Part shown: positions 1 through 64,000 of the stretch, one piece after another | Layout of the letters: each line of letters starts with the position of its first letter | How positions within the stretch are numbered: position 1 is the stretch's first letter | Notes under the pieces: model-generated | Told to the model about the DNA's origin: nothing | Databases searched by the model: none | What the model saw: only the letters and a program-made list of their open reading frames with translations | Translations under genes and position numbers: made by a program | NCBI RefSeq assembly: GCF_004310325.1 | Contig: NZ_SIRT01000006.1 | Span: 62,001 to 126,000 of the forward strand | From: Hyunsoonleella flava | Lineage (GTDB): Bacteria; Bacteroidota; Bacteroidia; Flavobacteriales; Flavobacteriaceae | Direction of reading: 5' to 3' | Length of the DNA stretch: 64,000 nt

Positions 1-890
1 AAAAGAATAAGTTTTTGCGATTGTTGGATATGCTATATCATATCATCAATTATAGAAAATCTATCGATTATGTACTGATTGATACCTATAGTACTTATAA
101 TTTCTACTACGCCTATTTATGCAGTAGATTGTGCAAGTATTTTAAGTTGAAATATGTTCCTATTCTTCACGGTGGTAACTTGCCAAATCGATTAAAGAGA
201 TCTCCAAAGTTTTCATCACAAATTTTTAAAAATGCACATGTTAATATTGCGCCCTCAAGGTATTTATTGTCCTTTTTCGAAAAAGCAGGGTATAAGAATA
301 TTAGTCATATCCCCAATACAATTGAACTACAAAATTATGGTTTTAAGGAACGCAAATTGAACGACATTCATTTACTATGGGTGCGTTCGTTCTCAAATTT
401 GTACAACCCTAAATTAGCGGTTAAAATCCTAAAACTACTTAAAGATGATGATATAAACGCTAGTTTATGTATGATAGGGCCTGATAATGATGGAAGCCTT
501 AAAACAGTAAAGGCATATGCAGACAGTTTGAATCTGGATGTGGAGTTTACCGGAAAATTATCAAAAGAAGAATGGCATAAAAAAGCAGAAAGTTTTAATA
601 TTTTCATAAATACCTCTAACATTGATAATATGCCCATTAGCATAGTTGAAGCCATGGCTTTAGGTTTGCCAGTAGTATCAACAAATGTAGGTGGATTGCC
701 CTTTTTGATTAAAGACTATATTGATGGAATTTTAGTAAAACCTGACGATGTTGAGGCATTTATGGCTGCTATTTTAAGATTGAAAAATGATGCCTCTCTA
801 GTTGAACAAATCACAATTAATGCAAGAGAAAAAGTGGAACAGTTTGATTGGAAGGTTGTAAAAAACCAATGGATTTCTATTCTTTCTTAA
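1..890 (+). CDS. Glycosyltransferase family 4 (GT-B), 5'-truncated by window edge
   Basis: Glycosyltransferase of the GT4 type, expected to transfer a sugar from a nucleotide-sugar donor during surface polysaccharide assembly in the cytoplasm. About 290 residues are visible. The frame stays open to base 1, so the TTG at 15 is probably not the true start and some 60-90 N-terminal residues are missing compared with usual family length (350-400). Visible hallmarks are the inter-domain segment SNIPNTIE-like (HIPNTIEL), and the C-terminal donor-binding stretch PISIVEAMALGLPVVSTNVGG, which holds the family's E-x7-E-like motif. It is followed 54 nt later by a polyprenyl glycosylphosphotransferase, as at the ends of exopolysaccharide or O-antigen clusters. 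Donor and acceptor cannot be read from sequence. Confidence 0.85.
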   Translation, partial: KNKFLRLLDMLYHIINYRKSIDYVLIDTYSTYNFYYAYLCSRLCKYFKLKYVPILHGGNLPNRLKRSPKFSSQIFKNAHVNIAPSRYLLSFFEKAGYKNISHIPNTIELQNYGFKERKLNDIHLLWVRSFSNLYNPKLAVKILKLLKDDDINASLCMIGPDNDGSLKTVKAYADSLNLDVEFTGKLSKEEWHKKAESFNIFINTSNIDNMPISIVEAMALGLPVVSTNVGGLPFLIKDYIDGILVKPDDVEAFMAAILRLKNDASLVEQITINAREKVEQFDWKVVKNQWISILS

Positions 891-944
891 CATTATATAA
901 AATTACTTGTTATATTTGGAAGGCTATTAAGCCTCTCCCGTCCA

Positions 945-2336
945 ATGCCTAAGAATAGTATACATTTTAATATTTCAGAACGTAAAATCTTATTGCGGAT
1001 TTTTGATGTTGTTGTGGTACTGTCATTACTATATCTTGTAGGTAATTTTTTTGAGTTTGATTACTTTTCAGTCACTAAAGAAAATTGGACATGGATACTC
1101 GTTTTGGTATTATATATTGCAGTCTTTGGTTCTATTTTCGAATTGTACGATTTGCAGAATTCCAGTAAGTTTGAAAAAGTTTGGGTAAATGTATTGCTTA
1201 CCACATCTACTACAGTATTATTCTATTTGTTAACCCCTTTTTTAACGCCAGTATTACCAGAAAACAGATTACAAATACTGTATTTTTTTGTTTCTATCCT
1301 GGGGGCATTGCTTATTTGGCGCTTTGCTTACATAAACTTTGTTACTTCCCCTAGGTTTTATAAAAAGGCCTTATTGGTAGGCGAAACCTCAAATATTACC
1401 ACAATTTTAAAAACGTTTAATGATGCCGATCCTAATTATAAAATAGTGGGCTTCATTAATTGTGAGATCAATAAAAGTGAAAAAGTGAAGTTTAAAGGGT
1501 TACGAGAATATCACCCAAAGCAAATTTACCAAATCATAAAAGATGAGAATATTTCCGAAGTTGTAGTGGCGAGTTACAATTCAGAAAATATTACTCCTGA
1601 TATTTACACAGATTTAATTACACTTCTTGAAGGTGGATTGCCAATTAAGGAATACACTCAAGTTTATGAGGAATTAACGCAACGGGTTCCAGTGCAGTTT
1701 GTTGGAAAGGATTTTTATAAGTATTTCCCTTTTAGTCGCAGTAATCAAAATAAGATGTATTTATTTTTTCATCGCTTTTTTGATATTTTGATTTCTACTC
1801 TTGGAATAATTCTGGGTTTATTATTTGTACCAATTGTACTTTTAGGAAACTTAATTGCCAATAGAGGGCCGTTACTTTATACGCAAGAGCGCATAGGAAA
1901 AAATGGAAATCTTTTTAGTATTATTAAGTATAGAACCATGGTTAAAGATGCAGAAAAGGATGGTGCTGTTTGGGCCAAGAAAAACGATGTTAGGATTACA
2001 CCATTTGGAAAGTTTATGCGAAATACGCGAATTGACGAAATACCTCAATTTATTAATGTGATAAAAGGTGAAATGAGCCTTATTGGGCCAAGGCCCGAGC
2101 GTCCGCATTTTGTTAGGGAATTATCCCAAATTTTGCCATTTTATGAAACCAGACATATAGTAAAGCCTGGTTTAACTGGTTGGGCACAAGTAAAAACCAG
2201 ATATGGCTCGTCAGTTGATGATAGCTTGCTAAAACTTCAATACGATTTGTTTTATATTAAGCACAGAAGCTTTGTACTGGATGTTAACATTTTGGTAAAA
2301 ACGTTGAGTACGGTAATATTTTTTAGAGGGCAGTAG
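945..2336 (+). CDS. Polyprenyl glycosylphosphotransferase (WcaJ/WbaP-like initiating sugar transferase)
   Basis: Transfers a sugar-1-phosphate from a UDP-sugar to undecaprenyl phosphate at the inner membrane, starting a polysaccharide repeat unit. The 463-residue protein has four or five N-terminal membrane segments (about residues 15-130), a Rossmann-like middle (CoA-binding-like, about 140-250), then one more hydrophobic segment (about 280-300) and the bacterial sugar transferase domain with KYRTM (about 327), DEIPQ and GPRPERP (about 381). This matches full-length WcaJ/WbaP family members. It is co-directional with the glycosyltransferase before it and is probably the last gene of that cluster. 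Its last 14 nt overlap the 3' end of the convergent DUF4105 gene. The sugar transferred is not determinable. Confidence 0.92.
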   Translation: MPKNSIHFNISERKILLRIFDVVVVLSLLYLVGNFFEFDYFSVTKENWTWILVLVLYIAVFGSIFELYDLQNSSKFEKVWVNVLLTTSTTVLFYLLTPFLTPVLPENRLQILYFFVSILGALLIWRFAYINFVTSPRFYKKALLVGETSNITTILKTFNDADPNYKIVGFINCEINKSEKVKFKGLREYHPKQIYQIIKDENISEVVVASYNSENITPDIYTDLITLLEGGLPIKEYTQVYEELTQRVPVQFVGKDFYKYFPFSRSNQNKMYLFFHRFFDILISTLGIILGLLFVPIVLLGNLIANRGPLLYTQERIGKNGNLFSIIKYRTMVKDAEKDGAVWAKKNDVRITPFGKFMRNTRIDEIPQFINVIKGEMSLIGPRPERPHFVRELSQILPFYETRHIVKPGLTGWAQVKTRYGSSVDDSLLKLQYDLFYIKHRSFVLDVNILVKTLSTVIFFRGQ

Positions 2337-3504
2337 CGCTTTTTGTTCTAGAATATTTCATTAAATAGAGATACCTAATAAAAAGGGCGATTAGCAAGGG
2401 TATTAATCCTATTGCAAACACCTGAACTCCAGTTATCCAATGAAAAGCCATAAGACAAAGCAAAATCAAAAGAAACTTTGAATACTTGTTAAACCAATTG
2501 CTCATTTTGTTCTTAAAAACTTGAAACAGTACTATAAGATTTAATGGATTAGCCCATAACAAATTATAGTTGTTTTGTGTAGTTTGATGATCGGTTGCAA
2601 ACCATAATAATAAAATAATGATGCCCGCTAAACCGGTAAAAACAACAATAAGTATGTCTAATAATTTTGTGCGTTGTTGGTTTTTTTTGTCTTTGTAAGT
2701 GATAAAAATGATAATTAATCCTAGAATTCCAAATACAAATAACGGACTGAGTATAAAGTTTGAATTTGAATCTTGCTTATATGCGGTAAACAATACGCTG
2801 CTTTTTTTAACCAGAGGTTCTTGTTTGATACCTTTTGTGGCTTTTTCAAAAAACGCATGAATGTTTTTAGGCAGAAACATATGCTGTTCAGGAGTGGCTT
2901 TTCTATCAATAACTGCACCTAAGGCTAAATCTATTCCAAGACTTCCCCATGAATTACGGTTTAAGTTTTCTTGTATGAGTGTTCTAAAAGTCACTTCCTC
3001 ATAACTATTAGGGATATTAAACTTTATGGAATTATTACAAGTTATATTCGTAACATCTTTAATTTTTGTAGCACAGTTATCAAATAGAAAATCGTATAAA
3101 TACCTTCTGTTTTCTGGCTTGTAATTGTCTAATAGGTAATCAAAAAGCTTTTGTTTTTCAGCTTGTGATAAATTTAGGGTTTGCTGTTTAATACCTCTGT
3201 TTTCATTAGTATAAACTCTATAAAAATCATCAAATCGATTTAACCCGATTAAATAATTAAGCTTGCCTTGAGCAAATTTTAATATGAAATTTGGAGCCTC
3301 AAAATCGTAAACACCATAGTTAAATACTAGATCTAAGCCTTTTGCGCTATCTTGAATCCTAAATCCACTATGGCCAAATGCATCGTTTAAGGATTTACCT
3401 GGGCCTATAGTGAGCACACTTATTTCGGCACTTTCTGAAAGTTCTTGGGCCTGAAGAAAAAAGGAAAAGAAGAAGGCTAGTAATAAGAAATAATATCGCA
3501 TCAT
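2323..3504 (-). CDS. DUF4105 (Lnb N-terminal periplasmic domain) membrane protein
   Basis: Predicted exported and membrane-anchored protein of 393 residues. It has a signal peptide ending near LQAQE (about residue 20), a periplasmic DUF4105/Lnb-type domain (about 25-235; papain-like fold family, with GHSGFRI and FDNCATKI segments holding the conserved His and Cys), and four to five C-terminal membrane segments (about 255-380). Function in Bacteroidota is unknown; the fold resembles cysteine peptidases and amidases. Start ATG at 3504 overlaps the stop of the upstream outer-membrane protein gene as ATGA, indicating translational coupling. The 3' end overlaps the convergent sugar transferase gene by 14 nt. 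Confidence 0.85.
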   Translation of the reverse strand: MMRYYFLLLAFFFSFFLQAQELSESAEISVLTIGPGKSLNDAFGHSGFRIQDSAKGLDLVFNYGVYDFEAPNFILKFAQGKLNYLIGLNRFDDFYRVYTNENRGIKQQTLNLSQAEKQKLFDYLLDNYKPENRRYLYDFLFDNCATKIKDVTNITCNNSIKFNIPNSYEEVTFRTLIQENLNRNSWGSLGIDLALGAVIDRKATPEQHMFLPKNIHAFFEKATKGIKQEPLVKKSSVLFTAYKQDSNSNFILSPLFVFGILGLIIIFITYKDKKNQQRTKLLDILIVVFTGLAGIIILLLWFATDHQTTQNNYNLLWANPLNLIVLFQVFKNKMSNWFNKYSKFLLILLCLMAFHWITGVQVFAIGLIPLLIALFIRYLYLMKYSRTKSATAL

Positions 3505-4598
3505 CTAAAGATACTAAAATCAAGTTTTAAGGAAAACACATTGGAGTACAATGCGATACTTTGATCGCCAATATCTGTGAATGCATAGTCAATTTGTACA
3601 CCATTATATTTAAACCCTACGCCAAAACTTGGTTGAAAACTTAGCTGTTCAGAATTGTCAATCTGTAGTTCATTTTGAAAATTGCCCACACCTCCGCGAA
3701 GATACACCATGCCAACATATCCAAATTCAAAACCTAAAGCAGGATTTATACTAGCAAATGATGATGAAAATATATCATTGTTTTCTTCAAACCTAACGTT
3801 CAAATTAGCTGATGCTAAAAGTGTGTAATCGTAATGAAATGTTATTAACTTAGAAATCCCTATTTGCAATTTAGGAATGGTGATTTCGGTTGTCTCCGGA
3901 AGTTCTTGGTTTTGTCCTTCAACAGCATCTCTTATGGTTGCAAATTCACCTTCATCAATGGCCCAAGCATTAAAAGTAGTGGTGATATCTCTAGCCATAA
4001 CACCAAATCTCCAATCGTTGTTGGTTTCAAATTGTATGCCCGCATCTAAACCAAAACCCCAAGAAGATGCAAAATCACCAATAATTCTACGAATTACCTT
4101 AGCATTTACGCCATAATTCAAGCCTTGTACGGGTAATTTTCTAGCATAGGAAAACGTCAATCCATAATCGGCAGTAGAGAATAAACTTATTCTATCATAA
4201 TTGATATTCCCTTGTTCATCAATAAGTTGAGTTGTGTTTAAAATATCATCTACGGCAAAACGTATTAGGGAAATACCAACGGCACTTCTATCGTCCAATG
4301 GCATAGCGAAACCAGCATAATCGTAATTAGCAATATTTGCAAAATAACTTGAATGCATCAAAGCCAATTGATTGTCTTCTATATTGACCAAGCCTGCAGG
4401 ATTCCAATATCCAGAATTTACATCAGCGGAATGAGCTGTAACGGCACTACTCATGCCTAAAGCGGCAGCGTCCACACCTATATTCATAAATTCGTTGGAA
4501 TACTTTCTAACGGTTTGACTGGAGGCGGACAACGCTATTACGCTAAATAATACAGTAATGTAATGTCTCAATCGCAATTTTTTTACAAAGATGCACAT
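3501..4598 (-). CDS. PorV/PorQ-family outer-membrane beta-barrel protein
   Basis: Outer-membrane protein of the PorV/PorQ (UPF0164-like) family, members of which include shuttle and structural parts of the type IX secretion system; this one is not clearly PorV or PorQ itself. The chosen ATG at 4598 gives 365 residues starting MCIFVKKLRL with a clean signal peptide ending SASSQ. A longer frame would run to 4772 but would lack a signal peptide at its start and would overlap the divergent pssA start. The family hallmark is the early GVDAAALGMSSAVTAHS and YWNPAGL segment (about residues 40-70), followed by alternating beta strands to an aromatic C-terminus (LDFSIFR). It is coupled to the DUF4105 gene by a 4-nt overlap. 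Confidence 0.82.
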   Translation of the reverse strand: MCIFVKKLRLRHYITVLFSVIALSASSQTVRKYSNEFMNIGVDAAALGMSSAVTAHSADVNSGYWNPAGLVNIEDNQLALMHSSYFANIANYDYAGFAMPLDDRSAVGISLIRFAVDDILNTTQLIDEQGNINYDRISLFSTADYGLTFSYARKLPVQGLNYGVNAKVIRRIIGDFASSWGFGLDAGIQFETNNDWRFGVMARDITTTFNAWAIDEGEFATIRDAVEGQNQELPETTEITIPKLQIGISKLITFHYDYTLLASANLNVRFEENNDIFSSSFASINPALGFEFGYVGMVYLRGGVGNFQNELQIDNSEQLSFQPSFGVGFKYNGVQIDYAFTDIGDQSIALYSNVFSLKLDFSIFR

Positions 4599-4763
4599 TA
4601 TACCAGTTTTATCATAAAATTTAGTTTGAAAAGGAGGCATCACGCGCGTACATATAACGATTGTCGGTATTATTTGTTGTTTAGAGCTACAATTTTGTGG
4701 ATAAATTTTGTTTCTTGCAACTAAGAAAAATAGTTTGCTATTTTTACCAAAATATTTCACTCT

Positions 4764-5492
4764 ATGAAGCAATACATACCTAATGCACTTACACTTCTTA
4801 ACTTATTTTGTGGTAGTATCGCAGTGATTTATGTTTTGAACGATAATTTCGTTGGTGCCGCATTATTCGTTTTTTTAGGGATATTTTTTGATTTCTTTGA
4901 TGGTTTTGCAGCCAGGGCTTTAAATGTACAAAGTGAATTAGGGTTACAATTGGATTCTTTGGCAGATGTTGTTACAAGTGGTTTGGTACCAGGTTTGGTG
5001 ATGTATAAATTATTTCAAATTGCAGAATTAGATTGGGTTGAAAGAGATAGTGCAGATATTCTGTTTGGTGTTACAACTTTTTCTATCATAGGACTTGCGA
5101 TTACACTAGCCTCGGCTTATCGTCTAGCAAAATTCAATATAGATACAGAGCAACAAAGCTATTTTAAAGGATTACCAACACCTGCAAACGCGCTATTAAT
5201 CATTTCTCTACCTCTAATTCTAGAATTTCAAAATAATGACACCATTAACGGTATCATATTAAATAAATGGTTTTTAATAGGTGTTACAATTTTTAGCTGT
5301 TGGATTTTAAATTCAAATATTAAGTTGTTTACCCTAAAATTTAAAGACTATAGTTTTAAGACCAACGCCACACGATATATCTTTATCATTTTGTGTGTGG
5401 TATTGCTTATCGTACTTCATTTTGCAGCAATTCCAGTAATTATTTTGCTATATATTGCAATGTCGGTTTTAGATAATTTAACCTCAAAATAA
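4764..5492 (+). CDS. pssA: CDP-diacylglycerol--serine O-phosphatidyltransferase
   Basis: Makes phosphatidylserine from CDP-diacylglycerol and serine at the inner membrane, the first step to phosphatidylethanolamine. The 242-residue protein carries the complete CDP-alcohol phosphotransferase signature D-G-x2-A-R-x8-G-x3-D-x3-D at about residues 43-66 (DGFAAR, then G, D and D at the right spacing) and about seven membrane segments. Length and the N-terminal start MKQYIPNALTLLNLFCG fit the short, integral-membrane PssA class of Gram-positive and Bacteroidota lineages. It is divergent from the PorV/PorQ-like gene and 13 nt upstream of the DUF808 gene, so the latter is probably cotranscribed. Confidence 0.93.
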   Translation: MKQYIPNALTLLNLFCGSIAVIYVLNDNFVGAALFVFLGIFFDFFDGFAARALNVQSELGLQLDSLADVVTSGLVPGLVMYKLFQIAELDWVERDSADILFGVTTFSIIGLAITLASAYRLAKFNIDTEQQSYFKGLPTPANALLIISLPLILEFQNNDTINGIILNKWFLIGVTIFSCWILNSNIKLFTLKFKDYSFKTNATRYIFIILCVVLLIVLHFAAIPVIILLYIAMSVLDNLTSK

Positions 5493-5505
5493 TTTCACAG
5501 GGAAT

Positions 5506-6405
5506 ATGGCATCAGGTTTTTTCGCATTGTTAGATGATATCGCAGCTTTAATGGACGATGTTGTGGTAATGAGTAAAATTTCCACAAAAAAAACAGCAGG
5601 TATTTTAGGAGATGATTTAGCTGTAAATGCAGAAAAGGCCACAGGTTTTGTGTCTTCTAGGGAATTGCCAGTTTTATGGGCCATCACCAAGGGTTCTGCA
5701 CTTAACAAACTCATGATATTACCGATAGCCTTCTTACTCAGTGCTTTTGCTCCATGGGCAATAACGTTGTCCTTAATTTTAGGGGCCATTTATTTGGCTT
5801 TTGAAGGCGCAGAGAAAATATTTGAGTTTTTTGTACCACACGACCATGAGGAAGAGAATACTATAGATCTAAAAGCAGAACTATCAGATGAGGAACGCGT
5901 ACAAGCTGAAAAGAAGAAGATAAAGTCGGCTATTTTTACAGATTTTATTTTATCTGTTGAGATTGTAATTATTGCGCTGGGAACGGTTTTAGAAAAGCCG
6001 ATACTGTTCCAAATTCTTGTCGTTTCAATTGTGTGTGTTATTGCAACCGTTGGTGTTTACGGTATTGTGGCGCTTATTGTAAGAATGGATGATTTTGGCT
6101 ATAGATTGGTGAAGTTTGGCAAAAATGAAAAAAGTATATCCACTTATATTGGTAATTTTTTGATTAGGGCGTTACCTATTGTTATTAAAAGTTTAGCTGT
6201 AATTGGTACTATTGCTTTAATTCTTGTTGCTGGTGGTATTTTTATTCATAATTTAGATTATATACACCATTTGATTGAAGACATAAAACTACCTTCCATA
6301 TTAAAAGAATTTGCAGTTGGGTTAATTGTAGGCTTTGTTGCCCTAATCGTAATTAAGGGCTTTAAATTTTTATTAAAAAAAATAAAAGGGGAAAAGAAGG
6401 ATTAA
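5506..6405 (+). CDS. DUF808 family membrane protein (YedI-like)
   Basis: Inner-membrane protein of 299 residues. The conserved N-terminus [19 protein letters not shown] with the following [17 protein letters not shown] is diagnostic for DUF808. At least five membrane helices are visible (about residues 65-95, 150-170, 175-195, 230-255, 268-290), with an acidic cytoplasmic loop rich in E and H between the first two (HDHEEENT). Function of the family is not known. It starts 13 nt after pssA and its stop overlaps the convergent lptB stop by 4 nt. Confidence 0.88.
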
Positions 6406-7142
6406 TCCCGAATCTTCTTTTTGCGCAACTCGAAATTCTGTCCTAAATAAACTTTTCGCACCATTTCATCGTTGGCTAAATCTTCAGGAATACCATGTTT
6501 TAAAATACCACCTTCAAACATTAAATAGGTTCTATCGGTAATTGCTAAAGTTTCCTGTACGTTATGGTCGGTAATTAAGATGCCAATATTCTTTTTCGTG
6601 AGTTGTGCTACAATGCGCTGAATATCTTCTACGGCCACAGGGTCTACACCTGCAAAAGGTTCATCTAGAAGAATAAAATTAGGGTCCGTAGCCAATGCAC
6701 GTGCAATTTCTGTACGGCGACGTTCTCCACCTGACAGTAAATCACCTCTGTTTTTGCGGATATGGCCAAGACCAAATTCTTCAATTAAAGATTCCATTTT
6801 CATGCGCTGTTCTTTTTTGCTCAACTTGGTAAGCTGCAGCACGCTTAAAATGTTATCTTCTATACTAAGTTTTCTAAATACCGAAGCTTCCTGGGCCAAA
6901 TATCCAATACCATTTTGTGCACGCTTGTACATTGGGTATTTCGTGATTTCCGTATTATCTAGGTAGATATGGCCGCCATTAGGTTTTATCAATCCTACGA
7001 TCATATAAAACGATGTGGTTTTTCCCGCTCCGTTTGGTCCAAGAAGACCAACAATTTCGCCTTGATTTACTTCAAGAGAAACGTCTTTTACCACTTTTCG
7101 TCCGCTGTAGGACTTCATCAAATTTTCGGCTCGTAGAATCAT
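6402..7142 (-). CDS. lptB: LPS export ABC transporter ATP-binding protein LptB
   Basis: Cytoplasmic ATPase of the LptB2FG complex, which powers lipopolysaccharide extraction from the inner membrane. The 246-residue protein has Walker [12 protein letters not shown] (about 33-45), the LptB Q-loop region [13 protein letters not shown], the ABC signature LSGGERRR (about 139), Walker [14 protein letters not shown] and switch histidine in ITDHNV. Length and motifs are typical of LptB and not of general branched-chain amino-acid ABC ATPases. It lies on the minus strand downstream of kdsD and tatC; the link with kdsD (Kdo precursor synthesis) fits an LPS-related neighbourhood. Confidence 0.94.
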
Positions 7143-7283
7143 GGGTGCAATTACGGGAATTTTAATTAATTGTGGAAATTGAACTGCAGGTATAACGTTT
7201 CGTTAACGATTTTTGTTGTTTTTTTGGTAATAAACCTTTGCAAATAGCTACTATAGTTTGGTAATGCTTTTTACTAGCGGATA

Positions 7284-7384
7284 GGTGCGCTAGGGATTGC
7301 AGCGGCAGCTTTTGGTCCCGCTGCAGCGGGAAGCCAAAACTATTAGCGTAAAGCCCGACACCGCGATAGCGGGGTAGCGCCCTA
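7284..7384 (-). repeat. Dispersed flavobacterial 3'-end repeat, copy 1 (minus orientation)
   Basis: Read on the minus strand the unit begins GGGCGCTACCCCGC, continues with GTCGGGCTTTACGC, a strong variable hairpin (CCCGCTGCAGCGGG flanked by TTTTGG/CCAAAA, 7310-7340) and ends GCAATCCCTAGCGC. It begins 2-3 nt after the tatC stop in tatC's own direction. It shares its ends with three other units in the window (11605, 20421, 25673). It occupies the gap between tatC and lptB and may act as a terminator or RNA-processing element. Confidence 0.75.
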
Positions 7385-7386
7385 AA

Positions 7387-8214
7387 TTATATCATACCCT
7401 TTTTTTCTTTTTTAAGCTGATTTTTAACGACTACTTTAGAAATGTAGATGCTTATTTGATAAAGTATTAGAATAGGAATTGCTACTATTACCTGACTTGC
7501 AATATCTGGCGGTGTGATAATTGCTGAAAGTATCAATACGATAACTAGAGCATACTTTCTGTATTTTTTAAGAAACTCTGGTGTTACCAAACCTACTTTG
7601 GTTAAAAAATAGATGATAATAGGAAGCTCGAATACCAAACCTGATGCCAATACTGAGGCTCTTACTAAACCTATGTAGGAGCTAATATCAATTTGGTTAT
7701 CTACTTTAGTAGAAATGCTATAATTAGCCAAAAAGTTGATGGATAGCGGACAAATAATGTAATACCCAAATAAAACACCTAAGAAAAATAAGAAAGAGGA
7801 TATAATGATAAAACCTCTAGAGTGTTTGCGTTCGTTGGCATGCATAGCTGGACTGATAAAGCGCCACAATTCGAAAATAACATAGGGAAATGAAATTATG
7901 AAGCCACCTAGGATGGCTGTCCAGATATCGGCAGAGAATTGTCCTGCCATGGTCCTGTTTTGTAATATTAAGGGTATTTTTTCTCCACAGAAAGTGGTTT
8001 CTACGTTAATAAAATTGGCACATTTACATAAAAAGTCGTACGTGGGAAACGTCATTTCTAAAGGAGCAAAGATAATCTCCTCAAAAATAAACCTGCTTGA
8101 TATAAAAGCTATTGATCCCACAATAACAATAGCTAAAACAATACGTATTAAATGCCATCGCAGTTCTTCAAGATGGTCTAAAAAAGACATCTCGTTTACA
8201 TCTTTCTTTGCCAT
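7387..8214 (-). CDS. tatC: Sec-independent protein translocase TatC
   Basis: Core receptor subunit of the twin-arginine translocase, which binds the RR signal peptide and recruits TatA. The 275-residue protein starts MAKKDVNEMSFLDHLEELRWHLIR, the typical TatC N-terminus, and has six membrane segments with the conserved periplasmic loop and the FELPIIIYFLTKVGLV segment (about 200-215). It has the longer first periplasmic loop seen in Bacteroidota (with Cys residues at CKCANF). Its ATG overlaps the kdsD stop by one base (TAATG). No tatA is visible near it. Confidence 0.95.
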   Translation of the reverse strand: MAKKDVNEMSFLDHLEELRWHLIRIVLAIVIVGSIAFISSRFIFEEIIFAPLEMTFPTYDFLCKCANFINVETTFCGEKIPLILQNRTMAGQFSADIWTAILGGFIISFPYVIFELWRFISPAMHANERKHSRGFIIISSFLFFLGVLFGYYIICPLSINFLANYSISTKVDNQIDISSYIGLVRASVLASGLVFELPIIIYFLTKVGLVTPEFLKKYRKYALVIVLILSAIITPPDIASQVIVAIPILILYQISIYISKVVVKNQLKKEKKGMI

Positions 8215-9179
8215 TATATTATGCCTTCTTTTACGAGATCGTGTAAATGAATTACACCATCATATTTTCCATTGTTTTCCACCAATAATTGCGTAATGCC
8301 GAAGTCTTCCATAATTTCCTTTGCATCAATAGCCATAGCATCAGGTGAAATACGTTTTGGGTTCTCACTCATGATATCTTTTGCGGTTAAAGTTGTAAAG
8401 TCATCTGTTTTGCTTAACATTCTACGTAAATCGCCATCCGTAATTACACCTACTATTTTATCATTTTCAACAACTGCAGTAACACCAAGTAATTTTTCAG
8501 ATATTTCAACAATAACATCTTTAATACTAGCGCCAGTATTTACTCTTGGTTTTTGGTTTACAGATGAAATATCATTTACTCTTAAATACAGTTTCTTGCC
8601 CAAAGAACCACCTGGATGGTATTTTGCGAAGTCGTTGCTAGAAAATCCACGTTTTTCCAACAGGCAAACCGCTAAGGCATCTCCAATTACCAATTGGGCA
8701 GTTGTACTGGTTGTTGGCGCCAAATTATTTGGGCAGGCCTCTTTTTCAACAAAAGCATTTAAAACATAATCTGCTTGAATTCCTAAAAAAGACGCTTTAT
8801 TGCCAGTAATGGCTATCATTTTATTGTTCGCACTTTTTATAAGTGGTACCAAAACTTTAATTTCGGGAGTATTGCCACTTTTAGAAATACATATCACTAC
8901 ATCATCTTTCAAAATTAATCCTAAATCTCCATGAATGGCGTCAGCGGCGTGCATAAAAATTGCTGGTGTGCCCGTTGAGTTAAGTGTGGCCACAATTTTA
9001 CTAGCAATTATGGCGCTTTTACCAATACCTGTAATTACAACGCGCCCTTTAGAATTAAAAATAAGTTCTACAGCATTTGCAAAATCGTCATCAACTAAAG
9101 TGGACAAATTTAAAATGGCCTTAGCCTCCATTTCCATGGTTTTTCTTGCCACATCAATAATTTCTGCTTTGCTAGTCAA
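8214..9179 (-). CDS. kdsD: Arabinose-5-phosphate isomerase (KdsD/KpsF/GutQ family)
   Basis: Interconverts ribulose-5-phosphate and arabinose-5-phosphate, the first step to Kdo for lipopolysaccharide. The 321-residue protein has an N-terminal SIS domain (about 35-170; GIGKSAIIASKIVATLNSTG, SKSGNTPE) and two CBS domains (about 205-320). Start: TTG at 9179 is preferred because the family has about 15 residues before MEMEAKAIL; no ATG or GTG lies upstream in frame within the next 40 nt. The alternative is ATG near 9137. The TAATG overlap with tatC points to a two-gene operon. Confidence 0.92.
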   Translation of the reverse strand: MTSKAEIIDVARKTMEMEAKAILNLSTLVDDDFANAVELIFNSKGRVVITGIGKSAIIASKIVATLNSTGTPAIFMHAADAIHGDLGLILKDDVVICISKSGNTPEIKVLVPLIKSANNKMIAITGNKASFLGIQADYVLNAFVEKEACPNNLAPTTSTTAQLVIGDALAVCLLEKRGFSSNDFAKYHPGGSLGKKLYLRVNDISSVNQKPRVNTGASIKDVIVEISEKLLGVTAVVENDKIVGVITDGDLRRMLSKTDDFTTLTAKDIMSENPKRISPDAMAIDAKEIMEDFGITQLLVENNGKYDGVIHLHDLVKEGII

Positions 9180-9383
9180 AATATATAAGTTTTATAGTAA
9201 TTGGACTCAATTAAAGATTTTGTTATCTTTAACAATAGCCAATTTAAAATTTTATTGTAAATTCAAATTTCGTTTACAAAACTAACGAAAAAAAGAATGA
9301 GGGCTCTCCATATCGATTGCTAAATTAATAGCCTGCAGCAACAACGTATGATAATTAATTAGTTAACAAATTTTAAAAGTTTT

Positions 9384-11588
9384 ATGTCCATTGCAAAAGC
9401 CAATTTGCACGATGCATTAAAGAGGTATTTCGGATTCAATAAATTTAAAGGACTTCAAGAAGACGTCATAAAAAGTATTTTAGAAGGCAACCACACATTT
9501 GTAATAATGCCAACTGGAGGAGGTAAGTCGTTGTGCTACCAATTACCAGCATTAATGCAAGAAGGTACAGCCATAGTAGTTTCTCCGCTTATTGCTTTGA
9601 TGAAAAATCAAGTTGATGCTATTAGAGGTGTTTCTAATGAAGACGGAATTGCGCATGTGTTAAACTCCTCTCTCAATAAAACGGAGGTAAAGCGTGTAAA
9701 GGAAGATATTACAAATGGTGTTACGAAACTGCTTTATGTTGCACCAGAATCATTAACCAAAGAAGAAAATGTAGATTTTTTACGTTCGGTAAAAATCTCG
9801 TTTATGGCTATTGACGAAGCACACTGTATTAGTGAATGGGGTCATGATTTCAGACCCGAATATCGCAACCTTAGACATATCATTGGGAGAATTGGAGACA
9901 ATATCCCGATTATTGGTTTAACGGCTACAGCAACGCCCAAAGTGCAGGAAGATATCATTAAAAATCTTGGTATTTCTGGGGCTACAACATTTAAGGCATC
10001 TTTTAATAGACCAAATTTATTTTATGAGGTACGGCCTAAAACTAAAAATGTTGATGTAGATATTATTCGATTCATCAAACAGAATGAAGGCAAATCTGGT
10101 ATCGTGTATTGCTTAAGCAGAAAGCGTGTTGAAGAACTAGCGCAGGTATTGCAGGTAAACGGTATAAAGGCAGTGCCTTACCATGCAGGATTGGATGCTA
10201 AAACGCGTTCCAGCCATCAGGATATGTTTCTTATGGAAGATGTAGATGTAGTTGTGGCTACAATTGCCTTTGGGATGGGCATTGATAAACCCGATGTACG
10301 TTTTGTAATTCATCATGATATCCCTAAAAGTATTGAAAGTTATTACCAAGAAACTGGGCGTGCTGGTAGGGATGGAGGAGAAGGCCATTGTTTGGCCTAT
10401 TATGCTTATAAGGACATTGAAAAGTTAGAGAAATTCATGTCTGGAAAACCTGTGGCAGAACAAGAAATTGGTCATGCCCTTTTGCAAGAAGTAGTGGCTT
10501 TTGCGGAAACCTCAATTTCAAGGCGTAAATTCATTCTTCATTATTTTGGGGAAGAATTTGACAACAAAACAGGCGAAGGTGGAGATATGGATGATAACGT
10601 TCGTAATCCTAAAAAACAGACCGAAGCCAAGGACAATGCTAAAATTCTATTGGATATCGTAAGCGGTACTAATGCCAAATATAAATCCAAGGATCTTGTT
10701 AATGTTATTGTTGGTAAGGAAAATGCACTTATAAATTCCCATAAAACCAATGAACAGCCTTTTTTTGGAAATGGTAAACACGAAGATTCTAAATACTGGA
10801 TGGCTTTGTTAAGGCAATTGCTCGTTGCGGGATATTTAAAGAAGGATATTGAGAGCTACGGTGTGATAAAATTAAGTAAGGAAGGCGAAGCGTTTATCAA
10901 AAAACCAACATCTTTTATGATGACGGAAGATCATGTTTTTGATGAAAACACAGAGGATTCGAGTATCATAACAGCCGCAAAAGGCGGTGGCGGTGTTGCA
11001 GATGATAAACTCATGGGAATGTTGAAGGATTTAAGAAAAAAGAACGCCAAAAAAATGGGTGTTCCTCCCTTTGTGATTTTTCAGGATCCCTCATTGGAAG
11101 ACATGGCGTTAAAATATCCTATAAACCTTTCAGAATTGAGTAACGTTCATGGTGTGGGTGATGGTAAAGCCAAAAAATATGGAAAGGATTTTGTTGCGCT
11201 TATCGCTAATTATGTTGAAGAAAATGATATTACCAGACCAGACGATTTAGTAGTGAAATCCACTGGTAGTAATTCTGCCAACAAATTGTACATTATCCAA
11301 AATGTGGACAGAAAACTTCCTCTAGACGATATAGCCTCATCAAAAGGAATGGAAATGCCAGATTTTATTAAGGAAATGGAAGCCATTGTCTATTCTGGTA
11401 CAAAATTAAACATCAACTACTGGATTGATGAAATTCTGGATGAAGACCAGCAAGAAGAGATCCACGAGTATTTTATGGAATCTGAAACTGATAATATTGA
11501 AGACGCCATGGAAGAATTTGATGGCGATTACGACGATGAGGAATTGCGCTTATATAGAATTAAGTTTATAAGCGAGGTAGCTAATTAA
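9384..11588 (+). CDS. recQ: ATP-dependent DNA helicase RecQ
   Basis: 3'-5' superfamily 2 DNA helicase acting in recombination and replication-fork repair. The 734-residue protein has Walker A MPTGGGKSLCYQLPA (about 42), the DEAH box followed by the aromatic-rich RecQ loop ISEWGHDFRPEYR (about 142-160), motif VI QETGRAGRDG (about 316-326), a winged-helix RQC-like part and an HRDC-like domain (about 560-640). The tail (about 640-734) is acidic. The zinc-binding cysteine cluster of E. coli RecQ is not evident after residue 380. Bacteroidota RecQ proteins are often about this long. Confidence 0.95.
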   Translation: MSIAKANLHDALKRYFGFNKFKGLQEDVIKSILEGNHTFVIMPTGGGKSLCYQLPALMQEGTAIVVSPLIALMKNQVDAIRGVSNEDGIAHVLNSSLNKTEVKRVKEDITNGVTKLLYVAPESLTKEENVDFLRSVKISFMAIDEAHCISEWGHDFRPEYRNLRHIIGRIGDNIPIIGLTATATPKVQEDIIKNLGISGATTFKASFNRPNLFYEVRPKTKNVDVDIIRFIKQNEGKSGIVYCLSRKRVEELAQVLQVNGIKAVPYHAGLDAKTRSSHQDMFLMEDVDVVVATIAFGMGIDKPDVRFVIHHDIPKSIESYYQETGRAGRDGGEGHCLAYYAYKDIEKLEKFMSGKPVAEQEIGHALLQEVVAFAETSISRRKFILHYFGEEFDNKTGEGGDMDDNVRNPKKQTEAKDNAKILLDIVSGTNAKYKSKDLVNVIVGKENALINSHKTNEQPFFGNGKHEDSKYWMALLRQLLVAGYLKKDIESYGVIKLSKEGEAFIKKPTSFMMTEDHVFDENTEDSSIITAAKGGGGVADDKLMGMLKDLRKKNAKKMGVPPFVIFQDPSLEDMALKYPINLSELSNVHGVGDGKAKKYGKDFVALIANYVEENDITRPDDLVVKSTGSNSANKLYIIQNVDRKLPLDDIASSKGMEMPDFIKEMEAIVYSGTKLNINYWIDEILDEDQQEEIHEYFMESETDNIEDAMEEFDGDYDDEELRLYRIKFISEVAN

Positions 11589-11604
11589 TTAGGTTATGCT
11601 ATTT

Positions 11605-11712
11605 GGACGTTCCCCTGTAGTATTGGGCTTTTACTAATCAATCCCTACAATTTCGGGGTTTCAAACATACAGCCTTTGATGAGTAGAGTTGAAGTATTCA
11701 ATCCCTAACGCA
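11605..11712 (+). repeat. Dispersed flavobacterial 3'-end repeat, copy 2 (degenerate)
   Basis: Begins GGACGTTCCCCTGTAG and ends TTCAATCCCTAACGC, the same outer segments as the copies at 20421 and 25673, but the centre has diverged. It starts 17 nt after the recQ stop in recQ's direction. No coding potential was seen in it. Confidence 0.6.
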
Positions 11713-11770
11713 AGTATGTTTTTTGGTATAGTTTTTTCCTTATTTTTATTAGATATTCCAAACTACTATC

Positions 11771-13471
11771 ATGAAGAAATTTTTATTCAATCTTTTGTGC
11801 TTTCTTTTCTGTACATATTCTTATTCACAAGTGATAAATTTTCCTGATGCTAATTTAAAATCTAAATTACTAGAACAAAATTTTGGTGGATTCGCTTTTC
11901 TTGATGCAAACAATAATAATGAAATTGAAGTTTCTGAAGCATTGAATTGGACTTACTCTTTACAGTTGGGTTATGCTAGTATTTCTGACTTAACAGGAAT
12001 TGAGTATTTTACCAATGTAGATTACTTATATGTTCATAATAATAGTTTAGTAGAAGTGGATTTGTCATCTTTGGTTAATTTGAAATTTTTAAAAATTAAT
12101 GACAATTCTTTGATTAGCCTTAATGTTTCTGATTTAGTAAACCTAGAATCAATACAGTGTTACAACAATCAATTGGGTTCACTAGACTTTTCTGGATTGA
12201 CAAATATTACGATTATTAATTGTGATAATAATCAATTATCTTCATTAATACTAAGTGATAACTTTGAACTTGTACACCTTTATTGTGAAAATAATTTATT
12301 AACTAGTTTAGATGCTAATGATTTACCAAATTTATTACAAATCCAATGTTCATCTAATAATCTAACAACATTGAATATTAAAAATGATTCTGTTGAATTC
12401 ATTGATTTTTCTAACAATAGTAATTTGGAATATGTATGTGTTGATGGAGCTCAACTTATTGAGGTTGAAGATCAAATTGCACAATATGGCTATACTAACT
12501 GCTTTGCTAACTCATTGTGTTCATTTAATCAAGGTGAAACTGTTTATACTTTATCTGGAAATGTGAAATATGATGAAAATAATGATGGTTGCTCTTCAAT
12601 TGACATAGATTATAAGGATTTGATTTTGACAGTTTTTGATGGCACTAATTCAGGAGATTTGTATTCAAATTCCAATGGAGATTATCATTTCAATGTCCAG
12701 GCTGGAAATTATTCCATAACTCCAATAGTACCAAATACGACTTATTTTAATATTTTCCCAACAACTACTTCGGTTTCATTTCCAGATATAAGTAGTCCTT
12801 ATGTTCAAGATTTTTGTATTACTCCGACTGGTTCATATCCTGATTTAAAAATTTCTATTGAAACGATTGATTCTGATTTTGACTATACAGCTACTTATAG
12901 GATTAATTATAGTAACCAAGGGACTATGACACAGTCTGGACTGGTAAGTTTTAGTTTTGATGACAGTGTAATCGATTTTATTTCAGCTAATCCAATGATA
13001 TCAGAACAAAATACTAATGAGTTAATTTGGCAATTCACAGATCTTAAGCCTATTGAAACAAGATCAATTGATGTTATAGTAGATTTTAATGTTCCACCAA
13101 TTGATAATGGAGATGTTTTAAATTTTACTGGAACTATAAGTTCTAATTTGACTGATATAACACTTAATGATAATATTTTTAATTTAGATCACACATTCCA
13201 ATGTTGTTTATTAGATATTCCTAGTTTTGAATTTTCTGATTATTTTAATCAATACCCTAACCCAACTAATGATTATTTAAATCTGAAGATTAAAAAACAA
13301 ATTGATGTTGAATCGATTATTATATTTAATCTTTTGGGACAGGAAGTGAAAAAAGTAACAACAAAGAACGAGCATATTAAAATTGATGTCTCAAATTTGA
13401 AATCTGGTCAATATTTCATTAAAATATTAGCTTCTCAAAAAGAGTTTTTCACGAGGTTTATTAGAAAGTAA
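11771..13471 (+). CDS. Secreted leucine-rich-repeat protein with type IX sorting domain
   Basis: Predicted surface or secreted protein of 566 residues. It has a signal peptide (MKKFLFNLLCFLFCTYSYSQ), about eight short leucine-rich repeats of roughly 21 residues (about 50-225; pattern NNQLSSLILSDN), a prealbumin-like or DUF11-like beta region (about 250-470) and a C-terminal type IX secretion sorting domain (about 490-566; YPNPTNDYLNLK and GQYFIKILASQKEFFTRFI). Its base composition is more AT-rich than recQ and topB around it, which fits an accessory gene. A role in adhesion or binding is inferred from architecture only. Confidence 0.88.
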   Translation: MKKFLFNLLCFLFCTYSYSQVINFPDANLKSKLLEQNFGGFAFLDANNNNEIEVSEALNWTYSLQLGYASISDLTGIEYFTNVDYLYVHNNSLVEVDLSSLVNLKFLKINDNSLISLNVSDLVNLESIQCYNNQLGSLDFSGLTNITIINCDNNQLSSLILSDNFELVHLYCENNLLTSLDANDLPNLLQIQCSSNNLTTLNIKNDSVEFIDFSNNSNLEYVCVDGAQLIEVEDQIAQYGYTNCFANSLCSFNQGETVYTLSGNVKYDENNDGCSSIDIDYKDLILTVFDGTNSGDLYSNSNGDYHFNVQAGNYSITPIVPNTTYFNIFPTTTSVSFPDISSPYVQDFCITPTGSYPDLKISIETIDSDFDYTATYRINYSNQGTMTQSGLVSFSFDDSVIDFISANPMISEQNTNELIWQFTDLKPIETRSIDVIVDFNVPPIDNGDVLNFTGTISSNLTDITLNDNIFNLDHTFQCCLLDIPSFEFSDYFNQYPNPTNDYLNLKIKKQIDVESIIIFNLLGQEVKKVTTKNEHIKIDVSNLKSGQYFIKILASQKEFFTRFIRK

Positions 13472-13684
13472 TCAAGTTTTGCGCAAATTACATCTAATAA
13501 CTAGATACGGTCACGTTTTAATAAACTACAGCGTTCGATAAACGAATTTATCTTTTTTTCTGACAAAATCAAGAATCTGAAGCGAACTAAAAACTCGTTG
13601 ATAACTCCTAATAACTCCCTTTTTAAAAACATAGGTAAATGGTTATTTTGCGATGCCAAATTTTGTAATACATAGAAATCTATC

Positions 13685-15988
13685 TTGAAAGTCTGTATCG
13701 CCGAAAAACCAAGTGTTGCTAGGGAAATTGCTGCCGTATTGGGCGCAAATAGCAAGCGTGATGGCTATTTTGAAGGCAATGGCTATGTGGTTACTTACAC
13801 CTTTGGACATTTATGCACGCTTAAAGAGCCTGTGGACTATAAATCCTATTGGAAAAGCTGGGATTTAAACAATTTGCCCATGCTACCTGAAAAGTTTGAG
13901 GTAAAAGTGTCTTCAAATTCAGGGATTCAAAAACAATTCAACATTATAAAAGGGCTATTTGAAAAAGCTGAAGTCATTATAAACTGCGGTGATGCAGGGC
14001 AGGAGGGAGAACTCATTCAACGTTGGGTGATGAACGAAGCCCATTACAAAGGTGAAGTGAAACGTTTATGGATATCTTCCTTAACTTCAGAGGCCATTAA
14101 AGAGGGTTTTGAAAACCTTAAACCAGCTTCAGATTATGATAATTTGTATTACGCTGGTTTTTCTAGGGCAATTGGCGACTGGTTGCTTGGGATAAATGCT
14201 ACCAGATTATTTACCGTTAAGCACGGTGGTTACAAACAGGTACTTTCTGTTGGGCGTGTGCAAACCCCAACTTTGGCAATGGTAGTCAACCGATTTAAGG
14301 AGATTGAAAACTTTAAACCACAACCCTATTGGGAATTGCAAACACTTTACAGGGACACGCTGTTTAGCTATGAAGAAGGACGTTTCTTTAAAAAAGAAGA
14401 AGGTGAACCCTTAGCTAATAAAGTAAAAGAAAGTGAGTTTGAAATTACCTCAGTAACTAAAAAGAAAGGGAAGGAATATGCACCAAAACTGTTTGATTTA
14501 ACAGGATTGCAGGTGTATTGCAATACAAAATTTGGGTTTTCGGCAGATGATACGCTTAAAATTGTGCAAGGGCTTTACGAAAGAAAAGTGGTAACCTATC
14601 CGAGAGTAGATACCACATTTCTACCCAGTGATATTTACCCTAAAGTGCCAACCATACTAAAGAAGCTAACAGACTTTTCACGGTTGACACAACCGATTCT
14701 TGGAAAAAAAATCAAGAAATCCTCTCGGGTTTTTAACGATAAAAAGGTTACTGACCATCACGCCATCATACCTACGGGCATGCAAACCACGTTGCAATAC
14801 AACCAGCAACAGGTGTATGATATTATTGTAAAACGATTTATTGCAGTGTTTTATGATGATTGTAGTGTGGCAAATACCACTGTAATTGGAACAGCTGCTG
14901 ATGTGTCCTTTAAAACTACTGGAAAGGAAATTTTGGATAAGGGTTGGCGCGTAGTTTTTGAAAGTCCTGATAAGAAAGTAAAAGAACCAGGTGTTTTGCC
15001 AACGTTTGTTAAAGGTGAAAAAGGGCCTCACGAACCCTCTTTCTTAGAAAAAGAAACCAAGCCGCCAAATCAATTTACAGAGGCCTCATTGTTAAGGGCA
15101 ATGGAAACCGCTGGAAAACAGGTGGATGATGATGAGTTACGGGATTTAATGAAGGAAAACGGTATTGGAAGACCATCAACACGCGCCAATATTATTGAAA
15201 CCTTATTTAAGCGCAAATACATAAAGCGTAATAAAAAGCAGGTGCTGCCAACAGAAACGGGAATACAGCTTATTGAAACGATTCAAAACGACTTATTAAA
15301 ATCTGCTGAGCTTACTGGGAAGTGGGAAAAGCAGTTAAAAGATATTGAAAGAGGGAAGTATAGTGCTGGTGCATTTATAAAGAACATGAAACGTATGGTA
15401 GATGCCCTAGTTTATGAAGTTAGGAGCGAAACAAAACGCGCCAACATTTCTTATGAGGCGAACCAAAAGAAAAGGGTTGCCAAGGCTAGGGCTAAGGTGC
15501 AAGCAGGAATTACTATAGAGCAATGTCCAAAGTGTAAAAAAGGAAACATTGTAAAAGGTAATTCGGCTTATGGGTGTAGTGCCTATAAAGCAGGATGCAA
15601 TTTTGTAATGCCTTTTAAGTTTGAAGGAAAGAAAATTTCAGAAAAACAGTTTGTTAGGTTGCTTCAAAAAGGGTCTACAGTCAATTTGAAAGGGTTTAAG
15701 ACAAATTCTGGAACTGCTGAAGGGTTAGTGCGTTTTGATGATAATTTCAAGCTTAAATTAGAGCCTAAGCAAAATGGTGAAACACCAAAACAAGACACCT
15801 TGTTATGTCCCAAATGCCAAAAAGGAACGGTGCTAAAAGGTAAAACAGCTTATGGATGCAGTGACTACAAAGAGGGTTGTGATTTTAAAGTGTCTTTTGA
15901 TGTTGTTAGGCAAAAAATAAATGGACAAAAGCCGACAAGAGCGTTAATTGCCGAAATATTGAATTCTTCTGTTTTAAGTGAAACATAA
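13685..15988 (+). CDS. topB: DNA topoisomerase III
   Basis: Type IA topoisomerase that relaxes negative supercoils and decatenates single-stranded links, usually working with RecQ. The 767-residue protein starts at TTG 13685: an in-frame TAG lies 12 nt upstream, and the Toprim domain begins at once (KVCIAEKPSVA), so no other start is possible. Visible are the Toprim acidic motif GDAGQEGELI (about 104), the active-site tyrosine Y305 in TYPRVDTTF, and SVGRVQTPTLAM. The C-terminus carries two repeats of a zinc-ribbon-like unit (CPKCKKGNIVKG...YGCSAY..GC at about 617, and CPKCQKGTVLKG...YGCSDY..GC at about 708). It overlaps the next gene by 11 nt. Confidence 0.95.
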   Translation: MKVCIAEKPSVAREIAAVLGANSKRDGYFEGNGYVVTYTFGHLCTLKEPVDYKSYWKSWDLNNLPMLPEKFEVKVSSNSGIQKQFNIIKGLFEKAEVIINCGDAGQEGELIQRWVMNEAHYKGEVKRLWISSLTSEAIKEGFENLKPASDYDNLYYAGFSRAIGDWLLGINATRLFTVKHGGYKQVLSVGRVQTPTLAMVVNRFKEIENFKPQPYWELQTLYRDTLFSYEEGRFFKKEEGEPLANKVKESEFEITSVTKKKGKEYAPKLFDLTGLQVYCNTKFGFSADDTLKIVQGLYERKVVTYPRVDTTFLPSDIYPKVPTILKKLTDFSRLTQPILGKKIKKSSRVFNDKKVTDHHAIIPTGMQTTLQYNQQQVYDIIVKRFIAVFYDDCSVANTTVIGTAADVSFKTTGKEILDKGWRVVFESPDKKVKEPGVLPTFVKGEKGPHEPSFLEKETKPPNQFTEASLLRAMETAGKQVDDDELRDLMKENGIGRPSTRANIIETLFKRKYIKRNKKQVLPTETGIQLIETIQNDLLKSAELTGKWEKQLKDIERGKYSAGAFIKNMKRMVDALVYEVRSETKRANISYEANQKKRVAKARAKVQAGITIEQCPKCKKGNIVKGNSAYGCSAYKAGCNFVMPFKFEGKKISEKQFVRLLQKGSTVNLKGFKTNSGTAEGLVRFDDNFKLKLEPKQNGETPKQDTLLCPKCQKGTVLKGKTAYGCSDYKEGCDFKVSFDVVRQKINGQKPTRALIAEILNSSVLSET

Positions 15989-16553
15989 ACACTTTATAAT
16001 CTATAAACCATACGGATATTTGAGTCAGTTTACGAGCAACGATTCAAAGCAACAATCCAAACGATTTTTAGGAGAATTATATGATTTTCCAGAAGGTATA
16101 ATGCCTATCGGGAGGCTTGATGAAAAGTCCGAAGGCTTATTATTGCTCACTACAGATGGTAAAATGAGCGATTTTATTAACAGCCAAAAAGTGGATAAAG
16201 AATATTGTGCTCTTGTGGATGGTGATATTTCAGAAGAAGCTATTGTGGGGTTAAAAAATGGGGTGGAAATAGGTTTTGATGGAAAGAAATATAAAACAAG
16301 ACCTTGTAGAGCGTTTAGGCTTGAAAGCAACCCCAATTTGCCTGAGCGTTCTAAAAAGATAAGAGATGCCCGCCATGGACCAACCTCGTGGATATCCATA
16401 ACCTTAAATGAAGGTAAGTTTAGGCAAGTGCGAAAAATGACTTCTGCTGTTGGGTTTCCAACGCTAAGATTGGTTCGGGTTAGGGTAGGATCAATTCATT
16501 TAAACACCATGAAGGTTGGTGATGTTATTGAGGTTGGAAATTTTACTGTTTAA
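15978..16553 (+). CDS. rluE: rRNA pseudouridine synthase, RluE/RsuA family
   Basis: Predicted to convert a uridine in 23S rRNA to pseudouridine. The 191-residue protein lacks an S4 domain and begins directly with the catalytic fold (YKPYGYLSQF). The catalytic aspartate sits in PIGRLDEKSEGLLLLTTDG (about residue 46). The C-terminal EGKFRQVRKMTSAVGFPTLRLVRVRVG motif is that of the RsuA/RluB/RluE group, and the lack of S4 and short length favour RluE. The start overlaps the end of topB by 11 nt. The exact target base cannot be read from sequence. Confidence 0.9.
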   Translation: MKHKHFIIYKPYGYLSQFTSNDSKQQSKRFLGELYDFPEGIMPIGRLDEKSEGLLLLTTDGKMSDFINSQKVDKEYCALVDGDISEEAIVGLKNGVEIGFDGKKYKTRPCRAFRLESNPNLPERSKKIRDARHGPTSWISITLNEGKFRQVRKMTSAVGFPTLRLVRVRVGSIHLNTMKVGDVIEVGNFTV

Positions 16554-16590
16554 GTTCCGTTTTTCTTATAACAGGCAAGCGTCCAAAAAG

Positions 16591-17205
16591 TTAGTCTTCT
16601 AGTTTTTTCAGTTCAGCGTAGTTTCGTTTTAAGCGTTTAAGGAGAATACCATAGAGCAAATAGTATATACCATAAATGATACCCAAAAATAATATGGTAA
16701 CAAATAGAATTACAATAATAACTACAACGTACTTGGTTGTGCTTGTTGCTTCATTAAATGCAGCAATTCCACCTTCTAGTTGAGTGTAAGCAATAAAACT
16801 GGCTACAGCGAAGAAAATGCCACCAAATATGAGATTAAATAAAATGTAATAGCGTACTGTTTTTCTTGTTCTTAAGATGTTTTGCATTAATACTTTTGCA
16901 TTATCGGTAGCGCTAATTTTCTTGTAATTCTTATGGAAAAGGTAAATAAAATAGAAAATGACGGGAAACATAAGGTATGAAAATGTGTCTAGCCATTTTG
17001 GATATTCGATTTTGTGCTCAAAGGATGGATTTAAAATTGCCAAGATTAGTCCAAGGCTTAATTCAATAAGGCTTATAATAAATATCCATTTCACAATAGA
17101 AGATGACTTTTTGAGTATCATCTTATAAATCTCGTCGTATGAAAGTTTTGGGTATTTGCTGTCGCTATTGTCCCAGTCTTTCTTTAGTAAATCTAGTCTA
17201 TCCAT
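16591..17205 (-). CDS. Membrane protein, probable partner of the adjacent ECF sigma factor
   Basis: Protein of 204 residues with an N-terminal cytoplasmic segment (about 1-35; MDRLDLLKKDWDNSDSKYPKLS) and four membrane helices (about 38-58, 70-90, 115-137, 150-180). It starts 4 nt after the ECF sigma gene stop. Position and topology suggest an anti-sigma factor or sensor, but there is no ZAS zinc motif (HxxxCxxC), so this is inference from context. The family is not one I can name. Confidence 0.7.
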   Translation of the reverse strand: MDRLDLLKKDWDNSDSKYPKLSYDEIYKMILKKSSSIVKWIFIISLIELSLGLILAILNPSFEHKIEYPKWLDTFSYLMFPVIFYFIYLFHKNYKKISATDNAKVLMQNILRTRKTVRYYILFNLIFGGIFFAVASFIAYTQLEGGIAAFNEATSTTKYVVVIIVILFVTILFLGIIYGIYYLLYGILLKRLKRNYAELKKLED

Positions 17206-17209
17206 AGGT

Positions 17210-17704
17210 TTACTGATTTAGTATGTTTCTTAGTTTAGTTTTAGTTCTATTCATTTTCACTCGCGCATTTACTTCGCTAATACCAAGTGTTTCACTTATT
17301 TCTCTATAATCTTTGTCCTCCAAATAGAGAAAAACAAGTGCTTTTTCAATATCATTAAGTTGATGTATAGCCTTATACATTAACTTTAATTGTTCTTCTT
17401 CTGTGTCATCATATTCGTCCGCCTTCATCTTAAAAGCTACACCTTCAAAATCTTGGGTATTAACGCGACGTTTAGATTTTCGGTAAAGGGTAATTGCGGT
17501 ATTTAATCCTACCCTGTACATCCAAGTGCTAAACTTTGCATCTCCGCGAAACTTCGGATAAGCCTTCCAGAGTTGTATGGTTATTTCCTGAAATAAATCA
17601 TTATGCGCATCGTAATTATTAGTGTACAACCTGCATACTTTATGTATGATGTTTTGGTGTTTTTCTAACAATTCAACAAAGCTATGTTCCAGTTCTGTAT
17701 TCAA
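17210..17704 (-). CDS. ECF RNA polymerase sigma factor (sigma-70 family)
   Basis: Extracytoplasmic-function sigma factor of 164 residues. Region 2 is seen at about 20-85 (DLFQEITIQLWKAYPKFRG, FSTWMYRVGLNTAITLYRK) and region 4 at about 110-160 (LVFLYLEDKDYREISETLG, helix-turn-helix ISEVNARVKMNRTKTKL). The next gene, 4 nt away, encodes a membrane protein likely to control it. The gap of more than 500 nt upstream separates it from a divergent TonB-dependent receptor gene. Confidence 0.93.
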   Translation of the reverse strand: MNTELEHSFVELLEKHQNIIHKVCRLYTNNYDAHNDLFQEITIQLWKAYPKFRGDAKFSTWMYRVGLNTAITLYRKSKRRVNTQDFEGVAFKMKADEYDDTEEEQLKLMYKAIHQLNDIEKALVFLYLEDKDYREISETLGISEVNARVKMNRTKTKLRNILNQ

Positions 17705-18249
17705 ATATTTTGATGGTTTAGTTATAGTATAAGTAGCTTTTAATTTTGATTCGTTACACTATTTTTTAAATTTATTTTGAATTTCATTTGATATAAAATA
17801 GGCGTTTTTACAGGAATTAATACAATTGTAATGATAAAAATTTTGAAGTAAATTAAAAGTTTATATAAGTATGTGTAATAATTTGGTTATTAATTAAATA
17901 AAGTATTAGTATAGATAAAATCTATGAGTAACATTTTAATGTTTTTAGTGATTTTTTTAGGAAGGACTTATGCTAATATAGGAAAAAAATAATTGTTAAG
18001 ATTTTAGAATACGTTTGGTTTGATTGCCAATAATTTTCTTCGGTTTTTAATTGAAAAAAATTGACTCTACTCTTTCCCTATTTGGAGTTTTTAAATTTAA
18101 AAAATGAATGTATTTCTGTCATACTTTTTAAAGTCACTATTTTGAAAATACAGTTCATCTTGAAAAAATTACAGTTCGGTAATTGTGAATTTTTTTTGCT
18201 GTAGTTCTGTTGCAATTTTGTGTCATCAAAAAACGAATAGATGACTATC
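17705..18249. other. Intergenic region between ECF sigma gene and TonB receptor gene
   Basis: About 545 nt, very AT-rich, holding the divergent control regions of the sigma factor gene and the receptor gene. No credible ORF or RNA gene was seen. A pair of LytTR-type direct repeats lies at 18150-18179 (listed separately). Confidence 0.6.
18150..18179 (+). promoter_or_regulatory. Candidate LytTR-type regulator binding site (two direct repeats)
   Basis: ACAGTTCAT at 18150-18158 and ACAGTTCGG at 18171-18179. Both fit the LytTR consensus [TA][AC][CA]GTTN[AG][TG], and the 12-bp gap is the published spacing for that family. The site lies 71-100 nt upstream of the TonB receptor ATG. Related repeats with the same 21-bp period precede the LytS/LytTR operon at 22478. 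Confidence 0.55.
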
Positions 18250-20403
18250 ATGAAAATTTCACTTACCATTTTTATCGCACTTTTAGTTATTCAAATACAT
18301 GCACAAACCACAATAAGTGGTGTAGTAACAAGCACAAAAAAAGAACCAATTGCTGGTGCCAATGTTTATTTGGATGGCACTTATGATGGAAGTACTACCG
18401 ATGATAATGGAAAGTTCTCTTTTACAACTTCAGAAACAGGCACCCAAACTTTAATAGTGTCATTCTTGTCTTATGAAACATTCACTATGGCCGGAGATAT
18501 ATCGTATATGAAAGATGTGATGATAAAACTAAAAGACGATGTAAATACATTGGATGCCGTAGTATTGTCTGCTGGTACATTTTCTGCTGGGGATAATAGT
18601 AAAGTTAACGTGTTGAAACCCATGGATGTGGTAACCACGGCGAGTGCATTGGGAGATTTTGTAGGGGCATTACAAACCTTACCTGGTACAACAACTGTTG
18701 CTGAGGACGGCCGTTTATTTGTTCGTGGGGGTGATGCTAACGAAACCCAAATATTTATTGATGGTATTCGTGTGTTTACGCCATATACACCTACAACTAA
18801 TAATGCGCCTACACGGGGGCGTTATAGTCCGTTTTTATTTGATGGTATAACGTTTTCAACTGGCGGTTATTCTGCTGAATACGGGCAGGCATTATCTAGT
18901 GTTTTGTTGCTAAACACAATTGATGAGCCAGATCAAGAAAAAACCGATATAGGTATCATGAGTGTTGGGGCAACCCTGGGTAACACCCAGAAATGGGAGA
19001 AGAGCTCTATTAGTGTAAATGCGTCATACATTAATCTGGCACCCTACAATGCTATCTTTCCAAACAGGAACAATTTCATAAAACCATTTGAAACGGCCTC
19101 AGGAGAGGCGGTTTATAGAAGAAAAACAAGTTCTGGACTTTTTAAATTGTATGGTGCTTTTGATGCTAGTGGTTTTGAGCTCACACAAGAAGACATCAAT
19201 CGTCCTGAAGGGCAATATATCAAGCTGAACAATAATAATTTTTATTTAAACGGATCATATAGCGGGGTTTTAAGTGATACTTGGAGTATGCAAACAGGAT
19301 TTAGTTATACGTACGCTAAAAACAAGATAAACTTTGGAGAAAGGGATATAAGAGATAATGAAAAATCGGTGCACTCTAAATTGAAGTTTAAAAACCGCAT
19401 CAGCAATAGATTCAAGCTTTATTTTGGAGCAGAGTATTTTAAAACTGATTTTGAAGAACAATACAGTGATGACATTATTGATAACGTGAAGTATGGATTT
19501 AATAATAATATTGCCGCTGCATTTGCCGAAGCTGATATTTTTATATCTAAGAATTTAGCCTTTAAAACTGGGTTAAGAGCTGAATATAGTGAGCTTTTTG
19601 AAGATTTCTCACTCGCACCACGATTGTCGGTTGCCTATAAGATATCCAACAGAAGCCAGCTATCGTTAGCGTACGGTGATTTTTACCAAAACCCCACTAG
19701 CGATGTGCTGAAATTTAATCAAGATTTTGAACCAACCAATGCCAAACACTATATTTTGAACTACCAATACAATGGAGAGGGAAAAATATTTAGAGCTGAA
19801 GCCTACTATAAAGATTATGATAACCTAACGAAGTTTGATACGCAGTTTCCTAATTTTGACAGCAATTTTAGTAACGATGGCTATGGTTTTGCTCGTGGGA
19901 TAGACTTCTTTTGGCGCGATAATAAGAGTATCAAAAATGTAGATTATTGGTTGAGTTATTCATTTTTAGATACAAAACGCGATTACAGAAATTTTACCGA
20001 AAAGGCGCAGCCTAATTTTGCAAACACCCATAATTTCTCTGCGGTAATGCGTTATTGGATAGACGATTGGAAAAGTCAAGTAGGCTTCAGTTATACCTAT
20101 GCCTCTGGTAGAACCTTCACCAATCCCAATAAACCAGGGTTTTTGAACGAAAAAACTAAGGATTTTAATAGTTTAAGTGTGAATTGGGCCTATTTAATAA
20201 GTCCGCAAAAAATACTGTATGCCTCGGTAAACAATGTTTTAGGTTTTAGAAATGTAAACGGCTATCAATATGCAAATACACCAGATGTGAATGGTAATTT
20301 CAACCGTCGTGCTTTACGTCCGGCCTTAGATCAGTTTTTCTTCGTGGGCTTCTTTTGGACTATTAGTGAGGATAAAACTAGTAATCAGTTGGATAATTTG
20401 TAA
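18250..20403 (+). CDS. TonB-dependent receptor with carboxypeptidase-regulatory-like N-terminus
   Basis: Outer-membrane active transporter of 717 residues. ATG at 18250 gives a clean signal peptide (MKISLTIFIALLVIQIHAQ); an in-frame ATG nine bases earlier is less likely. Domains: CarboxypepD_reg-like (about 20-100; ISGVVTSTKKEPIAGANVYL), plug (about 105-225; LFVRGGDANETQIFIDGI) and a 22-strand barrel ending in an aromatic residue-rich stretch. It is shorter than SusC (about 1000), and no SusD follows, so it is a general TonB receptor. The substrate is unknown. A 92-nt dispersed repeat begins 17 nt after the stop. Confidence 0.9.
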   Translation: MKISLTIFIALLVIQIHAQTTISGVVTSTKKEPIAGANVYLDGTYDGSTTDDNGKFSFTTSETGTQTLIVSFLSYETFTMAGDISYMKDVMIKLKDDVNTLDAVVLSAGTFSAGDNSKVNVLKPMDVVTTASALGDFVGALQTLPGTTTVAEDGRLFVRGGDANETQIFIDGIRVFTPYTPTTNNAPTRGRYSPFLFDGITFSTGGYSAEYGQALSSVLLLNTIDEPDQEKTDIGIMSVGATLGNTQKWEKSSISVNASYINLAPYNAIFPNRNNFIKPFETASGEAVYRRKTSSGLFKLYGAFDASGFELTQEDINRPEGQYIKLNNNNFYLNGSYSGVLSDTWSMQTGFSYTYAKNKINFGERDIRDNEKSVHSKLKFKNRISNRFKLYFGAEYFKTDFEEQYSDDIIDNVKYGFNNNIAAAFAEADIFISKNLAFKTGLRAEYSELFEDFSLAPRLSVAYKISNRSQLSLAYGDFYQNPTSDVLKFNQDFEPTNAKHYILNYQYNGEGKIFRAEAYYKDYDNLTKFDTQFPNFDSNFSNDGYGFARGIDFFWRDNKSIKNVDYWLSYSFLDTKRDYRNFTEKAQPNFANTHNFSAVMRYWIDDWKSQVGFSYTYASGRTFTNPNKPGFLNEKTKDFNSLSVNWAYLISPQKILYASVNNVLGFRNVNGYQYANTPDVNGNFNRRALRPALDQFFFVGFFWTISEDKTSNQLDNL

Positions 20404-20420
20404 ACAACGATTTTAAATTT

Positions 20421-20512
20421 GGGCGTTCCCCTCCTGCGTCGGGTCAGGCTTTCGGCAGTCGCTCCCTCCTGCGTCGGGGAGCTTCAACAATGCCTCTATC
20501 CTTAACGCGGGC
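20421..20512 (+). repeat. Dispersed flavobacterial 3'-end repeat, copy 3
   Basis: Starts GGGCGTTCCCCTCCTGCG, then GGTCAGGCTTTCGGCAGTCG, a short repeated CTCCTGCGTCGG element, and ends GCTTCAACAATGCCTCTATC and CTTAACGCGGG. It lies 17 nt after the TonB receptor stop, same orientation. It aligns over most of its length with the copy at 25673. Confidence 0.8.
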
Positions 20513-20574
20513 TTATTTGCTGGCTTTAGTACTAATATCAAAATTATGCTAATTTTTAATTTGATTATTGATGC

Positions 20575-21351
20575 TTATTTCTTCCGTCTCCCTCCGCGCT
20601 TTGCTTTTTCCTTATTCTTAATGTAAATATGTTTGTATCTGGCGTTGTTAGGTGCGTTGCGCTCTTCAATATCAAACATTCCCGTAGATTTTATTAATGG
20701 CGTTAGTTTTTGAAAGCCATAGTTTCTAGAGTCAAAATTAGGTCGCTTTTTCTGTATCAAGCTACCAACATCACCAAGAAATGCCCATCCATCCTCATCG
20801 GAAAGATCTTCAATGGATGATTTTATTAAATTAATTTCTTTCGCGGTAATAGTGTCCACAGATGGCTTTTTAGAAGCTTTATTCCCGTCATCTGCATCGC
20901 TATCGTCTTTTTCGTTGTCTCTACTCTTTAAGATTTCAATGTAAATAAACTTATCACAGGCTACGATAAACGGATTGGGTGTTTTCTTTTCTCCAATACC
21001 AATCACTTGCATACGAGCCTCTCTTAACCTAGTGGCCAAACGTGTAAAATCGCTATCGCTGGATACTAAGCAAAACCCTTCAACTTTATTGGAATACAAA
21101 ATATCCATAGCATCAATTATCATGGCAGAATCTGTTGCGTTTTTTCCAATGGTGTAGCTGTATTGCTGTACAGGTGTAATGGCATTTTCAAGGAGTACTT
21201 TTTTCCATTTGTTTAGATGCGGTTTTGTCCAGTCGCCATAAATACGTTTTATAGTAGGATTGCCGTATTTTGCAATTTCCTCCATCATCTCTTTTACGTT
21301 ACCTGCGGGTATGTTATCTCCGTCAATTAAAACAGCAAGGTTTATGTTCAT
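20575..21351 (-). CDS. NYN-domain nuclease with C-terminal OST-HTH/LOTUS domain
   Basis: Predicted RNA-acting protein of 258 residues. The NYN (PIN-like, DUF88/LabA/limkain-b1) domain spans about 1-150, with the acidic residues in LIDGDNIPAG (D10, D12), ATDSAMIIDAMD and SSDSDFTRLATRLRE. A charged linker (about 150-180) leads to an OST-HTH/LOTUS domain (about 183-245; DEDGWAFLGDVGSLIQKKRP, RNYGFQKLTPLIKS), then a basic tail (KAKRGGRRKK). The family is thought to bind RNA or G-quadruplex RNA and to cut RNA. It stands alone on the minus strand between plus-strand genes. Confidence 0.9.
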   Translation of the reverse strand: MNINLAVLIDGDNIPAGNVKEMMEEIAKYGNPTIKRIYGDWTKPHLNKWKKVLLENAITPVQQYSYTIGKNATDSAMIIDAMDILYSNKVEGFCLVSSDSDFTRLATRLREARMQVIGIGEKKTPNPFIVACDKFIYIEILKSRDNEKDDSDADDGNKASKKPSVDTITAKEINLIKSSIEDLSDEDGWAFLGDVGSLIQKKRPNFDSRNYGFQKLTPLIKSTGMFDIEERNAPNNARYKHIYIKNKEKAKRGGRRKK

Positions 21352-21626
21352 AATAGGTGTTTAAAATTAGCCTACAAGTTACAGGATAGTTGCTCGAGAA
21401 CCAAACGTACGTCATATTTGTTTAAAGGCTAATATTTTGAAGATATTCACTTATACCTATTTATAATTTTCATATTGTTAAAATTTTAATCATATTTTGA
21501 GAATATGATAAAAGTCATAAATAATAAGGGGCGTAATATTTAATTTTACAGCGACAAAAAGATGGTAAATAATAAAATTCAAAAATTTTATTATTAGAGA
21601 GAATACAAACTTTAAAACTGGTAAAC

Positions 21627-22352
21627 ATGAGACCTAAAAAGAACCCAGAATTAGAGGTTGGCCGGAATAGCAGCCTTTATTTCGCTATCGGACTTAATAT
21701 TATGCTATTTTTTTCATGGCAAGCCATTGAATATAAAACATACGAAGATGAGGCGATAGTATTAGACATGATTGTGATGGACAATGAAATAGAAGAGGAG
21801 ATTCCATTGCTTAGTATGAATACACCTCCACCACCTCCACCACCTGTGGCTATTTCTGAAACTGTTGAGGTAATAGAAGATACGGAGGAAATAGAGGAAA
21901 CAATTATCGAAAGTACAGAGGTAAGTCAAGATGATGTAATTGCCGAGGTTGTGCGAGTGGAAGATGTTGAAGTGGGTGAACTAGAAGAGGAAGTTGAGGT
22001 GCCTTTTGCACTCATCGAAGATGTGCCGTTGTTTCCCGGATGTGAGAACGTTAAAAAATCGGAGCGTCGTAATTGTTTTCAAATGAAAATGAATGCACAT
22101 GTCACGAAAAACTTTAGATATCCCGAAATGGCATTAGACATGGGTATATCAGGACGTGTGTTTGTAATATTTGTGATAGCTCCAGATGGGAACATCACAA
22201 AAATTAGAACCAGAGGACCAGATAAGATGCTGGAAGAAGAAGCACAGCGTATAATAAAATTATTGCCAAAAATGATTCCTGGAAAACAACGTGGCAAACC
22301 TGTAAGCGTACCATTTAGCTTACCAATCAATTTTAAAATGGCAGAACAATAA
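21627..22352 (+). CDS. TonB family energy transducer protein
   Basis: Periplasm-spanning protein of 241 residues that would couple ExbBD to outer-membrane receptors. It has an N-terminal membrane anchor (about 16-34), a proline run (PPPPPPP, about 68-74), an acidic E/V-rich spacer (about 75-135) and a C-terminal TonB domain (about 145-238; YPEMALDMGISGRVFVIFVI, with PDGNITKIRTRG and the final VPFSLPINFKM). The acidic rather than K/P-rich spacer is usual in Bacteroidota TonB homologues. The substrate receptor is unknown; the nearest is at 18250. Confidence 0.9.
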   Translation: MRPKKNPELEVGRNSSLYFAIGLNIMLFFSWQAIEYKTYEDEAIVLDMIVMDNEIEEEIPLLSMNTPPPPPPPVAISETVEVIEDTEEIEETIIESTEVSQDDVIAEVVRVEDVEVGELEEEVEVPFALIEDVPLFPGCENVKKSERRNCFQMKMNAHVTKNFRYPEMALDMGISGRVFVIFVIAPDGNITKIRTRGPDKMLEEEAQRIIKLLPKMIPGKQRGKPVSVPFSLPINFKMAEQ

Positions 22353-22404
22353 ACAAACGCATAACAAACTTTTTAGGGTTAATTCCCAGTTATCATGTTT
22401 GGAT

Positions 22405-22445
22405 AGTTAAGGATACTTTATCGCTAAGTGTCCTTAACTTTTTTT
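22405..22445 (+). terminator. Rho-independent terminator
   Basis: Stem AGTTAAGGATAC (22405-22416) pairs with GTGTCCTTAACT (22428-22439), one G-T pair, followed by a run of T. It lies 53 nt after the TonB protein stop and separates it from the DUF2141-led operon. Confidence 0.85.
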
Positions 22446-22477
22446 ATGCCTATTTGTAACTGTTTTTTGTGAAGTTT

Positions 22478-22507
22478 ACAATTCGGTAGTTGTTTTTTAC
22501 ATTTCGG
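22478..22507 (+). promoter_or_regulatory. Candidate LytTR-type binding site upstream of the LytS/LytTR operon
   Basis: Direct repeats ACAATTCGG (22478-22486) and ACATTTCGG (22499-22507), each extended to TTCGGT, with a 21-bp period identical to the pair at 18150/18171. Each differs from the LytTR consensus only at the fourth base. The site lies 68-97 nt upstream of the first gene of the operon, which ends with a LytTR regulator, so autoregulation is the natural reading. Confidence 0.5.
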
Positions 22508-22574
22508 TCAATTCAATTTTAAAAAATAGCACTTTGATAAGATATTTGAACTGTAATTAAAAAATAATACAGTT

Positions 22575-23000
22575 ATGCAACATCTCATCAAAATTATCTG
22601 CGCTTTCATCATAAGTACATCGTTTGCCATGGCACAAGAAGCTACAGGCAATGATGTAACCGTAACAGTCTCTGATTTGGAGAGCAACGATGGAAAAGTT
22701 TACATATCACTTTACAACACAAAAGACAGTTTTTTAGGAAGAGGTTTCAAATCAACATTTTCAACAATAGAAAACAATAGTTGCGAGGTTGTTTTTAAAA
22801 ACATACCAAACGGCACTTATGCGGTGTCCTTATATCACGACGAAAACGACAACAACAAAATGGATACGGGCATGTTTGGTATTCCAAAAGAAGACTATGG
22901 CTGCTCAAACAATGCCAAAGGCTTTATGGGCCCACCAAAGTGGGAAGATGCCAAATTCACAATCAATAGCGAATCAGTAACACAACATATTAAATTATAA
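22575..23000 (+). CDS. Secreted DUF2141 protein
   Basis: Small exported protein of 141 residues: signal peptide MQHLIKIICAFIISTSFAMAQ, then a DUF2141 beta-sandwich (about 27-138; GKVYISLYN, IPNGTYAVSLYHDENDNNKMD, GIPKEDYGCSNNA, GPPKWEDAKF). The D/N-rich HDENDNNKMD segment resembles a calcium loop. Function is unknown. It is the first gene of a run ending with a LytS-type kinase and a LytTR regulator. Confidence 0.88.
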   Translation: MQHLIKIICAFIISTSFAMAQEATGNDVTVTVSDLESNDGKVYISLYNTKDSFLGRGFKSTFSTIENNSCEVVFKNIPNGTYAVSLYHDENDNNKMDTGMFGIPKEDYGCSNNAKGFMGPPKWEDAKFTINSESVTQHIKL

Positions 23001-23011
23001 CACTTAAAACC

Positions 23012-23635
23012 ATGAAACAATTATTTATCATCGTAGCACTTTTAATTTCAGTAGCTACTACAGCACAAACAAATTACGAAAAAGGAATGCAGAAAGCATT
23101 TGAACTTTGGGGAGAAAACAAACCTGAGGAAGCGGCTAATATGTTTGAACGTATTGCATCAGCAGAACCAGACAATTGGTTACCTCCATATTGGGCGGCT
23201 CAAATAAATATAGTAACCAGTTTTGGCGAGCAGGATAAAGATAAACTTGCAGCTAAATTAAAAAAAGGACAAGATTTATTGAATGACGCCACAGCTATTT
23301 CAAAAAACAATCCTGAGATTATGGTGATGCAAGCGTTGTTGCACACAGCTTGGATAGCTTCAGATGGTGCTACTTATGGTATTACGCTATCTCCTAAAGT
23401 TGTAGAATTATATGCCAAGGCAGAAGTTCTTGCGCCAGAAAATCCAAGGGTTGTAGCTTCAAAAGCAGAATGGAATATTGGTAGTGCGCAATATTTTGGA
23501 CAAGATACGGCACCATTTTGTAAAGACTTAGAACGTGCCTTGGAACTTTTTGCTAAATTTAAACCAGAAACGCAGTTTCATCCAAAATGGGGAAAAGACC
23601 GTGTTGAGCAATTATTGGAATCTTGCAAGAAGTAA
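23012..23635 (+). CDS. Secreted tetratricopeptide-repeat-like protein
   Basis: Exported protein of 207 residues with signal peptide MKQLFIIVALLISVATTAQ and helical TPR-like repeats (about 25-70, FELWGENKPEEAANMFERIA; 85-115; 130-185). It starts 11 nt after the DUF2141 gene and 26 nt before the kinase gene, so it is cotranscribed. It is probably a periplasmic protein-protein interaction module; no catalytic motif was seen. Confidence 0.82.
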   Translation: MKQLFIIVALLISVATTAQTNYEKGMQKAFELWGENKPEEAANMFERIASAEPDNWLPPYWAAQINIVTSFGEQDKDKLAAKLKKGQDLLNDATAISKNNPEIMVMQALLHTAWIASDGATYGITLSPKVVELYAKAEVLAPENPRVVASKAEWNIGSAQYFGQDTAPFCKDLERALELFAKFKPETQFHPKWGKDRVEQLLESCKK

Positions 23636-23661
23636 AAAACAACCTAGAACCATCTTAAGTT

Positions 23662-25002
23662 ATGAAAAAATCGATTAGACAAATCATCATCACATTCGCT
23701 ATAGGTTGCATTGTATATGTTATCGGTAACATATTATCAAATGGATTTGCCTATGAGAATGTAAACGATTTTTTAATCGATTTTGGATTATATCAACTAT
23801 ATGCTTTTCTACTTGGGTACACAAACATGTACTTTTTTGATAGAATGAATAGCTTCAAATGGAAAAAGAATACTACGCTAAAGCGCATTGTTGTTGGGGT
23901 TGTTGGTTCTACCGTAATTACATTAATAGGCCTGTTTTTATTAAGATTGCTTACCTATTTTATGTTTGGAGGCAATTCTATTGAAGAGTTTTTGCAAAGA
24001 GATAGGTTTGAGTATTACTATTTTGGCCTCTGGATAACCCTTGCCATTGTATCGGTATTTCATATCATATACTTTTATAACAGGTACCAGCAAAACAGAT
24101 TAAAGGAACAAAAGGTTATTGCAGGTACGGCAAGTGCAAAGTTCGATGCCTTAAAAAATCAGTTAGACCCTCATTTTCTATTTAATAGTTTAAATGTTCT
24201 AACAAGCCTAATAGAGGAAAACCCAAACCAAGCACAAAAGTTCACCACGTCACTTTCAAAAGTGTACAGATATGTGCTAGAGCAAAAAAATAAGGAGTTG
24301 GTAACGGTGGATGAAGAGTTACAGTTCGCTAAAACCTACATGTCCTTACTCAAAATGCGGTTTGAAGATAGCATTGTATTTACCATGCCAGAACAGTCGC
24401 AAAACCCTGAAAGTAAGGTAGTGCCACTATCATTACAGTTGCTATTGGAAAATGCCGTAAAGCATAATATGGTTACCTCAAGTAAGCCGCTACATATCAA
24501 AATCTATGAGGATGAAGGTTACCTCGTTGTAGAAAATAATTTGCAACCCAAACAAATAGTAAAAAAGAGCAGTGGCGTTGGCTTAACCAATATCATGCAA
24601 CGTTACAAACTGCTCACAAAGAAAAAAGTAGACATTAATAAAGAAGCAAACAGTTTTGCTGTAGCAATACCAATGCTTACCAAACAAATATCAGTCATGA
24701 GACCACAAACATCAAATCAAATAGACGACAGTTATTTACGTGCCCGCAATCACGTAGAAGAACTTAAAAACTTTTACTACAGCTTAATATCGTATTGCTT
24801 GGTAATACCCTTTCTAATCTTTATCAATTACAGAACATATTGGGGCTTCCAATGGTTTTGGTTCCCGATGATAGGTTGGGGCATAGGTTTAACCATACAA
24901 GCTTTTAAGGTATTTGTAAGCGATAAAACCTTTGGAGGCAATTGGGAACGCCGAAAAATAGAACAATTTATGCGCGAAGAGGAAGAAAACAAATGGAGTT
25001 AA
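23662..25002 (+). CDS. LytS/YehU-type sensor histidine kinase with C-terminal 2TM domain
   Basis: Inner-membrane sensor kinase of 446 residues. Four N-terminal membrane helices (about 8-30, 42-60, 75-95, 118-140) lead to the His_kinase domain with the phosphoacceptor LDPHFLFNSLNVLTSLIEEN (about 170-190) and an HATPase (about 265-345; LLLENAVKHN, SSGVGLTN). It then has an unusual extra C-terminal 2TM domain (about 355-440; NHVEELKNFYYSL, WFWFPMIGWGIGL, ERRKIEQFMREEE). The two following genes encode single copies of that same domain. The response regulator gene is at 25830. Confidence 0.92.
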   Translation: MKKSIRQIIITFAIGCIVYVIGNILSNGFAYENVNDFLIDFGLYQLYAFLLGYTNMYFFDRMNSFKWKKNTTLKRIVVGVVGSTVITLIGLFLLRLLTYFMFGGNSIEEFLQRDRFEYYYFGLWITLAIVSVFHIIYFYNRYQQNRLKEQKVIAGTASAKFDALKNQLDPHFLFNSLNVLTSLIEENPNQAQKFTTSLSKVYRYVLEQKNKELVTVDEELQFAKTYMSLLKMRFEDSIVFTMPEQSQNPESKVVPLSLQLLLENAVKHNMVTSSKPLHIKIYEDEGYLVVENNLQPKQIVKKSSGVGLTNIMQRYKLLTKKKVDINKEANSFAVAIPMLTKQISVMRPQTSNQIDDSYLRARNHVEELKNFYYSLISYCLVIPFLIFINYRTYWGFQWFWFPMIGWGIGLTIQAFKVFVSDKTFGGNWERRKIEQFMREEEENKWS

Positions 25003-25012
25003 TATTACAATC

Positions 25013-25315
25013 ATGAAACGATTAGCAAAACCACATCAAAACGATAGCTTTATTAAGGCAAAACGGCGAGTAGAAGCGCTTAAGGGATTTTATTTCAATG
25101 TACTCGCATATTGCTTGGTTATCCCATTTCTCATCGTTGTGAATTACAAAACCTACTGGGAATTCAAATGGTTTTGGTTTTCGGCAATAGGTTGGGGTAT
25201 TGGCATCGGGTTTCACGCCTATCGTGTATTTGTAAGAAACCCAATATTCGGCGAACGCTGGGAACAGCGAAAACTAGAACAGTTTATGCGCGAAGAACAA
25301 AACAGATCAATTTAA
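25013..25315 (+). CDS. 2TM-domain small membrane protein
   Basis: Protein of 100 residues made of a single 2TM domain: basic N-terminal helix RRVEALKGFYFN, two membrane segments around YCLVIPFLIVVNY and WFSAIGWGIGIGFHAYRVF, and a charged C-terminal helix ERWEQRKLEQFMREEQ. It is strongly similar to the C-terminus of the kinase encoded 11 nt upstream, so it arose by duplication. A direct interaction with the kinase 2TM tail is plausible but inferred. Confidence 0.87.
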   Translation: MKRLAKPHQNDSFIKAKRRVEALKGFYFNVLAYCLVIPFLIVVNYKTYWEFKWFWFSAIGWGIGIGFHAYRVFVRNPIFGERWEQRKLEQFMREEQNRSI

Positions 25316-25327
25316 AATTTAAAAACA

Positions 25328-25666
25328 ATGGAAAAGTACGATATAGAACCCTATAAGGAAAGAAATTACAAAAACGAAGACGCCTATTTACGCGCCGAAA
25401 AACGCTTAAAGGAACTTAAAGGCTTTTATTGGCACTCCTTCTGGTATGTGGTGGTAAACATTTTTATCATCATTATGATAGTTAGTAATGGCGGAGATTT
25501 ATTGCATTACGGCACATGGTCTACACCATTCTTTTGGGGCATAGGCCTAGGCTTTCATGCCATTGGCGTATTCGGAAAACGATTCGCCTTCAACAAAAAA
25601 TGGGAAGAACGCAAAATACGAGAGTATATGGAAAGGGAAGAACGTAACCAACGCCAATTTGAATAA
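25328..25666 (+). CDS. 2TM-domain small membrane protein (second, more diverged copy)
   Basis: Protein of 112 residues with the same plan: AEKRLKELKGFYWHSFWYV, a first membrane segment (VVVNIFIIIMIV), a second (FFWGIGLGFHAIGVFG) and a charged end KWEERKIREYMEREERNQ. It lacks the WFW motif of the other two and has a longer loop between helices. It is 12 nt from the preceding 2TM gene. A dispersed repeat starts 6 nt after its stop. Confidence 0.87.
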   Translation: MEKYDIEPYKERNYKNEDAYLRAEKRLKELKGFYWHSFWYVVVNIFIIIMIVSNGGDLLHYGTWSTPFFWGIGLGFHAIGVFGKRFAFNKKWEERKIREYMEREERNQRQFE

Positions 25667-25672
25667 GTATTT

Positions 25673-25760
25673 GGGCGTTACCCACAAGGGGTCGGGCTTT
25701 CGGAAGTCGCTCTCTCCTGCGTCGAGGAGCTTCAACAAATGCCTCAATCCCTAACGCGGG
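25673..25760 (+). repeat. Dispersed flavobacterial 3'-end repeat, copy 4
   Basis: Begins GGGCGTTACCCACAAGGGG, then TCGGGCTTTCGGAAGTCGCT, CTCCTGCGTCGAGGAGCTTC and ends CCTCAATCCCTAACGCGGG. It sits between the last 2TM gene and the LytTR regulator gene, starting 6 nt after a stop. If it terminates transcription it would uncouple regulator from kinase levels. Confidence 0.8.
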
Positions 25761-25829
25761 ATCAGTCAGCAAAAACCAGTATAAAGCACTAGCATAAAGT
25801 CTATCAACCAAAAACAGTCAACCAAAAAA

Positions 25830-26585
25830 ATGAACATCATAATTATAGAAGACGAAAAACCATCAGCAAGACGTTTACAGCGCATGCTACAAACGTTAAA
25901 TTTAGAAACCCAGGTCATGTTGCATTCCGTAGAGGAATCCATAGAATGGTTTCAAAATAACGCACATCCCGATGTTATCTTTTTAGATATTCAGTTAAGC
26001 GATGGCTTATCATTTCAAATTTTCGAAACTATTGATATCAAATCTGCCGTTATTTTCACAACCGCTTATGATGAATATGCCTTACAAGCCTTCAAGCTAA
26101 ATAGTATCGATTATTTGTTGAAACCTATTGACGAGGACGATTTAAAAGTAGCCGTAAAAAAATACCAAGAGCGATTACCCAAAAACCAAGCCGTAACATT
26201 AGATTTTAACGATATTAAAAAACTATTGGTAAACCCTATAGACCGCGAGTACAAAAAACGGTTTTCGGTAAAGGTTGGGCAACATTTAAAGCTGGTAAAT
26301 ATCGATGAAATAGAATGTTTTTATAGCGAAAACAAAGGCACCTACTTACACACTACAGAAGGTAGAAATTATTTAATCGACAATACGTTAGAGCAATTGG
26401 AAGAAGAGCTAGAGCCACAAATCTTTTTCCGTATTAATAGAAAGTTTTTCGTCAATATCGATGCCATAAAAGATATGGTAAGCTATACTAATTCGCGTTT
26501 ACAAATAAAATTAAATTCCTATAACGAACAAGAGGTTATCGTAGCAAGAGAGCGGGTGAAGGATTTTAAGAACTGGTTGGAATAA
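25830..26585 (+). CDS. LytTR-family response regulator
   Basis: DNA-binding response regulator of 251 residues partnering the LytS-type kinase at 23662. It has a receiver domain (about 1-115; acidic pocket IIEDEKPSARR, phospho-Asp in VIFLDIQLSDG at about 54, Lys in LLKPIDEDDL) and a LytTR DNA-binding domain (about 150-250; KRFSVKVGQHLKLVNIDEIE, FFRINRKFFVNIDAI, VIVARERVKDFKNWL). Candidate target sites with LytTR spacing lie at 18150 and 22478. A decayed second copy of its 3' end follows the next gene (27603-27659). Confidence 0.95.
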   Translation: MNIIIIEDEKPSARRLQRMLQTLNLETQVMLHSVEESIEWFQNNAHPDVIFLDIQLSDGLSFQIFETIDIKSAVIFTTAYDEYALQAFKLNSIDYLLKPIDEDDLKVAVKKYQERLPKNQAVTLDFNDIKKLLVNPIDREYKKRFSVKVGQHLKLVNIDEIECFYSENKGTYLHTTEGRNYLIDNTLEQLEEELEPQIFFRINRKFFVNIDAIKDMVSYTNSRLQIKLNSYNEQEVIVARERVKDFKNWLE

Positions 26586-26589
26586 TTTT

Positions 26590-26627
26590 AATATCGGATA
26601 GAATTATTTTTAATTATATCCGATATT
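26590..26627. promoter_or_regulatory. Perfect 11-bp inverted repeat at the fic promoter
   Basis: Arms AATATCGGATA (26590-26600) and TATCCGATATT (26617-26627), 16-nt spacer. It lies 5 nt after the LytTR gene stop and immediately upstream of a -7 element at 26631. Because no T-run follows, an operator is more likely than a terminator. Confidence 0.55.
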
Positions 26628-26630
26628 TAG

Positions 26631-26638
26631 TATATTTG
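26631..26638 (+). promoter_or_regulatory. -7 promoter element of fic (TATATTTG)
   Basis: TATATTTG matches the Bacteroidota -7 consensus TANNTTTG. Transcription would start about 5-8 nt later, at or next to the GTG start at 26643, so the mRNA would be leaderless or nearly so. No clear -33 TTTG is seen. Confidence 0.5.
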
Positions 26639-26642
26639 TGGT

Positions 26643-27596
26643 GTGTGGGATATAGATGTTACATACAGGCAAGACTTAAATGAAACGTTTCAGCGGTTAT
26701 TTGATAAAGTAGCTACTCTAGAAAGAGCTAGACCGCTGCCTAATATAGCTTTGCAAAAAATTAAGGAAGCTTTATCTATTGAATGGACTTACAATTCCAA
26801 TAGTATCGAGGGTAACACATTGAGTTTACGGGAAACCCAAATGGTATTGCAAGAGGGCGTTACAATTAAAGGAAAATCTTTAAGGGAACATTTTGAGGCT
26901 AAAAACCACGAAACAGCCATAAACCATCTGTATACTTTAGTTTCTAAAGGTTATAAGCTTAATGAAAAGGATATTTTAGCGCTTCATGCATTAGTGTTGC
27001 GTTCCATAGAAGATGACTTCGCAGGAAGATTAAGAAACGCTGGTGTTAGAATTTCTGGTGCCAATTTTATACCTCCAAACGCTCGTAAAGTATCTCAATT
27101 ATTAGACGATCTTGTACATTTCGTAACAACAAATCCGTTGGGTTTAAATGTTATAGAATTGGCTACAGTATTTCACCATAAGTTTGTGTGGATACATCCT
27201 TTTTTTGATGGTAATGGTAGAACGGTACGTTTAGCCATGAACTTAATTTTAATGGCGCATGGTTTTCCTCCTGCTATCATTTTAAAAAATGATAGAAAGA
27301 AGTATTACGATGCTTTAAATATGGCTAATAAAGGCAACTATTCTAAGTTAATGCTTTTAATATGTCAGTCTTTAGAACGTACCCTGAATATTTATTTAAG
27401 TGCCTTACCTGATAGCACAGAAGAGTATCAAATAATCTCAGATATCGTGGAAGAGCCCGATGTACATTACGGGCAAGAATATATTAGTTTATTGGCAAGA
27501 CAAGGCAAAATTGATGCCCATAAAGAAGGGCGCAATTGGTACACTACCAAAAAGGCTATTGAGGATTACATCAAAAAAAGAAAGCGTAAACGTTGA
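26643..27596 (+). CDS. Fic family protein (class II, with C-terminal DNA-binding-like tail)
   Basis: Predicted adenylyltransferase (AMPylation of a protein target) of 317 residues. The catalytic loop HPFFDGNGRTVRLAM is intact (about 188-203), with His and the GNGR phosphate-binding residues. An N-terminal inhibitory motif SNSIEGNT (about 57-63) matches (S/T)xxxE(G/N) of class II Fic proteins, so activity should be auto-inhibited. The C-terminus (about 265-317; YISLLARQGKIDAHKEGRNWYTT) resembles an excisionase/MerR-like helix-turn-helix with a basic end (KKRKRKR). GTG start: no ATG is available before the conserved core. It has its own operator-like inverted repeat and no antitoxin gene beside it. 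Confidence 0.92.
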   Translation: MWDIDVTYRQDLNETFQRLFDKVATLERARPLPNIALQKIKEALSIEWTYNSNSIEGNTLSLRETQMVLQEGVTIKGKSLREHFEAKNHETAINHLYTLVSKGYKLNEKDILALHALVLRSIEDDFAGRLRNAGVRISGANFIPPNARKVSQLLDDLVHFVTTNPLGLNVIELATVFHHKFVWIHPFFDGNGRTVRLAMNLILMAHGFPPAIILKNDRKKYYDALNMANKGNYSKLMLLICQSLERTLNIYLSALPDSTEEYQIISDIVEEPDVHYGQEYISLLARQGKIDAHKEGRNWYTTKKAIEDYIKKRKRKR

Positions 27597-27602
27597 AACT
27601 AA

Positions 27603-27659
27603 AACTCCTATAGCGAACAAAACGTTATTGTGGCCAGAGAGGGTGTTAAGGATTTTTAG
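27603..27659 (+). pseudogene. Remnant of a LytTR response-regulator gene (3' end only)
   Basis: Reads N-SYSEQNVIVAREGVKDF followed by a stop, against SYNEQEVIVARERVKDF near the end of the intact regulator encoded at 25830. Over 54 aligned nt about 44 match. Many differences are in third codon positions, so this looks like the tail of a diverged homologue rather than a fresh duplication. It lies 7 nt after the fic stop. Confidence 0.75.
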
Positions 27660-27781
27660 GGGTGATTTGGAGTGGTTTTTTTATTTTTCGTTAACGAGTT
27701 CAAGGATATGCCTCGTTGTTAATGACTTATATCCCCCGTTAACGAAGGTAGCTGAAAATTTTCACAAAGTCAATTATAAAA

Positions 27782-28954
27782 TTACTCGTCCACCCGATTT
27801 TCATCAAAGGCAGAGGGTAATAATTTTGGTATAAATTTTACTACCAAAGGCAATAGTAAAGCACCTCCAGGCAACATAAAAATAGCCAAACTTGGTATGG
27901 ATTTAAAAATATCCAAAAGTTGCTCCTGCACTTTTTGCTGTTCTTCTTTGTTTAAATCCCGCACTGTAGATTGTGTGAGCAACACCATCAATTCTTTGCT
28001 GTCCTTTAGCTCTTGGTACAAGCGTTTGCTGTTTCGTGTAATCAGCTTTTTTACCATTTTGCTAGAGTTATTGTAAAAACTCTGCACTACGTTTTTTGAG
28101 CTTAAAAGTGCAATATTGTCCTTGTTTAGCGTATAAAACAGGTTTACAATTTTAATGGCGTGGTTTATTCTAGATATGGGCAATTGCAAATCCATACCTA
28201 GCTTTTCCAAGAAATGTTGCTCGTCAATATCAATGGTTTGGTCGCTCCAGGTCGCCATACATGCCAAATCAAGAATATAGTAACGCTCTTCTTCGGATGA
28301 TACATAACTTACGGCCTTCTCATAACCTAAATTTGCGTTGGCATTAAACCGTAATGATGATTGAAACAACTTAATTAAACTCTCATCATAATCGTTCTTC
28401 TCCTCCTTTGAATTTAAAACATCCAATGAAATCGTAACGATTGCTGCTTCCAATTTTTTGATATAGTCAATAGAGAACGCATTTTTGGATAGATACTGCT
28501 GATATGCCAAAACATCTACATACAGTAGGGCATTTATAATAAAATAATTAAAGTTTTTAGTGAGAATATTGGCATCAATTTGAATGCGCTTATGGATGAT
28601 TTTTTCAAGTTGCTCACTAGATTTTGTACCGCCCAACAAATCTTTAAAAAACGATAGTTTTATATCGCTTATCTCTGAATAAAAATTGATGACACTTTCT
28701 ACAAAAGGCAGTTTGCAACTGGAATTATAATGGGCATAATATAATGCTAAGCATAGGTTGACCTTGCATATTTCCTCTTCTTGTAGGTCGCCTTTGGGAA
28801 CTATTTGGGTAACAATATCTTGATTACTGCCATAAATGAAGCCACAACTCCTGAGCGCATCATAAAACTCCTCGCGAGTAAACTTTAAAAAAAGGTTATT
28901 TAAAGCTAACTCGCTTTCAAGTTTTTTTATCCAACCTGATGCTGATGGGTTCAT
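27782..28954 (-). CDS. LETM1-like (LETM1-related biofilm-associated) protein
   Basis: Protein of 390 residues found widely in flavobacteria. Most of the chain is helical with no signal peptide. A TerB-like acidic region is seen at about 225-260 (CMATWSDQTIDIDEQHFLEKLG). The C-terminus (about 325-385; RDLNKEEQQKVQEQLLDIFK then IPSLAIFMLPGGALLLPLVVK) is the LETM1-like ribosome-binding-domain signature with one membrane segment. The name comes from mitochondrial LETM1 relatives; the bacterial role is unclear. Convergent with fic; the gap between holds CGTTAACGA palindromes at 27689 and 27737. Confidence 0.82.
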   Translation of the reverse strand: MNPSASGWIKKLESELALNNLFLKFTREEFYDALRSCGFIYGSNQDIVTQIVPKGDLQEEEICKVNLCLALYYAHYNSSCKLPFVESVINFYSEISDIKLSFFKDLLGGTKSSEQLEKIIHKRIQIDANILTKNFNYFIINALLYVDVLAYQQYLSKNAFSIDYIKKLEAAIVTISLDVLNSKEEKNDYDESLIKLFQSSLRFNANANLGYEKAVSYVSSEEERYYILDLACMATWSDQTIDIDEQHFLEKLGMDLQLPISRINHAIKIVNLFYTLNKDNIALLSSKNVVQSFYNNSSKMVKKLITRNSKRLYQELKDSKELMVLLTQSTVRDLNKEEQQKVQEQLLDIFKSIPSLAIFMLPGGALLLPLVVKFIPKLLPSAFDENRVDE

Positions 28955-29020
28955 TGTCTTCTATTAGGAAAAGTAAAAGTAAACTTTTATTGAAAACTAA
29001 AGAATGCCTTTTTAATTGAA

Positions 29021-31138
29021 TTAGTCAATTAATATTTCTAAAATCTTTATCGCAGCTTCACCAATTTTGGTACCAGGGCCAAAAACTGCCAAGGCACCAG
29101 CATCAAATAAAAACTGATAATCCTGTTTAGGAATAACACCACCAACAATAACCATAATGTCATCACGTCCATAATTCTTCAATTCCTCAATAACTTGCGG
29201 TACTAAGGTTTTGTGTCCTGCAGCTTGGGAAGATACTCCCAGAATATGCACATCATTTTCAACGGCTTGTTTGGCAGCTTCTTTTGGTGTTTGGAATAAC
29301 GGACCAATATCAACATCAAAACCAATATCTGCATAACCCGTAGCCACTACTTTTGCACCACGATCATGACCATCTTGTCCCATTTTTGCTATCATAATAC
29401 GAGGTCTGCGACCTTCTTGCTCAGCAAAAACATCGGCTAGTTGTTGCGCTTTTTTAAATGTGTCGTCGTTTTCTATGGCTTTACTGTACACCCCTGAGAA
29501 TGATTTTATTTGTGCTTTGTGTCTTCCAAATTCTGCTTCAAGCGCATCGCTTATTTCACCTAAAGTGGCACGTTCTCTTGCAGCTTCAACAGCTAAAGCT
29601 AATAAATTTTCTTGTCCCGTTTTAGCAGCTTCAGTTAATTTTGATAGAGCAGCCTTAACTTTATCTGAGTTTCTAGTAGATTTAATATGCTTTAAACGTT
29701 CAATTTGCGAATGTCGCACGGTTTGATTGTCTACTTCCAAGGTAGAAATAGCATCTTCTTTTTCTAGTTGATATTTATTAACGCCAACGATAATATCTTG
29801 TCCAGCATCAATTCTAGCTTGTTTTCTTGCCGCAGCTTGTTCAATTCTTAATTTAGGAATACCCGCTTCAATGGCTTTGGTCATGCCTCCTAAATCTTCA
29901 ATTTCTTGAATAAGCGCCCATGCTTTTTCGGCAATATCATGTGTGAGCTTTTCAACATAATAGCTACCTGCCCAAGGGTCGACAGTCTTGGTTATTTTGG
30001 TTTCTTCCTGTAAATATATTTGTGTATTTCTAGCAATACGCGCTGAAAAATCAGTTGGTAATGCGATAGCTTCATCTAAGGCGTTGGTATGTAAACTTTG
30101 GGTGCCGCCAAAAGCTGCAGCAGCTGCTTCAATAGTGGTTCTGGCAACATTGTTAAACGGATCTTGCTCTGTTAAACTCCAGCCTGAAGTTTGACAGTGC
30201 GTGCGCAACGCCAATGATTTGGGGTTTTTAGGGTTGAATTGCTTTACAATTTTTGCCCATAACATTCTAGCAGTACGCATTTTGGCAATTTCCATAAAGT
30301 GGTTCATGCCAATGGCCCAAAAGAACGATAGGCGAGGGGCAAAGGTATCAATATCCATACCTGCTTTAAGTCCGGTTTTTAAATACTCCAAACCATCTGC
30401 CAAGGTGTATGCCAACTCTATGTCACAGGTTGCACCAGCTTCTTGCATGTGGTAACCAGAAATACTAATGCTATTAAATTTGGGCATGTTTTTACTGGTG
30501 AATTCAAAAATATCAGAAATGATTTTCATGGAAGGCGTGGGCGGATAGATATAGGTATTACGTACCATAAATTCCTTTAAAATATCATTTTGAATAGTGC
30601 CCGAAAGTTGTTCCAGTTGTACACCCTGTTCTTCTGCAGCAACAATATAAAACGCCATAATGGGCAGAACTGCACCATTCATGGTCATGGAAACCGACAT
30701 TTTATCCAGAGGAATTTGGTCGAAAAGTATTTTCATATCCTCAACAGAATCTATGGCAACTCCAGCTTTTCCAACGTCGCCTACTACACGTTCATGATCG
30801 GAATCATAACCGCGATGTGTTGCCAAATCAAAAGCCACGGAAAGTCCTTTTTGTCCTGCTGCTAAATTTCTTCTGTAAAATGCGTTACTCTCTTCAGCAG
30901 TACTAAAGCCAGCGTATTGGCGGATAGTCCATGGTCGGCGTACATGCATGGTACTATATGGCCCGCGCAAATAGGGTGGAATACCAGCTGCGAAATCCAA
31001 ATGATGAACACTCTCAAGATCATTTTTTGAGTAAACTGACTTCACATCAATACCCTCGGCAGTAGAAAATGTATTGACATCCGACTTGTGTTTCAAACCA
31101 TTTGACTTAATCTCGATATGTTGCAGGTTTTTGCGCAT
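29021..31138 (-). CDS. scpA: Methylmalonyl-CoA mutase, large (catalytic) subunit
   Basis: B12-dependent interconversion of succinyl-CoA and (R)-methylmalonyl-CoA. The 705-residue protein has the TIM-barrel catalytic domain (about 40-560; [39 protein letters not shown]) and a C-terminal cobalamin-binding domain (about 575-705) with the cobalt-ligand motif [10 protein letters not shown] (about 587-596). Its ATG overlaps the stop of the upstream lipoprotein gene (TAATG). The small subunit is encoded two genes upstream at 32474. Confidence 0.96.
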
Positions 31139-31794
31139 TATCTAATTACGGTTTTCTCAATAAATTGATTGTAATTTTCGAGTGTATTTGAATATATATT
31201 CATGCTCAAAGTTTTAGAATTTGAAGATATAATATACATCGTGTTGTAATAAGTATAATTGTCTTCTTTCGAAAGTTCGTAAACAGCTTTAAAAACTTTG
31301 GTTTTAGCATTTCCAGAATATCTACCTTGAAGTTTTTTACATTCGCTACCTAAAGCAAAAGCATAATCGGCGCATTGATTAGATAAAAAACCCAATAGAA
31401 ACGAAGATTCATTTTTACTGAATGGCATATACTTGTGCATCTTAACCGTTATTAAAGTAGAAGACGCGATATCTTTAAAGTAGTATGTACTGCCTTTTGA
31501 GAATTTTAAGTAATTAAACCGTTTTTTCTCTATTTGTTTTTCGTTAGAATCAGGTAATGCATCTATCAATTCACCATATGTTTCTTCACTAAATTCTTGA
31601 AAATACACAGGTAGAAATAGTTTTATATTATCTTCTTTTAGTTCAAAATAATCCCCTGGTAATGTTTCCTTGTCAATTTGAGACTGGGTTTTCTCTTTAC
31701 ACGATGTCGAACTGATGACACATATAAATAGAACTAGAGTTTTATTAAAAACATCTAATATTGATTTTGCTATATGTTGGTTGCATGTTCTCAA
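31138..31794 (-). CDS. Hypothetical lipoprotein between the mutase subunit genes
   Basis: Protein of 218 residues with an N-terminal hydrophobic segment (about 14-32) and a lipobox-like STSC at about 31, so probably an outer-membrane-facing lipoprotein. The body is mixed alpha/beta with repeated Y/F ([40 protein letters not shown]). I do not recognise the family. It is 5 nt after the preceding lipoprotein gene and coupled to scpA by a one-base overlap. Confidence 0.65.
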
Positions 31795-31799
31795 AACTA

Positions 31800-32468
31800 T
31801 TAATGGTCATGTCCAGCATGTGGATCATTTTGCTGTGTTGGTGGTGGGATTTTATTAAAATCAACCGGTGGTTCTGGTTTTTCAGAAACTTGTGATAAAT
31901 CTACATCAAATAATTTTCCATAATAAAACTCTAAAGCCACATAAGCCGATAAATACTTGTCGCGAATAGCAGCTCCATAGTTAGATTGTAGGGCAGGTCC
32001 AAATAATTTCGGGCTCATGCTATTGGTTTCAATTAATGCATTAAATGTTGTCTTTAGGCTTTTATCAATCATGTTATTCGAGATACATTCCACAACAGCG
32101 CTGTTGTAATTTAAGCGTGTATCTGGGTTGCTGGTATCCCATAACTCTGATCTAGATTTTAATACCTCAAAAATTTTGGCAGAATGTGGGGATACCACGT
32201 CCGTATATTTTATTCGGTTGTATAAGACATTACGAATAAATTGTGAATACGCTCGCGTTAGATTAGGATTGGTTTTTCCGTAGGCTTTTAAAATATCATC
32301 TTCAAAAGAAAAAAGGGCTTCGTTTAATAGTTTTAAATCAAATTGATCACAGTTTAATATAATGCCTTTATCAGAAAATTTATAATCCTCTAGGGTTTTC
32401 TCTTCTGCCTCTTTTTTACAACTAAACAAAGCGATGATCGCGAAAAATGCAACAAATTTTAATTTCAT
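31800..32468 (-). CDS. Hypothetical lipoprotein with His-rich C-terminus
   Basis: Protein of 222 residues with a lipoprotein signal peptide (MKLKFVAFFAIIALFSCKK, lipid on Cys about 17), a helical body, a proline-rich stretch (PEPPVDFNKIPPPTQQ) and the ending DPHAGHDH, a likely metal-binding tail. Family not recognised. It lies 5 nt downstream of scpB and 5 nt upstream of the next lipoprotein, inside the mutase operon. Confidence 0.7.
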   Translation of the reverse strand: MKLKFVAFFAIIALFSCKKEAEEKTLEDYKFSDKGIILNCDQFDLKLLNEALFSFEDDILKAYGKTNPNLTRAYSQFIRNVLYNRIKYTDVVSPHSAKIFEVLKSRSELWDTSNPDTRLNYNSAVVECISNNMIDKSLKTTFNALIETNSMSPKLFGPALQSNYGAAIRDKYLSAYVALEFYYGKLFDVDLSQVSEKPEPPVDFNKIPPPTQQNDPHAGHDH

Positions 32469-32473
32469 AATAC

Positions 32474-33841
32474 TTACTCTTTTTTTAATCGTTCTTGTTC
32501 TAAACTTTCGGTTAAACGTTTTTCTATTATTGGTGTTATTAAGGTTTTTCTCTTTTCAATTTTTAAAAAAGGAGAGATTTCTAAATCGCCCTTCATTTTA
32601 TCATTGGGATTTGGATGTTTATTACTGCCAAGAATAACTTCACTTCCGTTATCAAATTGCTCTTGTTCTTTAGTAGCACTTTCTTTTATTTTTCGTTGAA
32701 TTGTCCCGTCTTTTAATTGTTTTAAAAACCCACCATTGGCTTCTATGTGTTTGAACAGTTTAAGCGCTTTTTCTGCTAGTTGCTGTGTGATTGATTCAAT
32801 ATAATAACTACCGTCGGCGGCATTATCAACTGCATCAAAATAACTTTCATGCTTTAAAATCAGCAATTGATTTCTCGCAATTCTCGACCCAAATTCGTTG
32901 TTCTTATGAAATAGCGCATCATATGGTAAATTACTAATGGTATCGGCTCCTCCTAAAACAGCGCTCATGCATTCCGTGGTAGTTCTTAGCATATTAGTGT
33001 TGTAATCGTAAATAGCCTTATTGCGCTTTGAGGGTTTTGCAAAAATAATACACTCATAGGGTTGCTCATAGGCATCGTTTAGCGTTTCGAAAAGTATGCG
33101 CAACGCTCTTAATTTTGCAATTTCAAAAAAATAATTTGAGCCTAAAGCAACATTAAAAACAACATTGTATTTTGATGTTTTGTCTAGTGTGGTGTTTTCC
33201 AAATGATTGAAATATTCATTAGCATGTGCCATGGCATAGGCCAATTGCTGCACCATATTAGCTCCAGAATTTTGGGATAATTGAGTGTTTACCGTTATTG
33301 TTTTGGTGTGAGCTGTACAATCTTCAAATTTTGAAAAATCTTCTTTTAAGTTTGAATACCAATTACCGGTTTTAGCTAGATTGCCGATGATATCATTTTG
33401 AATAAAAAGACCTGCTTTTGCTGATAATGAATTAAGTTGTTTGACGACATCCACTGATAAAAACTGAAGCTCCACATAAATAGAAATATCATCTAAATTG
33501 ATATCGGATAATAGATGTTTAACAGAAATATTTTCAGAAGCACATATAAACTTTAAACTTTCCGCACCGTTTGCAATTGCAGAAAGCGCCAATTTATTTG
33601 CTTCTTTTTCATTTTCAACAACTATCGTTTCACATATTTTAAATTCTTTTGGAGTGGCTTTTAAACCTTTTGATGTTGTTTTAACATCCTCAGAATGATA
33701 AAACGGTTTTACTTGAATACCTTCGTTGCTCGTCCAAACAAGCGCGTCATTATAATCCGCGCCTTTTAGGTCAACTTGTATTTTTTGTTTCCATTGTTTA
33801 GCGGAAACAGGTTCAAATTCATTAAATAACGAGTTACTCAT
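32474..33841 (-). CDS. scpB: Methylmalonyl-CoA mutase, small (beta) subunit
   Basis: Non-catalytic partner of the large subunit at 29021. The 455-residue protein keeps the barrel fold (EFEPVSAKQWKQKIQVDLKG at the N-terminus, YDYNTNMLRTTTECMSAVLGGADTI at about 280) but lacks the cobalamin-binding domain with DxHxxG. That short form is usual for flavobacterial beta subunits. Its 5' end overlaps the FtsB-like gene by 8 nt. Confidence 0.92.
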   Translation of the reverse strand: MSNSLFNEFEPVSAKQWKQKIQVDLKGADYNDALVWTSNEGIQVKPFYHSEDVKTTSKGLKATPKEFKICETIVVENEKEANKLALSAIANGAESLKFICASENISVKHLLSDINLDDISIYVELQFLSVDVVKQLNSLSAKAGLFIQNDIIGNLAKTGNWYSNLKEDFSKFEDCTAHTKTITVNTQLSQNSGANMVQQLAYAMAHANEYFNHLENTTLDKTSKYNVVFNVALGSNYFFEIAKLRALRILFETLNDAYEQPYECIIFAKPSKRNKAIYDYNTNMLRTTTECMSAVLGGADTISNLPYDALFHKNNEFGSRIARNQLLILKHESYFDAVDNAADGSYYIESITQQLAEKALKLFKHIEANGGFLKQLKDGTIQRKIKESATKEQEQFDNGSEVILGSNKHPNPNDKMKGDLEISPFLKIEKRKTLITPIIEKRLTESLEQERLKKE

Positions 33842-34163
33842 TATCTTTTGTTTTTAAACTGTCTTCGTATTCAATAATAAAAATTTCCTCGTTCTCTCGT
33901 TTCATGTAGTATTCCTCACGAGCAAACTTTTCCAAACCTTGTTCTGAGCTTAATTTTTTAAACTCTTTATCGTCTTTCTCTTTTCCTTTTCGGTAGTATT
34001 CTTTTTCAGCCTTTAAATTCTTAATCTCAGTATTTAATTCATTATGAATAAACCAAGAATTGTCATCAAGAAAAATCATCCAAATTGCAAAAATCACCAA
34101 TCCAAGAATGTAGATATTCTTAAAAGGTTTTAAAAAGCGATGATTTAAATTGAATTTCTTCAT
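33834..34163 (-). CDS. Septum formation initiator (FtsB/DivIC-like) protein
   Basis: Bitopic protein of 109 residues: short basic cytoplasmic N-terminus, one membrane helix (about 18-36), a coiled coil (about 38-80; NELNTEIKNLKAEKEYYRKG) and the family end GLEKFAREEYYMKRENEEIFII. Members join FtsL and FtsQ in the divisome. It directly abuts the udk stop and overlaps scpB. Confidence 0.88.
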   Translation of the reverse strand: MKKFNLNHRFLKPFKNIYILGLVIFAIWMIFLDDNSWFIHNELNTEIKNLKAEKEYYRKGKEKDDKEFKKLSSEQGLEKFAREEYYMKRENEEIFIIEYEDSLKTKDNE

Positions 34164-34769
34164 TTATAATTTTTCATTGATAATAGTGCGAACGATATCT
34201 ATAGCCACGGTATTGTAATGGTTGTTTGGTATTATGATATCAGCATATTCTTTCATTGGTTCTATAAACTGGTCGTGCATGGGCTTTAATGTGGTTTTAT
34301 AACGTGTTAAAACTTCATCCAAGTCCCTGCCGCGTTCTGAAATATCACGTTTTAAACGTCGTATCAACCGTTCATCACTGTCGGCATGCACAAATATTTT
34401 AATATCGAACATATCCCGAAGCTCTGGATTGGTAAGGATTAAAATCCCTTCAATAATCATTACTTTTCGCGGGTGCGTTAAAATCGTGTCCCCAGTTCTA
34501 TTATGTTTAACGAATGAATATACAGGTTGGTGTATAGATTCGTTGTTTTTTAAGGCTTTTAAATGCTGAACCAGTAAATCAAAATCGATACTTCTAGGGT
34601 GATCGAAATTAATTTTTACGCGCTCGTCATAACTTAAATGCGATGTATCCTTGTAATAAGAATCTTGGGAAATGACACCCACTTCACCTTCAGGAAGTTC
34701 TTTTAGCAACTGATTTACAACCGTGGTTTTACCGCATCCAGTACCTCCCGCAATTCCTATGACCAACAT
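34164..34769 (-). CDS. udk: Uridine kinase
   Basis: Phosphorylates uridine and cytidine with GTP/ATP in pyrimidine salvage. The 201-residue protein has the P-loop GIAGGTGCGKTT (about 5-16), SQDSYYKD, the DHPRSIDFD substrate motif and the lid RRLKRDISERGRDLDEVL. Length is typical. It is followed without a gap by the FtsB-like gene. Confidence 0.95.
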   Translation of the reverse strand: MLVIGIAGGTGCGKTTVVNQLLKELPEGEVGVISQDSYYKDTSHLSYDERVKINFDHPRSIDFDLLVQHLKALKNNESIHQPVYSFVKHNRTGDTILTHPRKVMIIEGILILTNPELRDMFDIKIFVHADSDERLIRRLKRDISERGRDLDEVLTRYKTTLKPMHDQFIEPMKEYADIIIPNNHYNTVAIDIVRTIINEKL

Positions 34770-34833
34770 ATAATTCTTAGATTTTTAGGCTGAAAACAAA
34801 GTTAGTAAATGTAACATTATAAGATTGAAATTT

Positions 34834-35241
34834 CTACTGTTTTTTTACAGCAGCTACTTCTTCTTCTGTTACAATTTTAGTGTTAGAATTTCCCCAGCTA
34901 TTATTAATAAAGTTCATAACATCTGCAACTTCTTTATCATCTAAACCCATAGGGGTCATATTGCCATTGTAAGCCTTTCCATTTACGGTTATTTCACCTC
35001 TTTGACCGTATTTAATCGCTCTAATACTAGCTTCTCTGTTGTTTTGTAGATAATCTGACTTTGCCAATGGTGGATATGTTTTTTCTACGCCTTCACCATT
35101 TGCCATGTGGCAGTTGATACAAAAATCAGTATAAATTTCTTGCCCTCTTGTAATGCTCTCTTGTAAAGAATCTTGTTGGGTTATTGTAACAGCACCAAAT
35201 ATGGTTAAGCCACTAAATACAATTAATAGAAATATTTTCAT
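34834..35241 (-). CDS. Periplasmic c-type cytochrome
   Basis: Class I cytochrome c of 135 residues: signal peptide (MKIFLLIVFSGLTIFGAVT), heme motif CINCH (about 41-45) and a methionine ligand in NMTPMGL (about 94-98). It lies 12 nt downstream of the PQQ-dependent dehydrogenase gene and is the likely electron acceptor for it. Confidence 0.9.
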   Translation of the reverse strand: MKIFLLIVFSGLTIFGAVTITQQDSLQESITRGQEIYTDFCINCHMANGEGVEKTYPPLAKSDYLQNNREASIRAIKYGQRGEITVNGKAYNGNMTPMGLDDKEVADVMNFINNSWGNSNTKIVTEEEVAAVKKQ

Positions 35242-35253
35242 TGGATAATTTTT

Positions 35254-36387
35254 TTAAAATGAATCAGGAACAATTTTCACAATACCAACGCCTTCAACAC
35301 CAGCATATAAATATCCATCAGGCGCTTGTTTTATGTTTCTGAATCTGCCCAAACCTTCAAATAACTTTTCGCGTTTAGTGACTTTGTTATCTTTTACAAC
35401 TAAACGTTCTAAATATTGAAATTTAAGAGAACCAACTAACACACTACCTTGCCAATCTGGATAGTTATCCGAATACACAATTGCTATTCCACTGGGCGCA
35501 ATGGAAGGCACCCAATAAAATAGAGGCTGCTCCATGCCCTCTTTTTCGGTGATTTCGGTGAATTTTGTACCACTGTAGTTAATGCCATATGAAATTACCG
35601 GCCAGCCGTAATTATTACCTTTTTTAACAATATTTATTTCGTCGCCACCTTTAGGTCCATGCTCGTTTACCCAAATTTTACCAGTTTTAGGATGCATCAC
35701 CATACCTTGTGGATTACGATGCCCATAGCTAAAAATAGCACTTTTGGCATCAGCATTACCTACAAACGGATTGTCTTCTGGAACAGAGCCATCGTCATTA
35801 AGTCGGTAAATTTTGCCTCCGTCTCTTGTAATATCTTGCGGATTCACGTCACGATTTCCTCGGTCTCCAATTGAAAAATATAAATAACCTTCTTTGTCAA
35901 ATTCTATCCTAGAGCCCCAATGCTGCCCTTTTTTTGTGTTAGGCACCCCTTTGTAGAGATGTTCAATATCTGAAAGTGTACTTCCGTTAAGTTTCGCGCG
36001 AATAATTGCTGTATTGCCACCATCACCATCTCCTTCCGCAGAACCATAAGAGAAGTAAATCCAGCCGTTATTTTCATAATCTGGATGAAGTTTAATATCC
36101 ATTAAACCACCTTGACCTCTTACATATACTTCTGGTAATCCTTCAATAGTGTTTTTTTTACCATCTTTAAAATGAATGAGCGTTCCTGTTTTTTCTGTAA
36201 CAAGCATACTGCCATCTGGTAGAAATTCCATACCCCAAGGAATATTTAAATCTGGAACAACAACTTCAGTAACATAGTTAATTTTTGTAGGTGTTTCGGC
36301 TGAAATTTCAGAAGGTTGTTGTTGCGCACATGAGTATAAGCACATTAAGGTAAAAACTAAAATTGAGGTAAACTGTTTCATTTTCAT
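35254..36387 (-). CDS. PQQ-dependent sugar dehydrogenase (soluble GDH/YliI type), lipoprotein
   Basis: Beta-propeller aldose dehydrogenase of about 377 residues. Visible are the PQQ/calcium-site segments GMEFLPDGSMLVTEKTG, RGQGGLMDIKLHPDY, GSRIEFDKEGYLYFSIGDRG and YGHRNPQGMVMHP. A lipoprotein signal ends at LYSC, placing it in the periplasm or outer membrane. Start is uncertain: ATG at 36387 or 36381 gives a normal signal peptide; ATG at 36411 would overlap the TonB receptor stop (TAATG) but adds an unusual MYIYLNKL prefix. The gene follows a TonB receptor and precedes a cytochrome c, as one transcription unit. Confidence 0.9.
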   Translation of the reverse strand: MKMKQFTSILVFTLMCLYSCAQQQPSEISAETPTKINYVTEVVVPDLNIPWGMEFLPDGSMLVTEKTGTLIHFKDGKKNTIEGLPEVYVRGQGGLMDIKLHPDYENNGWIYFSYGSAEGDGDGGNTAIIRAKLNGSTLSDIEHLYKGVPNTKKGQHWGSRIEFDKEGYLYFSIGDRGNRDVNPQDITRDGGKIYRLNDDGSVPEDNPFVGNADAKSAIFSYGHRNPQGMVMHPKTGKIWVNEHGPKGGDEINIVKKGNNYGWPVISYGINYSGTKFTEITEKEGMEQPLFYWVPSIAPSGIAIVYSDNYPDWQGSVLVGSLKFQYLERLVVKDNKVTKREKLFEGLGRFRNIKQAPDGYLYAGVEGVGIVKIVPDSF

Positions 36388-36410
36388 TAATTTATTAAGG
36401 TAAATATACA

Positions 36411-38705
36411 TTAAAAAGAATAATTTAAAGCCACGGCAGCATAATAGTTTACCGGATTTCCAGGGTAAAAATAGCGAGGTGCATTTCCTCCAAAACTGCT
36501 AGCATTGATTAATATTTGCGAAGCGTACTTCGCATCAAATATATTGTTGATACCAAAAAACACATTGGTGTTTAGTTGCGAATAAAGCGTTTTTTGATAC
36601 CCTAATTTAAAATTTGTGATAGTGTACGATTCGCTGTAAAAACTATTACTATCGGTAATTGGCATCTCTCCAACTTTTTGAATATTGAGATTCCCATATA
36701 GTCCGAAATCAGCGTTAAAATCCAAACCCAAATTTAAAATGTGAGAAGGAACACCTGTTAAATCATTACCAGAGAAATCATTAGTATCATCCACAAAATT
36801 TTTAAACTTGTAGAGATGGAGCGAATAACTTCCAAATGCTGAAAGTTGAGTTTTATTAGAGTTGATGATGTTGTACTGCAGGTCAACCTCTAAACCATCA
36901 TGATGGGTTTTTCCAGCATTAACGCCTATAAATTCATCTTGAGCAGTACGTCTGGCAACCAAAAGATTTTTGATGGCAAGTCGGTATATTGAAATATTAT
37001 ATTGCAACCTGTTTTTTAAAGCGACTCCTCTGGCGCCTAGCTCAAAATTCCATCCTGTTTCTGCATTTAAACTATTGTTAATTTGTCCATCAGGCAGCAA
37101 TGTTTCTTGCAATGAAAGTGGAGAAAATCCATGGCTAATGTTTGAGTAGATGTTCGAATTTTTATTTAAACGATATAATACGCCTAGTTTTGGAGAAAAT
37201 ATACCGTTGAAACTAAAGCTTCCGGATTGGTCGGGGTTGGACGTTGAGGTCGGAAATTCATCTTCCAGATTGTAATTTGTTTTATTGTAATTCAGTCCAA
37301 GAACCACATCGGTTTTTGAGGAAATGTTATATCTACCCTCAAAGAATAGATTGTAATACTGTCGTTCTTCTTTAAAGTTTGATAGAGCAACACCTTGAAC
37401 GCTGCCAGTGCCTTCCGGGAAATCTCGGTACCGGTTTTCAAAAGTTTGGTAGTCGTAGTTATCTCTAAAAAATTCAATTCCAGACGTCCACTTCACCATT
37501 CTATCCTTAATAGCAAAATTGCCAACCAAACGATGTCTTACGCCATAACCAAAAACTGATTCGTCTAAAATATTGAAAGGCCTCGTCTCATAGGAGTTTC
37601 TAAAAGAAGTAAAAACACTGGTGTTTTGAGAAAGATTGTTATTGAATTTATGGTGCAATGACACACCTAAAATACTGCGTTTTGTGTCCTCGAAGCCTTT
37701 AGATTGTGCCCAGGTAAAGGCAGCACTTTTTGGTTTATTTCTAAAATCACTTTCATTTAAAGCACTCGGGATAAATGCCTTTAAATCAGAAAAGACCCCA
37801 AAAAATGAAAGCTCGTTTTTAGTATTGATTTTGTGCGTGGTGCTCAGGGTTACACTTTGTCGGCTATACTGGTTGTTGTCTCTATAACCGTCGCTATCGG
37901 TATTGCTGTATACTAGTTTTACATTGTGTTTTGAGTCGCCATAATTAAATTGTGAAAGATTCTTTATCAGTCCAAAAGACCCGATTGTGGTCTCATTTTC
38001 AATGCTTAAGTCATTTGAAATAGCCTTCTTGGGGATAAGTTGAATTACACCACCTAAACCCGCCCCATAAATGCTAGAGGTTGCTCCTTTGGTAATTTCA
38101 ATTCTAGAAATGGCACCAAGTTCAAAATCTTCTAGACTTGTTTCTCCGCTACCATTGGTTAAGGGAATATCCTTAAAATAAGCCCTTATTTTAGCTGTTC
38201 CAAACAAGTTTCTAGAGCCAACACCTCTTATGGTGATACGATTGGTATTAAGCGCTCCAGTTTGCATAAATATACCTGGGATTCTATTTAAAGCTTCGTT
38301 AATATTAATGTTATTGCCTCTTTCTATGACTTTAGTCGATATTAACGCTGTACTTGTTGAAGATAACTTTAATCGGGTTGGTAAATGAGAGGCGTTAACC
38401 ACCACCTCATTTAACAATGCAGGTCTTTTTTTAAGTGCAATAGTATATGCTTGTTTTATATTGAGTTTAATTTTTTTAGAGATATAGCCTTCTTTACTAA
38501 AGCTATAAAAACCAGATGAATTGATTATGAAATAACCACTAACGCTAACAAAAGTTGAATCATTTTTAATTTTTGTAATGCTGATATTTGATAATAAATC
38601 GCCGCTTTCGCCATCAATTATTTTGTTTTTATTGGAGGCTTGGGAGTAATAGATTTGTTGAAAAACAATACCAAAAACAATGGAAAGAAATAACTTTTTT
38701 TTCAC
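36411..38705 (-). CDS. TonB-dependent receptor, linked to PQQ sugar dehydrogenase
   Basis: Outer-membrane transporter of 764 residues. It has a signal peptide (about 1-21), a carboxypeptidase-regulatory-like domain (about 25-95), a plug (about 105-225; EALNRIPGIFMQTGA, RITIRGVGSRNLFG, GLGGVIQLIPKK) and a 22-strand barrel ending in ALNYSF. It is of the siderophore/vitamin size class rather than SusC. Its stop meets the start region of the sugar dehydrogenase gene, with a cytochrome c after that. PQQ uptake for the dehydrogenase is a reasonable hypothesis (compare E. coli YncD/PqqU), not shown by sequence. Confidence 0.92.
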   Translation of the reverse strand: MKKKLFLSIVFGIVFQQIYYSQASNKNKIIDGESGDLLSNISITKIKNDSTFVSVSGYFIINSSGFYSFSKEGYISKKIKLNIKQAYTIALKKRPALLNEVVVNASHLPTRLKLSSTSTALISTKVIERGNNININEALNRIPGIFMQTGALNTNRITIRGVGSRNLFGTAKIRAYFKDIPLTNGSGETSLEDFELGAISRIEITKGATSSIYGAGLGGVIQLIPKKAISNDLSIENETTIGSFGLIKNLSQFNYGDSKHNVKLVYSNTDSDGYRDNNQYSRQSVTLSTTHKINTKNELSFFGVFSDLKAFIPSALNESDFRNKPKSAAFTWAQSKGFEDTKRSILGVSLHHKFNNNLSQNTSVFTSFRNSYETRPFNILDESVFGYGVRHRLVGNFAIKDRMVKWTSGIEFFRDNYDYQTFENRYRDFPEGTGSVQGVALSNFKEERQYYNLFFEGRYNISSKTDVVLGLNYNKTNYNLEDEFPTSTSNPDQSGSFSFNGIFSPKLGVLYRLNKNSNIYSNISHGFSPLSLQETLLPDGQINNSLNAETGWNFELGARGVALKNRLQYNISIYRLAIKNLLVARRTAQDEFIGVNAGKTHHDGLEVDLQYNIINSNKTQLSAFGSYSLHLYKFKNFVDDTNDFSGNDLTGVPSHILNLGLDFNADFGLYGNLNIQKVGEMPITDSNSFYSESYTITNFKLGYQKTLYSQLNTNVFFGINNIFDAKYASQILINASSFGGNAPRYFYPGNPVNYYAAVALNYSF

Positions 38706-38795
38706 CCCTGCAAAGTAGATGTTTTGTTAAAATTAAAAAAGTTTGAAAAACTAAACTTTTCTTAAAAAAATCATTTTTAAACTGACTAAAATACC

Positions 38796-38803
38796 TATAT
38801 TTG
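38796..38803 (+). promoter_or_regulatory. -7 promoter element of the tRNA-Pro/GIY-YIG transcript
   Basis: TATATTTG matches TANNTTTG and lies 22 nt before the first tRNA-like copy. It would drive the damaged tRNA copy, the GIY-YIG gene and the intact tRNA-Pro as one transcript, since no other good promoter is seen closer to the intact tRNA. Confidence 0.55.
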
Positions 38804-38811
38804 CACCCGCT

Positions 38812-38875
38812 TAGATAACTATATCGGGGTGTAGCGTAGCCCGGTTATCGCGCCGAGTTTGGGACGCGGAGGTCG
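38812..38875 (+). repeat. 64-bp direct repeat, upstream copy
   Basis: Matches 39132-39195 base for base except A at 38856 against C at 39176. The repeat covers the last 13 nt before the tRNA and the tRNA 5' part through the variable region. The period is 320 bp, enclosing the GIY-YIG gene. Confidence 0.92.
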
Positions 38876-38900
38876 TCACGCTTGAGGCGTGACCACCCTA
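38825..38900 (+). pseudogene. tRNA-Pro-like copy with replaced T-arm
   Basis: Bases 38825-38875 repeat the 5' two thirds of tRNA-Pro(TGG), but one base of the anticodon stem is changed (CCGAG against CGCGG, giving an A-G mismatch). The T-arm is replaced by a 7-bp hairpin GTCACGC-TTGAG-GCGTGAC (38875-38893), and the 3' end reads CACCCTA, still able to pair with GGGTG of the acceptor strand. The TTCGAAT T-loop is lost, so a normal tRNA function is unlikely. Confidence 0.7.
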
Positions 38901-38911
38901 ACAAAGGAAAA

Positions 38912-39154
38912 ATGAATACTGTTTATATCCTTTTTAGTGAGAAACGTTCAAGATATTATGTGGGACAAACACAAAATATCAAATTAAGATTGGAAAGACA
39001 TAACCAAGGCGTAGTTCCTTCAACAAAACAAGGAGCTCCTTGGAAATTGGTTTTGCAAATTGAAGTTAATTCGAGATCAGAAGCAATGATACTAGAGCGA
39101 AAGATTAAGAAGAGAGGTGCAAAACGATTTATAGATAACTATATCGGGGTGTAG
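38912..39154 (+). CDS. GIY-YIG nuclease domain protein embedded in a tRNA-Pro locus
   Basis: Stand-alone GIY-YIG domain of 80 residues (UvrC/UPF0213 type): VYILFS (residues 4-9), YYVGQT (15-20), Arg in LRLERHN, and catalytic Glu in AMILERKIKK. ATG at 38912 is preferred over a TTG at 38882 because the domain begins at once and AAGGA lies 6-7 nt upstream. The stop (39152-39154) lies inside the downstream tRNA-Pro gene, so the last codons are read from the tRNA sequence. Related small GIY-YIG genes are common in flavobacteria; a homing-like or repair role is unproven. Confidence 0.88.
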   Translation: MNTVYILFSEKRSRYYVGQTQNIKLRLERHNQGVVPSTKQGAPWKLVLQIEVNSRSEAMILERKIKKRGAKRFIDNYIGV

Positions 39155-39219
39155 CGTAGCCCGGTTATCGCGCCGCGTTTGGGACGCGGAGGTCGCAGGT
39201 TCGAATCCTGCCACCCCGA
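39145..39219 (+). tRNA. tRNA-Pro (anticodon TGG)
   Basis: Cloverleaf of 75 nt: acceptor CGGGGTG/CACCCCG, anticodon stem CCGCG/CGCGG with loop TTTGGGA (anticodon TGG), T-arm GCAGG-TTCGAAT-CCTGC, discriminator A, CCA not encoded. Its first 10 nt also form the end of the GIY-YIG reading frame. A strong terminator follows at 39223. Confidence 0.95.
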
Positions 39220-39222
39220 CTT

Positions 39223-39253
39223 AAAGACTTTTCATTTTAATGGAAGGTCTTTT
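39223..39253. terminator. Terminator after tRNA-Pro(TGG), probably bidirectional
   Basis: AAAGACTTTTCAT pairs with ATGGAAGGTCTTT over 13 bp (two G-T pairs), loop TTTA, followed by T residues. The minus-strand dehydrogenase gene ends at 39254, so it can serve both directions. Confidence 0.85.
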
Positions 39254-40216
39254 TTAGTTTACAACATTTACAGGGTTCCCTTCTAGATAACTTTTTAAAT
39301 TATCGATAGTAGTTTGCATTAAACGCTGGCGTGCTTCTTTTGGCGCCCAGGCTATGTGTGGTGTGATGATACAGTTTTTTGCATTCAATAGCGGATTATT
39401 TGTCTTCATAGGTTCAGCTGAAATTACATCAAGGGCTGCACCAGCTAATGTATCATGGTTTAAGGCTTCAGCTAAGTCTATTTCATTCACTAAAGGACCT
39501 CGCGATGTATTGATAAGAAAAGCGCTATTCTTCATTTTATCAATGGAGCCTTTATTAATCATGCCATTTGTTTCTGAAGTTAAAGGGCTATGTAAACTCA
39601 AAAAGTCAGAATTATGCAATACATCATCTAAAGGCATGAATTTTAAATTAGCATTTTCAAACTCAGGATAAACAGTTCTATTGTAAACTAAAATATGCAT
39701 ACCAAAAGCTTCGGCAAGTTTTGCTGTGGCTCTACCTATTTTGCCAAAACCTATTATTCCAAGGGTTTTACCAGCCAATTCTATTAAGGGGTAATTCCAA
39801 AAGGAGAAGTCTTTACTTTTTATCCAATCACCCTGCTGTACTGCTTTATTATGAGCGCCTACATGATGGCATAGTTCCAAAATTAAAGCCATTGTGAATT
39901 GTGCTACCGATACAGAGCTGTAGTCTGGTACATTCGTTACTACTATGCCTTTTTGTCTTGTAGCTTCAATATCTACGACGTTATAGCCCGTAGCCAAAAC
40001 ACCAATATATTTTAATGCCTTGGATTTTGATAAAACAGTTTTGTTAAGAGGAGTTTTATTGGTGAACACTATTTCTGCATCTCCAATATTTTTAATAATG
40101 TTTTTGTCATCGTATGGTGTTCTGTCAAAAACTTTTAAATCTCCAAACTGGCTTATGCCTTTCCAGTTTAAATCGCCAGGGTTAAGCGTATGGCCATCTA
40201 AAACTACTATTTTCAT
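39254..40216 (-). CDS. D-2-hydroxyacid dehydrogenase (NAD-dependent)
   Basis: Oxidoreductase of 320 residues interconverting a 2-keto acid and a D-2-hydroxy acid, close to glycerate/hydroxypyruvate reductases. The nucleotide-binding motif is GIIGFGKIGRATAKLAEAFG (about 150-170). Catalytic Arg lies in NTSRGPLVNE (about 233), Glu near 263, and His in TPHIAWAPKEARQRL (about 285). No neighbouring gene tells the substrate. Confidence 0.92.
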   Translation of the reverse strand: MKIVVLDGHTLNPGDLNWKGISQFGDLKVFDRTPYDDKNIIKNIGDAEIVFTNKTPLNKTVLSKSKALKYIGVLATGYNVVDIEATRQKGIVVTNVPDYSSVSVAQFTMALILELCHHVGAHNKAVQQGDWIKSKDFSFWNYPLIELAGKTLGIIGFGKIGRATAKLAEAFGMHILVYNRTVYPEFENANLKFMPLDDVLHNSDFLSLHSPLTSETNGMINKGSIDKMKNSAFLINTSRGPLVNEIDLAEALNHDTLAGAALDVISAEPMKTNNPLLNAKNCIITPHIAWAPKEARQRLMQTTIDNLKSYLEGNPVNVVN

Positions 40217-40509
40217 GAATCAAATTTTGTTTATAAAGATACTATTTGAAATTAAGCATAGCGTTAGAAGATTACATTATTCCATTTTAATATAGTTTTC
40301 TGCAAAAAGAGGGCCTCTGAATTTATTTGAATTTGGCTATGCCTACCACGTTGAATTCCGATTTTATAGATTCATGTTTAATAAGAAGTCAATTAAAATA
40401 TATACAAAACGCATTCTTGCAGTGATTTTATTTACCAGAAGACCAAGAGGTCTTAGAAGCTATAAAAACCAATTATTGAAAATGTTGTAGATATGTTTGG
40501 CTTAAATAA
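40217..40509. other. Intergenic region with gene remnants
   Basis: About 290 nt. It contains the 3' remnant listed at 40277-40336 and, on the plus strand at 40426-40476, a short open stretch reading FYLPEDQEVLEAIKTNY between stops, possibly the tail of another lost gene. No intact gene was seen. Confidence 0.5.
40277..40336 (-). pseudogene. C-terminal remnant related to the neighbouring lipoprotein gene
   Basis: Reads NKFRGPLFAENYIKME then stop, against the end NYIYAENYIRVD of the lipoprotein encoded at 40510. A stop lies just upstream in frame. It looks like the tail of a second family copy, otherwise deleted. Confidence 0.55.
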
Positions 40510-40974
40510 TTAATCTACTCTAATATAGTTTTCAGCATAAATGTAGTTTCCTAAACTATCTACTATAATTTGAGAATATCTATCTTTTGTAACTTTAATA
40601 TTAAAGATCCACTTATTACGTGTTTTTAATTGCTCGTTTACAGGTTTAGAACCATAATCTAATACTTCAGTTAAAATACCGTCTTTAAAAGTATAATCTC
40701 CTACTCCAAACCAATCTAGAGAATCCCAAGCTCGCAGTTTGCTCCACATGACCTTGCTTTTAGAAAACATTTTTCTTTGTTTTAACTTGCTGGAGGGTCT
40801 GATGGTGTCATAAGTTTCTCCACCATAATTTACATAACTATCTATTTCCCAGACTCCCTCTAGGGTGAGTTCCTTAGTTTCCTTTTGTTCTTCAACATTG
40901 ATTTCTTTAGTGTTGTTTTTGCAGTTTACAACTGCAAGAAGAACTATCAACATTAGGCTTAGTTGTTTTTTCAT
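40510..40974 (-). CDS. Hypothetical small lipoprotein (lipocalin-like)
   Basis: Protein of 154 residues with a lipoprotein signal (MKKQLSLMLIVLLAVVNCKN, lipid on Cys 18) and a beta-rich body opening with LTLEGVWEIDSYVNYGG, the GxW pattern of lipocalin-like small proteins, and ending YAENYIRVD. Function unknown. A remnant of a related gene lies just downstream. Confidence 0.7.
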   Translation of the reverse strand: MKKQLSLMLIVLLAVVNCKNNTKEINVEEQKETKELTLEGVWEIDSYVNYGGETYDTIRPSSKLKQRKMFSKSKVMWSKLRAWDSLDWFGVGDYTFKDGILTEVLDYGSKPVNEQLKTRNKWIFNIKVTKDRYSQIIVDSLGNYIYAENYIRVD

Positions 40975-41062
40975 GACGTATTTGTTTGTTTAGTTACTCT
41001 TAAATTTACAAAAAAAACTCACACAGCGCCTTGTTTTTAACAAGGGATTACTAAAAAGAAAA

Positions 41063-41821
41063 TTAAGGCTGTTTTTCGCTAAGGTACTTCCAATAGCGCT
41101 TGGGAACATGCTGCACATGTAGTTTCGTGTTGACACGCTCTTCTATATTTGTGCTTTCAAAATAGTCTTTCCAAAGGGTTTCGTATGCTTTTTCGTCTAG
41201 GGTAAACCAGTCATTTTTTGAATTTTTTATATTGAAGTCAATGTGGATGATTTCGGTTTTATCCAAATTATAGAATAAGCCATACTTGCGCTTTAAATCA
41301 TAAATAATCCATTTTTGATCCGCGTACCTTCGGGTAAAATGGTTATTGATAAGGGGTAGAACATTAAAATCTGGTTCAATATTCGCAAAATATATATTGT
41401 CTTTAGTTTGTTGAAATCTCACAAAAGCTTCCATTCTATGCTTCTCTCTTCCAACTTTTATTGCTGTTTTGGAGAGTAATAACACGTGAGGATTTCCATA
41501 ATCTGAAATGATGTTTCGTTGTGTATCAAAAGCTAATTTTATCACTTTAAAAAGGATATCTTCAATACCGATTATTTCACTTAAAAAAGTGTAATATACA
41601 ATCCTAATACCTTTAGATTTGAGTAATTTTTCAATACCACTCCAAACACGTTGAGCCTTTTTTTGATCTGAAATAATAACTTCTTTTTCACTGAAAAATT
41701 CACTTTGAAATTCGCTTTCTTTTTTAATTGAAGGCTTGTTAAGCTTTCTTTCGTAAATTTCAAAAACACAGGTTAAAAACCCATCAAAAGATCCATCGTA
41801 TAGTAAATGTGTTGATTCCAT
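41063..41821 (-). CDS. DUF4130 putative DNA-repair protein (TIGR03915 type)
   Basis: Protein of 252 residues starting STHLLYDGSFDGFLTCVFEIYE, the hallmark of TIGR03915/DUF4130. Further conserved segments are GREKHRMEAFVRFQQTKDNIYFANIEPDFNVLPLI (about 130-165) and HFTRRYADQKWIIYD (about 170-185). Members pair with the radical SAM protein family encoded just upstream and are sometimes fused to UdgX-type uracil-DNA-binding proteins, so a DNA-repair role is inferred from association. The start overlaps the upstream stop (TAATG). Confidence 0.9.
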   Translation of the reverse strand: MESTHLLYDGSFDGFLTCVFEIYERKLNKPSIKKESEFQSEFFSEKEVIISDQKKAQRVWSGIEKLLKSKGIRIVYYTFLSEIIGIEDILFKVIKLAFDTQRNIISDYGNPHVLLLSKTAIKVGREKHRMEAFVRFQQTKDNIYFANIEPDFNVLPLINNHFTRRYADQKWIIYDLKRKYGLFYNLDKTEIIHIDFNIKNSKNDWFTLDEKAYETLWKDYFESTNIEERVNTKLHVQHVPKRYWKYLSEKQP

Positions 41822-43083
41822 TATGAGAAAAGAGTAAGCTGTCCTGTGAATGCTTTTTTGTATTTGCTATTAGAACTATTTACAATAATGTGTTTCAATT
41901 GTGAAGCCGAATAATCTTTAGTTTCAAAATATCTGGAATTGCAAGTGATGAAATATTTGGCCCTATTTAATTTCACACCAATGGATTTTAAGTGTTCCCA
42001 GTTTAAATTTCGAAATCGGCGAGCACTTAGTATTTTATTGACTGAGGTTATACCTAATCCAGGAACACGAGCTAGCATCATTTTATCTGCTTTATTAACG
42101 TCCAAGGGAAATTGATTTAAGTTTCGTAGTGCCCAAGACAATTTAGGGTCTATATCCAAGTCTAAATTTGGATGTTTTGAATTTAATATTTCCCGAACGT
42201 CAAAACCGTAAAAGCGCAATAACCAGTCGCTCTGATACAATCTGTTTTCGCGGAGTACAGGTACTTCAGTGCCTATCATTGGTAAGCGTTTGTCATGGCT
42301 CACAGGGATATATCCCGAATAGTACACACGTTTTAAATCAAATTTGTTGTACAAATAATTTGACGTGTACATAATTTGCATATCGCTTTCACCACTAGCA
42401 CCAATAATCATTTGTGTACTCTGTCCCGCTGGTGCATATTTTGGTGTGCTTTTAATAATTTTCTTTTCAGATTTATATTGAATAATTTCATTTTTAACCT
42501 TTTTCATAGGTTTGATAAAGTCATCATGATTTTTATCTGGTGCTAGTTGCTTTAATCCCTCTTTTGTTGGGATTTCAATATTTACACTTAATCTATCAGC
42601 GTATAAACCTGCTTCTCGCATTAACTCGTCTGATGCTCCTGGGATGGATTTCAAATGGATATATCCATTAAAATTTTCTTCTAATCTTAGTTTTTTTGCT
42701 ACTGCTACTAAGCGTTCCATGGTATAGTCGGCATTCTTAAAAATCCCTGAACTTAAAAAGAGCCCTTCAATGTAATTTCTTCTGTAAAAATTAATAGTTA
42801 AATCTGCGACCTCTTGCACCTTAAAGGCAGCTCGTTTAATGTCATTACTTTTTCTCGTTACACAATAGGCACAATCAAAAATGCAATGATTGGTAAGTAG
42901 AATTTTTAAAAGTGAAACACAGCGCCCATCTCTGGTATACGTATGGCAAATGCCCATTCCTGTGGAATTCCCTAAGCCTTTATTGGTATTGTTTCTATTG
43001 CTTCCACTTGAAGCGCATGATAAGTCATATTTTGCGGCATCAGCTAGTATATTGAGTTTTTCTCGAATGCGTTCGAAAGACAT
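41821..43083 (-). CDS. Putative DNA modification/repair radical SAM protein (TIGR03916 type)
   Basis: Radical SAM enzyme of 420 residues. The cluster motif is CIFDCAYC (C-x3-C-x2-C, about 66-73). The N-terminus KLNILADAAKYDLSCASSGS and the GMGICHTYTRDGRC segment are family signatures. The C-terminus (about 330-385; DVNKADKMMLARVPGLGITS, LKSIGVKLNRAKYF) is a helix-hairpin-helix DNA-binding region. It forms a coupled two-gene operon with the DUF4130 gene. The chemical reaction is unknown. Confidence 0.92.
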   Translation of the reverse strand: MSFERIREKLNILADAAKYDLSCASSGSNRNNTNKGLGNSTGMGICHTYTRDGRCVSLLKILLTNHCIFDCAYCVTRKSNDIKRAAFKVQEVADLTINFYRRNYIEGLFLSSGIFKNADYTMERLVAVAKKLRLEENFNGYIHLKSIPGASDELMREAGLYADRLSVNIEIPTKEGLKQLAPDKNHDDFIKPMKKVKNEIIQYKSEKKIIKSTPKYAPAGQSTQMIIGASGESDMQIMYTSNYLYNKFDLKRVYYSGYIPVSHDKRLPMIGTEVPVLRENRLYQSDWLLRFYGFDVREILNSKHPNLDLDIDPKLSWALRNLNQFPLDVNKADKMMLARVPGLGITSVNKILSARRFRNLNWEHLKSIGVKLNRAKYFITCNSRYFETKDYSASQLKHIIVNSSNSKYKKAFTGQLTLFS

Positions 43084-43256
43084 AGGTTAAATTAATTAAA
43101 AAAGATTGCTTGTAGATTTGGAAAACCTGAATACTCAAATATAAAAAAAATACCCCCGAAATATGTTAAAATTGGATGGACTTTTTATGATAAAACAAGT
43201 TTATTGCTTCATAAAGACTGTTAATAACTTATGTGTAAGGTTTGCCCCAAAAATTC

Positions 43257-43264
43257 TACTTTTG
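43257..43264 (+). promoter_or_regulatory. -7 promoter element of trxB
   Basis: TACTTTTG fits TANNTTTG and lies 21 nt before the trxB ATG, giving a short leader. Confidence 0.5.
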
Positions 43265-43285
43265 TTCTACTAAATTGATAAGATT

Positions 43286-44266
43286 ATGGCAGAAGAGATA
43301 GAAAGATTAAAGTGTTTAATAATAGGCTCTGGACCTGCTGGTTATACAGCAGCAATATATGCAGCAAGGGCTAATATGAAACCCGTGTTATATCAAGGAG
43401 CACAACCTGGTGGGCAGTTGACAACAACTAACGAGGTTGAAAACTTCCCTGGTTATCCCGAAGGTGTTACCGGACCAGAAATGATGATGCAGTTACAGGC
43501 TCAAGCCGAAAGGTTTGAGACCGATGTGCGCAACGGGTGGATTACAAAAGTAGATTTTTCAGGTGATGTGCATAAAGTTTGGGTGAATGATGAAAAAGAA
43601 ATTCATGCGGATACTATCATTATTTCAACAGGAGCATCAGCAAAGTATTTAGGTTTAGATTCTGAGCAGAAATATTTAAAATTAGGTGGTGGCGTTTCAG
43701 CATGTGCCGTTTGTGACGGATTCTTTTACAGAAATCAGGAAGTTGTGATTGTTGGGGCAGGAGATTCAGCCTGTGAAGAAGCACATTATTTATCCAAGCT
43801 TTGTAAAAAAGTGACCATGTTGGTAAGACGTGATGAGTTTAGAGCGTCTAAAATTATGGAAGCCCGTGTTAGGAACACAGAGAATATCGAAATACTGTTC
43901 AATACTGAAACCGATGAGGTTTTAGGAGATGGACAAGTGGTAACAGGTGTTCGTGTTTTTAACAACAAAACAGACGAAAAGCATGTGATTGATGCGACAG
44001 GTTTTTTCGTTGCTATTGGGCATAAGCCAAATACTGATATTTTTAAAGATTATTTAGATTTAGATGAAACGGGATACATCATCAATGTGCCTGGAACTTC
44101 TAAAACCAATGTTGAAGGTGTTTTTGTTTCTGGTGATGCGGCAGACCATGTATACAGACAAGCAGTAACCGCTGCAGGAACTGGTTGTATGGCAGCTTTG
44201 GATGCAGAACGCTATTTGGCAGCAAAAGATGCAACGTTCGAGGTGTCTACTTCAACATATAATTAA
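43286..44266 (+). CDS. trxB: Thioredoxin-disulfide reductase
   Basis: FAD- and NADPH-dependent enzyme of 326 residues that reduces thioredoxin in the cytosol. FAD-binding GSGPAGYTAAIYAARA (about 14-29), redox-active CAVC (about 138-141), NADPH-binding GAGDSACEEAHYL (about 158) and GDAADHVYRQAVTAAGTG near the C-terminus are all intact. It is monocistronic with a strong terminator 17 nt after the stop. Confidence 0.96.
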   Translation: MAEEIERLKCLIIGSGPAGYTAAIYAARANMKPVLYQGAQPGGQLTTTNEVENFPGYPEGVTGPEMMMQLQAQAERFETDVRNGWITKVDFSGDVHKVWVNDEKEIHADTIIISTGASAKYLGLDSEQKYLKLGGGVSACAVCDGFFYRNQEVVIVGAGDSACEEAHYLSKLCKKVTMLVRRDEFRASKIMEARVRNTENIEILFNTETDEVLGDGQVVTGVRVFNNKTDEKHVIDATGFFVAIGHKPNTDIFKDYLDLDETGYIINVPGTSKTNVEGVFVSGDAADHVYRQAVTAAGTGCMAALDAERYLAAKDATFEVSTSTYN

Positions 44267-44283
44267 GAGAGATATAGTATGAT

Positions 44284-44314
44284 AAAAAGCCAAAGTAATT
44301 TGCTTTGGCTTTTT
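44284..44314 (+). terminator. Rho-independent terminator of trxB
   Basis: AAAAAGCCAAAG (44284-44295) pairs perfectly with CTTTGGCTTTTT (44303-44314), loop of 7 nt, T-rich 3' arm. Confidence 0.92.
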
Positions 44315-44362
44315 GTTTTGCATTTATTTAAAAATATGTTTTCTTTGAAAACTGTTTAAAAA

Positions 44363-44440
<78 letters not shown>

Positions 44441-44572
44441 AATAGAAGCTTTGGTTTTTGTAGAAAGTCTGCTTTCTTAAGAAAATCGAAGCTTTTATTT
44501 TTAAATAAAGCAAAGCTTTATTTGCAATGATTTTATAGGATTATCAAAATCCTGTCATCCTGTCATCAATTC

Positions 44573-44603
44573 AAAACCATTCATTTTTATGAGTGGTTTT
44601 TTT
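44573..44603 (+). terminator. Rho-independent terminator
   Basis: AAAACCATTCAT (44573-44584) pairs with ATGAGTGGTTTT (44589-44600) over 12 bp with one G-T pair, loop TTTT, then T residues. Confidence 0.85.
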
Positions 44604-44700
44604 AGGTTTATTTTCTTGAGTAGATTAGCCATAACAAAACTAATCTATCGGTTTTGGAATGTATTCTTCTATTTAAATATCAAGCTTTTACACTAAATTA

Positions 44701-44731
44701 TTTGGAATATTAAAAAATATCAATATATTTG
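44701..44731 (+). promoter_or_regulatory. Promoter of the PL6-PL17-kdgF operon
   Basis: TTTG (44701-44704), 19-nt spacer, TATATTTG (44724-44731): a full match to the Bacteroidota TTTG-N19-21-TANNTTTG promoter. The last bases of the -7 element are also the first bases of operator box 1. Confidence 0.75.
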
Positions 44732-44766
44732 GAAAACCAAATTGGTTAACCAGATTGGAAAACCAA
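44729..44766. promoter_or_regulatory. Operator array A: three 12-bp palindromes at 13-bp period
   Basis: Boxes TTGGAAAACCAA (44729-44740), TTGGTTAACCAG (44742-44753) and TTGGAAAACCAA (44755-44766). They fit the TTGGTnnACCAA type known for FadR-family GntR uronate regulators (UxuR/ExuR-like). The same array occurs before gntR and susC. The likely ligand is the GntR protein encoded at 50614. Confidence 0.8.
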
Positions 44767-44938
44767 ATAAAACTATCTGAACTAAATAATTTTTAAAAGG
44801 CAAATTTGATTTTTGGATTTACCTTTAGAGAGCTTCTCAAGGAATAATGTTTAGGTTTGTTTGATTTAGCTGAGTAAGAAGGTCTTTATCTCACATAAAG
44901 ACTTTCTTTTTATATTAACCATATTATTGAGTAATTGT

Positions 44939-47245
44939 ATGAAAAGAATTTTCTTTCTTGTTTTCGCTTTCGCTTTAGTTTCATGTAGTAAAATATCAAA
45001 GAATTCTGAGGTTATAGTTACAAATTTTTCTGAATTGAAGATATCGATCGAAAATGCCAGACCTGGTGATATTATAACCATGGCTAATGGGGTATGGAAA
45101 GATATTCAAATTATATTCAATGCGGAAGGCACAGAGCAAGCACCTATTATCTTAAAAGCGGAATCTCCTGGAAAAGTTTTCATAGAAGGCGTTTCAAATT
45201 TGAAATTTGGAGGAAAGTATTTAGTGGTAGACGGTTTGCACTTTAGAAATGGATTCTCTCCAGATAAAGCGGTTGTTGATTTTAGAGTTAATGATAGTAT
45301 TATAGCAAACCATTGTATATTCACTAACAGCGTAATTAAAGCTTTTAATAAGATGCAACGCGATGATGCCGACCATTGGATTCAGTTTTGGGGGAGACAT
45401 AATACGCTGAGTAACTGCTACATCTCAGGAAAGACCAATAGGGGGCCAACTATTAGGGTTTTTTTAAAGGGAAATGAACATATTTACAACGAACATAAAA
45501 TTTTAAATAATCATTTTGGACCAAGACCGCCGAAAGGAGGTGCTAGTGCGGAAACTATTCAAATAGGCGATAGTTCATCATCTATGTCGCCCAGTAGTAC
45601 ATTGGTAGCTAAAAATTTATTTGAAGAATGTAACGGTGAAGTTGAGATTATTTCTAGTAAAACCAATTTCAATGAGTTTAGAAATAATGTGTTTTATAAA
45701 AGCGAAGGGTCTCTGGTGACACGCCATGGTAATTACTCAGTTATAGATTCTAATTATTTTATTGGTGATGGTAAAAATGAAAATATAGGAGGTATTAGGA
45801 TTATAAACACAGGTCATAAAGTTACCAACAACTATTTCTATAATCTTAAGGGAAAGAATTTTAGAAGTCCTTTGGCTGTAATGAATGGTATTCCAAAATC
45901 ACCTTTAAATCGATATGGACAGGTAACCGATCTTGTATTGGCCTATAATACATATATAAACTGTGAGTCGCCATGGCAGTTTGGGGTTGGGGTTAACATC
46001 AATCAAAAAGAAGTTCTACCACTTTCAGAAATCCGCTCTGCTAGACCCAAAAGATGTATTGTGGCAAATAATCTGGTTTTTAATGAAATAGGTAACAAAT
46101 CAATAGTAGTAGAACACGACAAAGTAGATGGTGTCATTTTTAAAAATAACGTAGTTAATAAACGCGGTGTTGATTTTAAGGATTATGCAGGTATTAAGCT
46201 TTTAGACTTCCAATTAAAGCAAGTAACAGAACATATTTATTTGCCATCATCGAGTATAGAGATAGAGCCTTTTATAGGTTTTGAATTTGAGAATATTACC
46301 AAAGACCTTTTTGGAAATTCAAGAACTTCAACAAATGGTATTGGGGCAGTAGTAAATCAAAATGCCAATGCCCCCGACATTTTAGATAAATCCAATTATG
46401 GTCCTAGTTGGTATTCTGACGAGGCTAAATTGAGAGAATCTAAGACAATAAATGTTACAACAAATGAAAATCTTCAAAATAAAATTGATGAAGCTAAAAA
46501 TGGTGATATTCTAGTTTTAGAAGGAGGTTTATTTTCAATAAAAACATCTTTAAGCATTTCAAAGACTATTTATATCAAATCAAAAGAAGGTGAAAAAGCA
46601 ATTTTGAATTATTCTGGTGAGAAAAATACGCCTATGTTCCAATTAAACCCAAATGGGGTTTTGAGTTTAGACGGTGTAGTTTTGAAGGGCAGTGGATCGC
46701 AATACGCTTTTTCTTCATTAAAAGAAAACATGTATTCTCATTTTGAACTAAAAGTGTTTAATTGTGAAATCAGTGATTTTTATTATGCTTTGAAAGTTTA
46801 TAAGCAATCTTTTGCAGAACGAATTAGTTTTGAAAACACATCTATTTTAAACTGTGAAAATGGTCTGGAATTATCCGAAGAAACTAATGATAAAGGCGAT
46901 TATAATACCGAATATTTAACTGTAAAGAATTGCTATTTCAATAATGTAGAACAAAATGTTATTGACTACTATCGCGGTGGTTACGACGAGTCTACTGTTG
47001 GAGGTAATCTGGTTTTAACTAATAGTGAATTCACAAATTGTGGGGTGAAAGAAAAAAATGGAATTCTTATAAATACGAGGGGAATAATAAATGTTAATAT
47101 ATCTGATAACATTTTCAAGAATAACCCTGTAAAACTTGTTGCACTACTTTGGGGGGCTAAAAATAATTTTCATAGAAACAACGAGATTTCCAATTCAGGA
47201 GATATAGTTGTAGAACAAAATTTGAAATTAAAGGTTATTTATTAG
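44939..47245 (+). CDS. Alginate lyase, polysaccharide lyase family 6 (two-domain lipoprotein)
   Basis: Cleaves alginate by beta-elimination. ATG 44939 gives a lipoprotein signal (MKRIFFLVFAFALVSC) and 768 residues; a TTG 12 nt upstream is disfavoured. The N-terminal beta-helix (about 25-480) carries the PL6 calcium segment NGEVEIISSK, with Lys241 as Brønsted base and Arg262 in VTRHGN as acid; the 21-residue spacing equals that of characterised PL6 enzymes. A second beta-helix domain (about 500-768) follows, as in two-domain PL6 lyases. First gene of an operon with PL17 and kdgF. The lipid anchor places it on the cell surface or in the periplasm; preference for G-, M- or MG-blocks cannot be read. 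Confidence 0.93.
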   Translation: MKRIFFLVFAFALVSCSKISKNSEVIVTNFSELKISIENARPGDIITMANGVWKDIQIIFNAEGTEQAPIILKAESPGKVFIEGVSNLKFGGKYLVVDGLHFRNGFSPDKAVVDFRVNDSIIANHCIFTNSVIKAFNKMQRDDADHWIQFWGRHNTLSNCYISGKTNRGPTIRVFLKGNEHIYNEHKILNNHFGPRPPKGGASAETIQIGDSSSSMSPSSTLVAKNLFEECNGEVEIISSKTNFNEFRNNVFYKSEGSLVTRHGNYSVIDSNYFIGDGKNENIGGIRIINTGHKVTNNYFYNLKGKNFRSPLAVMNGIPKSPLNRYGQVTDLVLAYNTYINCESPWQFGVGVNINQKEVLPLSEIRSARPKRCIVANNLVFNEIGNKSIVVEHDKVDGVIFKNNVVNKRGVDFKDYAGIKLLDFQLKQVTEHIYLPSSSIEIEPFIGFEFENITKDLFGNSRTSTNGIGAVVNQNANAPDILDKSNYGPSWYSDEAKLRESKTINVTTNENLQNKIDEAKNGDILVLEGGLFSIKTSLSISKTIYIKSKEGEKAILNYSGEKNTPMFQLNPNGVLSLDGVVLKGSGSQYAFSSLKENMYSHFELKVFNCEISDFYYALKVYKQSFAERISFENTSILNCENGLELSEETNDKGDYNTEYLTVKNCYFNNVEQNVIDYYRGGYDESTVGGNLVLTNSEFTNCGVKEKNGILINTRGIINVNISDNIFKNNPVKLVALLWGAKNNFHRNNEISNSGDIVVEQNLKLKVIY

Positions 47246-47327
47246 CTTATTTTGGTACTATCAAACTAAGGGAAGACACGCTTTTAAGAGTTGTATTTGA
47301 ATACAGTATCTTAATAAAACTGGAACA

Positions 47328-49595
47328 ATGGCACTATATACAAAGTCAGGAATATTATTTTTATTGATGTTATTAGCATTTTCTTGTGATGAAAGTGATA
47401 GTAGTAAAAAGAATTTGAAATTAGCTTCCGAACGCCCAAGCTTAATTCTAACTTCAAAGGGTGTTGCTAATATCAGAGCAAATCTAGGAAGCATTCCACT
47501 TTTTGATAAGGCTCTAAAGAAAACTAAAGCTGAGGTAGATGCTGAAATAGAAAATGGTATTGAAGTGCCCATTCCTAAAGACTATTCTGGAGGCTACACG
47601 CACGAACAGCACAAAAAAAACTTTTTCGTGATGCAAAAAGCAGGTGCCTTGTATCAAATATTGGATGACGGAAAATATGCCAAGTTTGTAAAAGATATGC
47701 TTATACAATATGCCAAAATGTACCCAACGTTACCTGTTCATCCCAAACCACGATCTTATGCTAGGGGGAAATTATTTTGGCAATGCTTAAACGATTCTAA
47801 CTGGCTGGTTTACGCAAGTCAAGCTTATGACTGTATTTATGATTATTTATCTAGTGAAGAAAGAAACAAGCTTGAGACAGAATTGTTTAGGCCTTTTGCA
47901 GATTTTATTTCAAGGGGAAATCCTCAGTTTTTTAACCGTGTTCACAATCATAGTACATGGGGCAATGTTGCAGTGGGTATGATTGCTTTAGCAATGGATG
48001 ATGATAGTTTGTTGCAACGTGCGCTTTACGGTTTAAAAGATGTAAAGATGGATGCAAACATGAAGGACAATGATGGTGGCTTTATAAACAAAGATGGGAA
48101 AATAGGTTTTTTTGCAAATCTTGATGAACCGTTTTCTCCAGATGGTTATTTTACCGAAGGGCCTTATTATCAACGATACGCTTCCTATCCTTTTTTAATC
48201 TTTGCTCAGGCATTAGAAAACAAAAAGCCAGAATTAAGAGTATTGCAATACAAAGATAGTGTGCTTTTAAAAAGTGTGACCGCCTTAATTAATCTTTCAG
48301 ATGCTGATGGTGATTTCTTTTTGTTGAATGATGCGCAGAAAGGGATGTCATATTATTCCAGTGCTTTGGTTGCAGCTGTTGATATTGCCTACCATTTTGG
48401 AGGTAATAATCCTGAATTGTTAAGTATAGCGCAAAAGCAAGGAGAAGTAACATTGGATGACGCAGGTTTAGCAGTAGCTCTGGGCGTTAAAGAAGTTAAG
48501 GCAGAACCATTTATAAAGAAATCTATAGAACTATCTGACGGTCCGGAAGGCGATCAAGGCGCTGTTGGAATCATACGTAGTGGCGATTTGGAGTTGGTCT
48601 GTAAATATACCGCACATGGTTTAAGTCATGGGCATTATGATAAACTGTCATATTCATTATTTGATGAAGGCGATGAAGTGGTTCAAGATTATGGACTCGC
48701 TCGTTTTGTAAATATTGAACAAAAAGGAGGCGGTAATTATTTAAAGGAAAATAAAACTTGGGCGAAACAAACCATATCACATAATACCTTGGTTCAAAAT
48801 GAAACCTCTCATTTTAAAGGGAAGTATGATATTGGCAGTATGCATCATTCACAGCAATATCTTTTTAGTTGTGAGGATGAAAACCTTCAAGTGGTAAGTG
48901 CAAAAGAAGGCAATGCTTATCCAGGAACTGAATTGCATCGTACTATGGTGGTGATTAAGGATAAGGCATTTGAGAATCCTTATGTGTTGGATATCATGAG
49001 AGTAACATCCGATAGCTTCAATCAATACGATTTACCATTTTATTATTTAGGGCACATTATGCAGACTAGTTTTGAATACTCAAAATTAGCTACTCCAGAA
49101 ATTTTGGGAAGTAAAAATGGCTATCAACATTTGTATAAAGAAGCTGCAGCAACTACAGATGGAGTTAATATCAAATTAAATTGGTTGCTAAACAATAAGT
49201 TTTATACGTATTCTGCCGTAACATCTCCAAATGATGAGGTGATTCTTGCACGTATAGGGGCTAATGATCCTGAGTATAATTTAAGAAATGAACCAACTTT
49301 GATTCTTAGAAAAAAGAATGCCAAAGATGCTTTGTTTGTTTCTACTATAGAATCTCATGGTACTTATAGCCCAGTTTCTGAATCTGCAGTTAACGCTTAC
49401 GGTAATATCAAAACTATTTCTGTATTCTATAACTCTAAGGAATACACAGCTGTTCAAATTGAAATGAAAGACGAAACAAAAAAGCTATTCATTATTTCAA
49501 ATCAAAATAATGATAAGAATACAGAGCATGAATTAACAATAAACAATAAAGAGTATACCTGGAAAGGGCCTTATAAATTAATAGAAAACATATAA
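47328..49595 (+). CDS. Oligoalginate lyase, polysaccharide lyase family 17
   Basis: Exolytic lyase releasing unsaturated monouronate from alginate oligomers. The 755-residue lipoprotein (signal MALYTKSGILFLLMLLAFSC) has the alginate_lyase alpha/alpha-toroid (about 60-380) with the catalytic Asn-His pair in VHNHSTWGN (N207, H208) and a tyrosine-rich DGYFTEGPYYQRY (about 272-284), then a heparinase II/III-like beta domain (about 410-650; GLSHGHYDKLSYSLFDEGDE). It follows PL6 by 82 nt and precedes kdgF by 2 nt. PL6 and PL17 together give endo then exo breakdown. Confidence 0.95.
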   Translation: MALYTKSGILFLLMLLAFSCDESDSSKKNLKLASERPSLILTSKGVANIRANLGSIPLFDKALKKTKAEVDAEIENGIEVPIPKDYSGGYTHEQHKKNFFVMQKAGALYQILDDGKYAKFVKDMLIQYAKMYPTLPVHPKPRSYARGKLFWQCLNDSNWLVYASQAYDCIYDYLSSEERNKLETELFRPFADFISRGNPQFFNRVHNHSTWGNVAVGMIALAMDDDSLLQRALYGLKDVKMDANMKDNDGGFINKDGKIGFFANLDEPFSPDGYFTEGPYYQRYASYPFLIFAQALENKKPELRVLQYKDSVLLKSVTALINLSDADGDFFLLNDAQKGMSYYSSALVAAVDIAYHFGGNNPELLSIAQKQGEVTLDDAGLAVALGVKEVKAEPFIKKSIELSDGPEGDQGAVGIIRSGDLELVCKYTAHGLSHGHYDKLSYSLFDEGDEVVQDYGLARFVNIEQKGGGNYLKENKTWAKQTISHNTLVQNETSHFKGKYDIGSMHHSQQYLFSCEDENLQVVSAKEGNAYPGTELHRTMVVIKDKAFENPYVLDIMRVTSDSFNQYDLPFYYLGHIMQTSFEYSKLATPEILGSKNGYQHLYKEAAATTDGVNIKLNWLLNNKFYTYSAVTSPNDEVILARIGANDPEYNLRNEPTLILRKKNAKDALFVSTIESHGTYSPVSESAVNAYGNIKTISVFYNSKEYTAVQIEMKDETKKLFIISNQNNDKNTEHELTINNKEYTWKGPYKLIENI

Positions 49596-49597
49596 TT

Positions 49598-49975
49598 ATG
49601 AAACGATTCAGTGAAAAGTATATCATCACGAAAGACATGGAATGGGAAGAACTTGGTGGAGGTGTATCAAGAAAATTCTTAGGTTATGATAACCAAATCA
49701 TGATGGTAAAAGTAAAATTTGAAAAAGGAGCATTAGGGTCTCCACATCAGCATTTCCACACGCAAGCTACCTACTGCGTCTCCGGTAAATTCGAATTTGA
49801 AATTGATGGCGTTAAGCAAATTGTAGAAGCTGGAGATGGCGTGTATATTGAACCTAATTTGTTGCACAGTGCAATTTGTTTGGAACAAGGCATGCTAATT
49901 GACACATTTAGTCCAGTAAGGGAAGATTTTTTAAGCGGGGGCGGAGTGTCTTATTTTGGAGACAAAAACTCATAA
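49598..49975 (+). CDS. kdgF: KdgF-type cupin, unsaturated uronate to DEH/DKI conversion
   Basis: Small cupin of 125 residues that speeds ring opening of 4,5-unsaturated monouronates to the linear ketouronate (DEH from alginate). Metal ligands are seen in GSPHQHFHTQATY (H50, H52, Q56) and H90 in PNLLHSAI. Residues D102, F104 and R108 (DTFSPVR) match the catalytic positions I recall for characterised KdgF proteins. It starts 2 nt after the PL17 stop, so it is in the lyase operon. No signal peptide, so cytoplasmic. Confidence 0.93.
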   Translation: MKRFSEKYIITKDMEWEELGGGVSRKFLGYDNQIMMVKVKFEKGALGSPHQHFHTQATYCVSGKFEFEIDGVKQIVEAGDGVYIEPNLLHSAICLEQGMLIDTFSPVREDFLSGGGVSYFGDKNS

Positions 49976-50036
49976 AAAAGATAATTGCTCATCACAATAA
50001 GTTAGGTTTTAGTCTAACTTGAAATTCAAAAAAGGG

Positions 50037-50198
50037 ATGGAAAGAGTTATCAGTGTAATACTGGAGTTAAAAAACAAAATATCATGGGTTTATTGTTACT
50101 TAATGGTTATGGCTTTATCGTGTTCTAGTTCGCCAGATATTGTTGTAGAGCACCTAACAATGCAGATGCCTTCTCATGAGCAGGTTTTCAATGAATAA
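50037..50198 (+). pseudogene. Truncated lipoprotein gene fragment (53 codons)
   Basis: ATG 50037 to TAA 50196-50198. It encodes a basic N-terminal region, a hydrophobic segment WVYCYLMVMALSCSSSP with a clear lipobox (LSCS), then only about 23 residues. This is the start of an exported lipoprotein whose body is missing, so probably a deleted gene; a genuine small lipoprotein is the alternative. Confidence 0.5.
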
Positions 50199-50357
50199 TT
50201 GGTTTTTACAGGAAGAATTATAGGTTTAATTATGTGAAGACACCTTAAAAACAATGCAATTTAATCGATTATCTATTTCTTCTATATCATTACACTGCCT
50301 TTTTGTAAATACTGTAAATAGTTTAATCAGTTTTTACATCATAAAGTTCAAAATTAA

Positions 50358-50389
50358 TTTGTTTTAACAAAAAAATTAGCATACATTTG
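50358..50389 (+). promoter_or_regulatory. Promoter of gntR
   Basis: TTTG (50358-50361), 20-nt spacer, TACATTTG (50382-50389). The end of the -7 element coincides with the start of operator box 1 of array B. Confidence 0.7.
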
Positions 50390-50411
50390 GATAACCAATC
50401 TGGTTAACCAA
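50387..50411. promoter_or_regulatory. Operator array B: two 12-bp palindromes at 13-bp period
   Basis: Boxes TTGGATAACCAA (50387-50398) and CTGGTTAACCAA (50400-50411). Same type and phasing as arrays A and C, which points to autoregulation of the GntR gene 200 nt downstream. Confidence 0.8.
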
Positions 50412-50613
50412 TTTTTTGAAGGATAAGTTAATCGAGGTTTCATTGATACTGATCTAAGTGCTAACTGTACAGAAAATAAATTATTCTTTAAAAATAGATT
50501 TATTTTATTTTTAAAATGGGTTTTTCAATAAGATGGAATCAATATAAGTTACCGAGTTTTTTTGATTAAATTTATCGATTAGGATAGATCAAATAGTTCA
50601 AGGAAGAAAATAG

Positions 50614-51324
50614 ATGAAATTAGAATCATTAATAGTAAGTGATAGTCAAAAAGTACAAAACGGAATAATCTCAAAGATTAAAGAGTTAATAAATTATAAA
50701 AATCTCGAGCCTGGAGATAAATTACCTTCTGAGAGAATGTTATCTGAGAGATTTGGTGTAAGTAGAGGGAATGTTAGGGAAGCGATTCAAAAGCTAGAGT
50801 TCTATGGTCTACTAAAATCTATTCCTCAAAGCGGAACTTTTGTTGCCAATATTGGTGTTGTTGCAATGAACGGAATGATTGACGATATTTTAAGACTGGA
50901 TTCACCTGATTTTAAATCTTTGGTTGAAACTAGAATTTTATTGGAGCTTAAAGCGGTAAAGTTGGCTTCTTTAAGGCGAACAGAAGAGTATTTAAAACAT
51001 ATAAAAGAAACACTTGATGCTTACGAGCAAAAAGTATTGTCTGGTGAGGATGCTGTACAGGAAGATTTACTTTTTCATTTGGCAATTGCCAAAGCAAGTG
51101 GGAATAGTACCTTGAATACTTTTATGTTAACCATTACACCGCAAATCATAATAGATTTCGGAAAGTATCATGTTTGTGATAAGAACCAAGCTGTTTTAGC
51201 TATTGAAGAACATAAGCAAATTTATCAGGCCATAAAAGCTCAAAACCCAGACTTAGCTAAACAAAAAATGAAGGAACATTTTAATGTACTTTATCAATAT
51301 TGTTATAATAGTAAATCGGTATAA
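50614..51324 (+). CDS. FadR/GntR-family transcriptional regulator (FCD domain)
   Basis: Regulator of 236 residues. The N-terminal winged helix (about 8-78; PGDKLPSERMLSERFGVSRG, VREAIQKLEFYGLLKSIPQSGTFV) is of FadR type, and the C-terminal FCD effector domain (about 95-230) carries the metal-binding His residues in DLLFHLAIA, IEEHKQIY and MKEHFNVLY. Proteins of this family bind TTGGTnnACCAA-type palindromes, and such boxes lie at 44729, 50387 and 60940. Because they overlap -7 elements, it should act as a repressor released by an alginate breakdown product (probably DEH or KDG; inferred). Confidence 0.93.
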   Translation: MKLESLIVSDSQKVQNGIISKIKELINYKNLEPGDKLPSERMLSERFGVSRGNVREAIQKLEFYGLLKSIPQSGTFVANIGVVAMNGMIDDILRLDSPDFKSLVETRILLELKAVKLASLRRTEEYLKHIKETLDAYEQKVLSGEDAVQEDLLFHLAIAKASGNSTLNTFMLTITPQIIIDFGKYHVCDKNQAVLAIEEHKQIYQAIKAQNPDLAKQKMKEHFNVLYQYCYNSKSV

Positions 51325-51499
51325 ATTTAGTTGAAAAATAGATTATTAGCTTTTATTTTTTAGCTTAAAAACTTTTGGAAGGAAGGAACTATTCAAACTA
51401 AGGTTTCTTCAAAATCATATAATTGAAATATTACTAATGTACTTATTTACAGGATCATATGTGGTTCTGGAAGCATTGTATTGAAAAAACTGAAGCATT

Positions 51500-52786
51500 A
51501 TGAAACTAAAAGGATTGAGATGGTGGATAATTGGGTTAATATTTTTAGCAACAGTCATCAACTATATTGATAGAAGTGCATTGTCAATCATGTGGGGAAA
51601 TGAAAACCTCGAAGGTTCAATATCAAATTCATTGGGAATGGATAAGAACGATTATGGTTTAATACTAAATATTTTTATGGTGGCCTATGCTCTAGGGCAA
51701 TTGTTTTCGGGAAAAATATTTGATAAAGTGGGGACCCGCATAGGATATGTCTTAAGTATAGGTATATGGAGTTTGTCAACACTATTACATGCAACGGTTA
51801 GAGGTTTTTATTCATTAGCGTTTTTTAGAACCACATTAGGCTTGTCTGAAGCTGGAAATTGGCCTGGTGCTGTAAAAAGTAATGCGGAATGGTTTCCAAT
51901 AAAAGAACGGGCAATAGCCCAAGGATTGTTTAATGCAGGTGCTTCAATTGGTTCGGTGATAGCTCCACTTTTAATAGCTACATTGTTTGTAGCATATGGG
52001 TGGGAAATTACATTTGTTATCGTTGGCGCAATGGGGCTTTTATGGATAATACCTTGGCTTTTAATCAATAAATCAGGGCCAAAAAAGCATCCTTGGATTA
52101 CAAGTACTGAGCAAGAATTTATACTGGCTGGACAAAGTGAGGCTGACCAAAATGCTACTGAGGAGACCAAGGGGAAAAGCCTAAAACAGATTTTGTCTTA
52201 CAAAGAATCTTGGTCCATAGTTGTTAGCAGGTTTTTCCTTGAACCTATATGGTGGTTGTTCGTCGGCTGGATGCCTATATACTTATTTGATGTATATGGC
52301 TTTAACGTAAAGGAGGTTGGTATGTTTGCATGGGTACCCTATGTTGGAGCTGCCTTAGGAAGTATAATTGGAGGTTATGTTTCTGGGGCAATTATCTCTA
52401 AAACAGGTTCCATCGATAAAGGAAGAAAAACTACAATTCTAATTGGAGGCATTTTGATGGTGGCTGGTTTAGTAGCAACGGTACTATTTGGTGATACTGC
52501 TGAAAAGTTTGTGGGTATTGTATTTGTAGTGCTATTTGGTTTTCAGTTTGCCATCGGAAATGTGCAAACACTACCAAGTGATTTGTTTAGTGGGAAATCT
52601 GTAGGTTCATTAGCAGGCTTAGGAGGGATGATAGGAGTATTCTCCGTAATTATAATGAACTTTTTAGTTCCAATAGTAGTTGATAATTTTTCATATACAC
52701 CAATATTTATTGCCATTGCAATATTTGTTCCTCTTGGTGTTGGCGCGATATATTTCTTTGCGAAAAACATTAAGTCAGTAGAGTAA
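51500..52786 (+). CDS. MFS transporter, hexuronate/anion:cation symporter type
   Basis: Inner-membrane permease of 428 residues with 12 predicted helices, similar to ExuT/ACS-family uronate carriers (NYIDRSALSIMWG at about 20-32, GLSEAGNWPGAVKSNAEWFP at about 114-133, a family signature). In this locus it most likely imports unsaturated monouronate or DEH from the periplasm. It is 175 nt after gntR and 36 nt before the reductase gene. Confidence 0.92.
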   Translation: MKLKGLRWWIIGLIFLATVINYIDRSALSIMWGNENLEGSISNSLGMDKNDYGLILNIFMVAYALGQLFSGKIFDKVGTRIGYVLSIGIWSLSTLLHATVRGFYSLAFFRTTLGLSEAGNWPGAVKSNAEWFPIKERAIAQGLFNAGASIGSVIAPLLIATLFVAYGWEITFVIVGAMGLLWIIPWLLINKSGPKKHPWITSTEQEFILAGQSEADQNATEETKGKSLKQILSYKESWSIVVSRFFLEPIWWLFVGWMPIYLFDVYGFNVKEVGMFAWVPYVGAALGSIIGGYVSGAIISKTGSIDKGRKTTILIGGILMVAGLVATVLFGDTAEKFVGIVFVVLFGFQFAIGNVQTLPSDLFSGKSVGSLAGLGGMIGVFSVIIMNFLVPIVVDNFSYTPIFIAIAIFVPLGVGAIYFFAKNIKSVE

Positions 52787-52822
52787 TAAAGTAATAAGAA
52801 CAAGTAATAAAAATTAAAGAAC

Positions 52823-53587
52823 ATGAGTAATTTAAAAGATAGAGTAGCGGTAATTACTGGAGCTACCGGTGGAATTGGTTTTCAAGTAGCCAAAAGACTT
52901 GGAGAAGACGGTTATACAGTAGTTTTAAATGGTATTGATGATGATGCAGGAGCAGATAGAATTAAACAACTAACAGCAGCCGGAATTACAGCAGAATATT
53001 ATGGGTTTGATGTTACAAATGAAGATGAGGTAAACTCAAACATCAATAAAATAGGCGAAAAGTATGGTAAGATAGATGTGCTTATCAATAACGCTGGTGG
53101 CTTAGGCGGAAGGTCTAGATTTGAAGATATGACCACCGAATTTTACAGGTTTGTTATGGCATTAAATTTAGATTCAACATTTTTTGCATCAAGAGCGGCT
53201 ATACCTTTCCTTAAAAAAAGTGACAAGGCATCCATTATAAACTATACATCTATAGCAGGTTGGAATGCAGGGGGCCCAGGAGCGGGTATTTACGGCACAT
53301 CAAAAGCAGCAGTACATGCTATTACTAGGGCTTTGGCGAAAGATCTTGCCGAATACGGGATTAGGGTTAATGCAGTATCTCCTGGTACAATTGATACAAA
53401 ATTCCATGCTCAAATTAAATCTACCAAACCAGAAGTATTTGCTTCATGGAAAAATAATATTCTCCTAGGAAGGTTAGGGCAACCAGAAGAAGTAGCATCT
53501 GTTATTTCATTCTTGGTTAGCGATGATGCTGCATTCTTAACTGCCGAAACTATACAAGTTGGTGGCGGACAAGGTTTAGGGATTTAA
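52823..53587 (+). CDS. SDR oxidoreductase, probable DEH reductase
   Basis: Short-chain dehydrogenase of 254 residues: cofactor motif TGATGGIGFQVAKRLG (about 13-28), NNAGG (about 89-93), catalytic Ser in YTSIAG (about 141) and YGTSK (about 154-158). By position between a uronate transporter and KDG kinase, it should reduce DEH to 2-keto-3-deoxygluconate. NADH or NADPH preference is not certain. Other SDR substrates cannot be excluded by sequence alone. Confidence 0.9.
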   Translation: MSNLKDRVAVITGATGGIGFQVAKRLGEDGYTVVLNGIDDDAGADRIKQLTAAGITAEYYGFDVTNEDEVNSNINKIGEKYGKIDVLINNAGGLGGRSRFEDMTTEFYRFVMALNLDSTFFASRAAIPFLKKSDKASIINYTSIAGWNAGGPGAGIYGTSKAAVHAITRALAKDLAEYGIRVNAVSPGTIDTKFHAQIKSTKPEVFASWKNNILLGRLGQPEEVASVISFLVSDDAAFLTAETIQVGGGQGLGI

Positions 53588-53725
53588 AATGATGTAATGG
53601 TATATTCTTTTTCAAACCATCTTTTGCTGAACAGTTTCTCTTAGATGAAGTTTTAATAGAAAGCTACTTAAACCATATTTTAAGAAATAGCATTGTTGGA
53701 TTTTAAAAAATTCATCACACTCAAT

Positions 53726-54733
53726 ATGGAAACAAAGAAAATTGTAACGTTTGGAGAAGTTATGATGAGGTTATCACCTCCAGGTTATGCCAAGTTTTCT
53801 CAGGCGACATCTTTGGATATTGACTATGGTGGAGGTGAAGCAAACGTTGCCATAGCATTGGCTTACATGGGGATGAAGGCGTGCCATGTCACACGGCTGC
53901 CAGATAATCTTGTTGGTAAATCAGCAACACAATACTTAAGGCAACATTGGATAGACACGGACCATATATTGTATGGCGATACCAGAATGGGTCTATATTT
54001 CTTAGAAAAGGGAGCTGTTCATCGTTCTAGTGAAGTTGTTTACGAAAGAGAAGACTCTGCATTTTCAAAAATAGAACCAGAGATGATTCATTGGGAAGAT
54101 ATTTTGGAGGGTGCAGATTGGTTTCATTGGACGGGAATTACGCCAGCAATTTCTAGAGGTGCCGCTAGGGCCTGTTTAAGGGCTATTCAAGTAGCAAATT
54201 TTATGGGAATTATGGTTTCTGGCAATATCCATTCACGAAAAAGTTTATGGAAATACGGTTTGTCAAAACAAGATATAATTCCTGATTTAGTTTCAGGTTC
54301 CAACGTAGTAATTGCCAGTACTTATGACATGTATAATATTTTTGGAATTGGAAAACCAGAAGCGGATTTTGAAACAAGTGCAAAAACCCTACAAGAAACA
54401 TTCCCTTTAATACAAAAAGTTGTGGATAAGGACAGGGAAGTATTAAGTGCTTCTCATAACCGAATTAAGGGAAAAATGTGGAATGGCAGTGAATTGCTTA
54501 CAACCCCGTTCTATGACGTTACACATGTTATAGATCGTGTAGGTACGGGAGATGCCTACGCAGCAGGATTGATTTATGGGTTGGTTAACCATAAAGAAGA
54601 TGAAGTAGCATTAAAATTTGGAGCTGCTGCATGTGCATTGAAGCATACAGTTGAAGGGGATGCAAATATGGTCTCCAATCAAGAAGTAACAAGATTAGTA
54701 GAAGGTAACGGTTTAGGCGAAATTAAAAGGTAG
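53726..54733 (+). CDS. kdgK: 2-keto-3-deoxygluconate kinase (PfkB family)
   Basis: Phosphorylates KDG to KDPG. ATG 53726 gives 335 residues starting METKKIVTFGEVMMRLSPPG, the family start; a TTG 33 nt earlier is less likely. It has the substrate region DYGGGEANVAIALAYMG (about 36-52) and the PfkB C-terminal signature DRVGTGDAYAAGLIYGLV (about 270-287) with the catalytic Asp. It ends the catabolic run; KDPG aldolase, the next enzyme, is not found in the window. Confidence 0.92.
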   Translation: METKKIVTFGEVMMRLSPPGYAKFSQATSLDIDYGGGEANVAIALAYMGMKACHVTRLPDNLVGKSATQYLRQHWIDTDHILYGDTRMGLYFLEKGAVHRSSEVVYEREDSAFSKIEPEMIHWEDILEGADWFHWTGITPAISRGAARACLRAIQVANFMGIMVSGNIHSRKSLWKYGLSKQDIIPDLVSGSNVVIASTYDMYNIFGIGKPEADFETSAKTLQETFPLIQKVVDKDREVLSASHNRIKGKMWNGSELLTTPFYDVTHVIDRVGTGDAYAAGLIYGLVNHKEDEVALKFGAAACALKHTVEGDANMVSNQEVTRLVEGNGLGEIKR

Positions 54734-54888
54734 AGAGCCACTTCAGCTCATGTTATAAAGATTAAATCTAATATGGTTCTACCTTTCTAAACTACTTTTT
54801 GAACTATTGTACAACCAACTTTGTACATTTTATCACCTTCATAAAGCTATCTTTAAGCATTAAATGAAATTGACAATTACTTACAAGG

Positions 54889-56556
54889 ATGAAATATATT
54901 AGGCGTTATAATATTTTACAGTTTGTTTTAATCTTTTTTTGTAGTTGTTTAGTGGGGTGGTCTCAAGAACTTCCAAACATACTTCAAAGTAAATCAATAA
55001 GTGATAACAACTATTTACCAGATTTCAGTTATGCGGGTTATCATAATGGGGAAAAAGAAATCCCAGAATTCATAGGTACTATTATAGATGCATCAAATTA
55101 TGGAGTGGTAGCTAATGACGGTTTAGATGATACAAAGGCTTTAAAAAAAGCCATTGAAGAATCTAATAATATCAAAGGCAAAGTAACTTTGCAATTGCCA
55201 AAAGGCAGATTGATTTTAAGTGATATTTTATATTTACAGCGGAGTAACTTTGTTTTGCGAGGAACTGGAACTGGCGCAGGAGGAACTGAAATATATTGTC
55301 CAAGGCCTTTGATGTATGCAAAAGACCCTGAAGTTTTACAGGAATTAAGAGAGTATCTGATAAAATTTGATAAGCGTCAAGTTGAAGAAGAGCATAATAT
55401 AGACTTACCGTTTTCCCAATATGCATGGTCTGGAGGTTTTATATGGACTAAAGTGCCAAAAGTTAGGGTAAAATCTTATTTGCCAAAATATGAACTACCT
55501 TATGATGTTCTCGCCAAAGTGTCTATGGGAAAACGTGGAGCGTTAAATTTTCAAGTTTCTGATGCTAAGAACTTAAAAATTGGAGATATAGTTGAACTAC
55601 AGCTTTTTAATAAATTAGGAGAGCATGCCGAAATAATTAATGCTCTTTATAAAAAACAAGATGTAAAAGTAGGCTCTCATCATTGGAATTTTCCGGATTT
55701 ACCATTGGTAAAACAACAGGTTGTTATTACCAATATAATTGGCAATAAGGTATTTATTAATAGTCCATTAACTATTGATGTACTGCCAAGTTATAAAGCG
55801 CAATTAGTGGTATGGAAGCATCTTGAGGAAGTAGGTATAGAACATTTAAGAATTTCTTTTCCTAAATCCCCAAGAATTGCACATCATGTGGAGCAAGGTT
55901 ATAACGGTATTTATTTAACACGTGTTTTTAATAGTTGGGTGAAAAATGTAGTAATCGATAATGCCGATAGTGGAATTTTAAGCGAAGAAATAGCCAATGT
56001 GTCTATTGTAGATATCACAACTACAGGAGAGAATATCGCTCATTATACTGTTGCTATGTCTGGCACTTATAACGTATTAGGAGAGGGTATAAAAGTATAT
56101 AACAAAGCTGTACACCCTTTAAGCTTTAATACGTTATCTACCAAGAGTGTTTATTTGGATTGTGAGGTGTTTGCAGATCCTATTTTGGATCAGCACTCGG
56201 GAGCAAATCACCAAAATTTATTTGACAATATTACAGTCCATTTAACACCTCTCCAAGATGGAAGTTATCCACTTTTTGAAGGAGGAGGAGCAGGCTATTG
56301 GAAACCTTCTCATGGCGCTTACAGCGTATTTTGGAATATACAGGCTAAACTAATTGAGGGACTTGATTCTAAAGAACCTGTACTTTTAAATGGTATGAAA
56401 GATGGCCCTTTTGCTAGAGTGATAGGTGTTAACGGCAATCATAGCTTTAGGGTTGAATATGAACCTATGGCACATATAGAGTTTATAAATACATCTATGG
56501 ACTACATACCTTCACTCTATGAATATCAGCTGAAAAAAAGGTTAAATAGTAATTGA
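54889..56556 (+). CDS. Secreted pectate-lyase-like beta-helix protein of unknown specificity
   Basis: Exported protein of 555 residues: signal peptide ending VGWSQ (about 25), then an N-terminal Pectate_lyase_3/GH28-related start (DASNYGVVANDGLDDTKALKKAIEE, about 67-91), beta-helix repeats (about 320-480; GIYLTRVFNSWVKNVVIDNA) and a histidine-containing stretch DQHSGANHQNLFDN. It is not PL6, PL7 or PL17. Sitting between kdgK and a hybrid sensor in an alginate locus, it may be an uncharacterised polysaccharide lyase or hydrolase. Catalytic residues could not be assigned. Confidence 0.75.
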   Translation: MKYIRRYNILQFVLIFFCSCLVGWSQELPNILQSKSISDNNYLPDFSYAGYHNGEKEIPEFIGTIIDASNYGVVANDGLDDTKALKKAIEESNNIKGKVTLQLPKGRLILSDILYLQRSNFVLRGTGTGAGGTEIYCPRPLMYAKDPEVLQELREYLIKFDKRQVEEEHNIDLPFSQYAWSGGFIWTKVPKVRVKSYLPKYELPYDVLAKVSMGKRGALNFQVSDAKNLKIGDIVELQLFNKLGEHAEIINALYKKQDVKVGSHHWNFPDLPLVKQQVVITNIIGNKVFINSPLTIDVLPSYKAQLVVWKHLEEVGIEHLRISFPKSPRIAHHVEQGYNGIYLTRVFNSWVKNVVIDNADSGILSEEIANVSIVDITTTGENIAHYTVAMSGTYNVLGEGIKVYNKAVHPLSFNTLSTKSVYLDCEVFADPILDQHSGANHQNLFDNITVHLTPLQDGSYPLFEGGGAGYWKPSHGAYSVFWNIQAKLIEGLDSKEPVLLNGMKDGPFARVIGVNGNHSFRVEYEPMAHIEFINTSMDYIPSLYEYQLKKRLNSN

Positions 56557-56608
56557 TTTATCAATTTTCTCTTCAATCTTAATTATATTTACGAGATACA
56601 CAAACAGA

Positions 56609-59600
56609 ATGTATTTAATGTTTAGGCATCTTGTTTTTTTATTGTTTTTTAGCATTTATTCTACGAGTTTTCCCCAAACTTCGCCATCATTTAGTTTTTC
56701 ACATTTAACCACACTTGATGGGTTATCGCAAAGCACTGTTATAGCAATACATCAAGATAGAATCGGACAAATATGGATTGGTACCCGTGATGGTTTAAAT
56801 AAATATGATGGTACTAAATTCACTATCTATAGAAATGTAGAAGGTAACCCCAAATCTATAAGTAATAATGATATCCTATCTATCGAAGAAGATAGGGAAG
56901 GGTTTTTGTGGATAGGCACATATAATGGGTTAAATAAGTACAACCCAAAAACCGATGAGTTTGAAAGATTATTTCATAATGAAAAAAAAACGTCGTTGGT
57001 TGACAATACTATTTGGACGATACGAACACTTTCAACTGGTGAAATTTGGGCTGGTACTTCAGGAGGTCTATCAATTTACAATAACAAAACAAATACATTT
57101 ACCACCTTCTTAGATACAGCCTCCCGACCTATTGAAAAGCAAGTGATTTCAATTTTAGAAAGTTCAGACGGAAATATATTTGTAGGAACAGGAGCTGGTG
57201 TTTACAAAGTTTCTGGCTCTCAGGAATCTAGAAATTTCAAACTTATAGAAGGTACCGAGAAGCTGTATGTCCAAGATTTACAAGAAGATAGCAACGGCGA
57301 TATTCTAATAGCCACAAGAAGCAAAAGTGTATTGAAATATGATAGGAATCAGCAGACTATAGTGCCGTATTTAAAAGTGGATACAAAAGATTTAAATAGT
57401 AATAACGTAAGACAATTGCTTTTTGATGATAAAATGAATCTTTGGGTGGGTACCTATAACGGTTTAAAAATTGTAGATAAAAATATGTCTGTAACAACCA
57501 TAAAGGCAGATGTTGATAAAACAAACGCATTGAGTAAAAATTCAGTAAAATGTTTATTCAAAGATGGAAAAGGGTCTATTTGGGTTGGAACGTATTATGG
57601 AGGGGTTAATATTTGGGATGAAACAAATGTGAATTTTAAAAAGATTACTCAAAATCGAAAAGGTAAGGGATTAAACTATTCCGTAGTAAGTTCAATAGAA
57701 AAATTCGAAGATCGTTTCTTTTTCGGCACTGAGGGTGGTGGTGTAAACATATGGGATAAAAACCAGAATACATATCAATATCTCACTAGAAGTAATTCCA
57801 AATTATCAGATGATAATATAAAAGCATTGCATGTTGAAGGAGATAAGCTTTGGATTGGAACTTTTAAGAGTGGTTTGAATATCTATAGTCTAAAATTAAA
57901 ACGATTCATTAATGAATCATTACCATCCACATTAATGCAGCTTACGGAGAATACTGGCGTTTATGCTATTGTAACGGATGTGTCAAGTAATATTTGGATA
58001 GGTACTTTTGGTAAGGGTTTGTTTAAATTTAATTTGAAGTCAAAGGACTTTCAGAAATATGCCAATTTAGGAGAAGGTGCTTCATTATCTAGTAATTTAG
58101 TCAGAACAATCTGTGCAGATTTGAACAACAATATTTGGGTGGGTACCGAAAAGGGCCTAAATAAAATTGATGATCAAGGGCACATATCTACTTATTTTTA
58201 TGATAAGAACTTACAATACGGTGACGATATTCCATGTGTTTACGAAGATCGTTCCAAAAACTTATGGGTAGGCACAAAATCTAAAGGGCTCTTTAAATAT
58301 GATGGTACTGCTTTTAGCCCAATAAGCCTAAGACCGGGAGAAATTAAAATTTCAACCGTACATAGTATCCTCGAAGGAGAAGACAATCATTTATGGATAA
58401 GCACTAACCAAGGCTTAATTGAATATGATTATAAACAAAAAACTACGCAAATATATAACCAAACAGATGGGTTGATAACCAATGAATTTAATAATAACTC
58501 CAGTTTCAGAACAGATGATTCACAACTTTATTTTGGCGGACCTCTTGGTGTGTCTTATTTCAATCCGAAAACACTAACTAAAAACACATACGCCCCCCAA
58601 GTAATATTAACCGATTTTACGGTCAGGGAAAATGATGTAAGCCCTAACAGTTCTGGTACGGTTTTGGAAAATGCAATGCCTTATACAAAATCGGTAAACT
58701 TATCTCACAGCCAAGGTAACTTTAGTATTTCATTTTCTATACCAAATTTTATCAACTCGAGTAATAACAAATATAGATATAGACTTAAAGGTTTAGAAAA
58801 AGACTGGAATTTAACAACTAGCAATACCGCATCATACACAATTCAAAATCCGGGTAACTATACATTTGAGGTAAAAGGTGCGAACAACGATAATGTATGG
58901 AATATCGATACAACTTCGTTGGATATCTACGTTGCGCCAGCACCCTGGAGAACGTGGTGGGCATTTACTTTATATGGTCTATTAATTTTTGGAGCACTTT
59001 ATTTTCTTTTGAACATTTTAAAATCTCGAACAAAATTAAAAAACGATTTACAATTAGAGCATCTTGAAACCGAAAGAACAAAAGAGATTAATAAAACCAA
59101 ATTAGACTTTTTCACCAATATTTCACATGAGTTTAGAACACCATTAGCCTTAATTTTAGGACCTCTTAAGCAAATTATAGAAGACTATCAAGGAAGCAGT
59201 AAAATGTATAAAAAACTCTTGGTTATAGAAAACAACGCTAGCCATTTATTACAGCTTATTAATAGGTTGATGGATTTTAGAAAATTTGAAAGCCATCTTT
59301 ACAAATTAGAAGCGGCAGAGGGAAATATCGTCAAGTTTTTAAAGGAAATTTTCTTGTCGTTCACTGAGAATGCAGAAAACGAAGATTATAATTTTGAATT
59401 TATATGTGATGAAGAGGAGATTCTGGTGTATTATGACCGGTATAAGTTAGAACGTGTATTTTTTAACTTAATATCAAATGCCTTTAGATATACACCAAGC
59501 GGTGGAGATATCACGGTTAGGGTTAAAAAATCTACCGAGAATGTGACCATAAGTGTTGAAGACTCTGGGGTTGGGATAGCAAAAGAATATCAAGACAAAA

Positions 59601-60670
59601 TATTTGAACGCTTTTTTGAGGTCGCAGTAAATAATAAACCAGATAGAGATTATAATAAAGGTACAGGTATAGGTTTGTCCATAGCGAAAAGTATTGTTGA
59701 ATTGCATAAAGGCAGAATAGTAGTATGTGAAAATGTTAAGAATGGAGGGTCTATATTTTCTGTAATCTTGAGAATAGGTAATGCGCATCTTGAAGCTTCT
59801 GAAATTTTGAAGAACTTTAAGTTTAGTGATGATGTTTCACAGTATGTAAATCAAATAAAAGATGTGACGCCAGCAATTCATGATGAGCTTGAATTGACTG
59901 CTGATTCCCAGAAATCCACTATTTTATTAGTAGAGGACAATAAACAATTAAGAAAGTTTATTCGAGACTTGTTGATATCAAACTATAATATCATCGAGGC
60001 AGAAAACGGAAAAGTAGCCCTAAAGAAGGCCAAGAATAAATTACCAGACTTGATAGTTAGTGATGTTATCATGCCTGAGATGACTGGGACTGAATTGTGT
60101 TCTGCGCTAAAAGGCGGGTTAAAAACAAGTCATATTCCTGTGATACTATTAACTTCTAGGTCGTCCTTAATTTATAAGGTAGATGGGTTAGAGCATGGAG
60201 CTGACGATTATATTAGCAAACCTTTTGATATAAATGAGTTTAAGCTTAGGATAAAAAACTTACTTAAAGCAAGGGAAACATTACAACAAAAGTTTGCGTC
60301 TAATGATAGACTAGAACCAAATGATATTTTGCTGTCTTCCTATGACGAAACACTGTATAAAAAAGCGTTACAGATTGTTAACGAAAATATAGGTAATGAA
60401 GATTTTGATATTACTTTTTTCTGTTCAGAATTAGGGGTGAGTAGAACCATGTTATTCACGAAAATAAAGGCATGGTCTAATTTTACACCCAACGAGTTCA
60501 TTGTACATTTTAGGATGAAACGCGCTGCCCAACTTTTGGAGCAAGGAAAAGTTAATATATCCCAAGTAAGCTATAAGGTTGGGTATAAGGATCCAAAGTA
60601 TTTTAGTAAATCTTTTCAAAAGAAATTTGGGGAGACACCTTCAAAATATGCTGAAAAATTCTCTGAATAA
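56609..60670 (+). CDS. Hybrid two-component system sensor/regulator (HTCS)
   Basis: One-protein sensor and DNA-binding regulator of 1353 residues. Order: signal (about 1-23), two periplasmic seven-bladed propellers of Reg_prop repeats (about 30-700; repeated IWIGTRDGLNKY), Y_Y_Y domain (about 700-785), membrane helix (about 790-812), HisKA with NISHEFRTPLALILGP (His about 844), HATPase (about 950-1065; GTGIGLSIAKSIVELH), receiver (about 1110-1225; Asp about 1152 in SDVIMPEM) and AraC-type HTH (about 1255-1350; VSYKVGYKDPKYFSKSF). HTCS proteins bind oligosaccharides and activate PUL genes. The partner genes are probably the beta-helix gene and susC beside it. Confidence 0.95.
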   Translation: MYLMFRHLVFLLFFSIYSTSFPQTSPSFSFSHLTTLDGLSQSTVIAIHQDRIGQIWIGTRDGLNKYDGTKFTIYRNVEGNPKSISNNDILSIEEDREGFLWIGTYNGLNKYNPKTDEFERLFHNEKKTSLVDNTIWTIRTLSTGEIWAGTSGGLSIYNNKTNTFTTFLDTASRPIEKQVISILESSDGNIFVGTGAGVYKVSGSQESRNFKLIEGTEKLYVQDLQEDSNGDILIATRSKSVLKYDRNQQTIVPYLKVDTKDLNSNNVRQLLFDDKMNLWVGTYNGLKIVDKNMSVTTIKADVDKTNALSKNSVKCLFKDGKGSIWVGTYYGGVNIWDETNVNFKKITQNRKGKGLNYSVVSSIEKFEDRFFFGTEGGGVNIWDKNQNTYQYLTRSNSKLSDDNIKALHVEGDKLWIGTFKSGLNIYSLKLKRFINESLPSTLMQLTENTGVYAIVTDVSSNIWIGTFGKGLFKFNLKSKDFQKYANLGEGASLSSNLVRTICADLNNNIWVGTEKGLNKIDDQGHISTYFYDKNLQYGDDIPCVYEDRSKNLWVGTKSKGLFKYDGTAFSPISLRPGEIKISTVHSILEGEDNHLWISTNQGLIEYDYKQKTTQIYNQTDGLITNEFNNNSSFRTDDSQLYFGGPLGVSYFNPKTLTKNTYAPQVILTDFTVRENDVSPNSSGTVLENAMPYTKSVNLSHSQGNFSISFSIPNFINSSNNKYRYRLKGLEKDWNLTTSNTASYTIQNPGNYTFEVKGANNDNVWNIDTTSLDIYVAPAPWRTWWAFTLYGLLIFGALYFLLNILKSRTKLKNDLQLEHLETERTKEINKTKLDFFTNISHEFRTPLALILGPLKQIIEDYQGSSKMYKKLLVIENNASHLLQLINRLMDFRKFESHLYKLEAAEGNIVKFLKEIFLSFTENAENEDYNFEFICDEEEILVYYDRYKLERVFFNLISNAFRYTPSGGDITVRVKKSTENVTISVEDSGVGIAKEYQDKIFERFFEVAVNNKPDRDYNKGTGIGLSIAKSIVELHKGRIVVCENVKNGGSIFSVILRIGNAHLEASEILKNFKFSDDVSQYVNQIKDVTPAIHDELELTADSQKSTILLVEDNKQLRKFIRDLLISNYNIIEAENGKVALKKAKNKLPDLIVSDVIMPEMTGTELCSALKGGLKTSHIPVILLTSRSSLIYKVDGLEHGADDYISKPFDINEFKLRIKNLLKARETLQQKFASNDRLEPNDILLSSYDETLYKKALQIVNENIGNEDFDITFFCSELGVSRTMLFTKIKAWSNFTPNEFIVHFRMKRAAQLLEQGKVNISQVSYKVGYKDPKYFSKSFQKKFGETPSKYAEKFSE

Positions 60671-60772
60671 ACAAAAACCCCTGTATTTTAAATATTTAAA
60701 AATCAGGTAATTGTATTATTTTACTCCTTCTTTTGTACTTCTACAATATTTTATTTTTCTAATTTTATTATA

Positions 60773-60865
60773 ATGAAAAATGCGAACTTTAAAACTAGAT
60801 ACGTCGAGATTATTCTAATGCTAGTGATAGTCGTATTCAGTTTGGTAATTATTTATTTTACGTGA
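60773..60865 (+). CDS. Candidate 30-residue single-pass membrane peptide
   Basis: ATG 60773 to TGA 60863-60865. The peptide has a basic start (MKNANFKTRYVE) and a continuous hydrophobic stretch IILMLVIVVFSLVIIYF, a typical small membrane protein plan. It is too short for normal gene calling. No strong ribosome-binding site or promoter was identified, so it may be chance. Confidence 0.35.
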   Translation: MKNANFKTRYVEIILMLVIVVFSLVIIYFT

Positions 60866-60934
60866 TTAATAACAATACACATTTTTTGAATAAGTAATTT
60901 TTAACTTTTTATTATGAAGTTAAAAATATTTGAT

Positions 60935-60942
60935 TATATTTG
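60935..60942 (+). promoter_or_regulatory. -7 promoter element of susC
   Basis: TATATTTG; its last bases begin operator box 1 of array C, as at the other two sites. No good -33 TTTG was found, so activation by another regulator (such as the HTCS) may be needed. Confidence 0.6.
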
Positions 60943-60977
60943 GTGAACCAAATTGGTTTACCAGTCTGGTTCACCAA
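60940..60977. promoter_or_regulatory. Operator array C: three 12-bp palindromes at 13-bp period
   Basis: Boxes TTGGTGAACCAA (60940-60951), TTGGTTTACCAG (60953-60964) and CTGGTTCACCAA (60966-60977). Same consensus and phasing as arrays A and B, placing susC under the GntR regulator. Confidence 0.8.
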
Positions 60978-61018
60978 AAAATAATATTAACGACATTGAA
61001 AATATTAAACTATACGAT

Positions 61019-61060
61019 ATCCATTTCCAATTTAATGGATACGCATGGTTTGATAACCAT
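61019..61060 (+). promoter_or_regulatory. Two hairpins in the susC leader
   Basis: ATCCATT/AATGGAT (61019-61025 and 61034-61040, 8-nt loop) and ATGGTT/AACCAT (61045-61050 and 61055-61060, 4-nt loop), ending 30 nt before the susC ATG. They could affect translation or be bound by a regulator. Confidence 0.35.
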
Positions 61061-61090
61061 TTAAACTAAGATTAACTTAAAATTAAACTA

Positions 61091-64000
61091 ATGAAGAAAA
61101 CTAAGCAAGTGAAAAACGCATTTTTGCTGTTATTGAGTTTATGTTTTGTCTTTAGCGCGGCTGCGCAGGAGAAAACGGTACAGGGAACTGTAACATCCCA
61201 GTCGGATGGATCAGCATTACCGGGAGTAAATGTGATTGTTAAAGGTACTACAACTGGAACGTCAACTGATTTTGATGGAAATTATACCATTGAGGTTAAT
61301 GGAGATGTAATTCTGGTTTTTAGCTACGTAGGATATACCACACGTGAAGTTAGAGTTGGTAGTTCTAGTAGATTAGACGTACAACTTGAAGAGGATTTAG
61401 CTGCTCTAGATGAAGTAGTAGTTGTAGGTTACGGTTCTCGTAGAAAAAGTGATGTAACCGGAGCTGTATCTTCTGTAAAATCTGAAGAATTAAATGCTTT
61501 CCCAGTACTGGATGCAGCACAAGCACTTCAGGGTCGTGCAGCAGGTGTAGTTGTACAATCTAATAACGGTGGCGAACCAGGAGCACCTATTAATATTCAA
61601 ATTAGGGGTAATACTTCTATTAATGCTAGTAGCTCCCCTCTTATCGTTGTAGACGGTTTTGTAGGAGCTACATTTCCTCAACCAAACGATATTGAATCTA
61701 TCGAGGTTCTAAAAGATGCATCTGCAACAGCTATTTACGGTTCTCGAGGATCAAATGGGGTTGTATTGGTAACAACTAAAAAAGGTAGAAGTGGTGCATT
61801 AACTATTGAACTTAATTCTAATTATTCTGTTCAAAATACGGCTAATGAGTTAGATTTATTGAATGCGGATCAATTTGCGACGTATCAACAAGCAATAAAT
61901 TCTAGTTACGTTCAAGGGCCGGCTAATACTGATTGGCAAGATTTGTTATACAGAACCGGTAGTACACAAAACCATCAGGCTTCATTTTCTGGAGGAACTG
62001 ATAAAATCAATTTTTATGCATCTGCCAATTACTTTAAGCAAGATGGTATTCTGATTAATTCTGAATTTGAGCGATTTACTTTTTTATCTAATATAGATGC
62101 ACAAGTAACCGATAAATTAAAATTGGGTGTAAACGTATTTGGAAGTAGAGGTGCAGAAAATGGTGTTCCTACTCAATCTACAGGTGAAACAGCCAATGGT
62201 GGTGGTGATGACGTAGTTAGTGGTGCTTTCAGGTTTGCTCCTGACTTAGGCGTATTGGATGATAATGGTTTAAATACGGTTAACGGCGTTGGTGATGATA
62301 TCGATAATCCTTTTGCAGTTGCAACTGAAGGTGTAAATGAAACCAAAACGGATGTTTACAGGGCTAACCTATATGCGAATTACGATATTTTAGAAAATTT
62401 AGCGTTTAAAACAACATTTGGTTTCAGTACAACTAATGAAACTTTCGGACTTTTCAGACCTTCTACACTTATAACAACTGCTGGTGGAAACGTTGGTGGA
62501 AGAGCTATAGTGGAAAACTTTAAAAGAACAAATTTAATTAGTGAGAATTATTTAACCTATACAGCTAATATCGATAAAGGAAAATTAACTGTATTAGCAG
62601 GGTATTCTTACCAAAAAAATTCAAGAGAAAACTTTGCGACAGGGGCGCAAGGCTTTACTTCTAATTCGTTTTCTTATTTTAACTTATCAGGAGGTTCGGT
62701 ACAGTTAATACCAACATCTTCGTTGGTTGAATCTGAAATTCAATCTCAATTCGGTAGAGTAAATTTCGATTATGATGACAAATATTTAGTTACGGCTACC
62801 GTAAGACGTGATGGTGCATCAAACTTTGCTGCAAATGAGAAATATGCAATTTTCCCATCTGCGGCTGTAGGTTGGAAAATTTCGAACGAGGATTTTCTGA
62901 AAGACCATGATAAAATTTCAAATTTAAAGTTAAGAGCTAGTTACGGTGTAACAGGTAATCAAGCAATTTCTCCATATCAATCTTTGGCACGCTTTAATAA
63001 TATTTATGCAGTTACAAACGGACAAACCGTTAGTGCAGTAACTCCAGATCAAGCTGCTAATCCAGATTTAAAATGGGAATCATCTTACCAAACAAACATA
63101 GGTTTAGACTTAGGCTTATTTAGTAATAAAGTGTCGTTATCTGTAGATTACTATAATATAGATACAAAAGACCTTATTATTAACGACTCTAGCCAACCTG
63201 AATATTTTGGATTTTTAACACCTGCTAGTTTGAGAAATGTTGGTGAGGTTAATAATAAAGGTTTCGAAATCAATTTGAATACCAGAAACATTAGTAATGA
63301 GAATTTCACATGGACAACAGATTTTAACTGGTCTACCAACAAGAATGAATTAGTTACATTATTAGACGGCGAAGACATATTTCTTGATGCTTCTCCAGGA
63401 TATTTTAATATAGATCGAACACACGTTTTAAGAGAAGGCGAATCTGTAGGTACATTTTGGGGCTACGAATACCAAGGTGTATACCAAGGCGGTGCTTTAC
63501 CTGCCGGAACAGCGCTTTTACCAGGAGGTGAAGCGGGTGATCAGTTATTTACAGATGTAGATGGTAGTGGTGATATTTCTCCTGCTGATCAACAAATAAT
63601 AGGAGATCCAATACCAGATTTCACCTACGGTATTACTAACAATTTCACTTATAAAAACTTTGATTTAAACATCTTTTTTCAAGGTGTAAAAGGTGGTGAT
63701 ATTATGAATCTTACAGCTGTACAGTTGTTTAACGGAGATTCAAATGCAACCACGGATATATTAAATTCTTGGACGCCATCAAATACAGGCTCAAATATTC
63801 CTCGAGCAAAACTTAGAGGAAAAGAAATAACGTCTCGTTTTGTAGAGGATGGTAGTTATCTAAGGTTGAAAAATATTGCGCTTGGGTATACATTACCAAG
63901 TGATATTACTGAAAAACTGGGAATGCAACGTGTTAGAGTATCAGTGAGTGGACAGAATTTAATTACCATTACTGATTACTCTGGATTAGACCCTGAGGTA
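61091..64000 (+). CDS. SusC-type TonB-linked outer-membrane transporter, 3'-truncated by window edge
   Basis: Outer-membrane importer of the SusCD type, expected to take up alginate oligosaccharides. 970 codons are visible with no stop, and YSGLDPEV at the end lies near the usual C-terminus, so about 30-50 residues are missing. Domains: signal peptide (about 1-25; ending SAAAQE), carboxypeptidase-regulatory-like (about 28-112; VQGTVTSQSDGSALPGVNVI), SusC signature DEVVVVGYGSRRKSDVTGAV (about 118-137), plug with GRAAGVVVQSNNGGEPG and IYGSRGSNGVVLVTTKKG (about 215-232), then the barrel. SusD is expected just outside the window. Confidence 0.96.
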   Translation, partial: MKKTKQVKNAFLLLLSLCFVFSAAAQEKTVQGTVTSQSDGSALPGVNVIVKGTTTGTSTDFDGNYTIEVNGDVILVFSYVGYTTREVRVGSSSRLDVQLEEDLAALDEVVVVGYGSRRKSDVTGAVSSVKSEELNAFPVLDAAQALQGRAAGVVVQSNNGGEPGAPINIQIRGNTSINASSSPLIVVDGFVGATFPQPNDIESIEVLKDASATAIYGSRGSNGVVLVTTKKGRSGALTIELNSNYSVQNTANELDLLNADQFATYQQAINSSYVQGPANTDWQDLLYRTGSTQNHQASFSGGTDKINFYASANYFKQDGILINSEFERFTFLSNIDAQVTDKLKLGVNVFGSRGAENGVPTQSTGETANGGGDDVVSGAFRFAPDLGVLDDNGLNTVNGVGDDIDNPFAVATEGVNETKTDVYRANLYANYDILENLAFKTTFGFSTTNETFGLFRPSTLITTAGGNVGGRAIVENFKRTNLISENYLTYTANIDKGKLTVLAGYSYQKNSRENFATGAQGFTSNSFSYFNLSGGSVQLIPTSSLVESEIQSQFGRVNFDYDDKYLVTATVRRDGASNFAANEKYAIFPSAAVGWKISNEDFLKDHDKISNLKLRASYGVTGNQAISPYQSLARFNNIYAVTNGQTVSAVTPDQAANPDLKWESSYQTNIGLDLGLFSNKVSLSVDYYNIDTKDLIINDSSQPEYFGFLTPASLRNVGEVNNKGFEINLNTRNISNENFTWTTDFNWSTNKNELVTLLDGEDIFLDASPGYFNIDRTHVLREGESVGTFWGYEYQGVYQGGALPAGTALLPGGEAGDQLFTDVDGSGDISPADQQIIGDPIPDFTYGITNNFTYKNFDLNIFFQGVKGGDIMNLTAVQLFNGDSNATTDILNSWTPSNTGSNIPRAKLRGKEITSRFVEDGSYLRLKNIALGYTLPSDITEKLGMQRVRVSVSGQNLITITDYSGLDPEV

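Follow-up and report, generated by a model that had tools for sequence, protein, structure and literature searches.

Tandem operator arrays at an alginate locus of Hyunsoonleella flava, probably read by an AusR-type GntR/FCD repressor

The window, i.e. the whole stretch of 64,000 nucleotides that was analysed, carries a set of genes whose content fits an alginate locus. The arrays, promoter elements and protein-coding genes described here for the window lie on the forward strand, and positions are window coordinates. Array 1 of short palindromic boxes (44729–44766) is followed by genes for a PL6-type alginate lyase (44927–47245; Pfam Chondroitinas_B, nearest solved chain AlyGC), a PL17-type oligoalginate lyase (47328–49595; profile match, with a family name that is partly our assumption) and a cupin protein (49598–49975), which was recognised as a cupin by profile and is presumably KdgF-like, judging from its position. 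Array 2 (50387–50411) is followed by the gene for a GntR/FCD regulator (50614–51324), an MFS transporter (51500–52786; profile match), an SDR protein (52823–53587) and a PfkB sugar kinase (53693–54733), and then by genes for a beta-helix lyase-like protein (54889–56556) and a hybrid two-component sensor (56609–60670). The SDR protein was assigned to its family by profile and is a probable DEH reductase by position and pathway knowledge. The kinase is a probable KDG kinase, with scores below the curated NCBIfam cut-offs. The beta-helix protein gave a weak match to the BT3328 family and no PDB sequence match at E 0.01; the sensor comprises Reg_prop, Y_Y_Y, HisKA, HATPase, receiver and AraC-type HTH domains. 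Array 3 (60940–60977) precedes the gene for a SusC-type TonB-dependent receptor (SusC1; 61091–64000), which continues past the end of the window and is followed outside it by genes for SusD, a GH88-like protein and a GH2 protein. PDB searches with the SusD and SDR sequences returned general relatives or none. Directly upstream of the alginate genes, a tRNA-Pro(GGG) gene is located (44363–44438); 14 bases close to its 3' end (44421–44434) recur without change 126 bp downstream (44547–44560), a layout that resembles an integration site. Beyond the window (L145:10633-13045), another GntR-type regulator, distinct from the first, is encoded beside a PF05426 Alginate_lyase gene (strong match) and another SusC/D pair.

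The regulator encoded at 50614 (236 aa), classed as AusR-type by alignment, consists of an N-terminal GntR winged helix (Pfam, 65.8 bits) and a C-terminal FCD domain (89.7 bits), with both scores over the cut-off. Residues D151, H155, H200 and H222 were invariant in 23 sequences and are spaced like the FCD metal site, which we take to be formed by one Asp and three His. The predicted structure (mean pLDDT 80.1, pTM 0.60) had GntR-type regulators as its best PDB matches in Foldseek, with a TM-score of about 0.5 and an uncertain domain orientation, and because of this uncertainty the model was not used for arguments on dimer contacts.

An earlier note, made from the letters of the window, had described arrays of three, two and three 12-bp palindromes before the PL6, gntR and susC genes, and all eight TTGGnnnnCCAA-type boxes were confirmed, at 44729, 44742 and 44755 (array 1), 50387 and 50400 (array 2) and 60940, 60953 and 60966 (array 3). 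Within each array, neighbouring boxes start 13 bp apart. When both strands of the window were scanned with YTGGNNNACCAR, 17 matches were obtained, compared to 1.84 expected and a maximum of 7 in 100 shuffles; these correspond to 11 distinct sites, namely the eight array boxes and three isolated ones (22876, 54348 and 63328). The isolated boxes were rejected as operators because they are solitary, outside the arrays, and their count fits chance. The remark that such boxes were not noticed elsewhere in the window was thus borne out for arrays, but not strictly for single boxes. Across the genome (3.81 Mb), exact matches to the tandem pattern were confined to the three window arrays, and the reversed pattern, serving as a control, had no match; three additional weak sites appeared when two mismatches were allowed. 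The motif scan of the genome, proposed beforehand, therefore gave no equal arrays at unrelated genes. Scanning for single boxes yielded 62 matches (array boxes included) versus 36 for the reversed pattern, a modest excess near background, and the search for further regulon members among them was dropped.

At all three window arrays, box 1 is fused to a -7 promoter element of the form TAnnTTTG. Upstream of the PL6 gene, an exact -33/-7 type promoter, TTTG-N19-TATATTTG, extends from 44701 to 44731, and its -7 element (44724–44731) runs into box 1 of array 1. The corresponding elements are TACATTTG at array 2 (50382–50389) and TATATTTG at array 3 (60935–60942), with an exact -33 TTTG at 19 bp present at array 1 only. 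The complete pattern TTTG-N19-TAnnTTTG had two exact matches in the window, array 1 being one of them, and 28 matches with one mismatch versus 22 by chance, i.e. no enrichment. The sequence TANNTTTGGNNNNCCAR was found at 18 sites in the genome, 14 of them inside ORFs of at least 150 aa, and three of the four sites outside such ORFs were the window arrays, each with an ORF behind it; the fourth lacked an ORF of at least 150 aa within 600 bp behind. For Flavobacterium psychrophilum, the available text of a start-site mapping study gives a sigma-A box TAnnTTTG at -12 to -5 (PMC9723704), and -33/-7 promoters were predicted earlier before two alginate operons of Flavobacterium sp. UMI-01, according to the part of that source at hand (PMC4306948). 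If the F. psychrophilum spacing applies, box 1 would cover -7 to +5, while box 2 would extend from +7 to +18 and box 3 from +20 to +31, an arrangement that fits a repressor. The open-licence literature, in the parts accessible and with the original AusR description outside its scope, yielded no mention of the 13-bp pitch or the -7 fusion.

Conservation was followed in two sets of sequences. In a survey of 100 genomes in which each genus of the family was represented at most once and the window's own genome was included, the GntR was counted as present at E 1e-40 or better. It was found in 25 genomes, all of which carry at least two tandem-box matches, whereas one or two such matches occurred in 9 of the 75 genomes without it. 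One site was inspected in each of seven of these nine genomes; none was a flanked box and six were inside ORFs, so that the tandem boxes appeared chance-like in the seven genomes inspected. The second set comprised 80 named loci, the best 80 of at least 519 confirmed relatives, and contained 103 arrays (60 double, 43 triple) in 76 of the loci. While this list of arrays is fixed at the 13-bp pitch by construction, a count free of that restriction gave 190 box pairs within 80 bp, of which 189 were spaced by 13 bp (146) or 26 bp (43) and one otherwise; five control half-site patterns produced 0 to 11 pairs. Arrays were absent in L068, L122 and L135, where only 0.4 to 2.7 kb of upstream sequence was available, and in L076, with 10 kb. 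In 52 of the 80 loci, the 120 bp ahead of the regulator gene contained one box or more.

The fusion to the promoter element was conserved as well. TAnnTTTG was joined to box 1 in 93 of the 103 arrays and to the opposite array end in two; the nearest ORF lay on the fused strand in all but one of the 93, and none of the 103 arrays was located inside an ORF of at least 150 aa. After exclusion of two arrays that started less than 60 bp from the locus start, 91 of 101 had the full element, seven an element one base shorter and three neither. Arrays before PL17 genes in L094, L129, L130, L133 and L140 follow TATATTG, one base short of TAnnTTTG, which resembles, without equalling, the shorter SM5 motif in the available text of PMC9723704. 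Among 19 arrays listed in three Zobellia-like genomes, eight were read and all eight were fused to TAnnTTTG, as were five of six read among nine listed for two genomes from the same genus as the window. The conservation of the arrays in orthologous alginate loci, on which the earlier proposal depended, was therefore strong. Homologues of the regulator in other families (47–55% identity, seven loci) had box pairs at 13, 14, 15, 16 and 22 bp in five loci and no close pair in two. Because these distant homologues keep the box with a varied pitch and family members at 51 and 54% identity (L034 and L033) still keep 13 bp, the data, albeit in small numbers, suggest that the fixed pitch is a trait of the clade and not of the box itself.

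To describe the genes behind the arrays, 101 arrays of the 80 loci were typed by the next recognised gene. A susC-type gene followed in 76 cases, which are not independent counts because many are orthologous; the other 25 arrays stood before PL17, PL6 or regulator genes or before genes unrecognised by BLAST. Ten first genes, a selection comprising those of four of the nine unrecognised arrays in named loci and of six of nine distant array regions, were compared with Pfam and included two PL6-type, five PL7-type and one PF14099 lyase; the two without a lyase match encode a protein with a T9SS sorting tail (L177) and one with a lamin-tail domain. Arrays unlinked to the main locus thus stand before alginate-lyase-type genes as well. 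As for the three remaining distant regions, BLAST served to type L170, an ORF within 1 kb was lacking in L175, and L176 stayed unannotated; the first genes of L091, L114, L124, L137 and L140 were left out of the Pfam comparison. In L091, L114, L124, L137 and L177, the gene immediately after a double array encodes a similar protein of about 310 aa, the similarity being judged by eye from the first 50 residues. By the Pfam results and this resemblance, lyases dominate among these first genes, with an uncharacterised secreted protein also recurrent. The sole PL7 (Alginate_lyase2) gene found in the window's genome (G000:C63:47158-47958) was rejected as a regulon member because the TGGN4CCA box is absent in the 3.8 kb around it. 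For the same reason, it may be expressed without AusR control, and its product could be a sentry-type enzyme, as which AlyA7 is described in the available part of PMC8286568.

The position of array 2 directly before the regulator gene differs from that in relatives. The segment 50191–50414 aligns to L065:807-1030 of Hyunsoonleella pacifica, covering the first two of the three boxes that precede the canonical susC there, and 50559–50640 aligns to L065:9946-10027, a stretch that begins immediately ahead of the regulator gene and reaches into it; the intervening 50415–50558 had no match to L065. Approximately 8.9 kb of L065, with susC, susD, three further ORFs and the third box, are without a counterpart in the window. 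Upstream of array 2, a gene remnant that ends in a stop codon (50099–50200) is 89% identical to L065:4-105 (tblastn, 74% over 35 residues), and its counterpart in H. pacifica stands before the susC array. Compared by distance, the regulator gene in two further genomes of the genus has its nearest upstream array in the same orientation at 8.9 and 9.0 kb, as against about 0.2 kb in the window. A close copy of the canonical SusC was not found in the window's genome, where the best full-length match had 33% and partial matches up to 46% identity. Judged by these alignments, array 2 is most likely the relic of a deletion that removed the canonical alginate susC and susD, which separate array and regulator in relatives, and thereby came to stand directly before the regulator gene. 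Since the regulator gene in relatives is downstream of the same array and in the same direction, it may once have shared that operon.

The AusR regulon was reportedly first described by Dudek et al. in 2020 in NAR. One genome of our comparison (G001) was placed as Zobellia-like by a PL7 enzyme 96% identical to chain 4be3_A, which we take to be from Zobellia galactanivorans. Its single regulator homologue, which serves here in place of the AusR sequence, is 66% identical to the window's protein, and its arrays are double and triple at 13 bp; boxes of the same type also occur in two further Zobellia-like genomes (G527 and G677). These two each carry two regulator copies (63–67% identity), in agreement with the duplication noted for this genus in the accessible part of PMC8073546. 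As far as the sources available in part go, AusR of Z. galactanivorans is a GntR-type protein that represses most alginate genes (PMC8286568, PMC8073546) and binds single, double or triple operator copies (PMC7874173), and the GntR regulon put forward in the earlier note agrees with it. The likeness lies in a GntR gene in the alginate locus and one to three operator copies (3, 2 and 3 in the window), with the operators compared by description only. Given the 66% homologue and the fused double and triple arrays of the Zobellia-like genome, the system is AusR-type; the arrays belong to an already described control system rather than to a new one, and the eight boxes are, by sequence comparison, almost certainly landing sites of a repressor of the AusR kind. 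Unlike the AusR system, the window lacks the canonical susC/susD, has its regulator gene immediately after the array found ahead of susC in a relative and has only three operons marked by arrays.

As to how the arrays might act, the best model is NanR of E. coli, a GntR-type repressor that, in the available text of PMC8012715, binds three repeats cooperatively as three dimers and is weakened in its binding by an effector, although it recognises GGTATA direct repeats rather than palindromes and responds to sialic acid. The regulator at 50614 also scored far below the NCBIfam cut-off for NanR (115.4 of 260 bits). UxuR and ExuR of E. coli, which regulate uronate use, are likewise GntR/FCD proteins, and their sites resemble TTGGT-ACCAA. 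The regulator stayed far below both of their NCBIfam cut-offs as well (66.5 of 442 and 56.7 of 396 bits), and we know of no 13-bp arrays for these proteins.

With a probability of about 0.9, we consider the arrays to be operators for the product of the gene at 50614, an AusR-type GntR/FCD repressor, including the origin of array 2 by deletion. The -7 element is overlapped by box 1, and the one or two boxes that follow at 13 and 26 bp would cover the transcription start and the earliest transcribed bases. With dimers sitting next to each other on these boxes, the promoter would be blocked until an intermediate of uronate breakdown, the presumed inducer, releases them. Binding, cooperativity, inducer and start sites are what we infer within this explanation, and the link between the GntR and the box is drawn from co-occurrence and position. 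That this protein would be the controller of the array operons, as suggested in the earlier note, is supported by the conservation of the arrays, their co-occurrence with the regulator and published work on AusR. A different regulator might read the boxes, with the GntR at 50614 a bystander, since the hybrid two-component sensor (56609) and the second GntR beyond the window lie in the same neighbourhood; we regard this as highly improbable, because the arrays follow the type of the GntR at 50614 (25/25 genomes versus 9/75 without it, the latter chance-like where inspected), whereas within the stretches fetched for the best 80 of at least 519 loci a hybrid-sensor match was found in L065 only and matches of the second GntR type in four (L075, L079, L084 and L093). 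The sensor could, for its part, be the main switch of the operon behind array 3. Some regulators of such folds activate transcription, and activation of the targets instead of repression was weighed too. It seems very unlikely, given that box 1 sits on the -7 element with the other boxes downstream of it, where bound protein should block the polymerase, and that AusR is described as a repressor in the part of PMC8286568 available.

The glycan served by array 3 is a separate matter, which concerns the substrate only and is compatible with the boxes being AusR-type operators. SusC1 is only about 30–40% identical to the canonical alginate SusC, and the GH88-like and GH2 genes and the hybrid sensor beside it point to another uronic-acid glycan. 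Furthermore, L065 of H. pacifica carries both SusC types, each behind a triple array, and in another genome (G044, L170) the SusC1 unit with hybrid sensor and array is located on a different contig from the GntR. Array 3 may thus serve a second polyuronide system, consisting of SusC/D, GH88-like and GH2 proteins and its own hybrid sensor, to which the AusR boxes would add a second gate. On the other hand, Maribacter L101, Joostella L120 and Tamlana L093 have a SusC of the SusC1 type at the canonical position, i.e. between the array and the AusR gene. Together with the lack of a close canonical SusC in the window's genome (33% full-length, up to 46% partial), this indicates that SusC1 may be an alginate porter. 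We see even odds for the second polyuronide system and rate the two roles of SusC1, alginate porter and porter of another glycan, as about equally probable. As for control of uptake by the regulator, a third array does stand before susC, but the SusC/D proteins are not the canonical alginate pair, and alginate uptake is plausible, yet unproven. Sensors related to the 56609 protein were also seen beside the SusC1 unit in H. pacifica (L065) and in L170.

At 10.5 bp per turn, sites 13 bp apart are displaced by about a quarter turn. Whether AusR-family operators follow a geometric code, with box 1 fused to the -7 element, boxes stacked at exactly 13 bp and copy number setting the strength of the repressor complex, is a question on which we are evenly divided; dimer-dimer contacts would make the pitch clade-specific, and the deletion would have put a susC-type promoter before the regulator gene. 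The signature TAnnTTTGG with a second box 13 bp further on should make it possible to list likely AusR-controlled genes in marine flavobacteria by sequence alone, lyase genes remote from the main locus among them. Owing to the rigid pitch, cooperative binding of such repressors can be tested directly, and the probable deletion illustrates how the setting of an autoregulatory loop can change in one step.
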